Assembly (NCBI GenBank): GCA_016218825.1
Contig: JACRCV010000051.1
Coordinates: 62,001 to 126,000 of the forward strand
DNA from: Deltaproteobacteria bacterium
GTDB lineage: Bacteria; Myxococcota; XYA12-FULL-58-9
Length of the DNA stretch: 64,000 bases
Direction: 5' to 3'
Below are positions 1-64,000 of the stretch, piece by piece. The position numbers and the translations under genes are program-made. How positions within the stretch are numbered: the first letter of the stretch is position 1; each line of letters starts with the position of its first letter. Under the pieces are notes generated by a model. That model did not search any database. It was not told the origin of the DNA and saw nothing but the letters and a program-made list of their open reading frames with translations.

Positions 1-445
1 CGGCCTCGAACACCTTCGAGCCGGCCTCGCCCTCGCCCTCGAGGAACTGCATCTCGCCCTCCATCGCCTCGCGCACCACCCGAGAGTCGGAGCCGTCGAC
101 GGCCAGGTTCAACGCCTTCTTGAGGAAGGGATCGGTGATCAGGACGGCGTCGCCTTCCAGCGACACGACCCCGTCGCGACGGGCCTTCTGGGCGAAACCC
201 ACCAGGCTCTTGACCAACTCCGCCAGGTCCAGCTTGGGCTCGAACACCACCGAGGCCAGCCCTTTGCCGGCCCGCTTCAGCGCCGGCACCGGAAAGGTCA
301 GGAACACGGCGCCGATGGTGCCGCCGAAGACGATGATGGCGGCGGTGGGTTGCGTGATCCAGAGGATCTTGCCGCCCTCCATCAAGAACCCGCCGAAGAT
401 AGCCGACAACGCCAGCGCCACGCCGACGACACTCGCGGCATCCAT
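1..445 (-). CDS. motA: Flagellar motor stator protein MotA (partial)
   Basis: This is the N-terminal 148 codons of the proton-channel stator subunit that anchors the flagellar motor and generates torque; the rest lies beyond the left edge. It starts MDAASVVGVALALSAIFGG, with the first two membrane helices (the second around ITQPTAAIIVFGGTIGAVF) as in MotA, followed by the start of the cytoplasmic loop (LVGFAQKARRDGVVSLE, then LNLAVDGSDSRVVREAMEGE). ATG at 445 has a good GGAGG about 8 bases upstream. It lies 2 bases after flbD and is read with it, away from the fliL operon. A motB gene would be expected next but is outside the window. Confidence 0.93.
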   Translation of the reverse strand, partial: MDAASVVGVALALSAIFGGFLMEGGKILWITQPTAAIIVFGGTIGAVFLTFPVPALKRAGKGLASVVFEPKLDLAELVKSLVGFAQKARRDGVVSLEGDAVLITDPFLKKALNLAVDGSDSRVVREAMEGEMQFLEGEGEAGSKVFEA

Positions 446-447
446 GG

Positions 448-681
448 TCAGACCTCCGGTTTGTCGACCCGTTCAGACAGCGGCGGCACCACATGCGGGA
501 CGACATTGATCCGCCGCCAAAAGCTCACGACCAGCTCGATGACCTGGGCCGGGGTTTCGCGCACCAAGAGCTTCTCACCGCCGAACAGAGTGAGGAGCGT
601 GTCCGGAGTCGCCTCGACCGTGACGATGTGCGCCGCGTTGACGATGACCTCTTGATGATTCAGTCGGGTCAGTTGGACCAT
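448..681 (-). CDS. flbD: FlbD family small flagellar protein
   Basis: A 77-residue protein of the small FlbD family (Pfam FlbD), not the Caulobacter sigma-54 activator of the same name. The sequence MVQLTRLNHQEVIVNAAHI then VEATPDTLLTLFGGEKLLVRE is typical: an initial L-T-R-L-N, a conserved N for the second strand, and a central TLxTLxGGEKLxVRET segment. The role is not established; the family sits next to motA in many flagellar clusters. ATG at 681 was chosen because family similarity begins there and an AGGTGG sequence precedes it; a longer reading frame upstream is arginine-rich and not FlbD-like. It forms an operon with motA. Confidence 0.88.
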   Translation of the reverse strand: MVQLTRLNHQEVIVNAAHIVTVEATPDTLLTLFGGEKLLVRETPAQVIELVVSFWRRINVVPHVVPPLSERVDKPEV

Positions 682-930
682 GTGCCCACCTGGCCGCCGC
701 CATCGTCTGAGGCGGCGCCAAACTTGAGGTCGAGCACCGGCGCGACGCCGCCGGCAATCCACCCACGGTGTCAACGACTTGACGGCGACTGCAGGCCCTC
801 TGACAGCGCGCCAGCCCTCGGCCGCGCCACCCTCCAGGCGAACCAGGCGGCTTCGCTCGCCTTTTCGGCCCACTCACGTATCGAGGCCGCCGGCCCGCCT
901 TCGGCACGACTGTTGCTCAGGGCACCGGCC
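682..930. promoter_or_regulatory. Divergent intergenic region flbD/fliL
   Basis: A 249-base region between the divergent flbD-motA and fliL operons. No convincing coding sequence is seen. It must contain promoters for both directions; the only clear element found is a sigma-54-like site at 902-917 reading toward fliL. No good sigma-70, sigma-28 or sigma-54 match was found for the flbD direction by eye. Confidence 0.5.
902..917 (+). promoter_or_regulatory. Candidate sigma-54 promoter for the fliL operon
   Basis: The sequence CGGCACG-ACTG-TTGCT matches the sigma-54 consensus TGGCACG-N4-TTGCW at all but the first base, with GG (903-904) and GC (915-916) separated by exactly 10 bases. It points toward fliL, the first gene of the large flagellar operon. 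Transcription would begin near 928, only about 3 bases before the fliL ATG, so the message would be almost leaderless or the true start codon lies further in. Confidence 0.5.
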
Positions 931-1437
931 ATGAATGACGCTACAAGTCAGACGCAAGCCCCCGACGCCGAGCAGTTGGACGTGCTGCCGAAGAAATCCC
1001 CCGCGCCGCTGATCATCGCCGGCCTCGGCGCCGTCGCCCTCGTGGTCGGCATCGTGCTGGCGCTTCGCAGCCCGGCGAGCGCCGAGGCCAGAGCCTCCGA
1101 GGCGCCGGTCCACGAAGGCGAAGCCGCCGGTCCGGTCGGCTCCATCGTCAACCTCGACTCGATGGTGGTGAACCTCAACGACGCCGAGGAGCTGCGCTAC
1201 CTGAAGTGCAGCGTCGCGGTGGAGCTCGAGAGCGCGAAGTCGGTGCCCCTCATCGAGAAGCAGACGGTCCGCATCCGGAACGGCTTGCTGCTCTACCTCT
1301 CGAACCTCCAGCTCGCCCAGACCGTCGGCACCGCGAACAAGGAGAAGATCCAGCTCGGCCTCAAGGACCGCTTGAGCGAGATGCTGGGCGCCCCGGTGGT
1401 CAAGACGGTCTACCTGACGGAGTTCGTGCTGCAATGA
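931..1437 (+). CDS. fliL: Flagellar basal body-associated protein FliL
   Basis: A 168-residue single-pass inner-membrane protein that surrounds MotAB stators and supports torque. Residues 24-47 (APLIIAGLGAVALVVGIVLA) form the membrane helix; the periplasmic part has the FliL pattern: NLDSMVVNLNDAEELRYLKCSVAVELE, then a C-terminal LKDRLSEMLGAPVVKTVYLTEFVLQ. First gene of the rightward operon; its stop overlaps fliM (ATGA). ATG 931 has only a CAGGG nearby and lies immediately after a sigma-54-like promoter; GTG at 980 is a possible alternative start that would still keep the membrane helix. Confidence 0.9.
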   Translation: MNDATSQTQAPDAEQLDVLPKKSPAPLIIAGLGAVALVVGIVLALRSPASAEARASEAPVHEGEAAGPVGSIVNLDSMVVNLNDAEELRYLKCSVAVELESAKSVPLIEKQTVRIRNGLLLYLSNLQLAQTVGTANKEKIQLGLKDRLSEMLGAPVVKTVYLTEFVLQ

Positions 1438-2378
1438 CGGCGCCCCTCCTCACCTCAGACGAGGTCCAGGCACTGCGCGAGCTCGCCGGCGGTCCGGCGC
1501 AGGTCGGCCCCGAGGACCTCGAGCTGGGTCGCAGCGACCGCACCCTGCGGCGGCACTCGGAGGCGCTGGAGCGCAAGCTGTTGGGCTTCGCGACCGCGGC
1601 CGGCCATCGGGTGGCGCGGCTGATGCGCTCCGGGTGCAAGACGACGCCCAACGCCGTCGACCTGTTGGGGCCGGAGATCGCCGCCGAGATCCTCGCCGCC
1701 CAGGCCGTCGTCACCGAGCTCCGCCTGCCGTCGCAGCAACCGCTCGGCTACCTCGGCCTAGACGTTCGGATGTGCGAGGCGATCATCGAACGGACCTTCG
1801 GCGCCCCGACCGCCAAGGCCGAGGCCGCCACGCCCCTGCCCGCGGCCGCCGACTCCACCCGTAAGATCACCCCCCTCGGCCAGGCCATCATCCAACCGAC
1901 CTTGCCCCTCTTGGCCGCCGACCTGGCGCGTGACCTGGGGGGGCGACACGGCCTGACTCTCAGCGTCGGCCCCACGCAGCCCGGCAGCGCCATCGTCCTC
2001 CCCGCCGGGATGATCGGGCTGTTCGTATGGCGCTGCGACCTCGCCTTCGGCGGCACCGCGGCAAGCGTGACGGTGGTGTTGTTGCCGAGCATCGTCGAGC
2101 TCACCCGCCACCACGAGGGCGCCACCGCCGCCGGCCGCCCGATGGACGCGATCGCCCGCCAGCTGCAAAACGCGTCGTTGACGGTCTCCGCGACCCTCGG
2201 CACCGCGCGGCTGGCGATGGCCGACCTCCTCGAGCTCCGGCAAGGCGACGTCCTCCGCCTCGACCGCGGCCGCGACGACCACCTCCCGGTCAGCGTCGCG
2301 GGGGTCGTCAAGTTCTTCGGCCGTCCCACCCAGCACTCCGGCGCCCTCGCCGTCACCATCGAGATGGAAGCCACATGA
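1434..2378 (+). CDS. fliM: Flagellar motor switch protein FliM (divergent)
   Basis: A 314-residue C-ring protein that binds phospho-CheY and sets rotation direction. The N-terminus LTSDEVQALREL is a degenerate form of the usual LSQxEIDALL CheY-binding motif. A CheC-like middle domain spans about residues 45-240, and a C-terminal SpoA (FliN-like) domain covers roughly 240-314 (LELRQGDVLRLDR, VKFFGRP). Overall similarity to FliM is weaker than for the neighbouring genes, and the identification leans on position between fliL and fliN and on the SpoA domain. ATG overlaps the fliL stop, suggesting translational coupling. Confidence 0.8.
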   Translation: MTAPLLTSDEVQALRELAGGPAQVGPEDLELGRSDRTLRRHSEALERKLLGFATAAGHRVARLMRSGCKTTPNAVDLLGPEIAAEILAAQAVVTELRLPSQQPLGYLGLDVRMCEAIIERTFGAPTAKAEAATPLPAAADSTRKITPLGQAIIQPTLPLLAADLARDLGGRHGLTLSVGPTQPGSAIVLPAGMIGLFVWRCDLAFGGTAASVTVVLLPSIVELTRHHEGATAAGRPMDAIARQLQNASLTVSATLGTARLAMADLLELRQGDVLRLDRGRDDHLPVSVAGVVKFFGRPTQHSGALAVTIEMEAT

Positions 2379-2770
2379 CCACTGACAAACCCAAGCCCAG
2401 CAAACCCCCCGCCGCGCCCGAAGACGGCAACGAGACCTCGCGTCCGGCCTCGGGGGGCGGCGGCCGCAGCACCGAGCCGAGCGTCCACCCTGCAGATCTC
2501 GCCCGCGTCCTCGACGTCACCGTCGAGCTCTCGGTGGAGCTCGGCAATCGCCAGATGCGGGTCGCCGAAGTGCTGGCCCTCGAGCCCGGCGCCACGGTCG
2601 AGTTCACCAAGCCGGCCGACGAAGCGCTCGACATCTACGTCAACGACCGCTTGATCGCGCGCGGTGAGGCCGTGGTGTTGGGCGAGCGCTACGGCGTGCG
2701 GATCACCGAGGTGGTGAGCGCCAACGAGCGCCTGCGCACCAGCGGCGTGGTCCGGGAGGCGTCCCGATGA
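2375..2770 (+). CDS. fliN: Flagellar motor switch protein FliN
   Basis: A 131-residue C-ring protein. After a proline/glycine-rich N-terminal segment of about 38 residues comes a SpoA domain (RVLDVTVELSVELGNRQM, then LALEPGATVEFTKPADEALDI, then VNDRLIARGEAVVLGERYGVRI), the hallmark of FliN. It forms the lower ring of the switch with FliM. Start ATG overlaps the fliM stop and the stop overlaps the next start, as in the rest of this operon. Confidence 0.93.
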   Translation: MTTDKPKPSKPPAAPEDGNETSRPASGGGGRSTEPSVHPADLARVLDVTVELSVELGNRQMRVAEVLALEPGATVEFTKPADEALDIYVNDRLIARGEAVVLGERYGVRITEVVSANERLRTSGVVREASR

Positions 2771-3618
2771 GCGCCCTCGCCGCCCTCGCCGGCGCCGCGC
2801 TCCTCCTGTCCGAGCCGGCCCCCATGCACCTCGGCGAACCGACGCCGACCGACGTCGGGGTGTCCATCCCCATCGCGGCGCCGGTCGCCGCCCTCAAACG
2901 CATCGAGCGCCACCCGGGTCAGAACCGCTTGGTGCTCTTCGTACCGGGGGTGACCGCGGCCGGCAGCCATCGGTCGTTCGCCGACGGCCCGTTGGCGGCG
3001 CTCAAGGTCACGCCGGCCGAGCTCGGCGTCGCGCTGACGCTCGTCTTCCGGGCCGGGGCGCCGCTCTTGCCCGAGCATGTCGAGGTCGCAACCACCGCGC
3101 CTGCTGCGATTCGCCTCACCCTCCCCGACCTCGCGCCGCCGCCGTTGACGGCGGTTGAGCCGCCGCCCGCGGTCGTCGCCCTCGCGCCGCCCCACGCCGC
3201 ACCCACGCCTCCGGCGCCCTTCGCGGCTCCGAAGGAGAGCGCGGTACCGTCGGCGGCAATCGCCGGCCTCGTCGTCCTCGGGCTCGCGGCCCTGGCGTTC
3301 TGGCTCAAGGCCAACCGCTGCCGTGACAGCGGCGACGCCTCGATCCAAGTCTTGGCGAGCCGCGCCATCGGCCCCAAGCAGCGCCTGGTGATGGTGGACA
3401 CCGGCGGCGAGCGCTTCCTGCTCGCGACCTCCGACAAGGAGATCCATCTCCTGAGCGCGCTCACCGCCGACTCGGCGTTCGCGACCGAGCCCGCCGCCTC
3501 GCCACGCTTCACCGCCGACCTCGCCGACGCCGCCACGGCGCTCGCCGCCAACGCCGATCTGGGCGGCTTGATCCGCCTCCGAGACCGGACCCCCAGGGCC
3601 CCGGAGGCGCGCGCATGA
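2767..3618 (+). CDS. fliO: FliO-type flagellar export assembly protein with long N-terminal extension
   Basis: A 283-residue protein in the fliO position. The recognisable FliO part is C-terminal: one membrane helix at about residues 161-180 followed by a cytoplasmic domain (SIQVLASRAIGPKQRLVMVD, GGERFLLATSDKEIHLLSAL), which helps assemble FliP. Unlike most FliO proteins of about 120-150 residues, it carries roughly 155 extra N-terminal residues: a probable signal segment, a domain with beta-strand-like pattern (30-130, possibly AMIN-like) and a proline/alanine-rich linker. The extension would be periplasmic and might contact peptidoglycan; that is inference. Confidence 0.82.
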   Translation: MSALAALAGAALLLSEPAPMHLGEPTPTDVGVSIPIAAPVAALKRIERHPGQNRLVLFVPGVTAAGSHRSFADGPLAALKVTPAELGVALTLVFRAGAPLLPEHVEVATTAPAAIRLTLPDLAPPPLTAVEPPPAVVALAPPHAAPTPPAPFAAPKESAVPSAAIAGLVVLGLAALAFWLKANRCRDSGDASIQVLASRAIGPKQRLVMVDTGGERFLLATSDKEIHLLSALTADSAFATEPAASPRFTADLADAATALAANADLGGLIRLRDRTPRAPEARA

Positions 3619-4361
3619 ACCGGCGACGGCGACACGCCCTCGGGCTCTCGGTGACAGCCCTCGGGATCCTCGCCCCGACGCTGGCGGTCGCGGCCCCCGG
3701 GATCCAGATCGATCTCGGCGGCACCGAGCCAGCTCAGGCCGGCGCGGCGCTGAAGATCATCCTCCTGACCACGGCGCTGTCCCTGGCCCCGGCGATCCTG
3801 CTCGCGACCACGAGTTTCCTCCGGATCTCGGTGGTCTTCGCCTTCCTGCGCAGCGCGCTCGGCGTCCAGGGCATGCCGCCGAACCAGGTGGTCACCGGCC
3901 TGGCGCTGTTCATGACCATCGCGATCATGGCGCCGGTCGGTGGTCGGATCTACGACGACGGCCTCGGCCCCTATCTCGACGGCAAGCTCGACGCGCCCGT
4001 CGCCTGGCAGCGCGGCTCGGCCCCCCTCGCCGCCTTCATGTTGAAGCAGACGCGGGAGGCCGATCTGGCGCTGTTCTGCGAGCTCAACGCCGCACCCGCG
4101 CCGCAGAACGCCGCCGACGTGAAGCTGCAGCTGTTGGCGCCGGCCTTCATCATCTCCGAGCTGCGCACCGCGTTCGAGATGGGCTTCCTGCTCTTCGTGC
4201 CCTTCTTGCTCGTCGACCTGGTCGTCGCCTCGGTTCTCACCGCGATGGGCATGGTGATGCTGCCGCCGGCGCTGATCAGCATGCCGGTCAAGGTGCTGTT
4301 GTTCGTGCTCGCCGACGGCTGGGCGTTGCTCGTCGGCTCCTTGGTCCGGAGCTTCGCATGA
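3615..4361 (+). CDS. fliP: Flagellar type III export gate protein FliP
   Basis: A 248-residue export-gate subunit with a cleavable signal peptide (ending near ALAVAAPG) and four membrane helices. Strong family motifs are visible: LATTSFLRISVVFAFLRSAL, PPNQVVTGLALFMT, FIISELRTAFEMGFLLFVPF, VVASVLTAMGMVMLPPALIS and PVKVLLFVLADGW. FliP forms the pentameric core of the FliPQR channel through which rod, hook and filament proteins pass. Length and motif order are as expected. Overlaps fliO and fliQ by 4 bases each. Confidence 0.98.
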   Translation: MNRRRRHALGLSVTALGILAPTLAVAAPGIQIDLGGTEPAQAGAALKIILLTTALSLAPAILLATTSFLRISVVFAFLRSALGVQGMPPNQVVTGLALFMTIAIMAPVGGRIYDDGLGPYLDGKLDAPVAWQRGSAPLAAFMLKQTREADLALFCELNAAPAPQNAADVKLQLLAPAFIISELRTAFEMGFLLFVPFLLVDLVVASVLTAMGMVMLPPALISMPVKVLLFVLADGWALLVGSLVRSFA

Positions 4362-4645
4362 GCGCTGATCAAGTCATCGCCCTGGTGCGCGAGATGTTGT
4401 GGCTGGCGCTGGTCGTCGCCGCGCCGATCTTGGGCGTCGGCCTCGTGGTCGGCCTGGCGATCGCCGTCCTCCAGGCGGCCACCCAGATCCAGGAGAGCTC
4501 ATTGTCGTTCTTGCCGAAGCTCGTCGCCATGGGGGCGGCGCTGGCGATCTCCGGACCATGGGCGCTCGAGCGCCTCGTCGCCTTCACCCACCGTTTGCTG
4601 TCGGCCCTGGCGTCGCTGCCGGCCGCCCCCCACGGAGCCTTCTGA
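4358..4645 (+). CDS. fliQ: Flagellar export gate protein FliQ
   Basis: A 95-residue, two-helix membrane protein of the FliPQR export channel. The pattern APILGVGLVVGLAIAVLQAATQIQE followed by LPKLVAMGAALAISGPWALERL matches FliQ closely (the TQIQE loop is highly conserved). Four copies wrap around FliP/FliR in known systems. Start overlaps the fliP stop; the stop codon shares one base with the fliR start (TGATG). Confidence 0.96.
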   Translation: MSADQVIALVREMLWLALVVAAPILGVGLVVGLAIAVLQAATQIQESSLSFLPKLVAMGAALAISGPWALERLVAFTHRLLSALASLPAAPHGAF

Positions 4646-5403
4646 TGCTGGACGCGGTCCCCCACGGCCTCGGCGTCACCTTCGGCATGGTGTTGACCCG
4701 CGTCGGCGCGCTGTTCTTGGCGCTGCCGATCTTCTTGGGCGAGCTCGCGCCGCTGCGGATCCGCGTCGCCGTCATCGTCATGCTCGCCGCGGTGCTGAGC
4801 CTCGCGACCCCTGCCGCGCCCTTGGCGCTCGCGACCCGGGTCGTGGTGCCCGCCCTCGTCGGCGAGTTTCTCCTCGGCCTCTTCCTGGGCCTCACGGTCC
4901 GGGCGGTGTTCGCGGCGGCGGAGATGGCGGGCGAGCTGGTCGGCGTCCAGATGGGCCTGGGTTTCGCGGCGCAGGCCGACCCGCTCCTCGAGCACGCCGC
5001 CGGCCCCTTCACGCGCCTGTTCTCGGTGACGATGGCGTTGTTGTTCTTCGCCCTCGACGGCGATCGCGCCATCATCCGCGCCCTGGTGCAGAGCCTGGTG
5101 GCGGTACCGCCGGGCACGGCGCGCTCCATGGGCGCCTGGGTGGACCTCCTGACCACGCGCACCGGCGCGCTGTTTGCGGAAGGCTTGCGCATCGCCGGCC
5201 CGGTCCTGGTGACCGTGCTCGCGGCCCAGCTGTCGCTCGGCCTGCTCGGGCGAGTGGCACCGCAGCTCAACCTCTGGGCCATCGGCTTCCTGGTGATCGT
5301 CGGCGTCGGCCTGCTGAGCGCGTCGCTCTTCGTGCCGGCGCTGGTCGCCGACCTCGAAAACGTCGTCAAGGACGGCGTCCTCACCCTCGGCGTGGTGCAC
5401 TGA
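4645..5403 (+). CDS. fliR: Flagellar export gate protein FliR
   Basis: A 252-residue polytopic membrane protein that completes the FliPQR channel and recruits FlhB. Family features include an N-terminal FGMVLTRVGALFLALPIF, the central GEFLLGLFLGLTVRAVFAAAEMAGELVGVQMGLGFA segment and C-terminal LGLLGRVAPQLNLWAIGF. ATG 4645 gives a one-base overlap with fliQ and the normal family length; a longer upstream reading frame overlaps fliQ completely and is not FliR-like. Confidence 0.95.
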   Translation: MLDAVPHGLGVTFGMVLTRVGALFLALPIFLGELAPLRIRVAVIVMLAAVLSLATPAAPLALATRVVVPALVGEFLLGLFLGLTVRAVFAAAEMAGELVGVQMGLGFAAQADPLLEHAAGPFTRLFSVTMALLFFALDGDRAIIRALVQSLVAVPPGTARSMGAWVDLLTTRTGALFAEGLRIAGPVLVTVLAAQLSLGLLGRVAPQLNLWAIGFLVIVGVGLLSASLFVPALVADLENVVKDGVLTLGVVH

Positions 5404-5405
5404 CG

Positions 5406-6446
5406 ATGGAAGAGAAGAACCACCCGGCGACCGACAGGCAGCGCGAGCGTTTTGCCGAGCGCGGCCAGCTCGCGATCAGCCGCGAGCTCAACGGCGCGGG
5501 CGCGATCGTCGGCGCCTGCGTCGGCCTCGCGCTCTTCGGCGCGACCGCCGCCCGCACCCTCGCCACCTTCCTCGCCGGCGCGATCGACGGCCTGCCGGCG
5601 CCGAGCCTCGGAGGCGTCGGCCGGCGCTTCTTGCTGGCCTTCGGGCAGGCGGCGCTGCCGGTGCTCGCCGGCGCCGCCCTCGGTGCCGTCGGCCTCGGCG
5701 TCATCCAGACGCGGGGTCGGACCTCCGGCAAGGCGACCGAGCTCGATCTCTCCCGCCTCGACCCCGTCGCCCGACTGCAGCAGATGTTCGCCTCGACCGA
5801 GGGCCTGGTGTCCCTGGCGAGCGCCCTCGTCAAGGTCGTGCTCGTGATCGCGGTCTGTGGCGCGACCCTGGCGCAGGGACTGCCGCCCGTCCTGCAGCGC
5901 GGCCATGGCTCCCTCAAGGCGCTGGGACAAGACGGCGGCGGCCTCCTCGTGACCCTCGGGTGGCGAGCGGCGTTGACGCTGCTGGTGCTCGGGGGCGCGG
6001 ATTGGGCGGTCACCTGGTTGCGTCTCGAGCGCCAGATGCGGATGAGCAACCAGGAGGTGCGCGACGATCAGAAGGAGGACAACGGCGACCCTCTGATCCG
6101 CGCCCAGCGCCGGCGCCGCCAACGTGAGCTGCTCCGCCAGCGCTCACTCAAAGACGTCGAGCGCGCCACCGCCGTCCTCGTCAATCCGAGCCACTTCGCG
6201 GTCGCGATCCTCTACCGGGCCCAGAAGATGAGCGCGCCTAAGGTGGTGGCCAAGGGCACCGCCTTCGCGGCCGAGCGCATCCGCGCCCTCGCCCGTCGCG
6301 CCGGGGTGCCGGTCGTCGCCAACCCGCCGCTGACCCGGATGCTGTATCGCCGGGTCAAGGTGGGTCGTGAGATCCCGAGCGATCTCTACCAGGCCGTCGC
6401 CGCGGTGCTCGCCTACGTCTTCCGCCTCCGCCAGGGCGTCCTATGA
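5406..6446 (+). CDS. flhB: Flagellar export apparatus switch protein FlhB
   Basis: A 346-residue membrane protein with four helices and a cytoplasmic domain that self-cleaves to switch export from rod/hook to filament substrates. The N-terminal region (MEEKNHPATDRQRERFAERGQ) and the linker (QEVRDDQKEDNGDPLIRAQRRR) are characteristic. The autocleavage motif, normally NPTH, reads NPSH at residues 260-263, with LVNPSHFAVAILYR around it; Asn and Pro, the chemically essential residues, are kept. C-terminal PPLTRMLYRRVKVGREIP is standard. Two bases separate it from fliR and it overlaps flhA. Confidence 0.95.
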   Translation: MEEKNHPATDRQRERFAERGQLAISRELNGAGAIVGACVGLALFGATAARTLATFLAGAIDGLPAPSLGGVGRRFLLAFGQAALPVLAGAALGAVGLGVIQTRGRTSGKATELDLSRLDPVARLQQMFASTEGLVSLASALVKVVLVIAVCGATLAQGLPPVLQRGHGSLKALGQDGGGLLVTLGWRAALTLLVLGGADWAVTWLRLERQMRMSNQEVRDDQKEDNGDPLIRAQRRRRQRELLRQRSLKDVERATAVLVNPSHFAVAILYRAQKMSAPKVVAKGTAFAAERIRALARRAGVPVVANPPLTRMLYRRVKVGREIPSDLYQAVAAVLAYVFRLRQGVL

Positions 6447-8629
6447 GCGCAACCTCGACCACCCTCGCCGCCACCCCGGCGACCGCGGTCGGCACTGGTG
6501 CCGCGCCGGCGCCGCGCCGCGCCGCGCCCATCCCCGCCACCCGGGGCGTCGCCCGGCCCGGCGGCGGCCCGGAGTCGGCGTGGGCGTCGCATTCGCTGCT
6601 CGCCGCCGGCACCATCGGCATCGTCGGCGTCATGGTGCTGCCGCTGCCGCCCGTGGTCTTGGACGTGCTGCTCGCCTTGAGCATCAGCCTGTCGCTGGTG
6701 GTCTTCTTGTTGTCGCTGCAGATCGAGCGTCCCCTGGAGTTCAGCGCCTTTCCGTCGGTGCTCCTCATCGTCACCCTGTTGCGGCTGGCGCTGAACATCG
6801 CCTCGACGCGCCTCATCCTGCTGCACGGCAACGAGGGCCCGGCGGCGGCCGGCCACGTCATCCAGGCGTTCGGCCAGTTCGGCGTCGGCGGCAACACCCT
6901 GGTGGGCGTGGTCGTCTTCCTGATCCTCATCATCATCAACTTCGTCGTCATCACCAAGGGCGCGGGCCGCATCGCCGAGGTCGCGGCCCGCTTCACGCTC
7001 GACGCGATGCCCGGCAAGCAGATGGCGGTCGACGCCGATCTCGCCGCCGGCCTGATCACCGACCGCGAGGCCCGCAGCCGCCGCCGCGAGGTCGAGCAGG
7101 AGGCCGACTTCTTCGGCGCCATGGACGGCGCCAGCAAGTTCGTGCGCGGCGACGCGGTCGCCGGGCTCGTCGTCACCGCGGTCAACATCTTCGGTGGCCT
7201 GGTGATCGGCACCCTCCAGGGAGGGCTGTCCATCGGCCAGGCGGCCACGAACTACACCAGCCTGACGATCGGCGACGGCCTGGTCACCCAGATCCCGGCG
7301 CTCTTGACCTCGGTCGCGGCCGGCATGGTCACGACCCGCGCCGCGGCCGGCGGCGCGCTCGGCCCCGCGGTCCAATCCCAGCTCTTCGGGGCGCGCTGGC
7401 CGATGTCGGTGGCGGCGGTGGCGCTGCTGCTGATGGCGGTGATCCCCGGCATGCCGCACCTGGCGTTCTTGATCCTCGCCGCGCTCTTGGCCTTGGTCGC
7501 CAGCCGCACCCGACCGACCGCGGCCGAGGCCGGCGCCGACGCACCCACGACCCCCGACGACGAGTGGGCCGAGCTCAAGACTTCGCTCCCCATCGACCTG
7601 TTGGAGATCGAGGTCGGCTACGAGCTGGTGCCGCTCATCGACGCCGCCAAGGACGGCACTCTGTTGCGGCGCATCGCCGGAGTCCGCAAACAGCTGGCCC
7701 AAGACCTGGGCATCCTCGTACCGCCCATCCACCTGCGCGACAACCTGCGGCTCCAGCCCGGCGAGTACCGCATCCTGCTCTCCGGCAACGAGCTCGGGCG
7801 CGCCGTGCTCCGCCCCGGGCGCCTGCTGGCGATGAACCCGGCGGGCGCGGCGGTGAGCCTCTCCGGCGAGCCCACCACCGAGCCGGCCTTCGGCCTGGAC
7901 GCCAGGTGGATCAACCCCGCCGACCGCGAACGCGCCGACCTCGGCGGCTACACCGTGGTCGATCCGAGCACCGTCGCCGCCACCCATCTGGGCGAGCTCT
8001 TGGCGGCCCACGCCCCCGACCTCTTCGGTCGCGGCGAGCTGCAGCAGCTCCTCGACCTGTACGGCCGCGAGCACGGCAAGCTCCTCGAGGAGCTCATCCC
8101 CGCGCAGCTCAGCCATGGCCAGGTGCTCAAGGTGATGAAGAACCTGCTGCGCGAACGCGTCTCGATCCGCGATTTCCGGACCATCCTCGAAGCGCTGGCC
8201 GAGCACGCCGCCGACACCAAGGACGCCGACCAGCTCACCGAGGGCGTCCGCCAGCGCCTCAGCAAGCACTTGATGAGTCGCTATCGCGACCCGAGCGGTG
8301 CCCTGCACGCCTTCGTGCTGGCGCCCGCGGTTGAGAGCGCCTTCCGACGCATGCAGACCCCGACCGCCGGCGCCGCCATCGATCCGAACGAGGTGCAAGC
8401 CATCCTCCGCGGTCTGGAGGCCGCGACCCGGGCGCTCGGCCGTGCCGACGAAGTGCGGGTGATCTTGGTGGCCGCGGACGTCCGGCGCGTCGTCGCCGGC
8501 TTCGTGACCCGGCATCTCCCCGGGCTGCCGGTGCTGAGCTACCGCGAGCTCGACACCCGAACCACGATTCGCACCGTCGGCATCATCGGCGCCGACCCCA
8601 ACTCGGCCTCGAGCCCAGGAGCGCGATGA
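6443..8629 (+). CDS. flhA: Flagellar export gate protein FlhA
   Basis: A 728-residue export-gate protein: about 8 membrane helices in the first 350 residues, then a large cytoplasmic domain that forms a nonameric ring receiving substrate-chaperone complexes. The FHIPEP family signature is clear at about 183-200 (RFTLDAMPGKQMAVDADL) followed by DREARSRRREVEQEADFFGAMD. The cytoplasmic end contains RVSIRDFRTILEALAEHA and the C-terminal VRRVVAGFVTRHLPGLPVLSY. An extra alanine/proline-rich N-terminal stretch of about 50 residues precedes the first helix. Length is close to the usual 690-700. Confidence 0.97.
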   Translation: MSATSTTLAATPATAVGTGAAPAPRRAAPIPATRGVARPGGGPESAWASHSLLAAGTIGIVGVMVLPLPPVVLDVLLALSISLSLVVFLLSLQIERPLEFSAFPSVLLIVTLLRLALNIASTRLILLHGNEGPAAAGHVIQAFGQFGVGGNTLVGVVVFLILIIINFVVITKGAGRIAEVAARFTLDAMPGKQMAVDADLAAGLITDREARSRRREVEQEADFFGAMDGASKFVRGDAVAGLVVTAVNIFGGLVIGTLQGGLSIGQAATNYTSLTIGDGLVTQIPALLTSVAAGMVTTRAAAGGALGPAVQSQLFGARWPMSVAAVALLLMAVIPGMPHLAFLILAALLALVASRTRPTAAEAGADAPTTPDDEWAELKTSLPIDLLEIEVGYELVPLIDAAKDGTLLRRIAGVRKQLAQDLGILVPPIHLRDNLRLQPGEYRILLSGNELGRAVLRPGRLLAMNPAGAAVSLSGEPTTEPAFGLDARWINPADRERADLGGYTVVDPSTVAATHLGELLAAHAPDLFGRGELQQLLDLYGREHGKLLEELIPAQLSHGQVLKVMKNLLRERVSIRDFRTILEALAEHAADTKDADQLTEGVRQRLSKHLMSRYRDPSGALHAFVLAPAVESAFRRMQTPTAGAAIDPNEVQAILRGLEAATRALGRADEVRVILVAADVRRVVAGFVTRHLPGLPVLSYRELDTRTTIRTVGIIGADPNSASSPGAR

Positions 8630-8630
8630 C

Positions 8631-9848
8631 ATGTTGATCCGGAAGTTCGAAGCCGAAGACACCGGCAAGGCGCTCGCCGCCGTCAAAGAGGCGATGGGCG
8701 CCGACGCGGTGATCATCGCCACCCGCACCGTGAGGCGCGGCAGCCTCTTTGGCCGGCCACAGGTGGAGGTCACCGCCGCCCTCGACGAGCCGAGCCCGGC
8801 GCCCACGCCACTCGAGGCTCGCGATTGGCGCCCGCGTCCGCACGACGAGGTCCTCGAGGTCCGGCTGAAGTCGTTGCGCGACGAGATCCAGGCGCTCCGG
8901 GCCGCCGTCGAGGATCGCCAGCCGCTCGCGGCCGCGCCGTATCTCCGAGAGCAGCTCGACGACGTCCGCCGCCTGCTGCTTACCCTCGGCGGCGCCGGGG
9001 CACCACGCCCCGAGCCGCTCAATGCACTGCTGACCACCGCCGGCGTCTGCGCGGCCGTGGCCGAACGGGTCAGCGCCGCGGCCGGTCGGCAGGGTTGCCG
9101 CGAGCTCGGCACCGACATCTCGAGTCGCAGGGTCCTCGAGGCCGTCGTCGCCCAGGAGCTGACCGGCACGCCGCCCGAGCCGCGCCGGATCATCGCGGTC
9201 GTCGGCCCCACCGGGGTCGGCAAGACCACGACCCTCGCCAAGCTCGCGGCCAACGCGGCGCTCGTCGATCACAAACGGGTCGGCCTGATCACCGTCGACA
9301 CCTACCGCGTCGGCGGCATCGACCAACTCCGCACCTACGGCGAGCTCATCAAGGTCGGAATGCAGGTCGCCCGCGACCCCAAGTCGTTTCGCCGGGCGCT
9401 CGAGCGCCACGCCGACTGCGACCTGGTCTTCGTCGACACCGCCGGCCGCGGCCCGACCGACGCCGCCCAGATGACCGGCCTGGCGACGATGTTCGCCGAG
9501 GCGGCGATCGAGGTCCACCTGGTCATCGCCGCCCCCACCCCGGCGCGCGAGCTGCAGCGAATCTTGCACCGCTTCGAGGCGCTGCGCTGCGCCTGCCTCC
9601 TGTTCACCAAGCTCGACGAGGCCGTCGGACTGACCGCGCTGTTGAACGCTGCCGGCGTCTGCCACAAGCCCCTGTCGCACGTGACCTTCGGCCAGCGCGT
9701 CCCCGAGGACATCGAGGTGGCCGATCCGGCGGGCCTCGCCGTGCGCCTGGTCGACGGACTCGTTGATCTTGTTCCGGCGCAGAAGACTCCCCCCCATCGG
9801 GGCCCGGCGCTCGCCGCCGTGCCAATCTCCGCGGAGGCCACCCTGTGA
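8631..9848 (+). CDS. flhF: Flagellar biosynthesis GTPase FlhF
   Basis: A 405-residue SRP-family GTPase that places and numbers polar flagella. The N-terminal B domain begins MLIRKFEAEDTGKALAAVKEAMGADAVI. The NG domain follows: P-loop GPTGVGKT at residues 192-199, a G2-type DTYRVGGIDQLRTYGEL, G3 DTAGRG and G4-like TKLDEA. It overlaps flhG by 4 bases (GTGA). FlhF and FlhG together suggest a polar, number-controlled flagellum; this is family knowledge, not shown by the sequence alone. Confidence 0.96.
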   Translation: MLIRKFEAEDTGKALAAVKEAMGADAVIIATRTVRRGSLFGRPQVEVTAALDEPSPAPTPLEARDWRPRPHDEVLEVRLKSLRDEIQALRAAVEDRQPLAAAPYLREQLDDVRRLLLTLGGAGAPRPEPLNALLTTAGVCAAVAERVSAAAGRQGCRELGTDISSRRVLEAVVAQELTGTPPEPRRIIAVVGPTGVGKTTTLAKLAANAALVDHKRVGLITVDTYRVGGIDQLRTYGELIKVGMQVARDPKSFRRALERHADCDLVFVDTAGRGPTDAAQMTGLATMFAEAAIEVHLVIAAPTPARELQRILHRFEALRCACLLFTKLDEAVGLTALLNAAGVCHKPLSHVTFGQRVPEDIEVADPAGLAVRLVDGLVDLVPAQKTPPHRGPALAAVPISAEATL

Positions 9849-10765
9849 ACCCCGTCATCCAAACCCAGGCAGACACCCTGCGCTTGGACCGCACCTTCTT
9901 TGCTCGCAAGGTCTCGGGAACGTCGCAAGACGCCGCGGTCGGCGCCCGCGGCCCGCGGCCACGGGTCATCGCGGTCGCGAGCGGCAAGGGTGGCGTCGGC
10001 AAGACCACTCTGACCGCCAACCTCGCCATCGCCTTCGCGCGCCGCGGCCACCGAGTCTTGACCATCGACGGCGATCTAGGGCTCGCGAACCTGGACCTGG
10101 CCTTCGGCCTCAGGCCGGAGCGAACCCTCCTCGACCTCCTCGAGGGCAGCGTGCCGATCGAGGCGGTGCTCGCCACCGGCCCCCAGGGCGTGGCGCTGCT
10201 GCCGGCCTGCTCCGGACGCTATGACCTCGCGAACCTCGCGGATCGCGAGCGCGTCAGTCTGTTCGCCGCCATCGACGCCCTCGAGCGCCGCTACGACACG
10301 CTGCTCGTCGACACCGCCGCCGGCATCGGCTCGAACGCCGTCGCCTTCGCTGGCGCCGCGCAGCAGGTGGTCATCGCCACCACGCCGGAGCCGACCGCGC
10401 TCGCGGACGCCTACGCCTTCATCAAGGTGCTCTGGACCCGTTGCCGCGTCACCAGCGTCCACCTGGTGGCCAACATGGTCGCGAGCGAGGCGGAGGGCGA
10501 AGAGGTCTACCGTCGCATGTGTGATCTCGCCGATCGCTTCTTGGGCGTCGGCATCGACTACCTCGGCGCCGTGGTCCGCGACCGGGCGCTGGTCCGCAGC
10601 GTCCACGCCGGCGTGCCGCTCCTCATCGGCGAGCCGAGGTCGCCGGCCGCGCGCTGCATCGAGGCCGTCGCCACCCGCCTGAGCGCGGCGCCGCAGACTG
10701 GCGCCGCGAGCGGCGGCATCGGCTTGTTCTGGAAGCGGCTGCTGCTCCGGGAGGCGGCGCGATGA
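9845..10765 (+). CDS. flhG: MinD-like flagellar number regulator FlhG (FleN)
   Basis: A 306-residue ParA/MinD-type ATPase, antagonist of FlhF and regulator of flagellar number. Deviant Walker A SGKGGVGKTT is at residues 46-55, followed by the switch I region DGDLGLANLDLAFG and Walker B/switch II LLVDTAAGIG. An N-terminal leader of about 38 residues before the ATPase core resembles the FlhF-activating DQAxxLR segment (here QADTLRLDRTF). Start is GTG at 9845 overlapping the flhF stop; no ATG is nearer. Confidence 0.93.
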   Translation: MNPVIQTQADTLRLDRTFFARKVSGTSQDAAVGARGPRPRVIAVASGKGGVGKTTLTANLAIAFARRGHRVLTIDGDLGLANLDLAFGLRPERTLLDLLEGSVPIEAVLATGPQGVALLPACSGRYDLANLADRERVSLFAAIDALERRYDTLLVDTAAGIGSNAVAFAGAAQQVVIATTPEPTALADAYAFIKVLWTRCRVTSVHLVANMVASEAEGEEVYRRMCDLADRFLGVGIDYLGAVVRDRALVRSVHAGVPLLIGEPRSPAARCIEAVATRLSAAPQTGAASGGIGLFWKRLLLREAAR

Positions 10766-11493
10766 CCGCCAACCTCGGACCGGCCCCCGCCGCCGCGTTG
10801 CCCCTTGCTCCGGTCGACTACCTGCCTTTCGTCCGCAAGGTGGTATCTCGCCTCGCCCGGCGTCTGCCGTCTCACGTCCGCATCGACGACCTGATGGGCG
10901 CGGGCGTCGTCGGGCTCCTCGAGGCCTTCGACCGCTACGATCCGACGCGGGTCACCAACTTCGAGACCTTCGCGGAGTTCAGAGTCAAAGGGGCGCTGCT
11001 CGACGAGCTCCGGCGTCGCGACCTGATGGCGCGGGACGCGCGCCTGGCCGCGAAACAAATCGAGCGCTCGATCGCGGCGCTGACCGTGAAGCTCGGCCGC
11101 CCCCCAGAGGAGGCCGAGATCGCGCTGCACCTCCAGCTCTCGGTCGGCGAGCTGCGGGCCCGGCTGCAGAAGCTCATCCCGGTGCAGGTATTGTCTCTGG
11201 ACGAGGTGCGCGAGGCGACCCTCGCCAGCCGGGGCCTCGATCCCTTCGAGGCCGCGGCGCGCGCCGAGCTTAGCGAGCGGCTGGCGGGCGCCATCGACGG
11301 TCTGCCGCAACGCCAACGGCAGGTGCTGCAGCTCTACTACCGCGAAGAGCTGACCTTGCGTGAGATCGGCACGGTCCTCGGGGTCACCGAGTCGCGGATC
11401 TGCCAGATCCTCTCGGAGACCACGCTGCGCCTGCGCGCCGTGCTAGGGCTCGGCGCCGGCGGCGAAACGGACGGGGAGGCAAGCCATGGCTGA
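10762..11493 (+). CDS. fliA: Flagellar sigma factor FliA (sigma-28)
   Basis: A 243-residue sigma factor of the FliA/WhiG group directing late flagellar genes. Region 2 is visible (YLPFVRKVVSRLARRLP, DDLMGAGVVGLLEAFDRYD, FETFAEFRVKGALLDELRRRD), then region 3 (LGRPPEEAEIALHLQLS) and the region 4 helix-turn-helix (LTLREIGTVLGVTESRICQI). Two good sigma-28-type promoters lie downstream at flgM (16449-16475) and fliC (21067-21093), and the cognate anti-sigma factor FlgM is encoded at 16539. Overlaps flhG by 4 bases and flgF by 8. Confidence 0.96.
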   Translation: MTANLGPAPAAALPLAPVDYLPFVRKVVSRLARRLPSHVRIDDLMGAGVVGLLEAFDRYDPTRVTNFETFAEFRVKGALLDELRRRDLMARDARLAAKQIERSIAALTVKLGRPPEEAEIALHLQLSVGELRARLQKLIPVQVLSLDEVREATLASRGLDPFEAAARAELSERLAGAIDGLPQRQRQVLQLYYREELTLREIGTVLGVTESRICQILSETTLRLRAVLGLGAGGETDGEASHG

Positions 11494-12208
11494 CGGCATC
11501 TACGCGGCGCTGACCGGCGCGGTCGCACAATCACAGGCCCTGGACGTCGTCGCCAACAACCTGGCGAACGCCGACACCACCGGCTTCAAGCGCGACCAGG
11601 TCACCTTCCGGGAATCGCTGGCGCGGGCCCGGGGCGATCGGGTCGCGGATCCGACCGCGCGCCATGTCGCGGTGGACCAGATCCGACCCGACTTCCGACC
11701 CGGAGCGAGCCACGAGACCGGCAACCCTCTCGACCTCAGCCTCGAGACCCCGGGCTTCTTCGTGTTGCAGACCGCTCAAGGCGAGCGCTTCACCCGTGCC
11801 GGGGCCTTCCGGGTCCAGGCCGACGGCGCCGTCACCTCCCAGGACGGCGATCCGGTCCTCGGTGACGGCGGGCCGCTGCAAGTCGATCCGCGCCGCCCCT
11901 GGCGCGTCGACGCCACCGGAACGCTCTGGAGCGACGAACGCCCCGTGGGACGGGTGCGGGTCGTCGCCTTCGCGGACCCGGAGGGGCTGGTACGCGAGGC
12001 CCGGGCGCAGTGGCGTGCCCCAGTGGGGAAGCGCCCGAGCCCCGTCGAGGCCAGCGTCCGGGTCGGCGCCCTGGAGCGGTCCAACGTCAACGCCGTCGAG
12101 GCGATGACGCAGTTGGTGTGGATCTCGCGCGCCTACGAGTCTTTCCACCGCACCATCGAGGTCTTCCGCGCTGTCGATTCACGAACCGTCACCGATCTCG
12201 GACGGTAG
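11486..12208 (+). CDS. flgF: Flagellar proximal rod protein FlgF
   Basis: A 240-residue rod protein with the N-terminal MADGIYAALTGAVAQSQALDVVANNLANADTTGFK, the D0 consensus of flagellar axial proteins. The central NPLDLSLETPGFFVLQT and C-terminal ERSNVNAVEAMTQLVWISRAYESF are standard. Its length (240, against 261 for the next gene) and its place before flgG support FlgF rather than FlgG. Start has GGAGG (11477-11481) upstream and overlaps the fliA stop by 8 bases. Confidence 0.93.
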   Translation: MADGIYAALTGAVAQSQALDVVANNLANADTTGFKRDQVTFRESLARARGDRVADPTARHVAVDQIRPDFRPGASHETGNPLDLSLETPGFFVLQTAQGERFTRAGAFRVQADGAVTSQDGDPVLGDGGPLQVDPRRPWRVDATGTLWSDERPVGRVRVVAFADPEGLVREARAQWRAPVGKRPSPVEASVRVGALERSNVNAVEAMTQLVWISRAYESFHRTIEVFRAVDSRTVTDLGR

Positions 12209-12220
12209 AGGGAGCGAGCC

Positions 12221-13006
12221 ATGCTGCGCGCGATGAGCAGTGCTGCGAGCGGAATGTCGGCCCAAGAGCTGCGGATGGACGTGATCGCCAACAACATGGC
12301 GAACGTCAACACCACGGGCTTCAAACGCTCCCGCACCGAGTTCCAGGACGTACTCTACGACAACCTCAAGAGCGCCGGGGCGCTGGGCGGCAACGGCGCC
12401 CAGGTGCCGGTCGGTCTGCAAGTCGGTCAGGGCGTGCGCCCGGTCGCGACCCTGCAGGAGTTCACGATGGGCGACCTCAAGCAGACCGGCAACCCGTTCG
12501 ATCTCGCGATCGAGGGCGCGGGCTTCTTCCAGGTGGCGCAGGCGGACGGAGAGCTCAGCTACTCGCGCGACGGCGCCTTCAAGATCGACGCACAGGGCCG
12601 CCTGGTCACCGCCGACGGCCTGCTGGTAGAGCCGGCGCTGGCGGTCCCCCCCGACGCCCAACAGGTGACGATCACCGCGGACGGCACCGTGTCGGTGACC
12701 CGCCCCGGCCGGCCCGACCCGGTGGAGGTCGGCCAGCTCGAGCTGGCGGTGTTCCCCAACCCCGCCGGGCTCTTGGCCAAGGGCCACAACCTCCTCCAGG
12801 TCACCCCGGCGTCCGGTGCGCCCATCCTGACCGCCCCGGCACAGAACGGCGCCGGGCGCCTGACGCAGGGCGTGCTCGAGCTCGCGAACGTCAGGGTGGT
12901 CGAAGAGATGATCGAGCTCATCGCCACGCAGCGGGCCTACGAGACCAACTCCCGCGTCATCAAGGCCGCCGACGAGATGCTCGGCGCCACCGCCAACCTG
13001 AAGTAG
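12221..13006 (+). CDS. flgG: Flagellar distal rod protein FlgG
   Basis: A 261-residue distal rod protein. It begins MLRAMSSAASGMSAQELRMD followed by VIANNMANVNTTGFKRSRTEF, contains NPFDLAIEGAGFFQV and ends ANVRVVEEMIELIATQRAYETNSRVIKAADEML, all diagnostic of FlgG (the RAYE-NSRVI end is shared with rod/hook proteins). Length matches the 260-262 residues typical of FlgG. The ribosome site GAGGGAGCGAG is well placed. A 12-base gap follows flgF. Confidence 0.97.
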   Translation: MLRAMSSAASGMSAQELRMDVIANNMANVNTTGFKRSRTEFQDVLYDNLKSAGALGGNGAQVPVGLQVGQGVRPVATLQEFTMGDLKQTGNPFDLAIEGAGFFQVAQADGELSYSRDGAFKIDAQGRLVTADGLLVEPALAVPPDAQQVTITADGTVSVTRPGRPDPVEVGQLELAVFPNPAGLLAKGHNLLQVTPASGAPILTAPAQNGAGRLTQGVLELANVRVVEEMIELIATQRAYETNSRVIKAADEMLGATANLK

Positions 13007-13013
13007 GTGCAGC

Positions 13014-13772
13014 ATGCCGTGCTTTCACTCCGTCCCGGCCACCCGCCTCGTTGCGGCGGGTCTAGGCATCGTCTCTCTGGTCGTCGGCGTGGAGGGCCTC
13101 GCGTCGGCCGAGGCTGAGGTGCAGGTAGACGGCGAGCGGATCCACCTGGGCGATCTCGTCGGCGCGTTGCCGGCGGGCCTGGCCGGCGTCGACTTGGGTC
13201 CCTCGCCCCAGCCCGGGCAGGCCCGGATCATGAGCCGCGCGGCGCTGCGCCGGCGCCTCGACGAGGCCATGGTCGATACCGCGGAGGTGCGGCTGCCGGC
13301 GATCGTGCGCGTCTGGCGGCCGGCGCAAATCCTGAGCGCCCTCGAGCTGCAGCCCCTCGTGGCGCTCGCGGTGGCCGAGACCCTGCCGCCGGGGTTGCGG
13401 CTCCGCGACGTGGTGGTCGCCGCCGGCCTGAAGCTGTCACGCGGCCCGGTACAAGTCACGGTCCAGCCGCCGGCCACCTGGCGCCCCGGCCGACAGCTGG
13501 TGCGCGCCGAAGTCCGCGTCGCCACCGGCGCGCCGCGCGCCCTGATGGCGAGCATCGACGTCGAGGGCAAGATCGAGGTCCGGGCGGCGGCGATCAAACG
13601 CGGCGCCGAGGTGCAGATCATCGCCAGAACCGGCGCCGTCGTCGTCCGGGCGCGCGGGGTCGCCCAACAGAACGGCAACGCCGGCGACACCATCCTGGTT
13701 CTGCCGCAGGTAGGCCCGAAGCTGATCAAGGCCCGGATCCAAGACGCGACCACGGTGGAGGTGGAGCCATGA
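13014..13772 (+). CDS. flgA: Flagellar P-ring assembly chaperone FlgA
   Basis: A 252-residue periplasmic protein that helps FlgI form the P ring. A hydrophobic signal segment lies near residues 10-32. The C-terminal two-thirds shows the FlgA/SAF arrangement: GLRLRDVVVAAGLKL, a central LVRAEVRVATGAPRALMASIDVEG, and VVVRARGVAQQNGNAGDTILV close to the C-terminus, the last being the conserved G-x-A-x-x-x-G-xxGDxIxV pattern. Seven bases after flgG; stop overlaps flgH by 4 bases. Confidence 0.88.
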   Translation: MPCFHSVPATRLVAAGLGIVSLVVGVEGLASAEAEVQVDGERIHLGDLVGALPAGLAGVDLGPSPQPGQARIMSRAALRRRLDEAMVDTAEVRLPAIVRVWRPAQILSALELQPLVALAVAETLPPGLRLRDVVVAAGLKLSRGPVQVTVQPPATWRPGRQLVRAEVRVATGAPRALMASIDVEGKIEVRAAAIKRGAEVQIIARTGAVVVRARGVAQQNGNAGDTILVLPQVGPKLIKARIQDATTVEVEP

Positions 13773-14452
13773 AGGCGGTCGGCCTGATGGTCACGGCGCT
13801 GGCGCTCTGCGGCTGCGTGCGCCACATCTACCCCTACGGCGCCAAGGTCCGGAGCTACAAGTCCGACACCTACGCGCCGCGCGACGCCGAGCGCACCGCC
13901 GGCTCGCTGTGGAGCGAGGCGTCACCGGGCCTGTTCGAAGACGCCCGCGCGCAGCGGGTGGGCGACATCCTCACGATCCGCATCGACGAGCGCTCCGACG
14001 CCAACCGCGACGCGTCGACCCGTGCCGGGCGCAAGAACTCGACCGAGCTCGGGGTGAGCGCGTTCTTCGTCGCGATGCAGCGGCTCGCGACCCAGTTCCC
14101 CGGCCTCGATCCGGCGGCCCTGGTCGGCGCGTCCTCCGCCAACGAGTTCGACGGCGAGGGCTCGACCTCGCGCTCCGGGCGCTTGACCGCGACCCTGCCG
14201 GTGCGGGTCAAGAACCAACTCCAAAACGGCGACCTGTTCGTCGAAGGCACCAAGGTGCTGCTGCTGAACGACGAGGAGAGCCAGCTCTACCTCTCCGGCG
14301 TCGTCCGGCCGATCGACATCCTCCCCGACAACTCGGTGGCGTCGTCGCTGCTCGCCGACGTCGAGCTGGAGTACACCGGCCGCGGCGTCATCTCCGAGCA
14401 ACAGAGCCCCGGGTGGCTGGCGCGCCTCGGCAGCTACCTGTGGCCGTTTTGA
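13769..14452 (+). CDS. flgH: Flagellar L-ring lipoprotein FlgH
   Basis: A 227-residue outer-membrane lipoprotein forming the L ring. The signal sequence ends in a lipobox LCGC with the acylated cysteine at residue 16. Family motifs: GSLWSEASPGLFEDARAQRVGDILTIRIDE, the NEFDGEGSTSRSGRLTATLPVRVKNQLQNGDLFVEG region and LYLSGVVRPIDI with C-terminal EYTGRGVISEQQSPGWLAR. Presence of FlgH and FlgI shows a diderm flagellum with P and L rings. Confidence 0.96.
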   Translation: MKAVGLMVTALALCGCVRHIYPYGAKVRSYKSDTYAPRDAERTAGSLWSEASPGLFEDARAQRVGDILTIRIDERSDANRDASTRAGRKNSTELGVSAFFVAMQRLATQFPGLDPAALVGASSANEFDGEGSTSRSGRLTATLPVRVKNQLQNGDLFVEGTKVLLLNDEESQLYLSGVVRPIDILPDNSVASSLLADVELEYTGRGVISEQQSPGWLARLGSYLWPF

Positions 14453-14460
14453 GGTGATGC

Positions 14461-15684
14461 ATGTGTGAGCGCACACGATCGCGGGTCGCCGCGCCTCGGG
14501 CCCGGGCCGCCGTCGCCGCCCTCCTGATCGCCGGCGCCTTCGGGCCGCGGCCGGCGGCTGCAGAGCGCTTGAAGGACGTCGCCGATCTGCGGGGGGCGCG
14601 CCCGAACCGCCTCCTGGGCTACGGCCTGGTCGTCGGCCTGGGCGGGACCGGTGACGACACCACCGCGCCGTTCTCCGCGGAGTCGGCGATGACGATGCTC
14701 CGCCGCCTCGGAGTCCACGTCGACGACCAGCGCCTCCGGCTACGAAACGTCGCGGCGGTGATGGTGACCACCGAGATGCCGGCGTTCGTCGCCGCCGGCC
14801 AGCGCCTCGACGCCACGGTCTCCTCGGTCGGCAACGCCACGAGCCTCGAGGGCGGCACGCTGCTCGCGACCCCGCTCAAAGGCCTCGACCTGCAGGTCTA
14901 CGCGGTCGCCGAGGGCCCGCTGTCGGTGGGGGGGTATCTGGCGTCGGGCAACACCGGCAGTCGGGTGCAGAAGAACCACACCACGGTCGGCCGCATCCCC
15001 GGCGGCGCCCTCGTCGAGCGCGAGGTCGCGGTGAACCTCGGCGGTCACGAGATGCTCATCAACCTCAGGTCCCCCGACTTCACGACCGCGGCCCGCGTCG
15101 CTGCGGCCATCGGCGACAACCTCGCCGCCCGGGCGCCCGCCATCGACGGCACCCCGCCGCCGGCGGCCACCGAAGACGGCGCGCCGCCCGAGGGCGCGGC
15201 GGCTGGCGTCACCGACACCCCGTGGGCGATCGCCCGCGACGCCGGCACCGTCGTGGTCCGGGTGCCCGACGCCTATCGCAACCGGGTCCCGGCGCTGATG
15301 GCGGAGCTCGAAGGCCTCGAGGTGTCCCCCGACACCCGGACCCGGGTGGTGATCAACGAGCGCACCGGCACGGTGGTCCTCGGCGACGGTGTCCGGCTGC
15401 TGCCGGTCGCGATCGCGCACGGGGGCCTGACGCTCGAAGTGCAGGAGGCGCTCATCCCGTCGCAGCCGGCGCCGTTTGGCCGCGGGCGCACGGTCGTCGT
15501 GCCGTCGACGCGGGTGCAGGCGCGGGAGACCGCGGGGCTGCTCAAAGAGGTGACGCCGAGCGCGTCGCTCTCCGACGTGGTTCGGGCGTTGAACGCGCTC
15601 GGGGTGTCGCCCCGAGATCTGGTGGCGATCCTCCAGGCGCTGAAGGCCTCTGGGGCGCTGCGCGCGGAGCTCGAGATCCAATGA
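14461..15684 (+). CDS. flgI: Flagellar P-ring protein FlgI
   Basis: A 407-residue periplasmic ring protein with a signal peptide ending around RPAAAERLKD. Conserved blocks: ERLKDVADLRGARPNRLLGYGLVVGLGGTGDD, VHVDDQRLRLRNVAAVMVTTEMPAF, GGTLLATPLKGLDLQVYAVAEGPLSVGG, and VSPDTRTRVVINERTGTVVLGDGVRLLPVAIAHGGLTLEV. The C-terminus LNALGVSPRDLVAILQALKASGALRAELEI is typical. Length is slightly above the usual 350-370 because of an alanine/proline-rich insert around residues 225-250. Confidence 0.97.
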   Translation: MCERTRSRVAAPRARAAVAALLIAGAFGPRPAAAERLKDVADLRGARPNRLLGYGLVVGLGGTGDDTTAPFSAESAMTMLRRLGVHVDDQRLRLRNVAAVMVTTEMPAFVAAGQRLDATVSSVGNATSLEGGTLLATPLKGLDLQVYAVAEGPLSVGGYLASGNTGSRVQKNHTTVGRIPGGALVEREVAVNLGGHEMLINLRSPDFTTAARVAAAIGDNLAARAPAIDGTPPPAATEDGAPPEGAAAGVTDTPWAIARDAGTVVVRVPDAYRNRVPALMAELEGLEVSPDTRTRVVINERTGTVVLGDGVRLLPVAIAHGGLTLEVQEALIPSQPAPFGRGRTVVVPSTRVQARETAGLLKEVTPSASLSDVVRALNALGVSPRDLVAILQALKASGALRAELEIQ

Positions 15685-16439
15685 GGGTCACGCCGCAGCC
15701 GGTCGTCGCCGCCGGGGCCGCGGACCGTGCCGCCACGCGGCGCGTGGCGCGCGAGTTCGAGAGCCTGCTGTTGAACGAGGTCATGAAGTCGATGCGGCGG
15801 ACGGTGCCGGAGTCGCCGCTCGGCGAGGGGCTCGCCGGCGAGATCTTCACCGGCATGCTCGACGAGACCTTCGCCGACGCGCTCGCGGGGGGTGCGGGGC
15901 TAGGGCTCGCGGACCTGCTCGCCGCACAGCTCACCCCCGAGAATGCCGCGCCGCCGCCGGCCGCCATCGCGCGAGCCCTGACGGACGGCGAGTGGGTCCA
16001 ACCGACGACAACGCCCGCGACGCCCCTGTCCGCCGCGCAGCGCTTCGGCGCCTATCGCCCGGGCAACCGCCCCGCGGCGTGTGGCGCCGGCCACTGTGGC
16101 GTCGATCTCGGACGCCCCGGAGGCACCCCGGTCGTGGCCGCAGCCTCGGGCACCGTGACCGGCGTCGGCCGCGACCCGGGGTCGGAGTCTGGGCTCTGGG
16201 TTGAATTGTCTCATGAAAACCGCAAGCTAACGACGCGTTATCTGCATCTATCCCACATCGCCCCCGAGCTCACGCCGGGATCGAGCGTGACGGCGGGCGA
16301 GGTGGTCGGGGAGGTGGGGGCCACCGGCACGACCGCACGCGGCGACCACCTGCACTTCGAGGTCTCCTATCGCACTCCGGACGGGGGTCGTCGGTGGCTG
16401 GACCCGGCGCCTTACCTCCCGCGGTGGAAGGCCCGGTGA
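15681..16439 (+). CDS. flgJ: FlgJ rod-binding domain fused to M23 (LytM) peptidase
   Basis: A 252-residue fusion. Residues about 15-80 are the FlgJ rod-binding domain (VAREFESLLLNEVMKSMRRT, FTGMLDETFADALA). Residues about 130-245 are an M23 metallopeptidase that would cut cross-linked peptidoglycan: zinc ligands H138 and D142 in HCGVD, and H223-L-H225 in DHLHFEV, with YLHLSH before. In enterobacterial FlgJ the second domain is a glucosaminidase, so here a different hydrolase serves the same job, opening the wall for the rod. No signal peptide; export through the flagellar channel is likely. ATG overlaps the flgI stop. Confidence 0.9.
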   Translation: MRVTPQPVVAAGAADRAATRRVAREFESLLLNEVMKSMRRTVPESPLGEGLAGEIFTGMLDETFADALAGGAGLGLADLLAAQLTPENAAPPPAAIARALTDGEWVQPTTTPATPLSAAQRFGAYRPGNRPAACGAGHCGVDLGRPGGTPVVAAASGTVTGVGRDPGSESGLWVELSHENRKLTTRYLHLSHIAPELTPGSSVTAGEVVGEVGATGTTARGDHLHFEVSYRTPDGGRRWLDPAPYLPRWKAR

Positions 16440-16448
16440 CGCCCCTCC

Positions 16449-16475
16449 TAAAGGTCTGGCGAGGTCGGTCGATGT
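16449..16475 (+). promoter_or_regulatory. Sigma-28 promoter for flgM-flgN-flgK-flgL
   Basis: TAAAGGTC at 16449-16456, an 11-base spacer, and GTCGATGT at 16468-16475. The sigma-28 consensus (E. coli) is TAAAGTTT-N11-GCCGATAA. Transcription should begin near 16483, about 56 bases before flgM. The fliC promoter at 21067-21093 has the same -10 octamer and spacing, so the two support each other. Confidence 0.75.
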
Positions 16476-16538
16476 GGAGACCAAGTCGGGTGACACGCCG
16501 CCGGCGGCGCCGGTCGACCTCGGGGGGTGGGGACGCTC

Positions 16539-16877
16539 ATGAAGATCATCACGTTGTTCCCTGAATCGACCAAGCCCCGCGCCGGCATGAGCAAGATCTC
16601 GAACGAGCCGAGCCGCGCCCCCGCCGGCGGCAGCGTGCGCCGAGCGGCCGCCGACCGCGTCGACGTCAGCAGCCACGGCCAGGCCCTGGCGGCGGCGCTC
16701 CAGGAGCTGGTGCAGGGCGAGGCCGCGGAGGACAGCGCGCGCGCCGATCGGATCGCCGAGCTCCGCGCACGTCTCGAGGCCAATGACTATCCAGTCAACA
16801 GCCGCGAGCTCGCCGAGGCCATCCTCGCCGACCTCATCCGCTCCGACACCGAGCCGCCGGCGGGAGGCCCGACGTGA
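16539..16877 (+). CDS. flgM: Anti-sigma-28 factor FlgM
   Basis: A 112-residue protein that holds FliA inactive until exported through the completed hook-basal body. The FlgM core is C-terminal: RVDVSSHGQALAAALQEL, then SARADRIAELRARLEANDYPVNSRELAEAILADLI, matching the family pattern for the sigma-binding helices. The N-terminal 40 residues are low-complexity and probably unstructured, as in FlgM generally. ATG 16539 is chosen over an in-frame GTG at 16527 because a purine-rich site precedes it. Its sigma-28 promoter gives the usual negative feedback loop. Confidence 0.85.
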   Translation: MKIITLFPESTKPRAGMSKISNEPSRAPAGGSVRRAAADRVDVSSHGQALAAALQELVQGEAAEDSARADRIAELRARLEANDYPVNSRELAEAILADLIRSDTEPPAGGPT

Positions 16878-17212
16878 ACGACGGCGCCGGAGCCGCGGAG
16901 GCCATCGAGGCCGCGCTGGGCCGGGCGCTCACCGCGGCGCTCGAGCTCGACGGCACGGCGCTCACCGCAGCGACGCTGGCGCTGGAGGCCGGCCTGCACG
17001 GCCTGCCGCGCTCCTCTCCCGAGCGCCTGCGCGTCACTCGCGGGCGGTTGCTGTCATTCTTGAAGACCTGTCGCTTCCTGTCGCGCACGCTCGCGGATTG
17101 CCTCGACGCCACCGTCAGCGAGCTCGATCCCGGGGCCCGCCGTCACTATCTTCGCCGCGGGGCCTTGAGTGGCGAGCGCGCCCCGGCGCTCGTCCTGACC
17201 CGCTACGGGTGA
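16874..17212 (+). CDS. flgN: FlgN-like flagellar chaperone
   Basis: A 112-residue, strongly helical protein (heptad-like ALTAALELDGTALTAATLALEAGL; LRVTRGRLLSFLKTCRFLSRTLADCLDATVSEL). Sequence similarity to FlgN is modest; the assignment rests on size, helical character and position between flgM and flgK, where FlgN, the export chaperone of FlgK and FlgL, is usually encoded. Starts at GTG 16874 overlapping the flgM stop (GTGA). Confidence 0.65.
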   Translation: MNDGAGAAEAIEAALGRALTAALELDGTALTAATLALEAGLHGLPRSSPERLRVTRGRLLSFLKTCRFLSRTLADCLDATVSELDPGARRHYLRRGALSGERAPALVLTRYG

Positions 17213-17215
17213 CCC

Positions 17216-18586
17216 ATGGCAGGGCTATTCGACGCGCTCGGCATCACCGGCGGCGCCTTGATGACGCACGAGTACGGCATCCAGGTCACGGGTCACAACA
17301 TCAGCAACGTCGCGACCCCAGGCTACCACCGCCAGGTCTTGGGCTTGTCCGCGCGGGGTCCGGCGACGCTCGGCGTGACCGACGCCGGCGTGCAGCGCGT
17401 GGCCGACTCGATCCTCGGCCGCCGCCTGGCCGAAGAGCGCGCCGCCGCGGGTTACGCCGACACCCGCGCCGATGCCCTCGCCGTTCTCGAGGCGCTCTTG
17501 GCCGAGCTCGGGGACACCGGCCTCGGCGCTGCCCTCGACTCGTTCTTCGGCGCCTGGCGCGAGCTCGCCAGCGCGCCTCAAGACCTCCCGGCGCGGGCGG
17601 CGGCGCTCGCCGCGACCGACAGCCTCGCGGCCCGCGTCCGTCAGGTGGCCGCCGACACCCACGCCGCCCAGGTGGACGCCGACCATCGGGTCCGGGTTGC
17701 CCTGCCGACGGTCAACACCCGCCTCGACGCCGTCGCCGCCTTGAACCGCTCGATCGCGATCAACGAGGCGGCGGGGAGCGCCGCCCCCGACCTGCGCGAT
17801 CAACGGGAGCAGGCGCTGCAAGATCTCGCCTTGCTCATCGGCGCCCAGAGCTTCGAGGATGACCGCGGCCAAGTGGCCGTCAGCGTCGCCGGCGTGACCC
17901 TGGTGCAAGGTGACGCCGTCCGCCACCTTACCACGGTCCCCGACGCGACCACCGGCTTCGTGCGCCTCACCACCGCTGACGCCGCGCAGGTCGACCTGAC
18001 GCGGCGCCTGACCGGTGGGGAACTCGGCGGGCAGCTGGCGCTGCGGGATCGAGACCTCGCCGGTCTCGCCACCGCCCTCGACGCCTTCGCCTTCGATCTC
18101 GCCACCGCGGTCAACGCCGTCCACCAGGGCGGCGTCGGCGCCGACGGGGTCTCGGGCCGGGCGCTGTTTGCGCCTCCAGCCGCGGTGAGCGGCGCGGCGG
18201 CAGCGCTGGCCCTCGACGCGGCGGTCGCCTCGGCGCCCGATCACCTGGCGGCGGCGCAGGTGGCCGGGGCCGCCGGCGACGGCCGCAACGCCTCGAGCCT
18301 CGCGACCCTCGACCAGGCGCTCGTGGCGAACGGCGGCCAGCTGACGCTCGGTGCGAGCTTGGCGGCCAATCTCGCGGCGATCGGCGCGTTGGTGGCGGAC
18401 GCCGTCGACGCCCAGGCCGAGCAGGCCGGTCGACTCTCGGCCCTCGAGACCCTGCGCGAGTCCCAGAGCGGGGTCTCGCTCGAAGAGCAGATGCTGATGC
18501 TCGACCGCTACCAGCGGGCGTTTCAGGCGGCGTCCCGGGTGTTGAGCAAGATCGACGAGATGTTCGACAGCCTCCTCAGCATGTGA
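17216..18586 (+). CDS. flgK: Flagellar hook-filament junction protein 1 FlgK
   Basis: A 456-residue junction protein (HAP1). N-terminal D0/D1 consensus GGALMTHEYGIQVTGHNISNVATPGYHRQ; middle NTRLDAVAALNRSIAINEAAG, DLRDQREQALQDLALLIGA; C-terminal SGVSLEEQMLMLDRYQRAFQAASRVLSKIDEMFDSLLSM, which is the FlgK end. Length is at the short side for the family (often 450-650), so the exposed D2/D3 domains are reduced. Three bases after flgN. Confidence 0.95.
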   Translation: MAGLFDALGITGGALMTHEYGIQVTGHNISNVATPGYHRQVLGLSARGPATLGVTDAGVQRVADSILGRRLAEERAAAGYADTRADALAVLEALLAELGDTGLGAALDSFFGAWRELASAPQDLPARAAALAATDSLAARVRQVAADTHAAQVDADHRVRVALPTVNTRLDAVAALNRSIAINEAAGSAAPDLRDQREQALQDLALLIGAQSFEDDRGQVAVSVAGVTLVQGDAVRHLTTVPDATTGFVRLTTADAAQVDLTRRLTGGELGGQLALRDRDLAGLATALDAFAFDLATAVNAVHQGGVGADGVSGRALFAPPAAVSGAAAALALDAAVASAPDHLAAAQVAGAAGDGRNASSLATLDQALVANGGQLTLGASLAANLAAIGALVADAVDAQAEQAGRLSALETLRESQSGVSLEEQMLMLDRYQRAFQAASRVLSKIDEMFDSLLSM

Positions 18587-18599
18587 CAGGGAGAGCTCG

Positions 18600-19484
18600 A
18601 TGACGCGCGTCACTGAGAACATGGTCTTCGCGAGCCTGACCCAGGGGATAAGGGACGCCCAGCACAAGGTCTACAAGGGCAACCGTGAGGTGTCGACGAG
18701 CCTGAAGGTGGAGCGGCCGTCGGCGGGCCCGGTGGCCGCGAGCCGGCGACGGATCTTGGACGCCGGCATCGCCAAGATCTCGAAGATGGGCGACGTCGCG
18801 GCCCGAAGCGAGGTCGAGCTCGCGGCCAGCGACACCGCGCTCGCCGAGGCGGCGAACATCTTGGCGCGGGCGAGAGAGATCGCGTTCTCCGGAGCCAGCA
18901 CCGGCTTCAGCGCCGCCGACCGCCGGATCATGGCGACCGAGGTCGCGGGCTTGCGCCAGCTGCTCCTGGGTGTCGCCAACACCCGGGCCGGGGACGTGTA
19001 CGTGTTCGGCGGCTTTCAAACGACCGCACCGCCCTTCCTGCCGACCGGCGCCTTCGCGGGCGACGCCAACGCTCGCAGCGCCGAGGTCGCCCCTGGAGAG
19101 CAGGTCGCGATGAGCGGCGACGGCGCCGCCGCGTTCACCGCCGCGGGCGGCATTGACGTCTTCGCGTTGCTCGCCGGGCTCGAGACCGATCTGGCCGCCA
19201 ACGACACCGCCGCCGTCCAGGGGCGGTTGGCCGGGCTCGACGCCGCCGGCCTCCAGGTCCGCAACGCCCAAAGCACCGTCGGCATCGCGCTGCAAATCGT
19301 CCAGACCTCGGCCACGACCCGCAGCCACCTGCTGCAGGTCTTCGCGGACAGCCGCCAACAGACCGTCGGCGCCGACCCGGCCGAGAGCTACGTGCAGCTC
19401 ACCCAGGCCCAACAGGCCCTGCAGGCCGCGGTCGAGAGCGCGGCGCGGGTCATGAGCACCCTCGCCGACGTCCTCAAGCTCTGA
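18600..19484 (+). CDS. flgL: Flagellar hook-filament junction protein 3 FlgL
   Basis: A 294-residue flagellin-like junction protein (HAP3). N-terminus MTRVTENMVFASLTQGIRDAQHKVYKGNREVSTSLKVERPS is the FlgL pattern with D0/D1 helices; residues about 95-130 (GLRQLLLGVANTRAGDVYVFGGFQT) contain the conserved YVFGG segment; C-terminal SYVQLTQAQQALQAAVESAARVM is the flagellin-type end. A GAGAG ribosome site precedes ATG 18600. Last gene of the flgMNKL block. Confidence 0.94.
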   Translation: MTRVTENMVFASLTQGIRDAQHKVYKGNREVSTSLKVERPSAGPVAASRRRILDAGIAKISKMGDVAARSEVELAASDTALAEAANILARAREIAFSGASTGFSAADRRIMATEVAGLRQLLLGVANTRAGDVYVFGGFQTTAPPFLPTGAFAGDANARSAEVAPGEQVAMSGDGAAAFTAAGGIDVFALLAGLETDLAANDTAAVQGRLAGLDAAGLQVRNAQSTVGIALQIVQTSATTRSHLLQVFADSRQQTVGADPAESYVQLTQAQQALQAAVESAARVMSTLADVLKL

Positions 19485-19608
19485 GCGCCGGACGCGCACG
19501 ACAGGCGACCGACGGCAACCCTCGCCCGGCCTGGCCGCCCGATCATTGCAGGAGGGAGGCGGGCTTGCTAGGAGCTTGGCCGGCAGCAGTGCCAACGGAA
19601 AGCCGACC

Positions 19609-21051
19609 TTGACGATCGAGCCGCAGCGCCCCCGGGTCCTCGTCGCCGACAATGATCCGGCGACCCAGACCGTCGTCCGCCGCGCGCTCCAGGACGGGCT
19701 CGCCTACGACGTGGTCGCGGTCGCGGACGGCGAGGCCGCGCTGGCCGCGCTCGGTGCCGCGCGCTACGACGTCGTCGTCCTCGACGTGCTCCTCCCGAAG
19801 CGGAGCGGCTTCGACGTTTGCCGGATCGCCAGAGCTCGGCCGGAGACCCGCCGCCTGCCGATCTGCGTCCTCACCGCCTTGCCCGAAGACCAGGCGAAGG
19901 CCGCGGCGCTCGCCGCCGGCGCCGATGACTTCATCGCCAAACCCGCGGGGCTGGCGGAGCTGCGCCTCAAGATCCACCTGCTCGCCAAACGCGTGCACGA
20001 CGGCGACCGTGCTCGCGAGACCGCCGTGGAGATGGAGCGCTGGCGCCGCGAGCACCAGGATCTCGTACACCTCTTGGTGCACGACATGCGCGGCCCGTTG
20101 TCGGCGATGACCTCGGCGACCGCGCTCCTCAAGGCGTCCGAAGACCCGGAGGATCGCGAGTTCGTCATCTCGGTGTTCTCTGACGCGACGCGGCGCCTCA
20201 CCCACATCATCGACGCCGTCGCGACCCGCAGCGAGCTGGAGGCCTCGCGCGCGCTGCCGCTCCTGGACGCCGTCGACTTGAACCGCCTCCTCGGCGAGGT
20301 CGCGGGCGAGCTGGCCCAGGTGTTTGCGATTCGCGATCAGCGCCTCGAGCTGGTGCGCGCCGACGGCGAGGCCGAGGTGCAAGGCGACAGGTTGCTCTTG
20401 CACCAGCTGGTCAGCAGCGCGCTGCTCAACGGCGCCGAGTTCGCTCCTGCCGGCTCCGCCGTCGTCGCTTGCACCGAGGTCACCGGCACCGAGGTGCGCC
20501 TGTCGGTGACCGACGGCGGCGCGACCATCCCGACGGCGTTGGCCGCGACCCTCCTCGAGGGCAGCGCCCACGGCGAGCTCAAGCGCCAGGGGGTGCGAGT
20601 CGGTCGCGCGCACGCGCTGGTCGTCCTCAACACCACGGCGACGTTGCACGGCGGCAGCGTGCGCCTCGAGCCGGGCGAGACGACCGGGCTGCGGCTGGTG
20701 ATCACCTTGCCGCGCCGAGACTGCAAAGGAACGGGTGCCGAGCTCGCCGATCGTCGGCGGTGCGCAGCGCTCGAGATGGAGCTCCTGCTCGCCCGTGGCT
20801 CGGCGCGGGTGCACAGCATCGAGATCGGACCGCGAGGCGCGCTCGTCGAGCGCCACGACGCGCTGACGCCGGGGCATGTGGTGGAGACGCGCTTCGTCGA
20901 TCTGCCGCAAGCCGGCTGCACCGCGAAGGTGGTCGACTGCACCGGCCGCGGCGTCGAGCTCGAATGGGTCCGCACCAACGGCGCCTGGGACAGCCTGATG
21001 AAACAGATCGCCGCCGGCGTCATGGTTCCCTGGGCGCCCGTCCCGGCCTGA
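19609..21051 (+). CDS. Receiver - histidine kinase - PilZ hybrid signalling protein
   Basis: A 480-residue cytoplasmic regulator. Residues 8-125 are a response-regulator receiver (VLVADND, phospho-acceptor D59 in VVVLDVLLPKRSG, TALPEDQ, K in IAKPAG). Residues about 145-205 are a HisKA-like dimerisation domain with VHDMRGPLSAM. A degenerate ATPase region follows (LLNGAEFAPAG; VTDGGATIP; weak G-boxes). From about 379 a PilZ-like domain appears (DRRRC; HSIEIGPRGALV), although the DxSxxG part is altered. It may link cyclic-di-GMP or kinase input to late flagellar genes. Start uncertain: TTG 19609 has GGAAAG upstream; TTG 19546 or 19576 are possible. Confidence 0.72.
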   Translation: MTIEPQRPRVLVADNDPATQTVVRRALQDGLAYDVVAVADGEAALAALGAARYDVVVLDVLLPKRSGFDVCRIARARPETRRLPICVLTALPEDQAKAAALAAGADDFIAKPAGLAELRLKIHLLAKRVHDGDRARETAVEMERWRREHQDLVHLLVHDMRGPLSAMTSATALLKASEDPEDREFVISVFSDATRRLTHIIDAVATRSELEASRALPLLDAVDLNRLLGEVAGELAQVFAIRDQRLELVRADGEAEVQGDRLLLHQLVSSALLNGAEFAPAGSAVVACTEVTGTEVRLSVTDGGATIPTALAATLLEGSAHGELKRQGVRVGRAHALVVLNTTATLHGGSVRLEPGETTGLRLVITLPRRDCKGTGAELADRRRCAALEMELLLARGSARVHSIEIGPRGALVERHDALTPGHVVETRFVDLPQAGCTAKVVDCTGRGVELEWVRTNGAWDSLMKQIAAGVMVPWAPVPA

Positions 21052-21066
21052 AGAGGGCGCCGACTC

Positions 21067-21093
21067 TCAAGTTCCCTTCCCACCGGTCGATGT
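21067..21093 (+). promoter_or_regulatory. Sigma-28 promoter of fliC
   Basis: TCAAGTTC at 21067-21074, an 11-base spacer, GTCGATGT at 21086-21093. The -10 octamer is identical to that of the flgM promoter. The predicted start near 21101 would give flagellin an untranslated leader of roughly 140 bases. Confidence 0.75.
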
Positions 21094-21100
21094 CTAGTTG

Positions 21101-21242
21101 CAGGCGAACAGCGCCACAACGCGAAAGGAGGCGCACGACCCACGGTGCTCTTCGCGGCGCACAGCACGCCGGCCTCAGCCGGTGCGGATCTGGTCGGCAA
21201 GAATTGCCGGCTGCAACAACCTAGAAACAGGAGACTCTCACC
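21101..21242 (+). promoter_or_regulatory. Long structured fliC 5' leader
   Basis: About 140 bases between the predicted sigma-28 start and the fliC ATG. It contains a purine-rich GAAAGGAGG at 21123-21131 with no good start codon close by, a CCGGC-CTCA-GCCGG hairpin at 21169-21182, a CGGCAA-GAA-TTGCCG hairpin at 21195-21209, and the real ribosome site AGGAGA at 21229-21234. In Caulobacter FlbT acts on the flagellin leader, and an flbT gene lies just downstream, so this leader is a candidate target; that link is inference. Confidence 0.5.
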
Positions 21243-22076
21243 ATGGCATTCAACGACATCTCCCTGACCGCCGGCATGCGGTCGAACCTCATCGGCCTGC
21301 AGGGCACCGTCAACCTGATCAATCGGACTCAGGAGCGGCTGAGCTCGGGGAAGAAGGTCAACAGCGCGCTCGACAACCCGACGTCGTTCTTCGCGGCGCA
21401 GGGCCTGAACCAGCGCGCCTCCGACCTGGCCGCGCTCAAGGACGGCATGGGGCAGGCGATCCAGACCGTGAAGGCGGCGGACTCCGGCATCAAGGGCATC
21501 ACCACGTTGATCGAGGCGGCCCGCGGCATCGCGCAGGCGGCGCTCGGCTCCTCGGACGTGGCGACGGTGACGGCGTACGCGACGCAGTACGACGCCATCC
21601 TCGGCCAGATCGACTTCTTGGCCGCGGACTCGGGGTACAAGGGCACCAACCTCTTGAACGGCGACGACCTCACGGTGTCGTTCAACGAGGACAACAGCTC
21701 GAACCTCGCGATCACCGGCATCACCGCGGACTCGGCGACGCTGCTCGTCACCGTGGCCAGCGGCGTGTGGGTGGCCGGCGGCGTGGTCGTTTCTGCCGAG
21801 ATCACGAACTCGCTCGCCGACCTCGACGTGGCGACCACCACGCTGCGCGACAACTCGGCGACGCTGTCGTCGAACCTCGCGGTCGTGAACGCCCGCTTGG
21901 AGTTCACCAGCTCGATGGTCAGCACCCTCACCGAGGGCGCCGACAAGCTGGTGCTGGCCGACATGAACGAAGAGGGCGCGAACATGCTGATGCTGCAAAC
22001 CCGGCAATCCCTCGGCACCAGCGCGCTCAGCATGTCGGCGCAGGCGGCGCAGTCCGTCCTGCGGTTGTTTCAGTAG
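21243..22076 (+). CDS. fliC: Flagellin
   Basis: A 277-residue filament protein consisting almost only of the conserved D0/D1 helices, with a very short exposed middle region. N-terminus MAFNDISLTAGMRSNLIGLQ, then ERLSSGKKVNSALDNPTSFFAAQGLNQRASDLAALKDGMGQAIQTVKAADSGI; C-terminus ANMLMLQTRQSLGTSALSMSAQAAQSVLRLFQ. The LDNPTSFFAAQ form and the overall layout resemble alphaproteobacterial flagellins more than the enterobacterial type. Good AGGAGA ribosome site. Transcribed from the sigma-28 promoter and followed by a strong hairpin and flbT-flaF. Confidence 0.96.
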   Translation: MAFNDISLTAGMRSNLIGLQGTVNLINRTQERLSSGKKVNSALDNPTSFFAAQGLNQRASDLAALKDGMGQAIQTVKAADSGIKGITTLIEAARGIAQAALGSSDVATVTAYATQYDAILGQIDFLAADSGYKGTNLLNGDDLTVSFNEDNSSNLAITGITADSATLLVTVASGVWVAGGVVVSAEITNSLADLDVATTTLRDNSATLSSNLAVVNARLEFTSSMVSTLTEGADKLVLADMNEEGANMLMLQTRQSLGTSALSMSAQAAQSVLRLFQ

Positions 22077-22183
22077 TGACGAGCAGAGTGACGTGAGCGC
22101 CGACGCCGAGGCGGCGGGCGACACCCCGCCCGGGGACGCACCGTAGGCCGGGACCCGCGGTGTCCGTTGACGCCGAGCGCGCG

Positions 22184-22223
22184 GTGGCACGGCGAGGGGG
22201 AAAGCCCCCTCGCCGCTTGCCAC
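22184..22223 (+). other. Strong hairpin between fliC and flbT
   Basis: An 11-bp perfect stem (CGGCGAGGGGG at 22190-22200, loop AAAG, CCCCCTCGCCG at 22205-22215) extended by an outer GTGGCA/TGCCAC with a two-base bulge. There is no U-run, so it is either a leaky terminator or a 3'-end stabiliser that lets fliC be expressed far above flbT and flaF, 16 bases downstream. Confidence 0.7.
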
Positions 22224-22238
22224 CCGAGAGGAGGAACG

Positions 22239-22736
22239 ATGGCCCTGAAGATCGCCCTCAAGCCGCACGAGCGCCTGATCTTGGGCGGTGCGGTCGTGAC
22301 CAACGGCGACAGCCGCGCCGAGTTCGTCGTCGAGAATCAGGTCCCGATCCTGCGGGAGAAAGACATCCTCGGCGCCGCCGAGGCCACGACCCCATGCCGC
22401 CGGCTCTACTTCGTCGTCCAGCTCATGTACCTCGACGACAAGGACCTCACGGCGCACCAGCGCCGCTACTGGACGTTGGTGCACGAGCTCGTCGCAGCCG
22501 CCCCCAGCACCCTCGACCTCATCGACCGGATGAGCCGCGAGATCCTCGGCGGCCGCTACTTCCGCGCCCTCAAAGTCGCCAGGAAACTCATTGCCTACGA
22601 GGAGGAGCTCATCGCCCATGCACGCGGCACACCTGGAAGCCTATCGCGCCGTTCAGAAGAGCCAGAACTCGGGCCGCGAGCTGGAGGCCACCGTCCTCAC
22701 CAAGGCCGCCCTCAAGCTCAGAGAGTGTCAGAATAG
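22239..22736 (+). CDS. flbT: Flagellin translation/mRNA regulator FlbT
   Basis: A 165-residue FlbT-family protein, known in Alphaproteobacteria as a post-transcriptional regulator acting on flagellin mRNA. Family pattern: LKIALKPHERLILGGAVVTNGD, FVVENQVPILREKDILGAAEATTPCRRLYFVVQLMYL, then RYFRALKVARKLIAYEEELI. Start ATG 22239 has an excellent GAGAGGAGG. The recognisable domain ends near residue 128; the last ~38 residues are translated from DNA that also encodes the start of flaF in another frame (119-base overlap), which is unusual. Confidence 0.88.
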   Translation: MALKIALKPHERLILGGAVVTNGDSRAEFVVENQVPILREKDILGAAEATTPCRRLYFVVQLMYLDDKDLTAHQRRYWTLVHELVAAAPSTLDLIDRMSREILGGRYFRALKVARKLIAYEEELIAHARGTPGSLSRRSEEPELGPRAGGHRPHQGRPQAQRVSE

Positions 22737-22992
22737 CTGGGACGCGCCCGACCGGGCCGCGAGGCTCGCCGACGCCCTCGACTTCAATCAGAAGGTCTGG
22801 ACCGTGTTCCAGAGCGAGCTGGTGCGGTCCGACAACCCGCTCCCCGCCGAGCTGCGGCAGAACATCCTGACCCTGAGCGCCTTCATCGACAAGCGCATCT
22901 TCGAAGTGATGACGGACCCGAAGCCCGAGGCGCTCAGCGCCATCATCAGCATCAACCTAGGCATCGCCGCCGGGCTGCGCGGCAACCGCTAG
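22618..22992 (+). CDS. flaF: Flagellar biosynthesis regulator FlaF
   Basis: A 124-residue FlaF-family protein, in Alphaproteobacteria an activator or chaperone-like partner for flagellin and counterpart of FlbT. Family pattern visible: HLEAYRAVQKSQNSGRELEATVLTKAA, then RLADALDFNQKVWTVFQSEL, NPLPAELRQNILTLSAFIDKRIFEV, and EALSAIISINLGIAAGLRG. ATG 22618 is used because family similarity begins there; it lies inside flbT in a different frame with GAGGAGGAG (22599-22607) upstream. Last gene of the flagellar cluster. Confidence 0.88.
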   Translation: MHAAHLEAYRAVQKSQNSGRELEATVLTKAALKLRECQNSWDAPDRAARLADALDFNQKVWTVFQSELVRSDNPLPAELRQNILTLSAFIDKRIFEVMTDPKPEALSAIISINLGIAAGLRGNR

Positions 22993-23397
22993 CCCCCCGC
23001 CTCGAAGACTCGGTCGCTCCCGGCGCGCCTGCCCGGCTCGGGCGCTCGCGGCCGCGGCTGGCTCGGCGCCCCGCCGACGTTGGGGCCGCATCGGTTCCGA
23101 TTCAGATGGCCCAACGACGCTCACCGCCGGAACGCCAGCGACCGCACTTCGCCGGCGACGGCCGCGAAGCCCAGGCCGGTCTCGCCGGCGCGCGCCGGCC
23201 AGCCTCGTTGGCTCGGCGTCATCGGCCCCACCGAACCGTGCCTGCCGAGAGGACATGGGGGGTCATCGACTGGATCTTGGAGAGCTTGAGACGCGACCGA
23301 GGCCGACCGGGGTTTCAGGTCGCCATTCGCAGCGCAGGCACGGCGCGAACAACGAGGAGCCGCGTGCTCAGGCCTTCTTCGACGCCGCCGCTTGGTT
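22993..23397. other. Non-coding interval between flaF and the kinase-like gene
   Basis: About 400 bases between the convergent ends of flaF and the leftward kinase-like gene. No reading frame here resembles a protein. It contains a small GCCCG/CGGGC hairpin at 23031-23043 and a 16-base palindrome GCCGGCGCGCGCCGGC at 23184-23199; neither has a U-tract. Nothing else was recognised. Confidence 0.5.
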
Positions 23398-24414
23398 CTA
23401 CGCCGGCGCCGAGTCAGGAGCGTCATGGACGGTGGCGCGCCGCTCCAGCTTCTCCACCACCGCAGCGATGCTCGCGATGCCGTCTTGCGCCTCTCTCAAC
23501 GCCGAGAGAGCCTCGCCGGCCGCGGGCGTCGACCCTGCCACCGACGGCACCGGCCGGTCCGGCCCCGGCTTCGAGGCCGCCGCAGGCGCCGCCCACCCCG
23601 CCAAGGGCGCGAGGTGCGTGATCGCGAACTCGATGTCGTCGGCAATCCACGTCAGGGGTTTCTTCACCTCGTCGGCGACGCGTTGGGCGAGCTCGCTGAC
23701 GTTCTCGGTGTGCCGCGAGTGGTGCAGACCAGCCACCAGGGTGAGCCGCTCCGCCTCGGCGCGCGCCCGCCGGTCGCTGATGCCACGGGCGAGCTGCCAG
23801 ATGATGATGACCATGCCAATGAGGGCGGCGGTGTCTGCGACCACGATCTGATCGCGAGTCGGCCGGACCTGGATGGTCGCCAAGTCGAACATGAAGCGCA
23901 GCGCGTAGGCGACGATGGCGACCGAGGCCGCCACCACCCAGACCCGCGCCCACGCCTTGCCGGCGACATAGGCCGCCACCAACGGCAGGGTCGCGAGGTA
24001 CACCAGGGCCGGGATCGGCAGGTCGTCACGCTGCGCGGCGACGTACACCACGACCGCGAACACCGACGCCACCGCGAAGTTGCCACCCCGGGCCGGCGAG
24101 CGGCTCGTGACCACGACCCGTCCGGAGAACAACATCGCGCCGGAGGCGAGGAGCAGGACCACGCTGCCTTCGATGAACGAGAACACCAGCGCATAGAAGA
24201 CACTGAAGAACGCGGCGATCACCGAGGCGGTGAGCGCGAAGCGCACCCCGATCTCGGCGCGGTGCCGAGCATCGGTAGACGACCAGGCGCGGCCCTCGAC
24301 CTGGAAACCTCGTAGGAGTCGCCGCACCGGCCCCTCGGGTCGGCCATCGACTCGAGGCGCTGCAGACCCGCTCCGTTCCTGCGCTGCAGGTGCGACGTCG
24401 TCAACCGCGCTCAC
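23398..24414 (-). CDS. Membrane histidine-kinase-like protein without catalytic domain
   Basis: A 338-residue protein with about six membrane helices in residues 50-215 (for example FALTASVIAAFFSVFYALVF, FAVASVFAVVVYVA, VWVVAASVAIVAYALRF, TAALIGMVIIIWQLARG), then a coiled segment RARAEAERLTLVAGLHHSRHTE and a DHp-like region (ELAQRVADEVKKPLTWIADDI; LREAQDGIASIAAVVEKLERR). The place of the phosphorylated histidine in the H-box is taken by D (DEVKKPL), and no ATP-binding domain follows. It may be a decayed or signalling-scaffold sensor. GTG 24414 is the preferred start; a TATACT lies 6 bases upstream, so the message may be leaderless. A longer frame reaches 24483. Confidence 0.55.
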   Translation of the reverse strand: MSAVDDVAPAAQERSGSAAPRVDGRPEGPVRRLLRGFQVEGRAWSSTDARHRAEIGVRFALTASVIAAFFSVFYALVFSFIEGSVVLLLASGAMLFSGRVVVTSRSPARGGNFAVASVFAVVVYVAAQRDDLPIPALVYLATLPLVAAYVAGKAWARVWVVAASVAIVAYALRFMFDLATIQVRPTRDQIVVADTAALIGMVIIIWQLARGISDRRARAEAERLTLVAGLHHSRHTENVSELAQRVADEVKKPLTWIADDIEFAITHLAPLAGWAAPAAASKPGPDRPVPSVAGSTPAAGEALSALREAQDGIASIAAVVEKLERRATVHDAPDSAPA

Positions 24415-24480
24415 GAGCGCAGTATACACGAGTGCCCGGTGCCGAAAACCCACCCTCGACACTTGGACGTCGTGATCCCC

Positions 24481-24619
24481 CACACGACGCGATCATGGCA
24501 GGCCTTGAAGACGCGCTGGCCTTCGTCCACGACGACCAGGCTCGCGGCAAGATCCATCGCGTTCGGGTCCCCGACGCCAACGTGGCGAAACTGCGCAAGC
24601 GGCTCGGTCTCTCTCACGG
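24481..24619 (+). pseudogene. Truncated HigA-type antitoxin copy
   Basis: These 139 bases align without gaps to 26309-26447 inside the intact antitoxin gene, with about 16 differences (roughly 88% identity by hand). The frame reads HDAIMAGLEDALAFVHDDQA, GKIHRVRVPDANVAKLRKRL and then loses similarity in the helix-turn-helix. It lacks a start region and a C-terminus, and no toxin accompanies it. It looks like the remnant of a second, diverged toxin-antitoxin locus rather than a recent duplication. Confidence 0.75.
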
Positions 24620-24699
24620 CGCGACACGGCGTCAGCCCCCTCCTGCAAGCGCCACAAACGCCACGGGCCGAGAATCACGACGCCTTTTGGGCACTCGCC

Positions 24700-24781
24700 A
24701 TCCGCCACGCAAGACGATTTGTGGCGGATTGAACGTGACGGATTCACCAATGATTCCAACTCCGTGGCGGATGTGGCGGAT
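24700..24781 (+). repeat. Iteron-like GTGGCGGAT repeats upstream of prim-pol
   Basis: GTGGCGGAT occurs at 24721-24729, 24764-24772 and 24773-24781, with a one-mismatch copy GTGACGGAT at 24735-24743 and an inverted copy ATCCGCCAC at 24700-24708 that can form a 9-bp stem with the first. The array ends 17 bases before the prim-pol start. Such repeats next to a replication gene resemble iterons of a replication origin, or an operator for the element's own regulator. Confidence 0.6.
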
Positions 24782-24798
24782 GAAGTAGGGGGTGTCGA

Positions 24799-25671
24799 GT
24801 GATTCCCCGCGAAGCGACCGCAGGGGCCGCCACGCGCCGCGGTTCACTTGCCGAGGTGGCCGCCTGGTACGCCCGCCGTCGCTGGTCCGTCCTGCCTGTG
24901 TTCGAGCCCTTGGGGGGCGGCTGCACGTGCCCCCGTGGCCCGAGCTGCGACCGTCCCGGCAAACACCCCCGGCTCAGTGACGGCGTGAGAGGTGCCACCC
25001 GGAATGTGGCGACCACCGCAGCATGGTGGCACGAATGGCCCTCGGCAAACGTCGCGATCGCGACTGGCAAGCCGTCCGGGCTGTGGGTTCTGGACGTCGA
25101 CGGCGCCTGCGGCATGGCGAGCATGCGCGAGCTCGAGGCCAGGAACGGCAAGGTCCCAGTGACCGTCACCGCCGACACGGGCGGCGGCGGGCTGCACCTG
25201 TTCTGGAAGCTGCCAGCGGGCCTGATCGTGCCCTCGCGCGTGCGGGTGCTCCCGGGCGTCGACGTTCGAGGCGACGGCGGCTATGCGATCCTGCCACCCT
25301 CGGGCCATGCGACCGGGAAGCGGTACGCCTGGCACGACGGGCGCGGACCGCACCAAGTCCCCATCGCCGAGGCTCCCGGGTGGCTCCTGAGCGTGGCGCT
25401 CGGCCGCGACAACGGCCACGGGCACGAGCGACAGCCTTGGGGCGCGCTGTTCCGTGCCCGCGTTCCCGAGAGTGAGCGCAACCACGCGCTGGCGCAACGC
25501 GCTGGCTACCTGCTCCGGCTCGGCGTCGACCGCGAGGCCACGAGCGAGCTCCTGATCGCGTGGTCACGGACGCACTGCGCCCCGCCGCTCCCCGACGGGG
25601 AGGTCAAGCGGACTGTTACGAGCATTGCCCGCAGTGAGGACCGGAAAGAGTCGAACCATGAGCACAAGTGA
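24799..25671 (+). CDS. Bifunctional DNA primase/polymerase (prim-pol)
   Basis: A 290-residue protein with an N-terminal prim-pol domain (about 15-200) as found in plasmid and integrative-element replication proteins. It has AAWYARRRWSVLPVFEP, a cysteine-rich insert CTCPRGPSCDRPGKHPR, the metal-binding L-D99-V-D101-G motif, and a TGGGGLHLFW segment. Residues about 225-285 (ERNHALAQRAGYLLRLGVD, APPLPDGEVKRTVTSIARSE) look like the PriCT primase C-terminal domain. No helicase domain follows, so replication would need a host or lost helicase. GTG 24799 is preceded by GGGGG. Its end overlaps the next gene by 14 bases. Confidence 0.85.
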   Translation: MIPREATAGAATRRGSLAEVAAWYARRRWSVLPVFEPLGGGCTCPRGPSCDRPGKHPRLSDGVRGATRNVATTAAWWHEWPSANVAIATGKPSGLWVLDVDGACGMASMRELEARNGKVPVTVTADTGGGGLHLFWKLPAGLIVPSRVRVLPGVDVRGDGGYAILPPSGHATGKRYAWHDGRGPHQVPIAEAPGWLLSVALGRDNGHGHERQPWGALFRARVPESERNHALAQRAGYLLRLGVDREATSELLIAWSRTHCAPPLPDGEVKRTVTSIARSEDRKESNHEHK

Positions 25672-25900
25672 ATCCGTTGTCGCCTTCGAGCCCCGCGAGG
25701 GCCTGTGGGACGCCACGGACGTTGGCGCCTACGTGAAGGCCTCGCGATCATGGGTCTACCAGAAAGCCGAGTCCGGCGAGCTGCCCTGCCTGCGCCTCGG
25801 CGGCCTCTTGCGCTTCGACCCCGAGGCGGTCCGGGCATGGGTAAGGGACCGCGAACACCGCGCGACCGTGACCCCTATCCACCAGGGAGAGCGAGGTTGA
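25658..25900 (+). CDS. AlpA/excisionase-like helix-turn-helix protein
   Basis: An 80-residue DNA-binding protein. LWDATDVGAYVKASRSWVYQKAESGELPCLRLGGLLRFDPEAVRAWVRD is the MerR-like winged helix found in AlpA, excisionases and element-control proteins (helix-turn-helix, then K/L-R-F-D-xx-xVxxW). ATG 25658 lies inside the end of the prim-pol gene, indicating one transcript. Likely regulates or assists excision of the element. Confidence 0.8.
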   Translation: MSTSESVVAFEPREGLWDATDVGAYVKASRSWVYQKAESGELPCLRLGGLLRFDPEAVRAWVRDREHRATVTPIHQGERG

Positions 25901-25954
25901 CCCGTGAACACCGAATCCCCTAGCGCTATGTGCGTCAATGGTGTACATTCAGAC

Positions 25955-26296
25955 ATGGCCTGGATCACGGTCGTTGAAACCAAGGCGTTCTCGACCCAGG
26001 CCAAGGGACGGTTGACGGACGAGGAAGTGTCAGCCCTGACCACGATGCTGGCTCGCGAGCCCGACTGCGGGGTCGTGATCCCAGGCACGGGTGGGCTCAG
26101 GAAGGTGCGGATCGGCGTTCAAGGGCGAGGCAAGAGAGGCGGCGCGCGAGTGATCTACTACTTCCACAACGAGACGCTGCCGATCTTCCTGCTCGCGGTG
26201 TTTGCGAAGAACGAGAAGGCGGATCTGACGGCCGACGAGCGGGCGAGCATGGCCAAGGTCGCTGAAGCTATCCGAGCCGGCTACAGGAGGCGCTGA
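25955..26296 (+). CDS. higB: RelE/HigB-family toxin
   Basis: A 113-residue toxin of the RelE/HigB superfamily, which cleaves mRNA on the ribosome. Typical residues: ITVVETKAFSTQAKGRLTDEE, GTGGLRKVRIGVQGRGKRGGARVIYYF, PIFLLAVFAKNEKADLTADERASMAKV; the GKRGGARVIYY and KNEKxDLT blocks are strong family signatures. ATG 25955 gives the normal length; an in-frame GTG at 25904 would add 17 residues. Its stop overlaps the antitoxin start (TGATG). Toxin-first order fits HigBA. Confidence 0.88.
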   Translation: MAWITVVETKAFSTQAKGRLTDEEVSALTTMLAREPDCGVVIPGTGGLRKVRIGVQGRGKRGGARVIYYFHNETLPIFLLAVFAKNEKADLTADERASMAKVAEAIRAGYRRR

Positions 26297-26610
26297 TGAG
26301 CAAGAAGGCACACGACGCGATTATGGCGGGCCTCGAAGACGCGCTGGCCTTCGTCCACGGCGACAAGGCCCGGGGCAAGATCCATCGCGTGCGGGTGCCC
26401 GACACCAACGTGGCGAAGCTCCGTAAGCGCCTCGGTCTGTCTCAGGGACGCTTCGCCGCCGCCTTTGGCGTGAACGTCGGCACCATTCGCAACTGGGAGC
26501 AAGGGATCCGACGGCCCGACGGCCCGGCCCGAGTGCTCCTGCGCGTCATCGAGCGCAACCCGCAGGCAGTGTTGGATGCGATCACCCCGCGACGCACAAG
26601 CGCGACGTGA
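26296..26610 (+). CDS. higA: HigA/NadS-type antitoxin
   Basis: A 104-residue antitoxin with a Cro/cI helix-turn-helix: NVAKLRKRLGLSQGRFAAAFGVNVGTIRNWEQGIRRPDGPARVLLRVIERNPQAVLDAI, closely following the NadS/HigA pattern. The N-terminal 40 residues (LEDALAFVHGDKARG) probably bind the toxin. Likely represses its own operon. Start shares one base with the higB stop. A diverged fragment of a similar gene lies at 24481-24619. Confidence 0.9.
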   Translation: MSKKAHDAIMAGLEDALAFVHGDKARGKIHRVRVPDTNVAKLRKRLGLSQGRFAAAFGVNVGTIRNWEQGIRRPDGPARVLLRVIERNPQAVLDAITPRRTSAT

Positions 26611-26918
26611 ACCGCGCTAAGTGTCACCTACTCCACAGCGACATCGGCCGCATGACCCTGGCGACCCTCTCCCCCGCGCACGTCGAGGCATTCTTGCACG
26701 GGAAGGGGAAAGCCGGCCTGGCGCCCGCGACCGTCAACCTTCTGCGCGCCATGCTCTCGACAGTGTTCAACCGCGCCCGCAACCGGAAGTGGCTTCGATC
26801 GAGGTCTCACAAACCGTCGGCGTCGAAAACTCGACGCCGTTTGTCCCCGGGGTGTCCCCAAACTGCGGCGAGGCGAACACGGCCGGAATCGCGACCGCGC
26901 AACACATCGGAATCGTAA
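26607..26918 (+). pseudogene. Tyrosine integrase remnant
   Basis: The segment from about 26640 to 26800 (IGRMTLATLSPAHVEAFLHG, GLAPATVNLLRAMLSTVFNRARNRKWL) matches the SAM-like core-binding domain of phage/plasmid tyrosine recombinases. Neither the N-terminal arm-binding domain nor the catalytic domain with its R-H-R-Y residues is present; after 26800 the sequence degenerates. Located directly beside tRNA-Ala, as expected for the integrase end of an island. Confidence 0.7.
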
Positions 26919-26927
26919 ATGAAAAAT

Positions 26928-27003
<76 letters not shown>

Positions 27004-27099
27004 ACGCACATCGGCGCCTACGAATCCATGCGCCAGCGCCGCCTAGTAGCAAGCCCGGCCGGCGCCGTCAACAGCGCGCGCCATCAATCTTGCCGGCGC

Positions 27100-28905
27100 T
27101 CACGATCCGGGCAGACGGTAGACGCGAAAGCCGTCGTTCGCGAACAGCTCCAGGAACCCCAGGCGCACCTCGCGCCGCACCAGCAGGTGCGTGGCGCCGG
27201 TCGCGGCGGCGATCGCCGTGAAGCTCGCCTCGTCGTGGCGGTCGAAATCACAGCCGCGGGAAGCGAGCGGCCCGCCGTTGCGGCACACCATCGCCATCCG
27301 CGCCGCCCACAACAGCGCGTAGCCCTCGGCGAGGTTGGTGTAGGTCCCGTCCCGACCGCTGATCACCTGACCGCGGCCCGAGAAGGCGCGAAAGTCGAGA
27401 CCCGGATCGGCGAGGAACAACGCGCTCTGAGGCGTCGCGGCCCGTGCCCAGGCCCCGGCCGCCGACAACGGATCGGCGTGCCGAAACCCCGGCAGATCGG
27501 CGTCGACGACGCCGCCGCCTCCACCCACGACCAACGCCGCCTTGACCGCCAACACCAGCGCCAGCGTCACCGGCAACAGCCGCGCCGCCAGCGGCCGGCG
27601 CGACCACGCACACGTCGCGATCGCGACCGCGCTGACCGCACCGATCAAGGCGTTGTTGACGAGCCGCGGCTCCGGCCCAAAGCCGTGGCGCAACAACGAG
27701 CGCGTCGCGAGCAAGAAGAACACCAGCGCCAACGCCCACTCGAGCGGACGCCGCAGCCCGGCCGCAGCGCGGGGCACCACGAGCGCCACGAAGACCCAGG
27801 CGCCGACGAACGTCGGGAAGTACTGGATCCGATAATCGAGCGCGAAGCTCACGGCGACCGCGACCGCGAGCCACCGCAGCGCCGGCCGCTCTTCCCACCA
27901 CCGGAGCAGCGCGCCGCCGGCGACCGCCGCCGCCAGGATCGCGACCAAGTAGGCCAGCCGCATCGGCGAGGCGAGCATGATCGCCTGCACCGGCCAGACC
28001 TCGGTGAACGCCACGTTGAACAACACCGCGCCCGGCAGCGCCGCCGCCACCAGGTACAACCCGACCCGAGCCTCGCGCCTCGCCACCTCGCGCGCCCCCA
28101 TATACAACACCACGGCGAGCGCCAGGTTCGCGGCGACGAAGCCCGCGTCGTAGGAGCTGAAGAAGAAGTGCCAGGAGTTGGTCAGACGCACGAGCGCCAA
28201 CCAGGCCCCGGACACCGCCCGCAGCGTCCCTTCGCCTGGCGCCGTCGCCCGCGCCGCGAGCCCGGGCAGCACCGTGACGCCTCCGACCACGGCCGCCGAG
28301 AGGAACCGACGCCGGCCGATCGCCGCCCGCTGCGGCACGACGACGAGCAGGCACGCGAGCCCCGCCCAGATCCCGGTCACCGGGTGGACGTCGAAACCGA
28401 CGCCGCACAAGAGCGCCGCGAGGATCACCCGGCCGCCCTGCGCCGCCCACAGCGCCCACCCGAAGAGCGGGTAGGCGAGATGGCGCGAGGTCACGATCTG
28501 GTCGAAGGTGTAGACGCTGCCCATCACGTACTTCGGCACCACCGCGATCAACAACGACACCAGGACCGCGCTCGAGCGCCGATACAGCTGCCAGCTGATC
28601 GCCGCGATCGCGGCGAACAACGCCGCGAGCCCGACGAAGTGCAACAGCAGGTATCCGGCCTCGAGCCCCAAGAGCTGCACGAAGGGCCGCTCGAGGTAGA
28701 ACGCCAGCACCGAGTACTGGCGGTAGAGATCCATCGTCGGGTCGTTCGCAAAGCGACCCGGGTCGGCGTACTTCTCCAGGAACGGCACCATCAGATGATG
28801 GTCGGAGTACAAGAGCCGATAGGGGGTGATGAGGTACGCGGCGCCGACCGCCGCCGTGACCATGCCGGCGTGGCAGAGGTGCTCGCTTCGACCGGCCCTG
28901 GTCAT
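27100..28905 (-). CDS. Multipass membrane protein (possibly GT-C fold)
   Basis: A 601-residue protein with roughly 12 hydrophobic helices spread from residue 15 to about 460, and a C-terminal hydrophilic domain of about 130 residues (from PLSAAGAWARAATPQSALFLADPG to the end). The layout, and loop elements such as LLYSDHHLMVPFLEKY near the first helix, recall GT-C-type glycosyltransferases or the DUF6798 group, but no catalytic motif is certain and the substrate is unknown. It lies 15 bases after the pseudokinase-FGE gene and is probably co-transcribed. Confidence 0.6.
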   Translation of the reverse strand: MTRAGRSEHLCHAGMVTAAVGAAYLITPYRLLYSDHHLMVPFLEKYADPGRFANDPTMDLYRQYSVLAFYLERPFVQLLGLEAGYLLLHFVGLAALFAAIAAISWQLYRRSSAVLVSLLIAVVPKYVMGSVYTFDQIVTSRHLAYPLFGWALWAAQGGRVILAALLCGVGFDVHPVTGIWAGLACLLVVVPQRAAIGRRRFLSAAVVGGVTVLPGLAARATAPGEGTLRAVSGAWLALVRLTNSWHFFFSSYDAGFVAANLALAVVLYMGAREVARREARVGLYLVAAALPGAVLFNVAFTEVWPVQAIMLASPMRLAYLVAILAAAVAGGALLRWWEERPALRWLAVAVAVSFALDYRIQYFPTFVGAWVFVALVVPRAAAGLRRPLEWALALVFFLLATRSLLRHGFGPEPRLVNNALIGAVSAVAIATCAWSRRPLAARLLPVTLALVLAVKAALVVGGGGGVVDADLPGFRHADPLSAAGAWARAATPQSALFLADPGLDFRAFSGRGQVISGRDGTYTNLAEGYALLWAARMAMVCRNGGPLASRGCDFDRHDEASFTAIAAATGATHLLVRREVRLGFLELFANDGFRVYRLPGS

Positions 28906-28920
28906 CGACGCCGCGGCCTG

Positions 28921-31170
28921 TTACTTCGAATCGGCGCAGCAGCGGAAGCCGAGCTTCGCTTGACGGCCGCTCGCGGCCTCGTTGGCGCGCGCCGCGCACC
29001 GGCCCATGAACGCGCCCTGATCGGCGGCGCCGCCCTTGACCACCCGGTCCGGGACGTCTTTGGCGAACTGGCTCGCGGTCCACTCGGCGACGTTGCCGGT
29101 CATGTCGACCACGCCGAAGCCGCTGCGGCAGCGGGGATAGACGCCGCCCTCGACCAGGCGCCGGTCCTCGCCGACGCCCTCGCTGATGTTGCAGAACGCG
29201 GCGTCGAACTTGTTGCCGAACGGGAAGGTGCTGCCGGACGGCCCCTTGCACGCCTTCTCCCACTCGGCCTCGGTGCACAACCGCTTGCCGGCCTTCTGGC
29301 AGGCCTTCTTGGCGTTCGCCCAGCTGACGTTGCCGAGCGGCGCGCGCCCCTTCTGGTTCGGGAACTCGTAGACGTCGATGCAGAACGCGTCGACGTCGCG
29401 CCTGACCGCGGCGAGCTCGCCGAAGCCGCGCATCGGATCGGAGGGGCGCGTCCCCATCTCGAAGCTCCCGGCCTCGACCGCCGTCATGCCCGGCGGACAT
29501 TGAGGTGCGGCCGCGGGCGCGGCGGGCGGCGGTGGCGTCACCATCGCGCTTTGCGGCGGCGGCGGCGGGCTCTGCGGCAGCGGCGGCGGCTCAGGCGGCG
29601 TCTTGTCGGGCTCCGGCGTGTGCTCCTCGGTGTTGAGCCGGCTCTTCAGGTGATCCAAGCGGCTCTCGACGCTCGCCGGATCCGACCGACTATCGAGCCG
29701 GGCCTTGCCGCGATCCGCGGGCCGATCCGGAGCCCGGTCGGCGGGTCGCTCCGGGGGCCGCTCGACGGCCGCCGGCTTGTCGGGGAGCTTGTCTTGCGGC
29801 CGCGGCCGCCGGTCATCTGATGCCTTGGCGCGCGGCACCGAGACCGGGTGCGCGGTCCGATCCGGGATCGGCGCCGGCGCCAGGGTCTCGGGGATCGGCT
29901 TGAACTCGGGCAGCGCCGGGCGCTGGCGATAGTAGATCGCCGCCGAGACCGCGATCCCCGCGAGCAGGATGGTCGCGGCCAGCCAACCGACGAACGGTGG
30001 CTGCCGGCGCGAGCCGCGCCGCTCCTTGGGCGTCAGCGACACCGGCGGCCGCTCGTGACGTGAGCCGTCCAACGCCGAGATCTCGCGCTGCAACGGGTCC
30101 GGAGGTCGCGCCCTCGGCGCCGCCGCTTGGGCGAGCAGACGCGGATCCGGCAGCGAGGCCGGCGTGGTCTGCCCTTCGCCGAAGTCGTCGAGCATCGGCG
30201 TCGAGGCCTCGGCGGGGGCGGGCGCGACCGGCAGCGACAGCGCCCCGGCGCTCGCCTCGGCCAACGCCTCGAACAGCTGCGCCGCGGTCTCGAAGCGGGC
30301 CGCCGGAGAGTCGGCGAGCGCCCGATACAAGGCCGCCGCCACCTTGCGCGGCAGCTCGCCCTCGACCGCCCCCCACGCCGCCGGATCGCGGCCGTAGACC
30401 ACGCCGGTGACCATCTCGGCGAAGATCACGCCGATCGAGAAGATGTCGGCCCGCCGGTCCACCGGCCCTTCGGCGCGACGCGCCTCGGGGGCCAAGTACT
30501 CCATGTTCGCGGCCTTGATCTGCAGCGCCAAGAACGGCTTGCGCGGCAGCCCGCGAAAATGCGGCAGCGCCGTGATCTTCAGCACGTCCGGCAACACCAT
30601 CACGTTGCTCGGCCGCAAGGCCCCGTGGCCGCCGATCTTGTCGACCGCGTCGACCGCCAGCGCCATCTGACCGATGAGCGGCAAGGTCTCGCCGAGGCTG
30701 AAGGTCTGATCCTTCTCGAGGCGCAGATCGATGATCTTGCGCAGGCTCAGCCCCTCGAGGAAGGGCATCGTGTAGTAGATGTTGCGCTCGCCGCGCCCGG
30801 CGTCATAGAGCCGCACCAGGTTCGCGTGGTGGACCTTCTTCGCGGCCTTCACCGCCTTGATGAACTGACCGCGCTCGTCCTCGGTCTGCAAGAGATTCGC
30901 GGCGATGAGCTTCACCGCGACGTCGACGTCGACCTCCTCGTCGCGCGCCCGGAACAACCAGCCGGTGGTCCCGGTGCCGACCGGCTCGGTGACCCGATAG
31001 CGCCCGACGATGACCTCGCCGGGGTTCAAGGGCGGCACGCTCTTCAGCTGCCCCGAGGTGGTCCCGACCAGGTTGCGGGAAGTCCGACGTCTGGTGGCGA
31101 TGGGTTGGCCACACACCGCACACTTGCGGGAATCATCCGGTGTAAAGCTGCCGCAACGATAGCAGAGCAA
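28921..31170 (-). CDS. Pseudokinase - FGE/sulfatase-modifying domain fusion
   Basis: A 749-residue protein. Residues 3-20 form a zinc ribbon (CYRC...CAVC). Residues about 50-330 have a Ser/Thr kinase fold with Gly loop VGTGTTG and ATP lysine K87, but the catalytic HRDLKPxN reads HGALRPSN (Asp replaced by Ala184) and no DFG is present, so it is a probable pseudokinase. One membrane helix follows (LAATILLAGIAVSAAIYY), then a long Pro/Asp/Arg linker, then a formylglycine-generating-enzyme-like domain (MTAVEAGSFEMGTRPSD; LCTEAEWEKACKG; GVVDMTGNVAEWT; LGFRCC). TTG 31170 is the chosen start; GTG 31215 is an alternative. Confidence 0.78.
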   Translation of the reverse strand: MLCYRCGSFTPDDSRKCAVCGQPIATRRRTSRNLVGTTSGQLKSVPPLNPGEVIVGRYRVTEPVGTGTTGWLFRARDEEVDVDVAVKLIAANLLQTEDERGQFIKAVKAAKKVHHANLVRLYDAGRGERNIYYTMPFLEGLSLRKIIDLRLEKDQTFSLGETLPLIGQMALAVDAVDKIGGHGALRPSNVMVLPDVLKITALPHFRGLPRKPFLALQIKAANMEYLAPEARRAEGPVDRRADIFSIGVIFAEMVTGVVYGRDPAAWGAVEGELPRKVAAALYRALADSPAARFETAAQLFEALAEASAGALSLPVAPAPAEASTPMLDDFGEGQTTPASLPDPRLLAQAAAPRARPPDPLQREISALDGSRHERPPVSLTPKERRGSRRQPPFVGWLAATILLAGIAVSAAIYYRQRPALPEFKPIPETLAPAPIPDRTAHPVSVPRAKASDDRRPRPQDKLPDKPAAVERPPERPADRAPDRPADRGKARLDSRSDPASVESRLDHLKSRLNTEEHTPEPDKTPPEPPPLPQSPPPPPQSAMVTPPPPAAPAAAPQCPPGMTAVEAGSFEMGTRPSDPMRGFGELAAVRRDVDAFCIDVYEFPNQKGRAPLGNVSWANAKKACQKAGKRLCTEAEWEKACKGPSGSTFPFGNKFDAAFCNISEGVGEDRRLVEGGVYPRCRSGFGVVDMTGNVAEWTASQFAKDVPDRVVKGGAADQGAFMGRCAARANEAASGRQAKLGFRCCADSK

Positions 31171-31304
31171 CCAGCACCCCAAGACGCGTCGGACGGTCCG
31201 TCTCTCGAATAGCACCCGCCGCGAAGAGCCGCAACAAGTCCGCCGACCACCCCCCCGGCTTCGCCGCGACAGCCCAGGCCGCCCTCGGCGCCAGTTCCTT
31301 GTTT

Positions 31305-32567
31305 CTACTTGAGATTTACCGGCAACACGAAGTTGCGCACCGTCGCGCCCGCGCCCGAGGGCGGAAACTTCCAGGTGCTCATCTTCGCGGCGAAGCACGC
31401 CGGCGTCGCGGTCTTGAAGAGGTACGCCGGACCGTCGAGCTTGCCGTCCTTGACGGTGCCGTTCGGGAGCACCGTGAAGCTGAAGATCAACGAATGCTTG
31501 CCGGCGGTGAGATCGTTGGTGCGCCGCGCCGCCTCGAGGCAGGGGCCGAGCTTCGGCACGTTCTGCTTGATGCTCCCGAGCACGTCGCTCTGCGTCAGCT
31601 CCCTACCGCCCGGCTTGCCGGCCGGCGGCTCCGGCCCTTTGCCGGGGAGCGCCTTGCCTCTGGCCTTCGGCCGCGCCTGGCCGCCGACGAAGCTCGGCCG
31701 CTCTTGCAGCTCGGGCTCCTCCGGCGGCGGCTGCACCAAGGGCGGCGCGACGAGACCGGCATCACCGACTTGCGGCGGCGGCGGCGCCGGCGGCCCGAAC
31801 CAGCCCGAGTGCCGGCTGACGACGACCACCGCGGTGAGCACCACGACCGCGCTGACCAGCGCCGAGCCCACGCTCCCCAGCCAGAAGTGGATCGGCTTGA
31901 TCCGCATCGACACCCGCCGCTGCACCTGGCCCCACGGATCCGACGGCGGAAACGCCGCAGCCGGGGGCAGCCCGGGGCTCGGCAGGCCGGAGGGCGTAAA
32001 CGTCGGCAACCATTCGTTCGCTTTGGGCGGCTCTGCCATCCCCGGCTGCGGCAACGGCGGCAGCGTCGCGCCCGCAACCGACGTTCCCAGCGCCGGGCCC
32101 GACGTCCCGGCCCATTCCGGGGCCGCGGCGGACGGTGTCACGACCGGGATCGGCGGCAGCGCGCCGGCGGCCGCGGCCGGCGCCGAAGGCGAGGCGACGA
32201 GCGGTCGGGGCGGTGGCGGCGAGGCAGCGTCGTCCGTCTCTTTGGCGGCGGGCGGCGCCGGCGACGGCGGCAACGGCGGCGGCACCGTCGTGGTGTGGTC
32301 GGCCGGCGATGGAGGGGTGGCAACCGCGGCGGCGGCCGCGGGCGGCGACGGCGGCGCGACCACGGTGGGCTCGTTGTCGATGAGGCCGGTGTTGCCGCTC
32401 TCGAAGGCGGGCGCGGCTTCGGCGCCACGCGGCTCTTCGATGTGGATCAGCATGTCGGCGCAGCGCTCGCAGCCGCCGATGTGGTCCTGGAGGTCAGGAC
32501 GATCGGCGAGCCCTGCCTTGCCGGCCTGGGCGAGGAGCTGCTGGACGTCTTGGCAGGTCGCCGCCAT
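31305..32567 (-). CDS. AgmX/PglI-type TonB-like membrane protein
   Basis: A 420-residue protein. The N-terminus has a zinc-finger-like anti-sigma pattern (HIGGCERCADML) after ATCQDVQQLLAQAG. A proline/alanine-rich stretch covers about 60-220, a membrane helix lies near 228-252 (FWLGSVGSALVSAVVVLTAVVVV), and the C-terminal ~100 residues (SDVLGSIKQNVPKLGPCLEAARR, SFTVLPNGTVKDGKLDGP, MSTWKFPPSG) match the AgmX/PglI C-terminal, TonB-like domain common in Myxococcota. Likely periplasm-spanning. ATG 32567 chosen; GTG 32579 possible. Confidence 0.78.
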   Translation of the reverse strand: MAATCQDVQQLLAQAGKAGLADRPDLQDHIGGCERCADMLIHIEEPRGAEAAPAFESGNTGLIDNEPTVVAPPSPPAAAAAVATPPSPADHTTTVPPPLPPSPAPPAAKETDDAASPPPPRPLVASPSAPAAAAGALPPIPVVTPSAAAPEWAGTSGPALGTSVAGATLPPLPQPGMAEPPKANEWLPTFTPSGLPSPGLPPAAAFPPSDPWGQVQRRVSMRIKPIHFWLGSVGSALVSAVVVLTAVVVVSRHSGWFGPPAPPPPQVGDAGLVAPPLVQPPPEEPELQERPSFVGGQARPKARGKALPGKGPEPPAGKPGGRELTQSDVLGSIKQNVPKLGPCLEAARRTNDLTAGKHSLIFSFTVLPNGTVKDGKLDGPAYLFKTATPACFAAKMSTWKFPPSGAGATVRNFVLPVNLK

Positions 32568-32625
32568 CGCTGCAGTCACTCTAAGATCGGCGAGGAGGCC
32601 GAGGCAAGCGAACCGCGGCGCCCGG

Positions 32626-33612
32626 TCAGCGAGGCCAGACGCTCACGACGCTGCGGTGGTCGGAGACCACGTCGACGTAGCGATAGTCGGTGACGAGCAG
32701 GTCGAGATGCACGACCTGGGTGGCGAAGCCGCCGAGGGCCGCCGTCACCACCAGATGATCGAGGAAGCTCGCGAACGGGATGTAGGTGTACTCGAGGCCG
32801 TCGTCGAGCGTCGTGGTCGTCACGGTGTAGTGCGCCGGGTCATCGAGCAGCGCGGTGAAGACGTTGGTCGCCGCGGCGTCGCCCACCCGGTCGTTGAAGT
32901 CACCGGCGATGACGACCTCGGTGCTCCCTTCGGCCACGAGCGAGTCGACGTAGGTCTTGAGCTTGACGATCGCCGAGCGTCGCCGGGCCTCGTTGTCGGC
33001 GCCCGGGCTCGCCTTGAGGTGGACGTTGATCACCACGATCCGGCGCGTGCCGCCGTCGCAGCGCCGAACGTCGAAGGTGCCCTGGAGAGGCGGGCGCGGG
33101 AACGCGTCGCTGTCGCTCTGAAACAGGGACGCGGTGCCGACGAGCGTCAGGGTCTCGGCGCGCCACAGGAACGCGGTCTTCTGATAGCTGGTCGGCGTGT
33201 AGACGTCCGGCGACAGGACGCCGCGATACGCCGGCAGCGCGGTCACCAGGCTCGCGAAGCCCTGGACGTCGGCCACCTCCTGGATCGCGACCACGTCGAC
33301 CTGCATCCGCGTCACGAGGGCCGCGGTGGCGGTCACCGTCGCGGTCGTCGCCGGAAAGTTGTGGAGGTTCCAGGTCGCGATCTCGAGCGTGTCGTTCCGA
33401 CCGAGGCGCAGAGGATCGACGCTCGTGGCATCGTCCTGACAGTCGACGCCGGCCGCGTCACCGGGCGGCGCGCTCTCGTCCGCGCCGGCGCTGTCGGCGC
33501 CGTCCCCGTCGCCCGGCACCACCGCGCCCGGGTCCGGCGACCCCGGCCACGGCGCGCAGGCCTGAGCCAGAGCGAAGCCCGCGACTCTCGCGGTGAGCAA
33601 ACAGCGTCGCAT
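32626..33612 (-). CDS. Secreted endonuclease/exonuclease/phosphatase-family protein
   Basis: A 328-residue predicted lipoprotein or exported enzyme: signal segment ending LAQAC (lipobox-like), an acidic linker, then an EEP hydrolase domain. Catalytic motifs in order: IATWNLHNF, VVAIQEV, VVINVHLKASPG, VVIAGDFNDRVG and VVSDHRSVV, supplying the metal-binding E and the catalytic D/N/H residues. Substrate (extracellular DNA, phosphate esters or lipids) cannot be told. ATG 33612 has GGGAGGTGG upstream. Divergent from the giant cysteine-rich gene. Confidence 0.85.
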   Translation of the reverse strand: MRRCLLTARVAGFALAQACAPWPGSPDPGAVVPGDGDGADSAGADESAPPGDAAGVDCQDDATSVDPLRLGRNDTLEIATWNLHNFPATTATVTATAALVTRMQVDVVAIQEVADVQGFASLVTALPAYRGVLSPDVYTPTSYQKTAFLWRAETLTLVGTASLFQSDSDAFPRPPLQGTFDVRRCDGGTRRIVVINVHLKASPGADNEARRRSAIVKLKTYVDSLVAEGSTEVVIAGDFNDRVGDAAATNVFTALLDDPAHYTVTTTTLDDGLEYTYIPFASFLDHLVVTAALGGFATQVVHLDLLVTDYRYVDVVSDHRSVVSVWPR

Positions 33613-33823
33613 CGCCACCTCCCGCGCCCCGCCGGCGCGACCGCGGCGATGACCTCATAGCAGGCCGATCGCCGTTCGTCATCACGAGACAGACCCGCCT
33701 GGACCTTCGGTGCGCGTGTGCTAGCCTAAGTAGGCAAAATTCGGCGAAAAACTGCGGCGGTTGGCGCGCACGCACAAAGACGCGCCCTTTCGCTCAGTGC
33801 TGCTGGCAGCTAGAGGTGGTCAC

Positions 33824-36800
33824 ATGCGCTCGTCTCGGTCGTACGCAGCCCTCCCCCTGGCCGTGCTCGCCGTCTTCGGGATGTCCGCGTGCTCCGGCAA
33901 GGTGATCGTGAACGGTCAGTCGCCGGCGCCGACCGACCTCGCCGGCGCCGACCACGACGACACCGGCGGTCAGAGCGACCGCGACGTCGGCCCCGGTGAC
34001 CAAGAAGTCGCCCCCAGTTGCACCGACGGCCGCCGGAACGGCCTCGAGACCGGGGTCGACTGCGGCGGCCCGACCTGCCAAGCGTGTGGCACCGGCGGCG
34101 GCTGCACCCTGCCCTCCGACTGCGACAGCGGCTCCTGCGATCCGGTCGCCCGGGAGTGCCTGGCCGCCACCTGCGCCGACGGCGCGATGAACGGCAGCGA
34201 GACCGGCGTCGACTGCGGCGGCTCCTGCGCGGCGCTGACCCCGGCGCAGACCTGCTTGAACGGGCAAGGATGCGCGACCGGCGCCGACTGCACGAGCCAG
34301 GTCTGTCAAGACGACGTCTGCCGCATCGACACCTGCAACAACGGCGGCAAGGACGGCAACGAGACCGGCGTCGACTGCGGCGGCAACAGTTGCGGCCGCT
34401 GCGACCCGGGCGGCGGCTGTCAGACCAGCGCCGACTGCGCGAGCGGCGTCTGTGCCGGCCTCGTGTGCCAGACCGCGAGCTGCGCCGACGGCGTCACGAA
34501 CCAGGACGAGACCGACGTCGACTGCGGCGGCATCTGCACCGCCCGCTGCGCCACCGGCGACGGCTGCCTCACGAACATCGACTGCGACAGCGGCCTGTGC
34601 GTGACGTTGCGCTGCCGGCCGACCGGCTGCGCCGACAACCTCCAGGACGGCACCGAGACCGGCGTCGACTGCGGCGGCTCCTGCGGGCCGTGCCCGACCG
34701 GCGACGGCTGCGCCCTGCCCTCCGACTGCGCCAGCGGCGTGTGTGCCGGCACCTGCCAGGCGCCGACGTGCGCGGACGGGGTCCACAACGACGGTGAGAC
34801 CGGGGTCGACTGCGGCTTCGCGGCCTGCGCCGTCGCCTGTGGGGTGGGCGGCGGCTGCAGCAACGACTGGGATTGCCTGACGCACTCCTGCGACCTCGCG
34901 GGAGACCGCTGCGTCGACCCGACCTGCACCGACGGGCGACACAACGGCGTCGAGACCGGCCTCGACTGCGGCGGGCCCTCGTGCGGCGCCTGTGGCACGA
35001 ACGGCGGCTGCAGCCTCGGTCGCGACTGCGCGAGCGGCGTCTGCACGGGCAACACCTGCCAGGCCCCGACCTGCAGCGACGGCGTCCAGAACGGCACCGA
35101 GACCGGCGCCGACTGCGGCGGTTCCTGCGTGTCGTCCGACGCCAAGAGCTGCGCCGCGGGCGGCGGCTGCCTGCTCGTGGCGGACTGCCAGTCGGGCCTG
35201 CTGTGCATCCTCGACGTCTGCTCGCCCCCCGCCTGCGCCAACCTGGCGCTGGACGTCGCCAACGGCGAGACCGACGTCGACTGCGGCGGCCCCTCCTGTC
35301 CCGAGTGCGTCGACGGCCAGGGCTGCGATGTCGGCACCGACTGCACGAGCCGAGTGTGCACCAGCAACACCTGCCGACCACCGTCTTGCGTCCCGGCCGA
35401 CGGGGTGAAGAACGGCAACGAGAGCGGCCTCGACTGCGGCGGCGGCGGCTGTCCGCAGTGCGGCACCGGCGCGACCTGCCGCAGCGCCAGCGACTGCCAG
35501 AGCGGCGTCTGCCCGGCCGGCACCTGTCTCGCGCCTCGGTGCGTGCCGCCCGACGCGGTGCGAAACGGCACCGAGACCGACACCGACTGCGGCGGCCCCG
35601 CGTGTCCCGAGTGCGTCGACGGCCAGGGCTGCGACGTCGGCACCGACTGCACGAGCGGCGTCTGCACCGTCCTCGTCTGCCAGGCGCCGAAGTGCACGCC
35701 GGCGGACGGGGTGAAGAACGGCACCGAGACCGACGTCGACTGCGGCGGCGCCACCTGCCCGAAGTGTGCCGCCACCAAGGTCTGCGCGGTCGCCGGCGAT
35801 TGCCTGAGCGGCGTCTGCACCGGTTTCGTCTGTCAGGCGCCGGTGTGCGGCGACGGCATCACCAACGGCGCCGAGCAGTGCGACGACACCAACGCCGTCG
35901 ACACCGACGACTGCCGCAACGACTGCCGCCTGCCGCTGTGCGGCGACGCGCTGGTGAGCACCCTCGCCACCGGTGCGCTCCACGAGGTCTGCGACGACGG
36001 CGTCAACGACGGCACGTACGGCACCTGCAACGGCGACTGCACCGTCGCCCCCTATTGTGGCGACGGCAGCCTCGATCCGCTCTACGAGGTGTGCGACGAC
36101 GGGCCGTTGAACGGCAGCACCTACGGCGGCTGCCGCGCCAACTGCCGGCGCGCGCCCTTCTGCGGCGACGGGCGAGTAACCACCCCGCCCGAGACCTGCG
36201 ACGACGGCGGCCGGTGCGACGACAACACGACGCGCTGCACGTCGGACGCGGCGTGCACGGCGATCAACGTGACCTACACTTGCACGCCGAGAGCCGGCGA
36301 CGGCTGCAACGCCTCGTGCGCGGTGGAGAGTGGCTCGTTCTGCCCGAACCCGGGGGCGCCGTGTCTGCCCACGTGCGGCAACGGCCGCTTCGACCCCGGG
36401 GAAGCCTGCGACGACGGCGGCACCTGCGCCGTTGGCGGCGCGGCGTGCGTGGCCGGCGGGCCGGACGCGTGCTCGAGCGCGGGCGCCACGTGCGTGCCGC
36501 AGGCGGCCGACGGCTGCTCCGATACCTGCGCGGTCGAGACCGGCTTCAGCTGCCCGCGCTTCGGGCAGCCGTGCGTGTCGTTGTGCGGCAACGGGGTGCT
36601 CGACGGCACCGAGGCCTGCGACGACGGCGGCCGCTGCGACGACAACAGCACGCGTTGCCGCGTGACCACCGCGGCGATCGACTGCGCCGCGACGCCCCTG
36701 AAGAGCTGCACGACCCGCTCGAGCGACGGCTGCGGCGCCGACTGCTCGACCATCGACGTTGGCTGGGAGTGCCCGGTCGTCGGCCAGGCCTGTGACCCTC

Positions 36801-39800
36801 TGTGCGGCAACGCGCGCATCGATCCGACCCACACGTGGTGCAGCGGCGACACCGGCATGTCCTGCAGCCAGACCTCCGAGTGCCAGGCGGCGAACCCCGC
36901 GTGGACTTGCCTCGCCGAGCAGTGCGACGACGGCACGAGCCTGAACAACGGCGCCTACGGCGGCTGCACGCCGAGCTGCCGGCTGGCGCCGCGCTGTGGC
37001 GACGGCAGCGTCGATCTCCCCGACGAGGAGTGCGACCTCGGGGCGGGGAACAACACCGGCGCCTACAGCGGCTGCCGGCCGGACTGCACCTACTCGCTGC
37101 ATTGCGGCGACGGCGCGCTGACCTCCGGCGAGACCTGCGAGGACGGCGGCCTGTGCAACAACGACAGCACCGCCTGCGCCGGCGTCACCGCCGACGCGAC
37201 CTGCCAAGCGGTGCCGCCCGCCAACAGCTCGTGGGAGTGCACCGGACGCGCCGGCGACGGCTGCGGCGCCGCGTGCCAGGCCGAGACCAACTACGTCTGC
37301 CGGGTGCCCGGTCAGGCGTGCACCTTGATGTCGCTGTGCGGCAACGGCGTCATCAACGGCAACGAGAGGTGCGACGACGGCAAGTCGTGCGCCGACGGCA
37401 CCCGTTGCAGCCTCGACAACCAGTGCAGCACCGGCAGCTGTCAGGCCCTGGGCGGCGACGGCTGCGATCCGACCTGCTCCACGGTCGAGCCGGGCTGGTA
37501 CTGCCCGACGGTCGGCAAGGCGTGCGCGCCGCTCGCCTGCGGCGACTCGATGCAGCGCGGCTTCGAAGAGTGCGACGACGGCAACGCCACGAACAGCGAC
37601 GGCTGCAGCAGCACCTGCCACCTCGAGGTGCGCTGCGGCAACGGCCGCGTCGACTCGAGCGAGCAGTGCGACCTCGGCGGTCAGTGCAGCGGCGACGCGA
37701 GCCGCCTCTGTATCGTCGACGCCACCTGCAAGGCGGTGAACGCGGCGTGGACCTGCGCGCCGCGCACCAGCACGAGCTGCAGCGGCGCCTGTCAGCTCTT
37801 GGCCGGCCAGACCTGCGCGCCGATGACGTGCGGCAACTCGAACTGCGAGCTCGGCGAGTGCAGCAGCTGCCCGGGCGACTGCACCGGGCTGTGTACGAGC
37901 CCGTGCGGCAACGGCTCGTGCGCCGGCGGCGAGACCTCGGCGTCCTGCGCCTCCGACTGCGGCGCGGCGAGCCAATGCCGCGCCACGGCCGGCACGAGCT
38001 GCGGCAACGGCATCCTCGAGGGCACGGAGCGGTGCGACGACTTCAATCCGACGACCGGCGACGGTTGCAGCGCGACCTGCGCCATCGAGCCGGTGCACAC
38101 CTCGGGGGTCGACATCGGCAAGGGCCACGGGTGTTACGCGGTGCGGGGCGTCGCCTGCGGCACCGGCAGCGGCAACGGCAACTGTCCGTGCCAGCACACC
38201 AGCTGCGGCGACGGCGTCCGCCAGGGCGGCGAGGCTTGTGACGATGGCAAGCACTGCGGCGACCCCAACCACACGCCGTGCCGCGCCGACGCCGATTGCG
38301 CCGGCTTCGGCGGCGGCTTCTGTGTGACGCGCGCCGGCGACGGCTGCGGGCCGTTCTGCGCCATGGAGCCGATGTTCGAGTGCGACGGCACGCTCGGCGA
38401 GAAGAGCTTCTGCCGCCCGATCTGCGGCGACAGCAAGACCCTGGTCGCGGTAGGCGAGCTGTGCGACGACGGCAACGTCACCTCCGGCGACGGCTGCTCG
38501 TCGGCGTGCACCATCGAGCCCGGCTGGACCTGCACCGACTTCTCGACGGAGCCGGCGTCGATCGCCTTGCCGATCACCGTCCGCGACGTCCGGGGATTCA
38601 ACCAGACCGGCACCGGTGACGGCTACATGCGAACCTGCACCAACATCGAGAACCTCGGCCTCATCTGCACCAACAACCCCAGCTGCAACCCCAACGGCGC
38701 CTGCAGCACGAGCCGTGGCCACCCGGATTTCGAGCAGTACGGCGGCAACCCCGAGTCGCTCGGCCTGGTGGCGAATACCCTGGGCGCCGACGGCACGCCG
38801 ATCTTTGCCAGCCGCTACGGCGTCTGGGGCTACGGCTGCGGCAGCGCCAACCAGAACCCGCCGCCCCCGCCCCCGTACCCGGCGTGCGGCAACACCAACG
38901 TCGAGCTGGCGAGCAGCGCCCGGTTCTACGAGTGGTACCACGACGTCTCGGGAGCCAATCGCCGGTTCGCTACCACGATCACGCTGAACCGCACGGGCGT
39001 CCGCAGGTACGTGTTCGACTCCGCCATCTACGCCAAGGCCGACAACGGCAACGGGCGGAGCGACGGCGGCTTCTTCCCCCTCGACCACTGTCCAGACGGC
39101 TTCCTCTGCGACGGCTACGGCCCCGGCAACGACGACGACTGCGCGACCCACGGCGGTGGCGCCTGCATCCGCGAGGGCTACGGGGTGTCCTCGCGAAATC
39201 GCAACTTCGGCTTCACGACCGAGTTCCGGGTGCTCTTCCAGTACAAAGGCGGCGAGACCTTGGACTTCAGCGGCGACGACGATCTGTGGGTATTCGTCAA
39301 CGGCGTGCTGGCGCTGGACGTCGGCGGCCTCCACTCGCAGCTCAACCGCTCGTTCAGCCTCTCGAACACGCTGGACCCGGCGCTCCGGATCATTACCGAC
39401 CCGCGATTCGCCATCTACGAGAACGGCATCTACGAGCTCGCCGCGTTCCACGCCGAGCGCCACACCGATCAGTCGAACTTCAAGCTCACCTTGACCGGCT
39501 TCCTCCGGATGGACAGGTCCACCTGCGGCGGCCAGTGCGGCAACGGCGTCGCCCAAGCCGGCGAGCAGTGCGACGACGGCAACGGCGTCGACACCGACAG
39601 CTGCCACAACGACTGCACGTTGAACGGCGCGAGCTCCGGCTTCTGCGGCAACCAGGCGCTCGACGCCGGCGAGCAGTGCGACGACGGCAACGCCGTCGAC
39701 ACCGACTCCTGCGCCGGCTGCCAGAACGCCCGCTGCGGCGACGGCTACACCCAACCCATCCTCGGCGAGGTCTGCGACAACGGCGTCAACAACGGCAGCT

Positions 39801-41470
39801 ACGGCACCTGCATGCCGGGGTGCCTGAGCCTGGCGCCGCGCTGCGGCGACGGCACCATCCAAGCGGCAAACGGCGAGGCCTGCGACGACGGCCCGGCGAA
39901 CGACAACACCAGCTACGGCGGCTGCACGACGGCCTGCCAGCTCGGGCCGCGCTGCGGCGACGGCGTGCCGCAGCTCTCCTACGAGCAGTGCGACTTCGGG
40001 ATCGGCGGCAACGACGGCCAGCCGCCGAACCGCTGCGCCGCCAACTGCACCAGCACCGCGACCTGCGGCGACGGCATCCCGGACCCCGGGCGCGGCGAGG
40101 CGTGCGACAACGGCGCCGCCAACGACGACCTAACCTGCAACGGCTGCACCACGAGCTGCCAGCTCGGGCCGCGCTGCGGCGACGGCATAAGGAACTGCGG
40201 CGAGCTCTGCGACGACGGCAGCAACACCGGCGCCTACGGCGGCTGTACGAGCGGCTGCGCGGCGCTCGGCCCGTACTGCGGCGACGGTCAACAGAACGGC
40301 AACGAGCAGTGCGACGACGGCACGAACGCCGGCAGCTACGACGGCTGCAACCCGGACTGCACCAACGCCGCCACCTGCGGCGACGCGCAGCTCGACGCCG
40401 GCCACGAGCAGTGCGACAACGGGGTGAACAACGGCAACTACGGCACCTGCAACCCCGACTGCACCCTGCCGGCCTACTGCGGCGACGCGACGGTGCAGGC
40501 GCCGCCGGAGGCTTGCGACGACGGCACCAACTCCGGGGCTTACAACACCTGCAACGCCGACTGCAGCTGGCCGGACCGTTGCGGTGACAGCATCGTGCAG
40601 GCGCCGATGGAGGAGTGTGACGACGGCGTCAACAACGCCACCTACAACGGCTGCCGCTCCAACTGCCGCCTGGCGCCGTTCTGCGGCGACGGCGTCGTCC
40701 AGGCGGCCCTCGGCGCCGAGCAGTGTGACGGCACCGCGTTCGCCGCCAAGACCTGCATCGATCTGAACGGCAACGGTGTCGCCCGCGAGCCCGGCGACTT
40801 CGACGGCGGCGTGCTCGCCTGCAGCGCCGGTGTTTCCGGTTGTCAGCTCGACACCGCCGGCTGCTATCGCTGCGGCGACGGGGTGAAGAACGGCGTCGAG
40901 GCCTGCGACGCCGCCGATCTCGGGTCCGAGACCTGCGAGTCCCTGGGCTTCCCGCCGATGGCGGGCCAGGTCTTGAGCTGTCGCGCCGACTGCACCTTCA
41001 ACGTGTCGGGCTGCGACGTGCAGTTCTGCGGCAACGGCGTCCTTGACTCCGGCGAGGCCTGCGACGGCGTCGGCGTCTGCGGCGCCGCGGCGTCGTGTGG
41101 CGCCAACACCTGTCTGACGGTGCCGGGCGGCTACAGCGGCGGCACCCTCAATTGCCGCGCCGATTGCACGTTGGATCCGGCGGCGTGCGAGCGCTGCGGC
41201 GACGGCGTCAAGAACGGCACCGAGATCTGCGACGGCCAGGACTTCGGCGGCGCGACCTGCCTGAGCCTCGGCAAGGGCTACAAGGGCGGGCCGCTGGCGT
41301 GCAACGCGAGCTGCTCGGGCTTCGACGAGTCGGGCTGCTATCGTTGCCTGAGCTGCGCCGACTGCAGCTCGGGCCTGGCGTGCGTCGACCACCAGTGCGG
41401 CTCGTGTCGCACCGACAGCGACTGCTGCGCGCCGCTGGTCTGCTTCGGCGGCGAGTGCAGCATCTTCTAG
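33824..41470 (+). CDS. Giant cysteine-rich lipoprotein with fibro-slime domain
   Basis: A 2548-residue surface protein. The signal sequence ends GMSAC, a lipobox. Residues about 65-675 hold 12 repeats of about 50 residues with [11 protein letters not shown] and CxxGxxCxxxxDCxSGVC patterns. The rest has dozens of CGDG(x)nGEQCDDGxxN..GC units of the DUF4215 type. Residues about 1583-1902 form a fibro-slime domain ([53 protein letters not shown]). The C-terminus adds [13 protein letters not shown]. Probably a long disulfide-stabilised adhesin or matrix protein. ATG 33824 follows AGAGGTGG and the lipobox supports it. Confidence 0.88.
34019..35848 (+). repeat. Twelve tandem cysteine-rich coding repeats
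   Basis: A run of 12 diverged units of about 150 bases inside the giant lipoprotein gene, each encoding C-x-DG-x2[14 protein letters not shown]2-C-x-G-x2-C-x4-DC-x-SGVC. Base-level similarity between units is high because glycine, aspartate and cysteine codons are nearly fixed (GAC TGC GGC GGC), which could promote recombination and length variation. Confidence 0.85.
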
Positions 41471-41509
41471 GAGCCCGTCGCCTTTCTTGGGGGCTGCAGC
41501 CGCGGGCTC
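41471..41509. terminator. Possible bidirectional terminator
   Basis: In the 39 bases between two convergent genes, GAGCCCG (41471-41477) pairs perfectly with CGGGCTC (41503-41509), with an inner GGCTGCAGCC palindrome in the loop. There is no clear U-tract, so its efficiency is doubtful. Confidence 0.35.
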
Positions 41510-42409
41510 TCAATGGCTCGCGAAGATCTGGACGCGGTTGTTGCCGCGATCAGCGACGACGACGTTCCCCTTGCCGTCCAGACAGATCTCGGTCGGGTAG
41601 TAGACCAGGCCTTCCACCCAGCCGAGACCGAGCTGGCGGCCCATGAACGAGCCGTCGTGGTTGACGACCGCCACCCCGTGGCCGTGCTGGTCGACCACGA
41701 ACAAGCGTCCGGCGGCGTCGCCGGTCAGGTGGGCGGGAAAGCTCAGGTAGCCGCTCAAGCTGTCGCCGACCTGGGCCCAGACCCCTTCCGGATCGAGGCG
41801 GAAGAGGGCCACGGTCTTCGCCTCGGCGGCATAGAGTGCGCCCTTGCCGTCGCTGTAGATCGCGGTGAACAGGCCGGGGCCCTTGGGGAAGGGGACGGCC
41901 CGGGTGAAGGCGCCGGTGCCGTCGAACGCCACGACCCGATTGCCGGCGCTGTCGAGGACATAGAGGCTGCCGGTCGCGTCGAGGGAGAATGCGACCGGCA
42001 GGATGATTGGGCTGCCAGGGACCCGCTTCATGTCGAGCGCGCCCTTGAAGGTACCGTCGGCGCCGACCCGGACGAGCTTGTGCGTCTTGCCGTCGAGGAC
42101 GACGGCGTCGCCGTGGTCGTCGAGCGCCACCTGCCGGGGGTACGGGAGCTCGGCGAGCTTGATCTCGACACCGGCGGTGACGACGCCGTTCTTGAGGGTG
42201 TAGCGCAGGAGGCGTCCGTTCTGGGTGTCGGCCACCAGGATGTTGCCGGCGGCGTCGCAGCCAACGCCTTCGGGCGCCGCGAGCCTAGCGCCCTTCTTGT
42301 CGACGACGATGACGGCCACCGGCGTGAAGCTGAGCGCGCCGGCCGCGGCCGGAGCGCTCGTGCCCAAGAGACCTGCGAGCGCAGCGAGGATGTGCGGCCG
42401 GATGCGCAT
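41510..42409 (-). CDS. NHL-repeat beta-propeller protein (exported)
   Basis: A 299-residue periplasmic or extracellular protein with a signal peptide (ILAALAGLLGTSAPAAAG). Repeats of the NHL/six-bladed propeller type follow: APEGVGCDAAGNILVADTQNGRLLRY, YPRQVALDDHGDAVVLDGKTHKLVRV, AFSLDATGSLYVLDSAGNRVVAF, YPTEICLDGKGNVVVADRGNNRVQIF. Such propellers often accompany multihaem cytochrome genes. ATG 42409 has GAGGAGGTG upstream; 5 bases separate it from the 16-haem gene. Last gene of the leftward operon. Confidence 0.85.
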   Translation of the reverse strand: MRIRPHILAALAGLLGTSAPAAAGALSFTPVAVIVVDKKGARLAAPEGVGCDAAGNILVADTQNGRLLRYTLKNGVVTAGVEIKLAELPYPRQVALDDHGDAVVLDGKTHKLVRVGADGTFKGALDMKRVPGSPIILPVAFSLDATGSLYVLDSAGNRVVAFDGTGAFTRAVPFPKGPGLFTAIYSDGKGALYAAEAKTVALFRLDPEGVWAQVGDSLSGYLSFPAHLTGDAAGRLFVVDQHGHGVAVVNHDGSFMGRQLGLGWVEGLVYYPTEICLDGKGNVVVADRGNNRVQIFASH

Positions 42410-42414
42410 GTCGC

Positions 42415-43686
42415 TCACCTCCTCTGCTCGACGTGGCACTGCGTGCAGAGCGTCGTGGTGGTGGGGTACGGGAACATGTTCTTGTACTCGGTGCCGTGCG
42501 CCCGATGGCAGCTCAGACAGTTGAGCGTCAGGTTGGGGTTGCGCGGGTCGCGGCGGCTGCCGCCGATCGGGTGGCTCTGGTGCTCCTTCCAGGAGTGGCA
42601 AACGCCGCAGACCTCGATGTCGGTCGCCCTCTTGAACAAGAGCGGCTCGTCGCCGGTGTGGGGGTCGTGGCACTTGACGCACTCGCCGTCCCGGATCGGC
42701 GGATGCTTGGTCACCGAGGCCGCCTGTCGGGCCAGCGTGTCGCGATGGCACTCGCCGCAGACGCTCTTGAGCTCGCCCTGCAAGAGCGGCTTGCGGCTGG
42801 AGGCGTGGGCCGCGTGGCAGTTGAGGCAGGCCGTGGCATTCGCCACTGGGCGATGCAGCCGGTTCTTGGCGAGCATCTTGCCGATGAGGTCGGCGTGGCA
42901 CGTCTGACAGAGCGCCAGCCCGGTCTTCTTGGGCTCGACGGGCTTGCCGGCCACGGGCGGGCCGTGGCACTGCGCGCAATTGTGCTTGGCGACCGGCTGG
43001 TGCACGTCATTGTACAACATGCCCGGCTGGTTCGAGCCGTGAGGATCGTGGCAGCTCGTACAGCGCGACTTGGCGACCGGATAGTCCATGTGCTTCTTGG
43101 CGAAGCCCGGCCGCTCCGCCTTGTGGCAACCAACACAGAGTCCGGGTACGGCCTGCTTCAGGAGCGCGCCGGCCTTGGTCGAGGCATGCGGGTCGTGGCA
43201 GACAGTGCATCCTTGGTCGACCACCGGCCGGTGCTTGCGCCTGGCGGTCGTTGCCGCCTCGGTGATGCGCGGGTGGCAGTCGGCGCAGAGGTCGAGCATC
43301 GGCTTGGTGAGAAGGTCCGGCTGGTCGCCGGCGTGAGGCAGGTGGCACTTCTGGCAGGCGCGCTCCAAGACCGGCGCGTGGGCGCTGGCGCGCTCCTTGG
43401 GGACCATCTGGTGACAACGGCCGCAGACCGCACCGCCGTCTTCCCAGAGCAGGTTCCGGGTGGTCGCCGCGTGCGGACTGTGACAGCCGATGCATTCCCC
43501 GCGCTTGATCGGCGTGTGAACCACCGGCTTCTTCAAGAGCGTCTCGACGTCGGAGTGGCAGGTGAGGCAGACCTTCCCCTTGCCTTCGGGGCGGAGGTTG
43601 AACTTCGGTGCGGCCACGGCGTCGTGCCACGATAAGCCGAGCGCGGCGACGAGCAAGGCGGCGCACTGGAGTCGCGTGTGGTTCAT
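42415..43686 (-). CDS. 16-haem c-type cytochrome
   Basis: A 423-residue exported cytochrome: signal peptide MNHTRLQCAALLVAALGLSW ending near DAVAA, then 16 CXXCH haem-binding motifs (CLTCH, CIGCH, CGRCH, CQKCH, CADCH, CTVCH, CVGCH, CTSCH, CAQCH, CQTCH, CLNCH, CGECH, CVKCH, CGVCH, CLSCH, CTQCH). Motifs come in the doubled-CXXCH pattern with CHDPH/CHAAH spacings and intervening histidines as second ligands. Probably a linear electron wire in the periplasm or inside the neighbouring outer-membrane barrel. Four bases after the 26-haem gene. Confidence 0.93.
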   Translation of the reverse strand: MNHTRLQCAALLVAALGLSWHDAVAAPKFNLRPEGKGKVCLTCHSDVETLLKKPVVHTPIKRGECIGCHSPHAATTRNLLWEDGGAVCGRCHQMVPKERASAHAPVLERACQKCHLPHAGDQPDLLTKPMLDLCADCHPRITEAATTARRKHRPVVDQGCTVCHDPHASTKAGALLKQAVPGLCVGCHKAERPGFAKKHMDYPVAKSRCTSCHDPHGSNQPGMLYNDVHQPVAKHNCAQCHGPPVAGKPVEPKKTGLALCQTCHADLIGKMLAKNRLHRPVANATACLNCHAAHASSRKPLLQGELKSVCGECHRDTLARQAASVTKHPPIRDGECVKCHDPHTGDEPLLFKRATDIEVCGVCHSWKEHQSHPIGGSRRDPRNPNLTLNCLSCHRAHGTEYKNMFPYPTTTTLCTQCHVEQRR

Positions 43687-43690
43687 GGCG

Positions 43691-45667
43691 TCACTTCTTC
43701 TTCACCGGCAGGTGGCAGGTGTCGCAGTCCCCGGAGGCGAAGGGCGCGTGCGCGTTCGCCTTCAAGAGCTTGGCGTTCTTGCCGGAGTGCGGATCGTGGC
43801 AGCTCTGGCAGGTCATCTCCTTGGCGTTGACACCGGCGTGCTTCCGGGTGAACTCGGCGTCGAAGTCGTGACATTGCCCGCACAGGGTCGAGGTCGGCTG
43901 CACCAGCATGCTCGGCTCACTCGAGCCGTGCGGCAGGTGGCAGACCAGGCAGTCGTCTCGCGCCGGCGAGTGGGCGGTCTCGGTCTCCTGCCGGGCGCGC
44001 AGGTCTTTGTGGCAGCTGAAGCAGAGGTCGGGGGCCTTGGCGGGGACGAGACCCCGCAGCGCGGCCTTGTGGGGATTGTGACAGCCGCTGCACTTGCCCT
44101 CGCTATAGGGTTTGTGGACGCTCATCGGCGTCATCGGCATGTCCTTCGCCTTCTTGTGACAGCCCGCACACACGTCGCCTTCCTTCTTGACCAGCATGCC
44201 GGCGTTGTTGCTGCCGTGCGGGTTGTGGCACTGCATGCACTGACCCTGGACGAACGGCTTGTGGCTGGAGCCGGCCTTGATCGGCTCCATGAGCTCGGCG
44301 TGGCACGGCCGGCAGAGCGCGGCGCCACCGGCTTTCAGCAGCTTGGCCTCGCCGGCGGCGTGCGGCGCGTGGCAGACCGTGCAAGCCCCCTGGGCCACCG
44401 GGCTGTGGATGTGGACCTTCACGAAGCCGACCTCGGCCTCGCGATGACAGCCGTAACAGACCGCGTCGACGCGCTCGCGCAGGATCGCCGGCATCGGTGA
44501 GCCGTGCGGGTTGTGGCAGACCGAGCAAGCACCGTTCAAGAACGGCGCGTGCTCCACTCGCAACCGCTGCTCGGCATTGACCTTGTCGTGGCAGCCCAGG
44601 CAGAGGGCCATCGCGGGCTTCTTGAGGAGATGCTGCTCCTTGGCTGCGTGCGGCGCATGGCAGGCCACGCACCCTGCTTCGGAGGTCATGACCGCGTGCT
44701 TCACCGGGCCGCTTTGACCCTGATCGGGGTGGCACGCGGCGCACAGGGTGTTCCCGGGCGCTTTGCGGAGGGCGCGTGACGACGACGCGTGGGGGTCGTG
44801 ACAGGTCGTGCAGTCGCCGTCTGCGAAGGGCGCGTGCGTGATGGCGCCGCCGGCGGCGAGGTCGGCGCTGTCGTGACAGTTGGCGCAGAGCTTGCCGCCC
44901 TGCTCGACGAGCGCGAACGGCTTGGCGGCGGTGGCGGCCTGGTGGCAGGAGCTGCAGTCCTTCGAGCGCACCGGGTCGTGGACCGAGGCGCGCAAGAGCT
45001 TGGCATCGTCCGCCGAGTGCGGATCATGACAGCCGGTGCAGATCCTGCCCGCCACCGGGTAGTCGGCGTGCGCCTTCTTGAAGCTGTCCTTGTCCGGCGC
45101 GTGGCACTTGACGCAGAGCTTGAGCGGGTCGCTGGTCAGCAGGTTCCTCTGGTCGGAGGCGTGCGCCAGATGGCAGGCGCTGCAGCCCTCCTTCTTCACG
45201 ACCTCGTGGACGAAGCGACCGGCGAAGGACTCCTTCTTGTGGCAGGCGAAGCAGCTGACCGAGCCTGCGGCGCGCAGGAGGTTCTTGGTTTGCGCGGCGT
45301 GCGGCTCGTGACAGGAGGAGCACTTTCCCGAGGCGATCGCTGAATGAACATTCTTCTTGTTCATGCCGATCGCGGTCTTGTTGTGGCAGTCGTAGCAGAG
45401 CTGCGGCTCGGCCTTCTTCAACAGGAGCTTGGGGACGAACCCGTGGCGCAGATGGCAGGTGTCGCACTTCTCGCCCTCGGCGGGGTCGTGCACTTCGGGC
45501 CGCCCGAGGACCTCGCTCACGAACTTCTTGTGACACTCGCGACAGCTCTTGGGCGCAAACTTCCGCCCGGCGGCGTCGGTTTCGGCCGGCCAAAGGCCGA
45601 GCCCGACGACGACGGCGGCGAGCGCCACCCGAAGCTCAAAGCGATCGCCGAACAAGCGCCTCAGCAT
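43691..45667 (-). CDS. 26-haem c-type cytochrome
   Basis: A 658-residue exported cytochrome with 26 CXXCH motifs counted from CRECH to CDTCH, about one per 25 residues, in repeating units of about 50 residues (HxPVxxGxCxxCHxPHxxxxxxLL...LCxxCH). Its signal peptide is FELRVALAAVVVGLGLW followed by ETDAA. ATG 45667 has GCGGAGG 12-13 bases upstream; an ATG at 45700 is in frame but overlaps the preceding gene and has no better site. With the 16-haem protein and the barrel it is the best candidate for a trans-envelope electron conduit. Confidence 0.92.
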   Translation of the reverse strand: MLRRLFGDRFELRVALAAVVVGLGLWPAETDAAGRKFAPKSCRECHKKFVSEVLGRPEVHDPAEGEKCDTCHLRHGFVPKLLLKKAEPQLCYDCHNKTAIGMNKKNVHSAIASGKCSSCHEPHAAQTKNLLRAAGSVSCFACHKKESFAGRFVHEVVKKEGCSACHLAHASDQRNLLTSDPLKLCVKCHAPDKDSFKKAHADYPVAGRICTGCHDPHSADDAKLLRASVHDPVRSKDCSSCHQAATAAKPFALVEQGGKLCANCHDSADLAAGGAITHAPFADGDCTTCHDPHASSSRALRKAPGNTLCAACHPDQGQSGPVKHAVMTSEAGCVACHAPHAAKEQHLLKKPAMALCLGCHDKVNAEQRLRVEHAPFLNGACSVCHNPHGSPMPAILRERVDAVCYGCHREAEVGFVKVHIHSPVAQGACTVCHAPHAAGEAKLLKAGGAALCRPCHAELMEPIKAGSSHKPFVQGQCMQCHNPHGSNNAGMLVKKEGDVCAGCHKKAKDMPMTPMSVHKPYSEGKCSGCHNPHKAALRGLVPAKAPDLCFSCHKDLRARQETETAHSPARDDCLVCHLPHGSSEPSMLVQPTSTLCGQCHDFDAEFTRKHAGVNAKEMTCQSCHDPHSGKNAKLLKANAHAPFASGDCDTCHLPVKKK

Positions 45668-45689
45668 GGGGTTCGGAGCCTCCGCATCA

Positions 45690-47471
45690 TCAGCTGCCAA
45701 TGCGCGTCAGGTAGATCTCCACCGGATAGGCGGCGCGAAGCTTCTTGCCCCAGTCGGCGAGGGCGACCTCGAGCTGCTCGGCGAACACCTTCTTGCGCAG
45801 CGCCTCCTGGATTTCCTCGAGCTCCGTGGCCTTCGCCGCGATCCGGCCCTCGACGATGACCACATAGTACACGCCGGCGAGGTTGTCGTACAAACGGTAG
45901 TCCCCCGCCTGGGCGCCGGTGAGCGCCGCGGCCAGGCCGCCGCTCAGGCTCTTGGTCGTGACCGTCGCGCTCGTGAGTTCCTCCGCCTGCTGCTCCTCGG
46001 AGACGCGCTCGGCGGCGTTCGCCCGCAGCCACCGGACGTCGGTGCCGGCGCGCAGCTTGGCAATGGCGTCCTCGGCGGCCGCCAGCGTGCGAAAGCCGAG
46101 GGTCGAGAGCTTCACGAACTCGGGGAGCATGTACTCGCTCTTGTGTTGCTCGTAGTATTCGCGGACCCGCTCGGCCGAGACCGCGATCTCGGGGATGACC
46201 GCGCGTCGCAAGAAGAGGTCGAAGACGAGAGAGCGCTCGTGCTCGGCGACCTTGCGCCGATAGCGGTCGGTGTTGGCGAGGCTCAAGAGCTCGGCCTCCC
46301 GCCTGCCCACGGCGGTGCGCACCATGCTCTCGAAGGTCGAATGCTTCTTGACGTTGACGCGCCGCTCTTTGACGCCGGCCTCGGTGCCGTGGAAGAGCTT
46401 CTTCTCGATCTGCGCCGCGAGATCGGCCACGGTGATCGATTCGCCGCCGGCAATCTTGGCCAGGACCCGCGCGTCCTTCAAGAGCGCCGCGAAGCCGGGC
46501 TTGGCCGCCTCGAGGTCGAGGTTCTTGAGGCGCTTGTCGTCGATGACGGCGTGCTTCTTGACCAGGTCCTCGAAGTATTTGCGCAAGAGCTCCGTGCTCT
46601 GGCGGTCGATCGACTGCTGCTCGGCCTGAGCCAAGAGCGCCGGGTTGTCGGGGTAACAGATCTCGACGAGCTGGATGACCGCGAAGCCGTCCGCGACCGC
46701 AGTGACCGGAGCGAGGCCCAAGGCCTCCAGGCCTTTGACGGCGGCGGCAATCGCCGGATGCAGGTCATTGAGGCGCATGCAGTTGGTGGCGCTGCCGCCT
46801 TTGGCCTTCTTGGTGCTCACCGCCCGGGTCGCCACCTCGGCAAACGGCTCTGCGGCCTGGAGCTGGCTCAGGGCTTCGCTCGCATCCTCGGTCTTCGCGA
46901 ACCACAGCGACTGCAGCTTCCACTGACGCGCCTTGTCTTTGTAGATGCGCTCGACTTCGTCCGGATCGGGTTTCACGGAGACCGTCACCGTGCGCTCGAG
47001 CTCGGCCTGGAGGAGGGTCCGCCGATACTGGGTGAGGCTCTCCTGAGCCTCCGGCAGCTCGTCCAGGCCCATCTGGCGCGCCTCCAGGACCGCGAGGCGC
47101 ACGTCGATGATCCTGTCGAGGATCGCTTTGAAATCAATAGCCTTTTCTGCGCTGTCGGTCGTTCGCTTCGCGTGCGTTGCCGCCAGGGCGAGGTTGAGCT
47201 CCTGGAGCAACACCACCTCGTCGCCGATTCTGGCCACGGGAGCTGTCTCGAACGCCTCCGCGAACAGGGGAGCCTGGAGGGAGACGGTGATCGTCGGCGA
47301 GCCCGCGGCCGGCGCCGCGGGCGCGGCTGTCGAGGTCGGCGCGACGGTCGGCGGGCAGGGGGCGGCCACGGCTGCCGGAGCGGCGCCCTCCCCCGCCGTA
47401 CAAGCGCCCAAGAGGAGGGTGAGCAAAGCGGTCGCGAAGCTCGGGCCGAGCCGTTTACGGGCGCGCATCAT
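45690..47471 (-). CDS. Parvulin-type peptidyl-prolyl isomerase lipoprotein
   Basis: A 593-residue SurA/PrsA-like protein with lipobox LLGAC (Cys24). Helical chaperone segments occupy most of residues 75-400, with DLAAQIEKKLF and LFLRRAVIPEIAVSAERVREYYEQHKSEYMLPEFVKLS leading into a parvulin-like domain (about 440-560: RTLAAAEDAIAKLRAGTDVRWL, SLSGGLAAALTGAQAGDYR, GVYYVVIVEGR). Probably folds the exported cytochromes or barrel. ATGATG at its start overlaps the previous stop, as at two other junctions of this operon. Confidence 0.85.
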   Translation of the reverse strand: MMRARKRLGPSFATALLTLLLGACTAGEGAAPAAVAAPCPPTVAPTSTAAPAAPAAGSPTITVSLQAPLFAEAFETAPVARIGDEVVLLQELNLALAATHAKRTTDSAEKAIDFKAILDRIIDVRLAVLEARQMGLDELPEAQESLTQYRRTLLQAELERTVTVSVKPDPDEVERIYKDKARQWKLQSLWFAKTEDASEALSQLQAAEPFAEVATRAVSTKKAKGGSATNCMRLNDLHPAIAAAVKGLEALGLAPVTAVADGFAVIQLVEICYPDNPALLAQAEQQSIDRQSTELLRKYFEDLVKKHAVIDDKRLKNLDLEAAKPGFAALLKDARVLAKIAGGESITVADLAAQIEKKLFHGTEAGVKERRVNVKKHSTFESMVRTAVGRREAELLSLANTDRYRRKVAEHERSLVFDLFLRRAVIPEIAVSAERVREYYEQHKSEYMLPEFVKLSTLGFRTLAAAEDAIAKLRAGTDVRWLRANAAERVSEEQQAEELTSATVTTKSLSGGLAAALTGAQAGDYRLYDNLAGVYYVVIVEGRIAAKATELEEIQEALRKKVFAEQLEVALADWGKKLRAAYPVEIYLTRIGS

Positions 47472-48700
47472 GGTCTTCCTTCCGTGGGCTCCAGGTGCTC
47501 GGTCTTGGCCGGGTGGACGTCGGATTGGGGCACCGTCTCCGGCGCCGTCGCCGACAGCTCGGCCAAGAGGGGCGGTGCGTTCTGGGCGAGCCTGTCAACG
47601 GCGGCGCTCGCCAGGTTGCAGACGAGCCCGGCCGCCGTCCGCTCGAGGCCGATGTTGAAGAACCAGACGCCGTCGTCGCCGAAGGCGAAGGACGTCGACT
47701 CGAACACCACCTCGGACGCCTCGCGCGGCGCTCCCCGATCGAGGAGGAGCGTCGAGAAGTTCACCCGCGCCGCCTGCGGCCCGCCGCGCCATTCCTCGTA
47801 GTCGAAGACCTCGCCGGTCAGGATGAGATCGGTCGTGCCCGCGGCAAACACGGAGCGGGCGGTGTCGAGCGACAGGCCCTCGGACAGGACGGTGCGGTAC
47901 TGGAGGAGCCACTGTCGCACCACGCCGGGCTCGACGACCTCGAACAGCGTCGAGGCCTGCAGTTGGCGTACGAACTCGAGGGCCACGACGTAGCCGGCGT
48001 CGCGGCGCGGCGTCAGGTTGCGGAAGGGCAGCACCGCCACCCGGTAGCGGCGCGTCGGGTCGAAGGCGGCGGCCACGGAGTAGGACCGCGGGTCGAAGAA
48101 GAAGCCGCCCGGGCACGGCTCGGCCCGGCGCTTGGCGCCGGCCAGGAAGAGCAGCAACGACTCCTCGAGGTGAACGATGGCCTGATCGCGGATGATGCGC
48201 GGGTCGTTGACGACGCCCAGGCTCAAGAAACCCGGATGGTCGACGCCGGTGAGCGGCATGCCGTCCACCCACAAGACGCGCGGTGGATCGGTCGCCGAGA
48301 CCAAGCGCATGGTCAACGCCAGCTTGGGCACGGCGTCGTCGGCGTAGCCGGTGATTGAAGTCACGAGGATGTCGGTCGCGCCCAGCTCTAAGGCGGCGGC
48401 CGCGGCGAACAGGCCGTCAACGTAGCCGGTGTTGCGCACCCGATGTCGTGCCATGAGCCCGAAGAGCCCGACCTCGTCTACGAGGGTCAGGTCGTACAGG
48501 AGCAGCCGCTGGTAAACCAGGTTCTGGATCTCGCTCAACGGCACCGGGCCGCCGGTCAGATTCTCGGGGGGCAGGACGGCGATGACCGTCGCGGCGGCGG
48601 GTCTTTGTGGGCCCGGGGCCGGGAGCGGTCTGGCCGACACGCAGGCGGCGACGCCGCAACAGCCGAGGGCGGCCATGGCGATTGTTCGGGTCGGCATCAT
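47468..48700 (-). CDS. Lipoprotein with two CsgG-like domains
   Basis: A 410-residue lipoprotein (lipobox VAAC, Cys20). Two related halves each begin with a CsgG/TolB-like strand: VIAVLPPENLTGGPVPLSEIQ near residue 39 and YRVAVLPFRNLTPRRDAG near residue 213, each followed by ATDILVTSITGYADD or TTDLILTGEVFDYEE. These are the features of CsgG/LpoB-type periplasmic domains, which in CsgG form an outer-membrane export channel. Whether this one makes a pore is unknown. Translationally coupled to its neighbours by overlapping ATGATGA. Confidence 0.7.
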   Translation of the reverse strand: MMPTRTIAMAALGCCGVAACVSARPLPAPGPQRPAAATVIAVLPPENLTGGPVPLSEIQNLVYQRLLLYDLTLVDEVGLFGLMARHRVRNTGYVDGLFAAAAALELGATDILVTSITGYADDAVPKLALTMRLVSATDPPRVLWVDGMPLTGVDHPGFLSLGVVNDPRIIRDQAIVHLEESLLLFLAGAKRRAEPCPGGFFFDPRSYSVAAAFDPTRRYRVAVLPFRNLTPRRDAGYVVALEFVRQLQASTLFEVVEPGVVRQWLLQYRTVLSEGLSLDTARSVFAAGTTDLILTGEVFDYEEWRGGPQAARVNFSTLLLDRGAPREASEVVFESTSFAFGDDGVWFFNIGLERTAAGLVCNLASAAVDRLAQNAPPLLAELSATAPETVPQSDVHPAKTEHLEPTEGRP

Positions 48701-49521
48701 CGCGGCGAGCTTGGTGCCGGCTCCGGTTGCGGCTGTGGCTGAGGTTGAGGTTGAGACTGGGGCTCAGCCCGCGGCGCGAGCTCCTCGATCACGGCCGGCT
48801 TCGCGTCCGACGGTGGCGCGGCCGGCTCTTCGGGCGCCGCCGCCGGCGCGGCCGGGGCCTCGGTGCCTCCTTCGAACAGCGCATCGATGAGGGCGCGCAC
48901 CGCCTTCTCGGTGACGATGTTCATCGGCTGGCCGCCGCCGCCCAGCATCCGCTCGAAGATACCGACGCCGCCTTTGGTGGTCTGACCCGACCAGACCACC
49001 TTGCCGGTCTGGGTCTCGATCATCTTGAGCCCCATGGAGATGGCGTTGGCGGTAGCGGCCGCGGAGTGCAGCTCGCCGTACTCCTTGATGACGCCGGTGA
49101 TGAGGGCGTCGGCCGAGATCATCGCGCCGAGCTTCTTGCTCTCTTCGACGGTGGGATTGTCGGCGGCCACGAGGCTCAGCCGGGCGATGCCGCGCGAGAC
49201 CTCGCCTTCGGGCACGACGTAGAAGCTGCCCTCGGCGCGCAGCATGTGCGCCACGACGTCGCGGACCCGAAGCGCCGCCAGCTGGTCGCGGGACAGATTG
49301 GCGAAGGGCAGGACGGCGATCGTGCGAATCGCGCCAAAGTCCATCTCGGGGTCGTGATACGGTCGCGTGTCCGTTACAATGGGCGCGCAGGCCGAGGCCA
49401 CGAGCACGCAGACGGCGAGCGCGAGCCCGGCCAAGGCGATCGCCGGCTTGACTCTCTCCCGGTCACGATGCAGCACGCTCATGGTTGGGAAACGATGCTC
49501 GCCGAAAACGGAACGCATCAT
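48697..49521 (-). CDS. CsgG-like lipoprotein
   Basis: A 274-residue lipoprotein (lipobox VASAC, Cys45). The domain IRTIAVLPFANLSRDQLAALRVRDVVAHML, YVVPEGEVSRGI, ADALITGVIKEYGE and MGLKMIETQTGKVVWSGQ follows the CsgG/GNA1162 pattern well. The C-terminus is low-complexity (PAAPAAAPEEP and a QPQPQP run). ATG 49521 is chosen because ATGATG overlaps the preceding stop exactly as at the next two genes and GGTGG precedes it; ATG 49482 would give a more usual signal-peptide length. Confidence 0.75.
   Translation of the reverse strand: MMRSVFGEHRFPTMSVLHRDRERVKPAIALAGLALAVCVLVASACAPIVTDTRPYHDPEMDFGAIRTIAVLPFANLSRDQLAALRVRDVVAHMLRAEGSFYVVPEGEVSRGIARLSLVAADNPTVEESKKLGAMISADALITGVIKEYGELHSAAATANAISMGLKMIETQTGKVVWSGQTTKGGVGIFERMLGGGGQPMNIVTEKAVRALIDALFEGGTEAPAAPAAAPEEPAAPPSDAKPAVIEELAPRAEPQSQPQPQPQPQPEPAPSSPR
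48716..48766 (-). repeat. Short tandem repeat coding for Pro-Gln
   Basis: Six-base units of the type CAACCT/CAGCCA/CAACCG repeated about eight times near the 3' end of the CsgG-like lipoprotein gene, encoding PQPQPQPQPEP. Such arrays can change length by slippage in multiples of two residues without shifting frame. Confidence 0.6.
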
Positions 49522-51725
49522 AATACCACCATCAGGTTGCACGCAAACGTGCTGGCGCGCGTGCGGATAGGCTCGGTGTCGACAAAGGCCAGGGTGTAGG
49601 TCGCGTTGGTGACGATCTTGGGAGCGATTCGCCAATGCAACGACGGTGAGAAAGTCCTCGAAAACGCGCGAGAAAGCGCATCGACCGACTCGGCGTACGA
49701 GAAGTGGAGCTGGAGAGCGCCGCCCGGGAAGGGTGAGAAGCCGCCGCTGTAGTTGCCGAGCCAGCGGGGGCGCTCGCGGGTGGCCCAGGAGCGGGTGACG
49801 TTCGCGGCCAGATACAGCGCCGAGATCGGCGCAAAGGCCGTGCTGGCGTCGACGCCCTGGGTCTCGAAGCGCCGGCGTGGCAGGCCGGCGCCCCACTGAT
49901 CGCTCAACGAGTAGCGCAGGCCGCTCGTGAGGGTGAAGGTCGGGTGCGGCGCCAGCGACACGGACACCGTGGCGCCGGGGCCGGCCGAGCGCCGACGTTT
50001 GACCACGGCAAAGTTGTAGAAGGCGCTCGTGCCGGCGGCGACGCCCGGATAGAGCTCGGCGGTGCTGGACAGCGTCAGGGAGTTGGTGGTGCCCGAGCGC
50101 GTGGCACCGCCGTTGACGGCGCCGCTGTAGCCGAGGTTGGCGTTGAGGTTGGCGACCGGCGAGCCGGCGAGCGAGCTCGAGTAATCGAAGGCCCAGTCGT
50201 GTCCGAGCCGGGTCAGCGTGTCGAGGCGGGCGGCGCGGACGCCGAGCCCGAGCCAGGACAGGAGGTTGCGGCTGTACGACAGGCCGTTGCGCGCTTGATA
50301 GACCGCGTTCCGCTCGGGCAGGAGCTGGTTGGCCGCCGACAGCGTGAGCTCGTGGAAGAACGCCTCCGAGGTCATGAGCCGCGTGCGCGCGCTGGCGTTG
50401 ACCACGGTGTTGAGGCTGTGGGTGCTCGTCGGGGCGCGCCGGACCGGCAGCATCGAGAAGAACTGCACCTCGGTGACGTTCACGTCGGCCACGTCCAGGA
50501 AGGCGGCGTAGTTGGCCGGCAGCGGCCTTGCGACGACCTTCAGAAAGCGGGCCCGGGTGTCGTTGAAGCTCACCTCGAAGCGGTCGGCGAAATCGGCAAA
50601 GATCGTCGAGCCGCCAAGCGCCACGCTCTGCCAGGTGACGTTGTCGTTGCTGGAGTAGACCGAGAAGACGAAGGCCGAGGCGACCTCGACGGGCACTGTG
50701 CGGTCGACCCAGACGTAGACGGTGTTGACGCTCTCGGCGAGCTCGGAGAACTCGGCGCCGAAATGGCGATTGGCGGTGTCGCCCAGGCGCGACGGGTTGT
50801 AGCCCAGGTCGATGTTGGCGGAGGCCGAGAGGTTGCCGTCGGCGAGCGCCGTGTTCGGAATGAGCGTGCTCGACGCCGGCGTGGCTGGGAAGCGCTCGAC
50901 GAGCGACAGGCCGCTGAGCGGATACTGCTGCGTCGCGGTCGTGCCGGTGGCACCGGTTGCCTCGGTCGAGGTACGGCCGTGATTGATGGCGGCGTTGGTC
51001 GCGAGGATGACACGGTCCTCCCAGAGGGTCGTCATGTAGCTTCCGCTCGTCGTCTGGGTGAACTGGCTCAAGTCGAGGTGGTGCACGCGATCGGCGGTGT
51101 CGGCGTAGCCGAGCGCGTACTGGAGGGTGAGCGGCCGCGGCGTGTCGTAGAAGGCGTCGAGCTTCACGCTGTTGCTGGTCTGATCCTGGACGGCGTGTCG
51201 GGCGTCCCAGGTCGTCTGGTGGTCCAGGCGAAGGTTGACGCGCGGCGGCCCGTCGGGCGTAAAGCTGCCGTAGCCGCCCATGACCTCATTGGTGAGCGTG
51301 CGGCTGGCGAAGGTCGGGTTACGGCTGACCTGCTGCCGGCGGCGGTAGTCGGCGCCGGCGGTGAACGTGTCGCTCTGCCAGACCAGGTCGCCGTAGACGT
51401 TTGCGAGCCGAGCCTTGGTGCGCGTGTCGAGGTCTTCGCGGGTGGCCCAGGTGTCGGTGAGCTGGAGGAGGCCGCCGGCCCCGGCGCGCAGGGTCTCGGT
51501 GAACTCCCGCGCCAACGACAGACGATAGCGCTGGTCGAGGGTGTCGTTGCGACTGCGGGTGGTCGTGTCGCGGTCGTTGTCGGTGGTGTCAATGATGCTG
51601 ATGGTCCCGGTCGGCTCGACGCCGAGGCTGGCGTCTCCACGGGCAACCCCCGGGGCTGACGCCGCCAGGGCCGCAGCCCAAAGCCGGATCCGTGGTGCCC
51701 GGATGCGTGGTGCCAACGTCGTCAC
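49518..51725 (-). CDS. Outer-membrane beta-barrel (porin of cytochrome conduit)
   Basis: A 735-residue exported protein (signal peptide ending GVARGDASL) rich in alternating amphipathic strands and ending in a run of aromatic/hydrophobic strands, as in large beta-barrels of the MtrB/PioB type. Residues about 315-420 form an inserted domain resembling F5/8 type C (discoidin): FVFSVYSSNDNVTWQSVAL, RFEVSFNDTRARFLKVVARPL, YAAFLDVADVNVTEVQFF. It sits between a propeller lipoprotein and CsgG-like lipoproteins upstream of two giant cytochromes, so it probably houses a cytochrome across the outer membrane. Start is GTG 51725 with GAGGG upstream. Confidence 0.75.
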   Translation of the reverse strand: MTTLAPRIRAPRIRLWAAALAASAPGVARGDASLGVEPTGTISIIDTTDNDRDTTTRSRNDTLDQRYRLSLAREFTETLRAGAGGLLQLTDTWATREDLDTRTKARLANVYGDLVWQSDTFTAGADYRRRQQVSRNPTFASRTLTNEVMGGYGSFTPDGPPRVNLRLDHQTTWDARHAVQDQTSNSVKLDAFYDTPRPLTLQYALGYADTADRVHHLDLSQFTQTTSGSYMTTLWEDRVILATNAAINHGRTSTEATGATGTTATQQYPLSGLSLVERFPATPASSTLIPNTALADGNLSASANIDLGYNPSRLGDTANRHFGAEFSELAESVNTVYVWVDRTVPVEVASAFVFSVYSSNDNVTWQSVALGGSTIFADFADRFEVSFNDTRARFLKVVARPLPANYAAFLDVADVNVTEVQFFSMLPVRRAPTSTHSLNTVVNASARTRLMTSEAFFHELTLSAANQLLPERNAVYQARNGLSYSRNLLSWLGLGVRAARLDTLTRLGHDWAFDYSSSLAGSPVANLNANLGYSGAVNGGATRSGTTNSLTLSSTAELYPGVAAGTSAFYNFAVVKRRRSAGPGATVSVSLAPHPTFTLTSGLRYSLSDQWGAGLPRRRFETQGVDASTAFAPISALYLAANVTRSWATRERPRWLGNYSGGFSPFPGGALQLHFSYAESVDALSRAFSRTFSPSLHWRIAPKIVTNATYTLAFVDTEPIRTRASTFACNLMVVL

Positions 51726-51734
51726 GCTTTGCCC

Positions 51735-53162
51735 TCAGCTCCGCTCGCCGGCCACGACACAGAGCACGGGCTCGTGCGCGGTCTCGAACCGGCCGAGGAG
51801 CCGGCGGCTCGTCAGCGACAGGACGCGCACGGTACGGAGGGCGGTCTGCACCAGAAAGAGGTTGTCCTCGGCGTCATCGACGAGGAAGTACGCCACGCTC
51901 GCACCGGCGTCGAAGCCGCCGCTTTGCAGCTGCGAGCCTGGCAGATACTCGGCGACCCGGTGCTCGGGATCCATGGCGACGTAGAGGCGATCGGCGCGCC
52001 GGTCGACGGCGATGGCGCTCATGCCCAGGCCGGCGTAGAGGCTCTCCGACAGCCCCATGCCGGGCACCGAGAGCACCAGGACGTTGGGCGAGGTCTGGTG
52101 GGCCACGTAGAGGCGGGTGCCGTCGCGGCTCAACTGGGCCCGAATCGGCCGGGGGTCGGTCGGGACGGTCAAGACCACCGCCTGGTTGGCGAGGTCGATG
52201 ACCGACAGGCTGTTGCCGAAGGTGTTCACCACGTAGGCGCGCGCGCCGCTCTTGTCGACGACGATCGTCGACGGACGCTCGCCGACCTGCAGCCGCCCGA
52301 CCTCCACGAGCGCCTGCGGATCGACGAAGGCGACGCTGCTCGAGCCGCGGTTCACCACGAGGAGGAGCCGACCGGCGTGGGTCAGCGCCAGCTCGCGAGG
52401 CTCGTCGCCGGTCCGGAGTGGCACGCGCCCGACCTCGGCGCCGCTCACCAGGTCCCGGGCCTCGATGACGTCGGCGCCGCTCGCGGCCACGTAGAGCCGG
52501 CCGGCCTCGGCGTCGACCGAGAGCCCCCAGGGCTCGCGCCCGGTCGGCCAGACGGCGACGGTGCGGCGGGTGTGCTTGTCGAAGACCGTCACGGTGTCGG
52601 ACGTGGGGCTCGAGCAGAAGCCGGCCACCGCCGGCAGGGCCGGGTTGGGCAGGCGGCCGGTGAAGCGCGGCGCAAAGGAGAAGCCGCTGGCGACCGACTC
52701 GGCGACCTTCAGCTCGAGGTACGCCAGGGTCATCTGGCCGCCGGCCACCTGGAACGGCAGCTCGATGGTCGTGGGCGCCTCGGGAAGCAACAGATCGCCG
52801 GTGCCGCCATCGCCGGCGATGGTGGCCCGGGCGACGTCGAGCGCCACACCGACATAGCCGCCCGGCGGCACCCGCCCCCAGGCCCACAAGAGCGGGTCGG
52901 TCATCGAGCCTTCGTTGATCTCCTTGCGCAGCACTTCGAGCGGCACGCGCGTGCCGTCGTCGCGTTCGGCGGCCATGCCCCGCACCGAGAAGGCCAGGTC
53001 CGTCGAGCTCTCGGAAACCGGCTCGAGGTAGAAATAGACGGCGCCTTGATCACCGAGGGGCGGCAGCACTCTGATCGGGGTCAGCCCGGGCATGCACCCC
53101 GCGAGCAAGCACAGGACGGCGCTCACCGCGAACCGGCGTTCGGGGGCAAAGAGGATAGACAT
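51735..53162 (-). CDS. YVTN/YncE-type beta-propeller lipoprotein
   Basis: A 475-residue lipoprotein (lipobox LLAGC). Residues about 25-165 form an N-terminal beta domain (GAVYFYLEPVSESSTDLAFSVRGM; VPPGGYVGVALDVARATI). Residues about 180-475 are YVTN-type propeller blades: TVTVFDKHTRRTVAVWPTG, PWGLSVDAEAGRLYVAASG, RPSTIVVDKSGARAYVVNTFGNSLSVIDL, RAQLSRDGTRLYVAHQTSPNVLVL. Propellers of this kind are frequent partners of cytochrome and porin genes. ATG 53162 is selected by the lipobox; the stop lies 9 bases before the barrel gene. Confidence 0.82.
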   Translation of the reverse strand: MSILFAPERRFAVSAVLCLLAGCMPGLTPIRVLPPLGDQGAVYFYLEPVSESSTDLAFSVRGMAAERDDGTRVPLEVLRKEINEGSMTDPLLWAWGRVPPGGYVGVALDVARATIAGDGGTGDLLLPEAPTTIELPFQVAGGQMTLAYLELKVAESVASGFSFAPRFTGRLPNPALPAVAGFCSSPTSDTVTVFDKHTRRTVAVWPTGREPWGLSVDAEAGRLYVAASGADVIEARDLVSGAEVGRVPLRTGDEPRELALTHAGRLLLVVNRGSSSVAFVDPQALVEVGRLQVGERPSTIVVDKSGARAYVVNTFGNSLSVIDLANQAVVLTVPTDPRPIRAQLSRDGTRLYVAHQTSPNVLVLSVPGMGLSESLYAGLGMSAIAVDRRADRLYVAMDPEHRVAEYLPGSQLQSGGFDAGASVAYFLVDDAEDNLFLVQTALRTVRVLSLTSRRLLGRFETAHEPVLCVVAGERS

Positions 53163-53259
53163 GACGGCAAGATCCCGCACCTGGACCCCGGCCGGCAAGC
53201 GGAAGATCCGCGCCGCGGCGGCGCAATCCGTGGGCCGCAAAGCTCGGCCTTGGGGGCCG

Positions 53260-55185
53260 TCAGTCACGCGGGCTCTCCGGTCGGGCGAGGGCGGCGTCGC
53301 CCAGGTATCTGGCGACGAGCGGCGCGAACCCGGGATGCGCGCGCAGGGGCGCCAGGTCCACGTTGTTGGCGAGCGCCGCGGCGTTCCGGAAACCCATGCC
53401 GAGCGCCGTCTCGAGAAAGGCCAACCCGGCGGCTGGCTCGCCGGCAAGGCCCGCGACCGCGGCCCGATTGATTTCGACCACCGCCGAGTCCGCGCCGCTC
53501 AGGGCCGCCTGGCGATAGCTGTCGCGGGCGAGCTCGAGCCTGCGGGTGCGCAGATAGACGTCGCCCAAGAGCGCGTGCGCCTGGCCCGCGGTGGGCCGGA
53601 GCGCCACGGCGCGCTTGAGCGGCAGCTCGGCGGCGGCGAAGTCATGGGCGGTGCTGTAGGCCAGGCCGAGGTTGTATTGCAGCTCGAAGTAGTCCGGGTT
53701 CAGTCGAACTCCGTCTTCGAGCAGGGCCAAGGCCTCCGGCAGCTCACGACGTTTGATCAGGTAGCCGGCGAGGTTGGCGCGGGCGTCCTTGGCCGTGGGG
53801 TCGTAGGTCACGGCGCGGCGGTAGGCCTCGAGCGCCTCCTCGTCACGACCGACGTCCTGGTAGGAGTGGCCAAGCTGGTACCAGGCGGCGGCCGAGAGCG
53901 GCATCTTCTGGACGGTGTCGGTCCACAGGGTCAGGTCGTTCTCCCAGACCGCGACGCGGGCGCGGCTGGTCGAGGCCATGGCCGCAAAGAGCGTGCCGGC
54001 CGCGACCGCGAGCCCGAAGCCCGCGCTGCGCCGTAGCGGCGTCGTCTGACCGCGGATCTGCAGGGCGGCTGCCGCAACCGCGGCGCCGGCCAGGGCCGCG
54101 GCGCCGAGCATCGGAAAGTAGAGGTAGCGGTCGTTCATGAGGGTAATCAGCGGCACGATTTGGGAGACCGGCAGGAGGCCGATGAAGAACACCGCGTACC
54201 AGAAGAAGAGGGCGCGCGCCCGGCGCCAGAGCAGGACGCCGGCAGCGGCGAGCGCGAGCCACAGGAGGAGCGAGACAGCGACCGCGGCATCGAGGCTCGT
54301 GTGGATGGGCACGAGGTAAAGGACAGACTGAGCGCTCGGCCAGGCGAGGAGGCCCAGGTAGCGCGGCAGGACGGTCAGCATGGTGAGCGCGGTCGCGAGG
54401 GGACCGCCGCCGTGATACGGCACCCGGCCGCCGCCGGTCTCCGGCGCCTGGCCGACGATGCCAACCATCGCAAAGAGCCCCGCGAGCACCACGAACGGCA
54501 GCTTGTCGGCGAGCCAGCGCCATCCCGGCGGCCGCGGGCTCCCGCAGAGGTCGTAAGCGGCCAGGATTACGGGGAAGATCACGGCTACCGACTTGGCGAG
54601 GAGGGCGGCGATGAAGGCCAGGAGGGCGAGAGCGTACCAGGCCCGCCGGCGGCGCGGCGCGGCCTGGCGGTAGCTCAGATAGGCGTGGAAGGCCGCGAGC
54701 GTGAAGAGCATGGCCAACAGGGTCTTGCGCTGCGAGATCCAGGCGACCGACTCCACCTGCACCGGATGCAAGAGGAAGACGAGCATGGCCGCGAACGCCC
54801 AGAGGCGGTTGCCGGTGAGTCGGACCACGAGCCCGCTGAAGAGGAGGCCGCACGCCGCGTGCAGCACGCCGTTCTCCAGGATCATGGGCCCCGGCCGCTC
54901 GCCCCAGAGCGACAAGTCGAGCGCGTAGGACAGGAGGTGCAGGGGCGCGTAGTTGCCGAGGTAGAACTGCGACAGGATCTGGACGAGGTGCTCGACCGTG
55001 AGCGCGTGCAGGAGCGGATCCGTGAGGATATACGGCCCGTCGTCCATGTTGCGCAGGAAGGCGTGGCCGAGCGCCGGGGCGTAGACCAGGAAGGTCAGCC
55101 CGAGCGCGGCGACGGCGAGGCCGACGCCGAGCAGGAGGCCTTGCCGGCTCGGGTCGAAGAACGATGGCGGGCTCAGCGGTCGCAC
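53260..55185 (-). CDS. TMTC-like membrane protein with TPR repeats
   Basis: A 641-residue protein. About ten membrane helices occupy residues 15-395, with the first external loop containing RNMDDGPYILTDPLL (acidic pair typical of GT-C glycosyltransferases) and WISQRKTLLAMLFTLAAFHAYLSYR and LLAKSVAVIFPVILAAYDL, as in TMTC-type O-mannosyltransferases. Residues about 415-640 are TPR repeats (AWYQLGHSYQDVGRDEEALEAYRRAV, ARANLAGYLIKRRELPEALALLEDG, AHALLGDVYLRTRRLELARDSYRQA). Could glycosylate exported proteins, perhaps cytochromes. GTG 55185 is the likely start; TTG 55239 lies before a terminator hairpin and is unlikely. Confidence 0.75.
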   Translation of the reverse strand: MRPLSPPSFFDPSRQGLLLGVGLAVAALGLTFLVYAPALGHAFLRNMDDGPYILTDPLLHALTVEHLVQILSQFYLGNYAPLHLLSYALDLSLWGERPGPMILENGVLHAACGLLFSGLVVRLTGNRLWAFAAMLVFLLHPVQVESVAWISQRKTLLAMLFTLAAFHAYLSYRQAAPRRRRAWYALALLAFIAALLAKSVAVIFPVILAAYDLCGSPRPPGWRWLADKLPFVVLAGLFAMVGIVGQAPETGGGRVPYHGGGPLATALTMLTVLPRYLGLLAWPSAQSVLYLVPIHTSLDAAVAVSLLLWLALAAAGVLLWRRARALFFWYAVFFIGLLPVSQIVPLITLMNDRYLYFPMLGAAALAGAAVAAAALQIRGQTTPLRRSAGFGLAVAAGTLFAAMASTSRARVAVWENDLTLWTDTVQKMPLSAAAWYQLGHSYQDVGRDEEALEAYRRAVTYDPTAKDARANLAGYLIKRRELPEALALLEDGVRLNPDYFELQYNLGLAYSTAHDFAAAELPLKRAVALRPTAGQAHALLGDVYLRTRRLELARDSYRQAALSGADSAVVEINRAAVAGLAGEPAAGLAFLETALGMGFRNAAALANNVDLAPLRAHPGFAPLVARYLGDAALARPESPRD

Positions 55186-55201
55186 CGCGAAGAGAAGACA
55201 C

Positions 55202-55235
55202 GATGGGCCGGGGCACGACGGTACCCCGGCCCATC
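55202..55235 (-). terminator. Rho-independent terminator of the omcS-like operon
   Basis: A perfect 12-bp stem GATGGGCCGGGG / CCCCGGCCCATC with a 10-base loop, followed on the leftward strand by a pyrimidine-rich TGTCTTCTCTT. It lies 16 bases after the cysteine-rich lipoprotein gene and just before the next leftward gene. Confidence 0.75.
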
Positions 55236-55250
55236 TCAATCAGCTCGAGA

Positions 55251-58200
55251 TCAGTAGCAGAGTCTGGTGTCGAAGCTGCAATACGGCATGCACTGCAGCG
55301 TGCCAGCCGTGAAGGTGCTGGAGCCGCTGTAGTTCACGCACGTCTTGTTGTTGATACCCGAGTTCGCCGTGGCGGCCAGGTTGCCGTCGCAGCTCTGGAG
55401 GCCGGTGCAGACGCCCGGGGCGCCGCCGCAGTCGGCGGTCGCGAGGCACGACGATCCGAGGATCGCAGCGCCGTTCACCGCGGTGCACACGCCGCGGATG
55501 TTGCCGTCGCCGCAGCAGGCGCTCGTGTTGTACGCCTGGTTGAGACACATCAGAGTCCCACCCAGGTAGCCCAAGGTCTGGCAGTTCTGGGTGAGCGGCA
55601 CCGCCAGCGAGGTGCTGATGGTCGACAGGTCCGTGCCGTCGCAGGTCTCGGGATACTGCCGGACGTTGTCGCCGGCGGTCGCCAGGCCGTTGGTCGTGCA
55701 CTGGCTGTAGTCATAATCCGTGCAGTCGGGCTTGCAGCGCAGCTGACCGGTGCCGCGGCCGAGGCCGTAGCAGGTCGCGCCGTTCAGCAGGCCGAGACGG
55801 AACTGCAAGGTGCAGGTGCCGCCGTTGGCACACGGAGCGCCGCCGATGACGCACGCCGCGCCCGTGGTCGCGCCGTCGTTCACGCAGGTGGCCGCGCCCT
55901 TGGTGTACAGCGAGCCGTCGCACACTTCGCCGGGGGACAAGAGGCCGTCACCGCAGGTGCGGCAGCTGTCCACGTCGAACACGCAGTTCTCGTGGCAGGC
56001 GAGCGCGCCGGTGGCCGCGTTCGTGATCGTGCAGATGCCGACGCCGCCGAGGACGTCCCGGCAGTCCTCGTCGGTGTAGCAGAACTCACCGAGCTTGCTG
56101 CCGGTCGTGCACGAGCCGCTCGGCTCGAACCCGATCGACTCGCAGGTCGCGAGGTTCGTATCCAGGACCTCGACGCGGCAGGTGCTGTTCGGGCACTCGC
56201 CGTCCAGCGTGCAGGGCATGCCCTCGCGCTCGCCGCCGGCGCAGATGCCCGCGAGGTGATCGCACTGCTCGTCGCCCTGGGCCACGCCGTCGCCGCACTT
56301 CTCGCCGGCGGTGACACCCCAGCAACCGGCGAAGTCCCAGCGACACAGCGCGTTGTTGCAGGCGAGGACGCCCGGCGCCGTGAACCCGAAAGCGGTGCAG
56401 TCGGTGCCCACGGGCACGCCGCCGTCGCACTCCTCGGGCGCGGTCACGAGCCCGTCGCCGCAGAAGGTGGCGTTCGAGCAGGCCGAGGTGTCGTAGAGGC
56501 AGGTGTTGGTGCAGCTCAGGGTGCCGTTCTGGAAGCCCAGGAACTGACAGCCGTTGCCCGCGGTCACGGCCGCGCAGGAGCCCACCGCGCCGCCGCAGTC
56601 GACGTCGGCGGCGCAGACGCCGCCGATGTTGATCGTGGCGGTCGCAGGGTCGCACCGGGTGTCGAAGTTGCTGCCGTCGCACTGCTCGGGCCACACCACG
56701 TTGCCGACCGTGCTGCCGCGCACGACGACGCCGTCGCCACAGACCGGCGCGAAGGCCACGTCTACCGAGCGGTTGCCGGTCAGCTGGACCACGCACTGGC
56801 CGCTGCCGCTGCAGGCGCCGCCGAAGCCGCCGAACAGGTTGTCGTCAGCCGAGACCGGCTGCAGGGTCACCACGGTGCCGCGGGCTGCCTGGATGGCGCA
56901 GGTCGTCCAGCCGGGGCCGGCGATGGTGTCGCAGTCCCAGGGGCCGCCGGTGCCGGTCGCGGTGATGTTGCCGGCGCCATTCGGGTTGCCGATCTTGGTG
57001 ATGGTGACGGTGTAGTTCGACGGCTCGAACTGCGCGTAGCAGGTCCGGGCGCGGGCTTCCGGCTGATTCGCGCTGGACGCGAAGAAGCCGACCGTGGTCG
57101 TGAGCGCCGTGCCGCTGCAATCCGTGAGGCGGCAGGTGCCGGTACCGGCGCTGTTGCCCTTGCAGTCGGCGTCCTTGACGCAGTAGGCCCCGACCTTGAG
57201 CGTGCAGCTGCCGGCGCCGCAGGTGCTCGCCGAGCAGTAACCCGGGACGGCGCTGCCGTTGTTGACCGCGCAGGTCGGCGTGCCGGCGCCGGTGCAGTCG
57301 GCGTTCACGCGGCAGAACGCGCCGGTGTTGGCGGTCGCGCCGGTGCCGCCGTAGCAGTAGCCCGTGGGAGTGAACATGCAGTAGGCCGTGCCGGTCGTGA
57401 TGACGCATTCGCTGTCCGCGGTGCAGGGAGCGCCGAGGTTGCAGGTACCGGTCGGCTGCGCCGTGCAGGTGTACGCGGCGGTGGTCACCGGCGCGCAGTT
57501 GCCGGCGATGCTCGCCGACCACTTCACGAACGCCGAGCCCGCGTCCGGTGCCGCGGTGAGCGTGATGTCGCCGACGGCCACCGCGTTGTCCCAGGCAACG
57601 CGGCAGTCAGCGCCGCAAGTGATGGGGCTCGTGGCCGGCAGGACCGACGTCACCGTGCCCGAGCCGTTGCCGACCTTCTGCACGGTCAAGAACGCCGCCT
57701 TGACGAAGGTCGTCGGGTCGATGTCGATCGGATACGAGAGCAACATCGCGCCCTGCGTGACCAGGCGCAGGGTCTGCACCGAGTCATTGCCGGTCGCAAA
57801 CAGCTCGAAATGGGCGGCGTCCGCCGAGACCTCGAGGCCTGCCACGTCGTAGATCACCGGCGCCGGCATGGCGTACTGCACCACACCGCTTTCGTCGTAG
57901 ACCGCCAGCGAGCCGTCGCGCTCCAGCTTGGCCGTGAGCCCACGGTCGAGCGTCAGCTCCCAGTTGAGCTCGATCTCGTCGACTTGCGGCTCGAAGACCT
58001 TGATGTGCTCCTTGATGCCGAACTCGACCGCCGCCAGCACGATCGCGCCCCGGCCGTCGGGAGCGGTGTAGGTGACGCTGCCGCTCTCTTGCACCGCCGG
58101 ACCCCAGCTGTTGATGTCCAACGAGCCCGCGAGCGGACGGATGCCGATGCCGAGCGTCCCTTCACCCCGATTGATGGAGTAGCCGGCGTAGTCGGCGTTC

Positions 58201-58355
58201 AGCTGCGCGGTGTAGTTCCCGCCGCCACTGTAGTCGAGCCCCGGCTCGGTGCCGGGCCCCTTGGTGCCGCTCACGCCACACGCCGCGGCCAGCAGGCCGA
58301 CAGCGATGGCACTCAAGAGTGCCTGGTTTCTAAATGCCTTCTTCGTATTTCGCAT
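55251..58355 (-). CDS. Cysteine-rich lipoprotein co-transcribed with the OmcS-like cytochrome
   Basis: A 1034-residue lipoprotein (lipobox LAAAC). Residues about 30-250 form a beta-rich N-terminal domain without cysteines (YTAQLNADYAGYSINRGEG; LDINSWGPAVQESGSVTYT). Two or more Ig/bacterial-repeat-like strand sets follow (VQKVGNGSGTVTS; VTITKIGNPNGAGNITATG), interleaved with cysteine-rich blocks (CTADSECVITTGTAYC), and the last 450 residues carry DUF4215-like CGDGxxxxxEECDGG units. It may bind or anchor the filament at the cell surface. ATG 58355 has GGAGAG upstream. No haem motif. Confidence 0.85.
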   Translation of the reverse strand: MRNTKKAFRNQALLSAIAVGLLAAACGVSGTKGPGTEPGLDYSGGGNYTAQLNADYAGYSINRGEGTLGIGIRPLAGSLDINSWGPAVQESGSVTYTAPDGRGAIVLAAVEFGIKEHIKVFEPQVDEIELNWELTLDRGLTAKLERDGSLAVYDESGVVQYAMPAPVIYDVAGLEVSADAAHFELFATGNDSVQTLRLVTQGAMLLSYPIDIDPTTFVKAAFLTVQKVGNGSGTVTSVLPATSPITCGADCRVAWDNAVAVGDITLTAAPDAGSAFVKWSASIAGNCAPVTTAAYTCTAQPTGTCNLGAPCTADSECVITTGTAYCMFTPTGYCYGGTGATANTGAFCRVNADCTGAGTPTCAVNNGSAVPGYCSASTCGAGSCTLKVGAYCVKDADCKGNSAGTGTCRLTDCSGTALTTTVGFFASSANQPEARARTCYAQFEPSNYTVTITKIGNPNGAGNITATGTGGPWDCDTIAGPGWTTCAIQAARGTVVTLQPVSADDNLFGGFGGACSGSGQCVVQLTGNRSVDVAFAPVCGDGVVVRGSTVGNVVWPEQCDGSNFDTRCDPATATINIGGVCAADVDCGGAVGSCAAVTAGNGCQFLGFQNGTLSCTNTCLYDTSACSNATFCGDGLVTAPEECDGGVPVGTDCTAFGFTAPGVLACNNALCRWDFAGCWGVTAGEKCGDGVAQGDEQCDHLAGICAGGEREGMPCTLDGECPNSTCRVEVLDTNLATCESIGFEPSGSCTTGSKLGEFCYTDEDCRDVLGGVGICTITNAATGALACHENCVFDVDSCRTCGDGLLSPGEVCDGSLYTKGAATCVNDGATTGAACVIGGAPCANGGTCTLQFRLGLLNGATCYGLGRGTGQLRCKPDCTDYDYSQCTTNGLATAGDNVRQYPETCDGTDLSTISTSLAVPLTQNCQTLGYLGGTLMCLNQAYNTSACCGDGNIRGVCTAVNGAAILGSSCLATADCGGAPGVCTGLQSCDGNLAATANSGINNKTCVNYSGSSTFTAGTLQCMPYCSFDTRLCY

Positions 58356-58405
58356 GACATCTCTCCGATGGTTGATTCCGAAAGTTCGTGAATACATCCA
58401 GCGCC

Positions 58406-59794
58406 TCAATCCTTCGCGTGACATTTGTTGCACAGGTTGCGCTGATAGGGCGCGAACGTAGTCACCGGCCGGTCGTTCACTGCCGCTGCGAGCTCGGCAG
58501 TGGTACGGCCCTGCGCCTGGCCCTGCTGCGACGAGTTCGACGCGTCGGCCCAGGCGACGTTGCCGTTGGCATCGGCCACGGTCAGGAACTCGTTCTCCTG
58601 GTTCCAGCGCGTCATGGCGTCGTTGCCGGACGCGTGGGCGCGGTGGCAAGAGAGGCACATGACGTTGGCCGAGGGGCTGACCGAGAGGTAGCTGTTGCCG
58701 GTGAGGCCGGCGGCGTTGGTCGCATGGGCGTTCAGCGTGGCCTTGTTGGCGACTGACGCCGTGAGACCTTCCTCGAACGGCACCAGCGAGCTGTAGGCCG
58801 TGGCCTCGCTGCCCGTCAGGTTGCCCGACTTGACGTACGCGTTGTAGATGTCGGCCTCGCCGTAGGTGGACAACAGGGCGTTGGTGCCCGCGGGGTGAAT
58901 CAAGGCGCCGGGCGCCGGGGTGCCGACGTTGGCGTGGATGTTGTAATGGCAGTTGCCGCACCACTCCGACATGCCGCTGCCGTAGGCCACGCGCACCTGG
59001 TTGGTGGCTTCCGACTGGTTGTAAGTGGAGGGGGCGATGGCGAACGGCGGCTTGGCGTTGAAGGCGACGCTGTTGCCGGTGGGCCCCAGTGACTTCGGGA
59101 CATAGCCCACGCCACCCAGGATGCGATAGACGCCGACGGCGCCCCACGCGGTCGGCGCGTTGGTCGTGCCGTTGTACGAGCCGGCCGCCTTGATCGGCAG
59201 GGTGCGCTCGATCAGGTTGAAGTCCACGTCATAGCGGTACTTCGGGTGCGGGTCGTGGCAGCTGATGCAGGAGAGGTTGGCCGCCGGATACTGGCCGCCC
59301 GGAGCCTGTGTGAGCTCGGTGTCCGCCATGTAGCCGTAGTCAGCGGCGACGATGTTGTGGCCGTGCCGCTCGCCTTCGCTCGCGAAGTTCGAGTTGCGGT
59401 TGACCCAGGTGTAGTCCTTCTTGAGCCAGCCGAAGTCGCCGCCCGGAGTCCGCTGCTTGGGCGGAATGCCGGCCGGCATCTCGGCGTCGGGGGTCGAGAC
59501 GTGGTAGCTCGAGGGACCGGTGTCGCCCTCGTGCTGGTGGCAGTTCAAGCACGTCGAGCTGGCGTCCGAGCCCTGCAACAACCAGGTGTTGACGCCCTCG
59601 ATTTGGTCGCTGCCGATGGCGGTGCCCATGCGATACTTGGGCCCCATCCAGTTGCCGTCCTTGCTGTTGTGCATGGTGTGGCAACCTTCGCACTCGGCGA
59701 CGCCGCCGCTGTGGAAAGCCCAGGCGCTTCCGCTCAGGCCTAGCGTCAGCGCTGCTGACGCCATGACAATGAGTCTTCTCGCTACCAGATTCAT
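58406..59794 (-). CDS. omcS: OmcS-like hexahaem cytochrome (nanowire subunit)
   Basis: A 462-residue cytochrome with signal peptide cleaved at SAWA|FHSGG and six CXXCH motifs (CEGCH at 35-39, CLNCH, CISCH, CGNCH, CLSCH, CNKCH). It follows Geobacter OmcS, which polymerises into conductive filaments, along its whole length: FHSGGVAECEGCHTMHNS; CLNCHQHEGDTGPSSYH; TPGGDFGWLKK; YRILGGVGYVPKSL; APSTYNQSEATNQVRVAYG; CLSCHRAHASG; FAPYQRNLCNKCHAKD at the C-terminus. Length is slightly greater than OmcS (about 430). AGGAG precedes ATG 59794. It lies 29 bases after an NHL gene. Confidence 0.94.
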   Translation of the reverse strand: MNLVARRLIVMASAALTLGLSGSAWAFHSGGVAECEGCHTMHNSKDGNWMGPKYRMGTAIGSDQIEGVNTWLLQGSDASSTCLNCHQHEGDTGPSSYHVSTPDAEMPAGIPPKQRTPGGDFGWLKKDYTWVNRNSNFASEGERHGHNIVAADYGYMADTELTQAPGGQYPAANLSCISCHDPHPKYRYDVDFNLIERTLPIKAAGSYNGTTNAPTAWGAVGVYRILGGVGYVPKSLGPTGNSVAFNAKPPFAIAPSTYNQSEATNQVRVAYGSGMSEWCGNCHYNIHANVGTPAPGALIHPAGTNALLSTYGEADIYNAYVKSGNLTGSEATAYSSLVPFEEGLTASVANKATLNAHATNAAGLTGNSYLSVSPSANVMCLSCHRAHASGNDAMTRWNQENEFLTVADANGNVAWADASNSSQQGQAQGRTTAELAAAVNDRPVTTFAPYQRNLCNKCHAKD

Positions 59795-59823
59795 TCTAAA
59801 CTCCTGTTGGTGACTACTGCCGG

Positions 59824-60801
59824 TTACACTCCCAAATGGTTGACGATCCGAAACACACTCACTCCTCGCTTGGCCCCCTGTGCGACAAAGACGACCCCGT
59901 CGCCGACGGCGATGGCGCGCGGGCCGATGAGATGACCGGGCGCAAAGCCGCGACCGCCCAGCTCGCCGCGAAACTTGAGGTCGGGCCCGAACACCATGAC
60001 CACGGCGCGCAGGACGTCGGTGACGTAGATGCTGCCGGCGTCGTCCCGAACGATGCCGCCGGCGACGTTGAAGCGCCCGGGGCGGCTGCCCTTCTGGCCG
60101 AAGCTCTTCACCTCACCCGCGGGCGAAACGATGAACGCGGCGTACAAGGTGGGGACGGTGAACAGGATGTTGCCGTCCTTGTCGACGCTCAAGCTGCCGA
60201 TGCCGTGGTCCCGGAGCTCCTCATCGGTGAGCTTGAGGCTCGAAGAGAGGTCGACCGTGGACTCGTAGGCGCCGGTCTTCGAGAAGACGCGCACCTTCTT
60301 AGTGCCGGTGTTGGCGAGATAGAGCCGATCCCGGGCGACGAACACCGCGGAGGCGTCGGGGCCCTTCGCAGATCCCGCGGGGACGCCGGTGAGGATGATG
60401 GAGCCGACGAGCTCGCCGCGGTAGTTCAGGCGCAAGAGGTCCAGGGGCTCGCCCGGCTTGCTCACCAGGACGGCATAATCGCCCTCGGCGTTGAGGACCG
60501 CGAGGCTCTGGATCCAACCGAGGCGCGCTTCGTCGCCGAAGGCCCCGACCTTCATGCCGGCGGCCGTGAATGCCAGGACCCCCCCTGCCGAGGCGTCGAT
60601 GACCAGGAGCTCGCCGGCCGACCGATCGTAGACGAGCGCGCTGGGGCTGATCTCGACGTCACCGTCGAAGCTGGCGATATTATGGAGGTACTCGCCGCTC
60701 GCGGAGACGCCGGGCGCCGCCGTGGCGATGATCCCCGCCATAGTAGTCAAATGTAGGTACAACATCGTCGCGGCCGTCGTATGCATTATTCGTACCGCCA
60801 C
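59824..60801 (-). CDS. NHL-repeat beta-propeller protein (exported)
   Basis: A 325-residue exported protein with an N-terminal hydrophobic segment (TMLYLHLTTMAGIIATAAPG) and NHL/six-bladed propeller repeats: SALVYDRSAGELLVIDASAGGVLAF, DASAVFVARDRLYLANTGTKKVRVF, IGSLSVDKDGNILFTVPTLY, GGIVRDDAGSIYVTDVLRAVVMVFG, GPRAIAVGDGVVFVAQG. First gene of the operon with the OmcS-like cytochrome; an NHL protein also neighbours omcS in Geobacter. ATG 60801 or the next ATG at 60786 is the start. Confidence 0.85.
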   Translation of the reverse strand: MAVRIMHTTAATMLYLHLTTMAGIIATAAPGVSASGEYLHNIASFDGDVEISPSALVYDRSAGELLVIDASAGGVLAFTAAGMKVGAFGDEARLGWIQSLAVLNAEGDYAVLVSKPGEPLDLLRLNYRGELVGSIILTGVPAGSAKGPDASAVFVARDRLYLANTGTKKVRVFSKTGAYESTVDLSSSLKLTDEELRDHGIGSLSVDKDGNILFTVPTLYAAFIVSPAGEVKSFGQKGSRPGRFNVAGGIVRDDAGSIYVTDVLRAVVMVFGPDLKFRGELGGRGFAPGHLIGPRAIAVGDGVVFVAQGAKRGVSVFRIVNHLGV

Positions 60802-60884
60802 GTACTGGATCGTTATCCTTGGCTTTAGTGACAGATTGCAGGCAGATCGGCGATCCAGCCGCAGGCTCGGGCGCAGACGATGTT

Positions 60885-60915
60885 GGTGAAATCACCGGAG
60901 GTTGGTGATTTCACC
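60885..60915. promoter_or_regulatory. Inverted-repeat operator candidate between NHL and PhnD-like genes
   Basis: GGTGAAATCACC (60885-60896) and GGTGATTTCACC (60904-60915) are exact reverse complements of each other, each also a near-palindrome, with starts 19 bases apart (about two helical turns). They lie in the divergent region between the OmcS-like operon and the sensor operon. A TAATAT at 60939-60944 could be a -10 element for the rightward genes. Confidence 0.55.
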
Positions 60916-60950
60916 ATGTGCTCGAATCCCGACCGTGGTAATATCCGCCG

Positions 60951-61856
60951 ATGCTCGCGGGACATGCGACCCTCTGGCTTGGAGCGGTGGCGGCGATGGG
61001 CTGCGCCGTGGCGGACCAGCCGCCGCGGCTGCCTCCGACCAGCGGCGAGCCCCTCCAGTTCGGGCTCATTCCCGAGCAGAACATCTTCAATCAGCTCGAA
61101 CGGTACGAGCCCCTCGCCCTGTATCTCGGACAGCAAGTCGGCAGGAAGATCACGCTGATGATCCTCCCGCGCTACGGGAACATCATCGACAACTTCAAGA
61201 GCGAAGGGCTGCACGGCGCCTTCTTCGGGAGCTTCACCTACGTGCTTGCGCACGCAAAGCTGGGCGTGGAGGTCGTCGCTCGGCCGTTATCGCTCGACAA
61301 CAGCTCGATGTACCGCGGCCTGATGTTCACGAGGAGAGCCAGCGGCATCCGCTCATGTGCCGACATGCGGGGGAAGCGCTTCGCTTTCGTGGATCGGGCC
61401 ACGACCGCCGGGTATCTCCTGCCGCTGCGCTATTTCCAGGCGCACCAGGTCGAGTGGACGACCTACCTCAAGGAGGGCTACTTCGCCGGCACCCACGAGG
61501 GCGCCATCTCCGACGTGCTGAACGGCATGGCCGACGTCGGCGCCGCCAAGAACACGGTGTTCAACCGCATGGCGGCCGCGGACCCCAGAATCGAAAAGGA
61601 GCTGGTGGTGTTGGAGCAGTCCCCGGAGGTTCCCGAGAACGCCCTGGCGCTGCGGAAGGATCTCGATCCGTCGTTGAGCAGCCGAGTGAAGGAGGCACTG
61701 CTGCGCATGCACCTCGACGCGAACGGCAAGAAGGTGCTCGAGCGTTTCGGCGCCCAGCGGTTCATCGAGACCACCAACGCCGACTACGCCGCCGTCCTCA
61801 AGTACGCCGCCGAAGCCCAGCTCGACATGGCCACCTACGACTACCTCAACGACTGA
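60951..61856 (+). CDS. PhnD-like periplasmic binding protein (lipoprotein)
   Basis: A 301-residue binding protein of the phosphate/phosphonate (PhnD) type, with lipobox AAMGC. Family features: LQFGLIPEQNIFNQLERYEPLALYLGQQVG, IIDNFKSEGLHGAFFGSFTYVLAHAKLGVEVVAR, GLMFTRRASGIRSCADMRGKRFAFVDRATTAGYLLPLRYF, HEGAISDVLNGMADVGAAKNTVFNRM. There is no ABC transporter nearby; its stop overlaps the start of a histidine kinase gene, so it probably serves as a ligand-sensing partner of that kinase. Confidence 0.88.
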   Translation: MLAGHATLWLGAVAAMGCAVADQPPRLPPTSGEPLQFGLIPEQNIFNQLERYEPLALYLGQQVGRKITLMILPRYGNIIDNFKSEGLHGAFFGSFTYVLAHAKLGVEVVARPLSLDNSSMYRGLMFTRRASGIRSCADMRGKRFAFVDRATTAGYLLPLRYFQAHQVEWTTYLKEGYFAGTHEGAISDVLNGMADVGAAKNTVFNRMAAADPRIEKELVVLEQSPEVPENALALRKDLDPSLSSRVKEALLRMHLDANGKKVLERFGAQRFIETTNADYAAVLKYAAEAQLDMATYDYLND

Positions 61857-63310
61857 TGAAGAAGAGACTCTTTCTTGCCCTGGGCTTGTTCAACGCGTTC
61901 CTTCTCCTGGGCGCTGCCTACGTCGTCACCGAGGTCGACTCCGCCACGACGGATCTGGAGAGGCTCTTGACCCTCCACCAGGTGGAGATCCTGAGAGAGC
62001 ATTTCTTGATCGAGATCAAGCAGGTGCAGTCCAACCTCACCCTCATGGGTACGCCACGGCAGAGACCGTTCCAGACCGTCGTCCTCAACACCCGCAACAT
62101 GGGAAGCATGATCGACACCTGCTTTGATTGTCATCACTCGGACGAGGCCGTGGCGAGGCTCCTGGACTTGAAGAGCAGGACGCTGGCGTACCAGGACGGC
62201 CTCAGCAGAGTCATGACAATCCGTGCGAACACCGAGCGGTTGGTGGCGGAAAGCGATGCCGTCTTCGGGCTCGGCGAGGGGCTGATCGACGCGACGCGCG
62301 ACATGATCGCCATGACCCACGCGAAGTTGGCGGGCGTCACCGAGCATTCGTTGGTCCGCGTCGGGCGGACGAAACACCACCTGTTCCTGCTCGTGGCCGC
62401 CGGGCCGTTGCTGTCGGCGCTGCTCGCCTTCGCTATCCTCTCAGGGCTTGCCGGGCCCCTGCGCGTGTTGCTCGAAGGCACGAGAATGCTCAAGGCCGGG
62501 CAGCTCGATCACCGCGTGGCCGGGCTCAAGGACGAGTTCGGCGAGCTCGCCGCCTCGTTCAACGAGATGGCGGCATCCCTCAAAGAGCAAGTCTCGAGGA
62601 TGCAGCGCACCGAGCAGATGGTGGTCGCCGGCGAGCTGGCCACGGGGCTGGCGCACGAGATCAAGAATCCGTTGGCGGGCATCAAGGCAGCGATGCAGAT
62701 CCTGGGCAGCGAGGCCAACCTGTCGCAGCAAGATCGAGAGGTCGTCAGCAAGGTGGCGCGGGAGATCGTCGGCCTCGAAGCCTTGATGAAGAGCTTCCTG
62801 AATCTCACGCGGCCCGCCAAGCCGCAGATGACGGAGGTCAACGTCAACACTCTCATCGACACGGTCCTGGCGTTCTACGCCAGGAGCCGCCTGACGTCGC
62901 CGACCGCTGCCGGCCGGGTCGAGATCAGCCAGGAGCTGCAGCCACTGCCCAACACCATGGCCGACCCGAAGCAGCTGAACCAGGTCTTCCTGAACCTGGT
63001 CTTGAACGCCATCGACGCCATGCCGCAAGGCGGCACGCTCACCGCCCGCACCTCGTTCGAGAAGGGCCTGGGCATCATCCACGTCGAGTTTTGGGACACG
63101 GGCAAAGGGATCAGCAAGGAGAACATCGACAAGATCTTCCACCCCTTCTTCACCACCCAGGCCAAGGGGACGGGCTTGGGGTTGGCGATCTCGAGAACCC
63201 TGATCGAACAGCACGGCGGTTCGATCACCGGCGGCGCGAACCCCAAAGGCGGCGCGGTGTTTCGCATCCGGCTCCCGGTGCGGGCGCCGGAGGCAGGCCT
63301 CAGCGTATGA
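61856..63310 (+). CDS. Haem-binding sensor histidine kinase
   Basis: A 484-residue membrane kinase. A first helix at 5-25 and a second near 178-204 enclose a periplasmic sensor region containing C89-F-D-C-H93, a c-type haem attachment motif, followed by another His. A HAMP domain ([22 protein letters not shown]) leads to HisKA with H267 in [12 protein letters not shown] and a complete ATPase domain: [57 protein letters not shown]. The haem suggests redox or gas sensing. Start shares a base with the PhnD-like gene stop; overlaps the next gene by 4 bases. Confidence 0.92.
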
Positions 63311-64000
63311 CGACCCGCGGCCGCGTGTTCCTGTTGGACGACGACGATCTGATCGTTTCGATGCTGGCGCGAGCGTTGTCCGGCGAGGGGTACGAAGTCA
63401 GGCCGGAGACCGACCCTGAGGGCGCCGTCGACAAGATCCGGCAGTTTTCCCCCGACGTGGTGCTCCTGGACATCAAGATGCCCGGCGCGAGCGGCATGGA
63501 GATCCTGAAGGAGATCACCGGCCAGGCCCCCGGCACGCAGGTCGTGATGCTGACGTCGGATGACAGCGCCAACACCGCGGTGACGGCGATGAAGCTCGGG
63601 GCGGTGGACTACCTGACCAAGCCCTTCGACATCGACGAGGTCAAGATCGTCGTCGCCTCGATCATGCAGAAGGCGAGCCTGATGCACGAGGTGGAGTATC
63701 TGCGGCGGGTCACCGCCGACCTCACCCACAAGGAGCTCCTCGGCACGTCCCCCGCGATCAACGAGCTCAAGGCTCGAGCCGAGAAGCTGGCGGCGGCGGG
63801 CGTCCCCACGGTGCTGATCACCGGAGAGAGCGGCTCGGGCAAAGAGGTCATGGCGCGTTTCATTCACGCCCTGATGCACCGCGGGGCTGCCGGCGGCCGC
63901 GCCCCGTTCATCGGCATCAACTGCGCAGCCCTGCCGGAGCCCTTGATCGAGAGCGAGCTCTTCGGCCACGAGGCGGGCGCGTTCACCGATGCCAAAGCCG
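63307..64000 (+). CDS. Sigma-54-dependent response regulator (partial)
   Basis: The first 231 codons of an NtrC-type activator, cut by the window end. Receiver domain at 5-120 with acidic DDDD patch and phospho-acceptor D55 in [12 protein letters not shown] and K in LTKPFD. From about 150 the AAA+ domain starts: [10 protein letters not shown], Walker A GESGSGKE, and the sigma-54-contacting loop, here GAFTDA instead of GAFTGA. With the upstream kinase it forms a two-component system expected to activate a sigma-54 promoter, perhaps of the OmcS-like operon. Confidence 0.93.

Follow-up and report, generated by a model that had tools for sequence, protein, structure and literature searches.

In Salmonella, flgJ is placed after flgI in the flg operon, and its product combines a rod-binding domain with a GH73 glucosaminidase. 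A single-domain FlgJ can be accompanied by a separate lytic transglycosylase; SltF is such an enzyme in Rhodobacter/Cereibacter. A study by Nambu et al. (2006) reportedly deals with the domain plasticity of FlgJ and may already describe fusions to M23 peptidases. The architecture of a rod-binding domain followed by an M23 domain is listed in domain databases. No paper on a FlgJ-M23 protein was found in the open-licence literature. The accessible portions of published papers present BB0259 of Borrelia as a separate lytic transglycosylase beside a single-domain FlgJ (PMC8517470), describe delta-proteobacterial FlgJ, after Nambu et al. 2006, as a protein of one domain or one that acts together with a second protein (PMC8517470; PMC6913195), and report that flgJ is absent from Anaeromyxobacter dehalogenans (PMC2330069). 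In these portions, the passage of the rod through the wall is explained by glycan cutting, either by GH73 in FlgJ or by a separate lytic transglycosylase. Here, we describe a FlgJ with a C-terminal M23 domain, encoded in a 64,000-nucleotide stretch of DNA (the window).

A rod-binding domain and an M23 domain in one reading frame

The flagellar run of the window reads, in order, a sigma-70-type factor (fliA by position), a flgG-type gene, flgA, flgI, the fusion gene, flgM, flgK, a gene for a flagellin-domain protein, and a flagellin gene (Table 1). Within this flg operon the fusion gene adjoins flgI, the position of flgJ, and starts at the ATG of an ATGA that overlaps the flgI stop codon. The window FlgI matches PF02119 in two separate stretches, as do its counterparts in the order relatives G001 and G005, which suggests an insertion in this protein. 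In the interval between flgM and flgK lies a 112-residue frame (16874-17212, +), which has no Pfam match and is FlgN-like by position only.

Table 1. Features of the flg operon in the window and parts of the fusion gene
Feature	Position	Strand	Basis or remark
flgG-type rod protein	12221..13006	+	Pfam
flgA	13014..13772	+	PF13144
flgH	13769..14452	+	inferred from position and lipoprotein-like start
flgI, P-ring protein, directly upstream of the fusion	14461..15684	+	PF02119
flgJ-M23 fusion gene	15681..16439	+	252 aa; ATG overlaps flgI stop
Rod-binding domain (PF10135), residues 36-83	15786..15929	+	Pfam, E 5.6e-13, 49.7 bits (cut-off 25.1)
Linker, residues 84-136	15930..16088	+	low model confidence; without in-frame start codon
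Peptidase_M23 domain (PF01551), residues 137-230	16089..16370	+	Pfam, E 2.3e-21, 76.2 bits (cut-off 28.7); fold matches
HxxxD motif, H138 and D142	16092..16106	+	both in 61/61 distinct fusions
H189	16245..16247	+	H in 59/61 distinct fusions
HLH motif, H223 and H225	16347..16355	+	H in 59/61 distinct fusions; contig ends cut the other two
flgM	16527..16877	+	PF04316
flgK	17216..18586	+	Pfam and NCBIfam

A preliminary description of this DNA had proposed that FlgJ is fused here to an M23 endopeptidase with all its zinc and catalytic residues, and both points are borne out. The gene is a single stop-free frame of 252 residues in which the rod-binding and Peptidase_M23 models both score above their Pfam cut-offs. 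The NCBIfam FlgJ model TIGR02541 covers residues 11-99 only (56 bits versus a full-length cut-off of 193), and the glucosaminidase domain of the textbook dual-domain FlgJ (PF01832) has no Pfam match in the protein. H138, D142, H189, H223, and H225 are all present; from the roles known in the M23 family, we take H138, D142, and H225 to be the zinc ligands and H189 and H223 to be catalytic. All five residues are complete in 58 of the 61 distinct FlgJ-M23 fusions that we collected, and the three incomplete ones comprise two sequences cut by contig ends (L003 and L218) and one with N for H189 (L144). Along the gene, third-position GC dips to 0.71 in codons 169-210 (16185-16310, +), versus 0.86-0.98 elsewhere.

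The closest solved sequences are M23 endopeptidases, the best being 9gy1_A (7.3e-13), with zoocin A, ShyA, and DipM also found. An AlphaFold model, for which the input consisted of the window and related-locus sequences and the M23 part was built on three rows, resembles M23/LytM structures, most closely that of DipM (LytM domain, E 2.6e-6); the model quality is moderate (mean pLDDT 63.7, with residues 89-144 under 50). Because some of the matching folds, such as those of EnvC and DipM, are inactive or activator LytM domains, the fold alone is no proof of activity. Taken together, the domains, the active site, and the closest solved sequences lend support to the earlier suggestion that peptide bonds rather than glycan strands would be cut.

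A 15-residue hydropathy scan found no signal-peptide-like or hydrophobic stretch at the start of FlgJ-M23, where the maximum is 0.39, versus 1.76, 2.57, and 2.32 in the leaders of FlgI, FlgA, and FlgH, respectively. Such a start would fit a substrate of the flagellar type III export apparatus.

Distribution of FlgJ-M23 and other forms of FlgJ

FlgI was matched in 49 of the 195 genomes of the window's phylum, Myxococcota, and PF10135 in 20. When all 49 frames following flgI were read, FlgJ-M23 was found in 44 genomes, which belong to many families. With a profile built here, the rod-binding domain was found in 43 of these 44 M23-bearing frames, G172 being the one in which it was not found. A frame with a rod-binding domain, an M23 domain, or both lies just downstream of flgI in 48 of the 49 genomes, and in the remaining one (G169) the contig ends before the gene. 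Short single-domain FlgJ follows flgI in two genomes (G051 and G065), and in G021 the frame breaks off shortly behind the rod-binding domain. A glucosaminidase-type FlgJ was seen once, in a second flgI-flgJ pair (L002) on a 3092-base contig of G011. FlgJ-M23 is thus the usual FlgJ of its phylum and no oddity, and the preliminary description's term "domain swap", with the textbook FlgJ as the reference, is misleading for this lineage.

A few other arrangements were encountered. G011 also carries FlgJ-M23 beside its glucosaminidase-type pair, which represents either contamination or a second flagellar system. In G040 (L015:1234-2631), another of the 49 FlgI-bearing genomes, the rod-binding domain precedes a Peptidase_C39-like one (20.9 bits versus a cut-off of 24), perhaps another peptide hydrolase on FlgJ. 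The FlgJ of Myxococcales bacterium SB9154 (L025:4899-6062) has a 287-residue tail without a Pfam match, in which a cysteine and a histidine motif reminiscent of NlpC/P60 or CHAP enzymes were noticed by eye; a search without a positive control found no relatives of this tail in the 195 genomes.

Many FlgJ proteins of the phylum are missed by the Pfam rod-binding model. For instance, L212, from genome G037, scores 16.2 bits versus the cut-off of 25.1. Since a FlgJ-M23 protein can score below this cut-off and have a peptidase as its strongest match, this offers a possible explanation for the flgJ described as missing from Anaeromyxobacter in the accessible part of that report (PMC2330069).

The survey by phylum was extended to that of G195 (L028, Deltaproteobacteria record), in which PF10135 is present in 138 of 247 genomes and FlgJ-M23 in 17 of the 138. 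Sixty-eight of the 138 were classified (30 given loci and 38 fetched ones with open frames of at least 180 residues), giving 17 FlgJ-M23 proteins, 8 other long tails, and 43 short forms; the other 70 frames are under 180 residues and therefore too short for the fusion. In five loci of this phylum (L109, L111, L112, L113, and L117), the FlgJ tail spans about 400 residues, and the tails of L109 and L111, when scanned, gave no Pfam match and have a low-complexity look.

Among named genomes, the best 80 of 244 passing loci, picked by rod-binding domain patterns and hence not an even sample, comprise 72 with glucosaminidase, 2 with M23, 1 with SLT, 1 with a long unassigned tail, and 4 short forms. 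The records of the two M23 loci are titled Myxococcota (L017) and Myxococcales (L019), and the SLT locus (L018:4902-5681), from a KSB1 metagenome-assembled genome, encodes FlgJ joined to an SLT transglycosylase. One locus (L083), on a 4.3-kb contig of a Mycobacterium sp. MBM record, has a glucosaminidase-type flgJ that is Pseudomonas-like, and is probably contamination.

Degenerate tails and the origin of the fusion

A third phylum, that of G196 (L037, Deltaproteobacteria record), has PF10135 in 147 of 191 genomes. Seventy-seven of the 147 were classified, 45 as long-tailed and 32 as short, the other 70 frames being under 180 residues; the long tails span about 110 to 160 residues. Thirty-eight of the 45 (from L265-L338) were aligned; the seven omitted mostly have long upstream frames. 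Of the aligned tails, 21 match Peptidase_M23 at E values up to 1, the best (8e-6, 26.4 bits) lying just below the cut-off. In profile comparisons made without the rod-binding part, the tails matched the M23 domains of FlgJ with a probability of 96.0% and, in a comparison of the same type, 33 non-FlgJ M23 domains with 97.7%, versus 0.0-0.3% for the controls (glucosaminidase, SLT, a reversed profile, and five column-shuffled ones). A comparison with 17 M23 domains of G195's phylum aligned only one column and was discarded as an artefact. The five active-site residues occur together in none of the 22 tail frames that match the M23 profile, in an alignment so diverged that single columns are unsure, and profile alignments place LYW in the tails where active M23 domains have HLH. 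Judged by these comparisons, the FlgJ tail of this phylum looks like a dead M23 domain, so an M23-like tail should not in every case be read as making FlgJ an enzyme.

The origin of the fusion was addressed with a tree of 92 M23 domains (59 from FlgJ and 33 others), a quick search with few columns (132) and little support; L003 and L218 were excluded as too short, and six background rows because they proved to be FlgJ themselves. On this tree, the FlgJ M23 domains cluster against the remaining M23 domains, which come from the same genomes. The label "FlgJ or other" needs 6 changes, versus a shuffled mean of 27.3 for the "other" group. The data do not reject a single clade of FlgJ M23 domains (p-AU 0.461). 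One origin is compatible with the tree, yet the tree does not show one.

It is conceivable, though we lean against it, that FlgJ-M23 is old in the delta-proteobacterial lineages and decayed to a pseudo-enzyme in one phylum, while the window's lineage keeps an active enzyme; the decayed rod cap would then be a wall-binding or hydrolase-activating part like EnvC and NlpD. If true, FlgJ would display the full path from enzyme to activator.

Proposed function and comparison with known systems

We consider it probable that the window protein is a dual-domain FlgJ that caps the rod and opens a path through the wall with its peptidase. It would leave the cell through the flagellar type III apparatus without a signal peptide, and its N-terminal domain would place it at the tip of the rod during growth; there, the predicted activity of its C-terminal zinc peptidase would cut the peptide cross-links of peptidoglycan and let the rod pass the wall. 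What is observed is one frame with both domains, an intact active site, the operon position, the lack of a start codon at the junction, and conservation across the phylum. No rod-binding match besides that of the fusion gene occurs in the genome, and the gene accounts for one of the 10 M23 matches there. None of the 15 SLT matches of the genome lies on the flagellar contig (C26). A profile search for glucosaminidase (GH73), whose control matched in 5 of 14 known genomes, found none in this genome. The assembly comprises 121 contigs and is 96.5% complete, and a glucosaminidase gene could therefore be hidden in one of its gaps.

The M23 domain might, alternatively, mainly bind the wall or activate another hydrolase, an amidase or a lytic transglycosylase, with this partner cutting the hole. 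We regard this as unlikely, though it deserves to be weighed. EnvC and NlpD have inactive LytM domains with this kind of role, and the tails of G196's phylum, which resemble M23 without its catalytic residues, suggest that a non-catalytic role is present in relatives. Moreover, the genome has 15 SLT proteins, which leave room for another enzyme that makes the wall hole. However, the retention of all five active-site residues in the window protein and in nearly all distinct fusions would be unexpected were catalysis dispensable.

It is very improbable that a gene split or an internal start yields two separate proteins, one a short FlgJ and the other an M23 enzyme. Although single-domain FlgJ does occur in two FlgI-bearing genomes of the phylum, the window gene is stop-free and its relatives carry the same fused frame. 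The in-frame ATG, GTG, or TTG codons nearest to the domain junction are codons 59 and 152, with none between them; a usual start therefore cannot give a separate M23 protein that includes H138, and this explanation was rejected. The gene split that the preliminary description had named as the case against the fusion is accordingly not seen. That the fusion is recent and private to one lineage, or that assembly created it, is scarcely credible; nothing was found in favour of either, and both were likewise rejected, because the fusion is shared by 44 of the 49 FlgI-bearing genomes, across many families, and recurs in another phylum (17/138), and a single origin of its M23 domains is not rejected.

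If FlgJ-M23 is the active dual-domain enzyme proposed here, the majority of flagellate bacteria in an entire phylum cut peptide bridges, and the hole for the rod need not come from broken glycan strands. The window protein is like Salmonella FlgJ in that one polypeptide carries a rod-binding domain at the N terminus and a peptidoglycan hydrolase at the C terminus; it differs in that the C-terminal domain is an M23 zinc peptidase, whose predicted target is a peptide and not a glycosidic bond. With the systems of single-domain FlgJ and a separate lytic transglycosylase, it shares the rod-binding domain and the need for a wall-opening enzyme, but its enzyme belongs to a different class and is part of the FlgJ polypeptide. 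MepM, ShyA, DipM, and LytM have the same type of M23 domain, including the HxxxD and HxH motifs, whereas the window protein lacks a signal-peptide-like start and is linked to a rod-binding domain. Finally, the FlgJ-SLT protein of the KSB1 genome likewise joins a rod-binding domain to a wall hydrolase, which in that case is an SLT domain and not M23.

Follow-up and report, generated by a model that had tools for sequence, protein, structure and literature searches.

The window analysed here, a 64,000-nucleotide stretch of bacterial DNA, very probably carries an omcS-companion (osc) cluster together with omcS itself, and with them the apparatus by which OmcS nanowires are folded, exported and maintained. 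The identification follows from an eight-gene order that is the same as in the published cluster, matching gene types at each position, a 26-haem protein at position I, the linkage to OmcS, and PelC-like proteins at positions F and G. The first-pass annotation had read the block as a new architecture of electron conduit; this is not supported, since the block matches the published osc cluster GSU2500-GSU2493, and the locus is a further copy of a known machine and no new kind of conduit. What was claimed as new is now placed within a known nanowire assembly system, and the pairing of a 26-haem with a 16-haem protein is seen to be a fixed part of the osc system across three groups of bacteria.

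Gene content and organization

In G. sulfurreducens an eight-gene block, GSU2500-GSU2493, lies downstream of the OmcS-type genes (GSU2501/omcT/omcS), and GSU2495 encodes a 26-haem cytochrome of about 70 kDa (mBio 2026, PMC12977616); as cited in that paper, Shen et al. 2025 linked the block to OmcS maturation and secretion. A second report names the operon osc, for omcS companion, and designates GSU2495 and GSU2494 as OscI and OscJ, both listed as periplasmic; it gives OscH a role in folding, OscE, OscF and OscG roles in secretion, and OscD a role in morphology (Front Microbiol 2026, PMC13194489). Our match to the G. sulfurreducens block uses these published gene numbers and positions together with the sequences of other Geobacteraceae, and the gene types of the window fall on the osc positions, with a propeller at D, three export genes at E, F and G, an isomerase at H and 26 haems at I. 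The host is an uncultured bacterium, probably a relative of Anaeromyxobacter; its genome is 6.5 Mb with about 70% G+C, and the genes of the locus are as follows.

41510-42409, minus strand: K, equivalent to GSU2493, an NHL beta-propeller that ends the block (NHL, E 1e-17)
42415-43686, minus strand: OscJ equivalent, 16-haem cytochrome c (16 CXXCH counted)
43691-45700, minus strand: OscI equivalent, 26-haem cytochrome c (26 CXXCH counted)
45690-47471, minus strand: OscH equivalent, PPIC-type prolyl isomerase lipoprotein (Rotamase_2, E 7.5e-17; lipobox LGAC)
47468-48700, minus strand: OscG equivalent, PelC/CsgG-like lipoprotein (PelC profile match; N-terminal lipoprotein signal)
48697-49482, minus strand: OscF equivalent, PelC/LpoB/GNA1162-like lipoprotein (Pfam and profile matches; lipobox ASAC)
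49518-51725, minus strand: OscE equivalent, a putative beta-barrel of the outer membrane that contains a discoidin/CBM32-like segment (homologues in osc loci)
51735-53162, minus strand, ATG at 53162: OscD equivalent, beta-propeller lipoprotein (Lactonase/YVTN repeats; lipobox LAGC)
53260-55239, minus strand: TMTC-like protein, a candidate glycosyltransferase with a polytopic GT-C-like half and TPRs (TPR Pfam; DD motif)
55251-58355, minus strand: Cys-rich large lipoprotein (lipobox AAAC)
58406-59794, minus strand: OmcS, hexahaem nanowire cytochrome (phmmer to PDB 6EF8/6NEF)
59824-60801, minus strand: N, beta-propeller-like secreted protein (neighbour-gene homologues in relatives)

The nine leftward reading frames from K to the TMTC-like gene are open at these coordinates and show operon-like packing: neighbouring genes from D through K are separated by -11 to +35 bp, and 97 bp lie between the TMTC-like gene and D. 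In its inventory the first-pass annotation was accurate: the two giant cytochromes with 42 haem motifs between them, the PPIase, the two propellers, the two CsgG-like lipoproteins, the TMTC-like protein and the adjoining nanowire gene are all recovered, the context of extracellular electron transfer is right, and the gene content does differ from those of MtrCAB, OmbB-OmaB-OmcB and ExtABCD. The functional unit is bigger than these nine genes, however, and takes in omcS; propeller N is probably also part of it. The product of N has no match in Pfam; in almost every relative whose flanks reach far enough, a homologue encoded next to omcS or K is 33-47% identical to it. The density of haem motifs is apparent in the DNA itself, with 50 matches to TGYN6TGYCAY in the window against 2.6 expected (the largest count among DNA shuffles is 7), 42 of them within the I and J genes.

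The D protein is 31-43% identical to the D gene product of every complete cluster that we found, and K is 35-45% identical to its counterparts. F matches GNA1162-like (E 1.9e-9) and LpoB (E 1.9e-7) families in Pfam, and in profile searches GNA1162 (4hrv, E 8e-7) and PelC (9h80, E 1.7e-5); G matches PelC (9h80, E 7e-7) and PelC orthologues. By these matches both are members of the CsgG/LpoB/PelC-like superfamily. We note that the F lipoprotein of the window ends in a Pro/Ala/Gln-rich tail of 60 residues that occurs in no relative. On inspection of the sequences D, F, G and H carry lipoprotein signals; the signal peptides of I and J are of the plain type.

OscE is a putative outer-membrane beta-barrel, and it has no barrel match in Pfam, NCBIfam or PDB. 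Residues from about 322 to 425 give a weak CBM32 match (E 0.022, profile against PDB), and this discoidin/CBM32-like segment is resolved better than any other part of the protein in an AlphaFold2 model of low overall confidence (pLDDT 28.6, pTM 0.23), computed from a two-row alignment of the window and Geomobilimonas luticola proteins; the 26-haem protein, modelled from an alignment of the same kind, scored pLDDT 30.7 and pTM 0.15. Counting alternating hydrophobicity across 21 barrel homologues gives 17 peaks, some of them within the discoidin-like segment, a measure too crude for a strand number. Homologues of OscE are found in 17 other genomes of the window's phylum, as well as in Geobacteraceae and Nitrospirota, and in none of the seven other genomes of the window's own class.

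Rightward-transcribed genes lie on both sides of the cluster. Directly downstream and convergent with it (33761-41470, plus strand) is a gene for a giant, Cys-rich secreted protein of 2569 aa with DUF4215 repeats. On the other side (60951-63999, plus strand) are genes for a PhnD-like periplasmic binding protein, for a HAMP histidine kinase (start at 61856) whose sensor half holds a single CXXCH haem motif, and for an NtrC-like regulator. The kinase and regulator are perhaps a redox-sensing regulatory pair for the nanowire genes; we considered them as a conserved part of osc and rejected this, the pair having clear relatives in the locus of just one relative within the limited flanks compared.

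Conservation of the cluster

We surveyed 20 kb around barrel homologues of the window's phylum and around OmcS genes in Geobacteraceae. The same gene order, which the first-pass annotation had proposed to seek elsewhere, is present in full (D-E-F-G-H-I-J-K) at 28 loci in 25 other genomes of these two groups, including Geomobilimonas luticola, and also in one Nitrospirota metagenome-assembled genome (MAG). The I protein has 26 CXXCH motifs in all of the complete clusters, in one of which a frame break divides the gene 7+19; J has 16 in all except one, which has 15. Such invariant haem numbers call for a structural reason, for example a fixed periplasmic span.

Wherever a cluster has sequence upstream of D (27 complete loci and the Nitrospirota MAG), an OmcS-like gene of the same orientation lies there, no more than 1.5 kb away, in 28 of 28 cases. 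D follows the OmcS-like gene straight away in these clusters, or after a short gap that would fit at most one gene, whereas in the window two genes intervene between D and OmcS; among the clusters compared, only the window has a Cys-rich lipoprotein gene and a TMTC-like gene between omcS and oscD. The Cys-rich lipoprotein has no Pfam match, and partial matches only, in six of 194 other genomes of the phylum.

In a tree of the concatenated proteins the nine Geobacteraceae clusters group together with full support, and the ten clusters from the window's phylum lie together on the opposite side. The longest branch is that of the window, whose exact position has weak support (86). The Geobacteraceae relatives are 22-59% identical to the window for the D-K genes. 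Three relatives each have two complete osc clusters (L033/L034 in G049, L037/L038 in G040 and L039/L040 in G041), and the paired clusters have different OmcS-like genes.

OmcS and its paralogues

The OmcS protein of the window matches PDB 6EF8/6NEF across the whole mature chain (phmmer, E 4.6e-141) and is 61.2% identical to 6EF8, keeping every one of the 12 haem cysteines and all but one of the 17 histidines; among the genomes compared, the OmcS closest to that of G. sulfurreducens (6EF8) is 72% identical to it. In a tree of OmcS proteins the window protein falls in a set of 22 rows that includes G. sulfurreducens OmcS, with 99% support. Like the proteins of the 6EF8 and 6NEF structures it has six CXXCH motifs, the N-terminus FHSGGVAECEGCHTMH, and His16 together with 15 other histidines; it differs in being about 29 residues longer and in the replacement of His 139, which is not part of a CXXCH motif. 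We take His16 to be the inter-subunit haem ligand of OmcS. The window protein is predicted to share the OmcS arrangement of six CXXCH haems with bis-His ligands, including the ligand that is contributed by a neighbouring subunit (PMC6584659).

OmcS homologues have previously been reported in Anaeromyxobacter dehalogenans (PMC10954620). What OmcS filaments do physiologically is disputed (PMC11077965). Two further six-haem OmcS-like paralogues are encoded on the same contig about 7 to 10 kb rightward of omcS (L047:1995-3299 and L047:3951-5132), and nearby lie a further gene of the TMTC-like type and another sensor kinase with a CXXCH motif.

A proposed model for OmcS export and electron supply

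The homology, gene order, haem counts and OmcS linkage described above are observations made here, and the roles of OscD to OscH are taken from the literature. Pel export uses PelC as its ring lipoprotein; in MtrA, 10 haems span about 80 Å. In the model that we propose, OmcS subunits would be secreted into the periplasm and then loaded with haem, and their folding there would be aided by the lipoprotein isomerase OscH. They would leave through an outer-membrane channel in which OscF and OscG, as ring-type lipoproteins, combine with the barrel OscE, in an arrangement that may resemble PelB-PelC or CsgG, and the lipoprotein propeller OscD, at the surface, would shape the growing filament. An E-F-G channel, an H chaperone and a lipoprotein propeller D fit the PelC-type profiles of F and G and the lipoboxes and signal peptides of the proteins.

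OscI and OscJ would be soluble periplasmic cytochromes, most likely passing electrons to the base of the filament, and their fixed length suggests that they may be periplasm-spanning wires. If 26 haems were stacked as they are in MtrA they would extend about 200 Å, which is near the width of the periplasm, and the constant count could then act as a ruler.

TMTC-like genes and a possible role in filament glycosylation

The TMTC-like protein has two features of TMTC/GT-C proteins, a DD motif in the first loop (NMDDGPYI in the window) and a C-terminus of TPRs, and it has no match to a GT-C family in Pfam. The DD motif, as described for GT-C enzymes (PMC7801869), is kept in all relatives that cover the region. 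In the 18 osc-bearing genomes of the phylum, 21 of 73 TMTC-like matches lie no more than 20 kb from an osc barrel against 0.7 expected, a count in which tandem copies and kinship make the matches non-independent and which fragmented genomes lower; 11 of the 18 genomes have such a gene within that distance. The loci concerned are the window (53260-55239), L029, L030, L034, L041, L042, L043, L044 and L047, and within the fetched flanks there is no TMTC-like gene in the Geobacteraceae clusters.

OmcS and OmcE filaments bear surface glycosylation (PMC9473688). The clustering of TMTC-like genes near osc loci suggests that they encode a candidate nanowire glycosyltransferase, a reasonable guess given the enrichment, the DD motif and the glycosylated filaments. 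To our knowledge the enzyme that glycosylates OmcS and OmcE filaments is still unassigned, and TMTC-like proteins would, if the guess is right, supply it. We regard as doubtful the fuller proposal that in this phylum the TMTC-like GT-C/TPR proteins put sugars on OmcS or on the Cys-rich surface lipoprotein; the recurrence of these genes beside osc nonetheless offers a testable candidate for nanowire glycosylation.

Comparison with known systems

The locus could be read as a porin-cytochrome conduit, as the first-pass annotation proposed, in which case the 16- or the 26-haem protein would sit inside the OscE barrel as MtrA does in MtrB. The best PDB profile match of both OscI (E 2e-31) and OscJ (E 7e-21) is 6r2q_A, which we take to be the MtrA chain of an MtrCAB structure in spite of its different record name, and an OscE-type protein of barrel size, about 700 residues, is encoded with both haem proteins in every cluster. 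The 6r2q_A match is weak evidence for an MtrA role, however, because haem-repeat profiles match any protein dense in CXXCH. OscE itself has no match to MtrB_PioB in Pfam and none to any barrel in PDB, and MtrB_PioB (PF11854) is absent from the whole host genome; the cluster has no MtrC- or OmcB-like surface cytochrome apart from OmcS, and none of the nine genes encodes a surface multihaem lipoprotein. F and G, moreover, are PelC-like export proteins, and OscE to OscG are assigned to secretion in the osc report (PMC13194489). We therefore think it improbable that the block is a conduit of this kind; OscI or OscJ may also touch the barrel. The resemblance to MtrCAB consists of dense CXXCH repeats that match the MtrA chain and a barrel-type protein encoded nearby; the osc block differs in that it lacks a match to MtrB_PioB, has 26 and 16 haems rather than 10, and includes lipoproteins of secretion type.

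It is most improbable that the block is a Pel-like polysaccharide exporter that stands beside cytochrome genes by neighbourhood alone, as, despite the PelC matches of F and G and the weakly matched CBM32-like segment of OscE, the block lacks a polysaccharide synthase or hydrolase, both giant cytochromes are constant members of it, and every complete cluster whose upstream sequence is available has OmcS there. The published work on osc is reported to show that OmcS secretion is lost when oscE/F/G are deleted. PelB-PelC export (PDB 9h80, 5t10 and 5t11) is similar in that PelC-like lipoproteins are encoded beside a putative outer-membrane barrel, and differs in that the osc block has no Pel biosynthesis genes and that its cargo, according to the literature, is a cytochrome filament.

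The closest counterpart is the osc cluster of G. sulfurreducens, with which the window shares eight genes in the order propeller, three secretion genes, PPIase, 26-haem cytochrome, multihaem cytochrome and last gene, adjoining OmcS. The differences are that the window has a single OmcS ahead of the block, two extra genes, for the Cys-rich lipoprotein and the TMTC-like protein, between omcS and oscD, and an F protein whose Pro/Gln-rich C-terminal tail is absent from its relatives.
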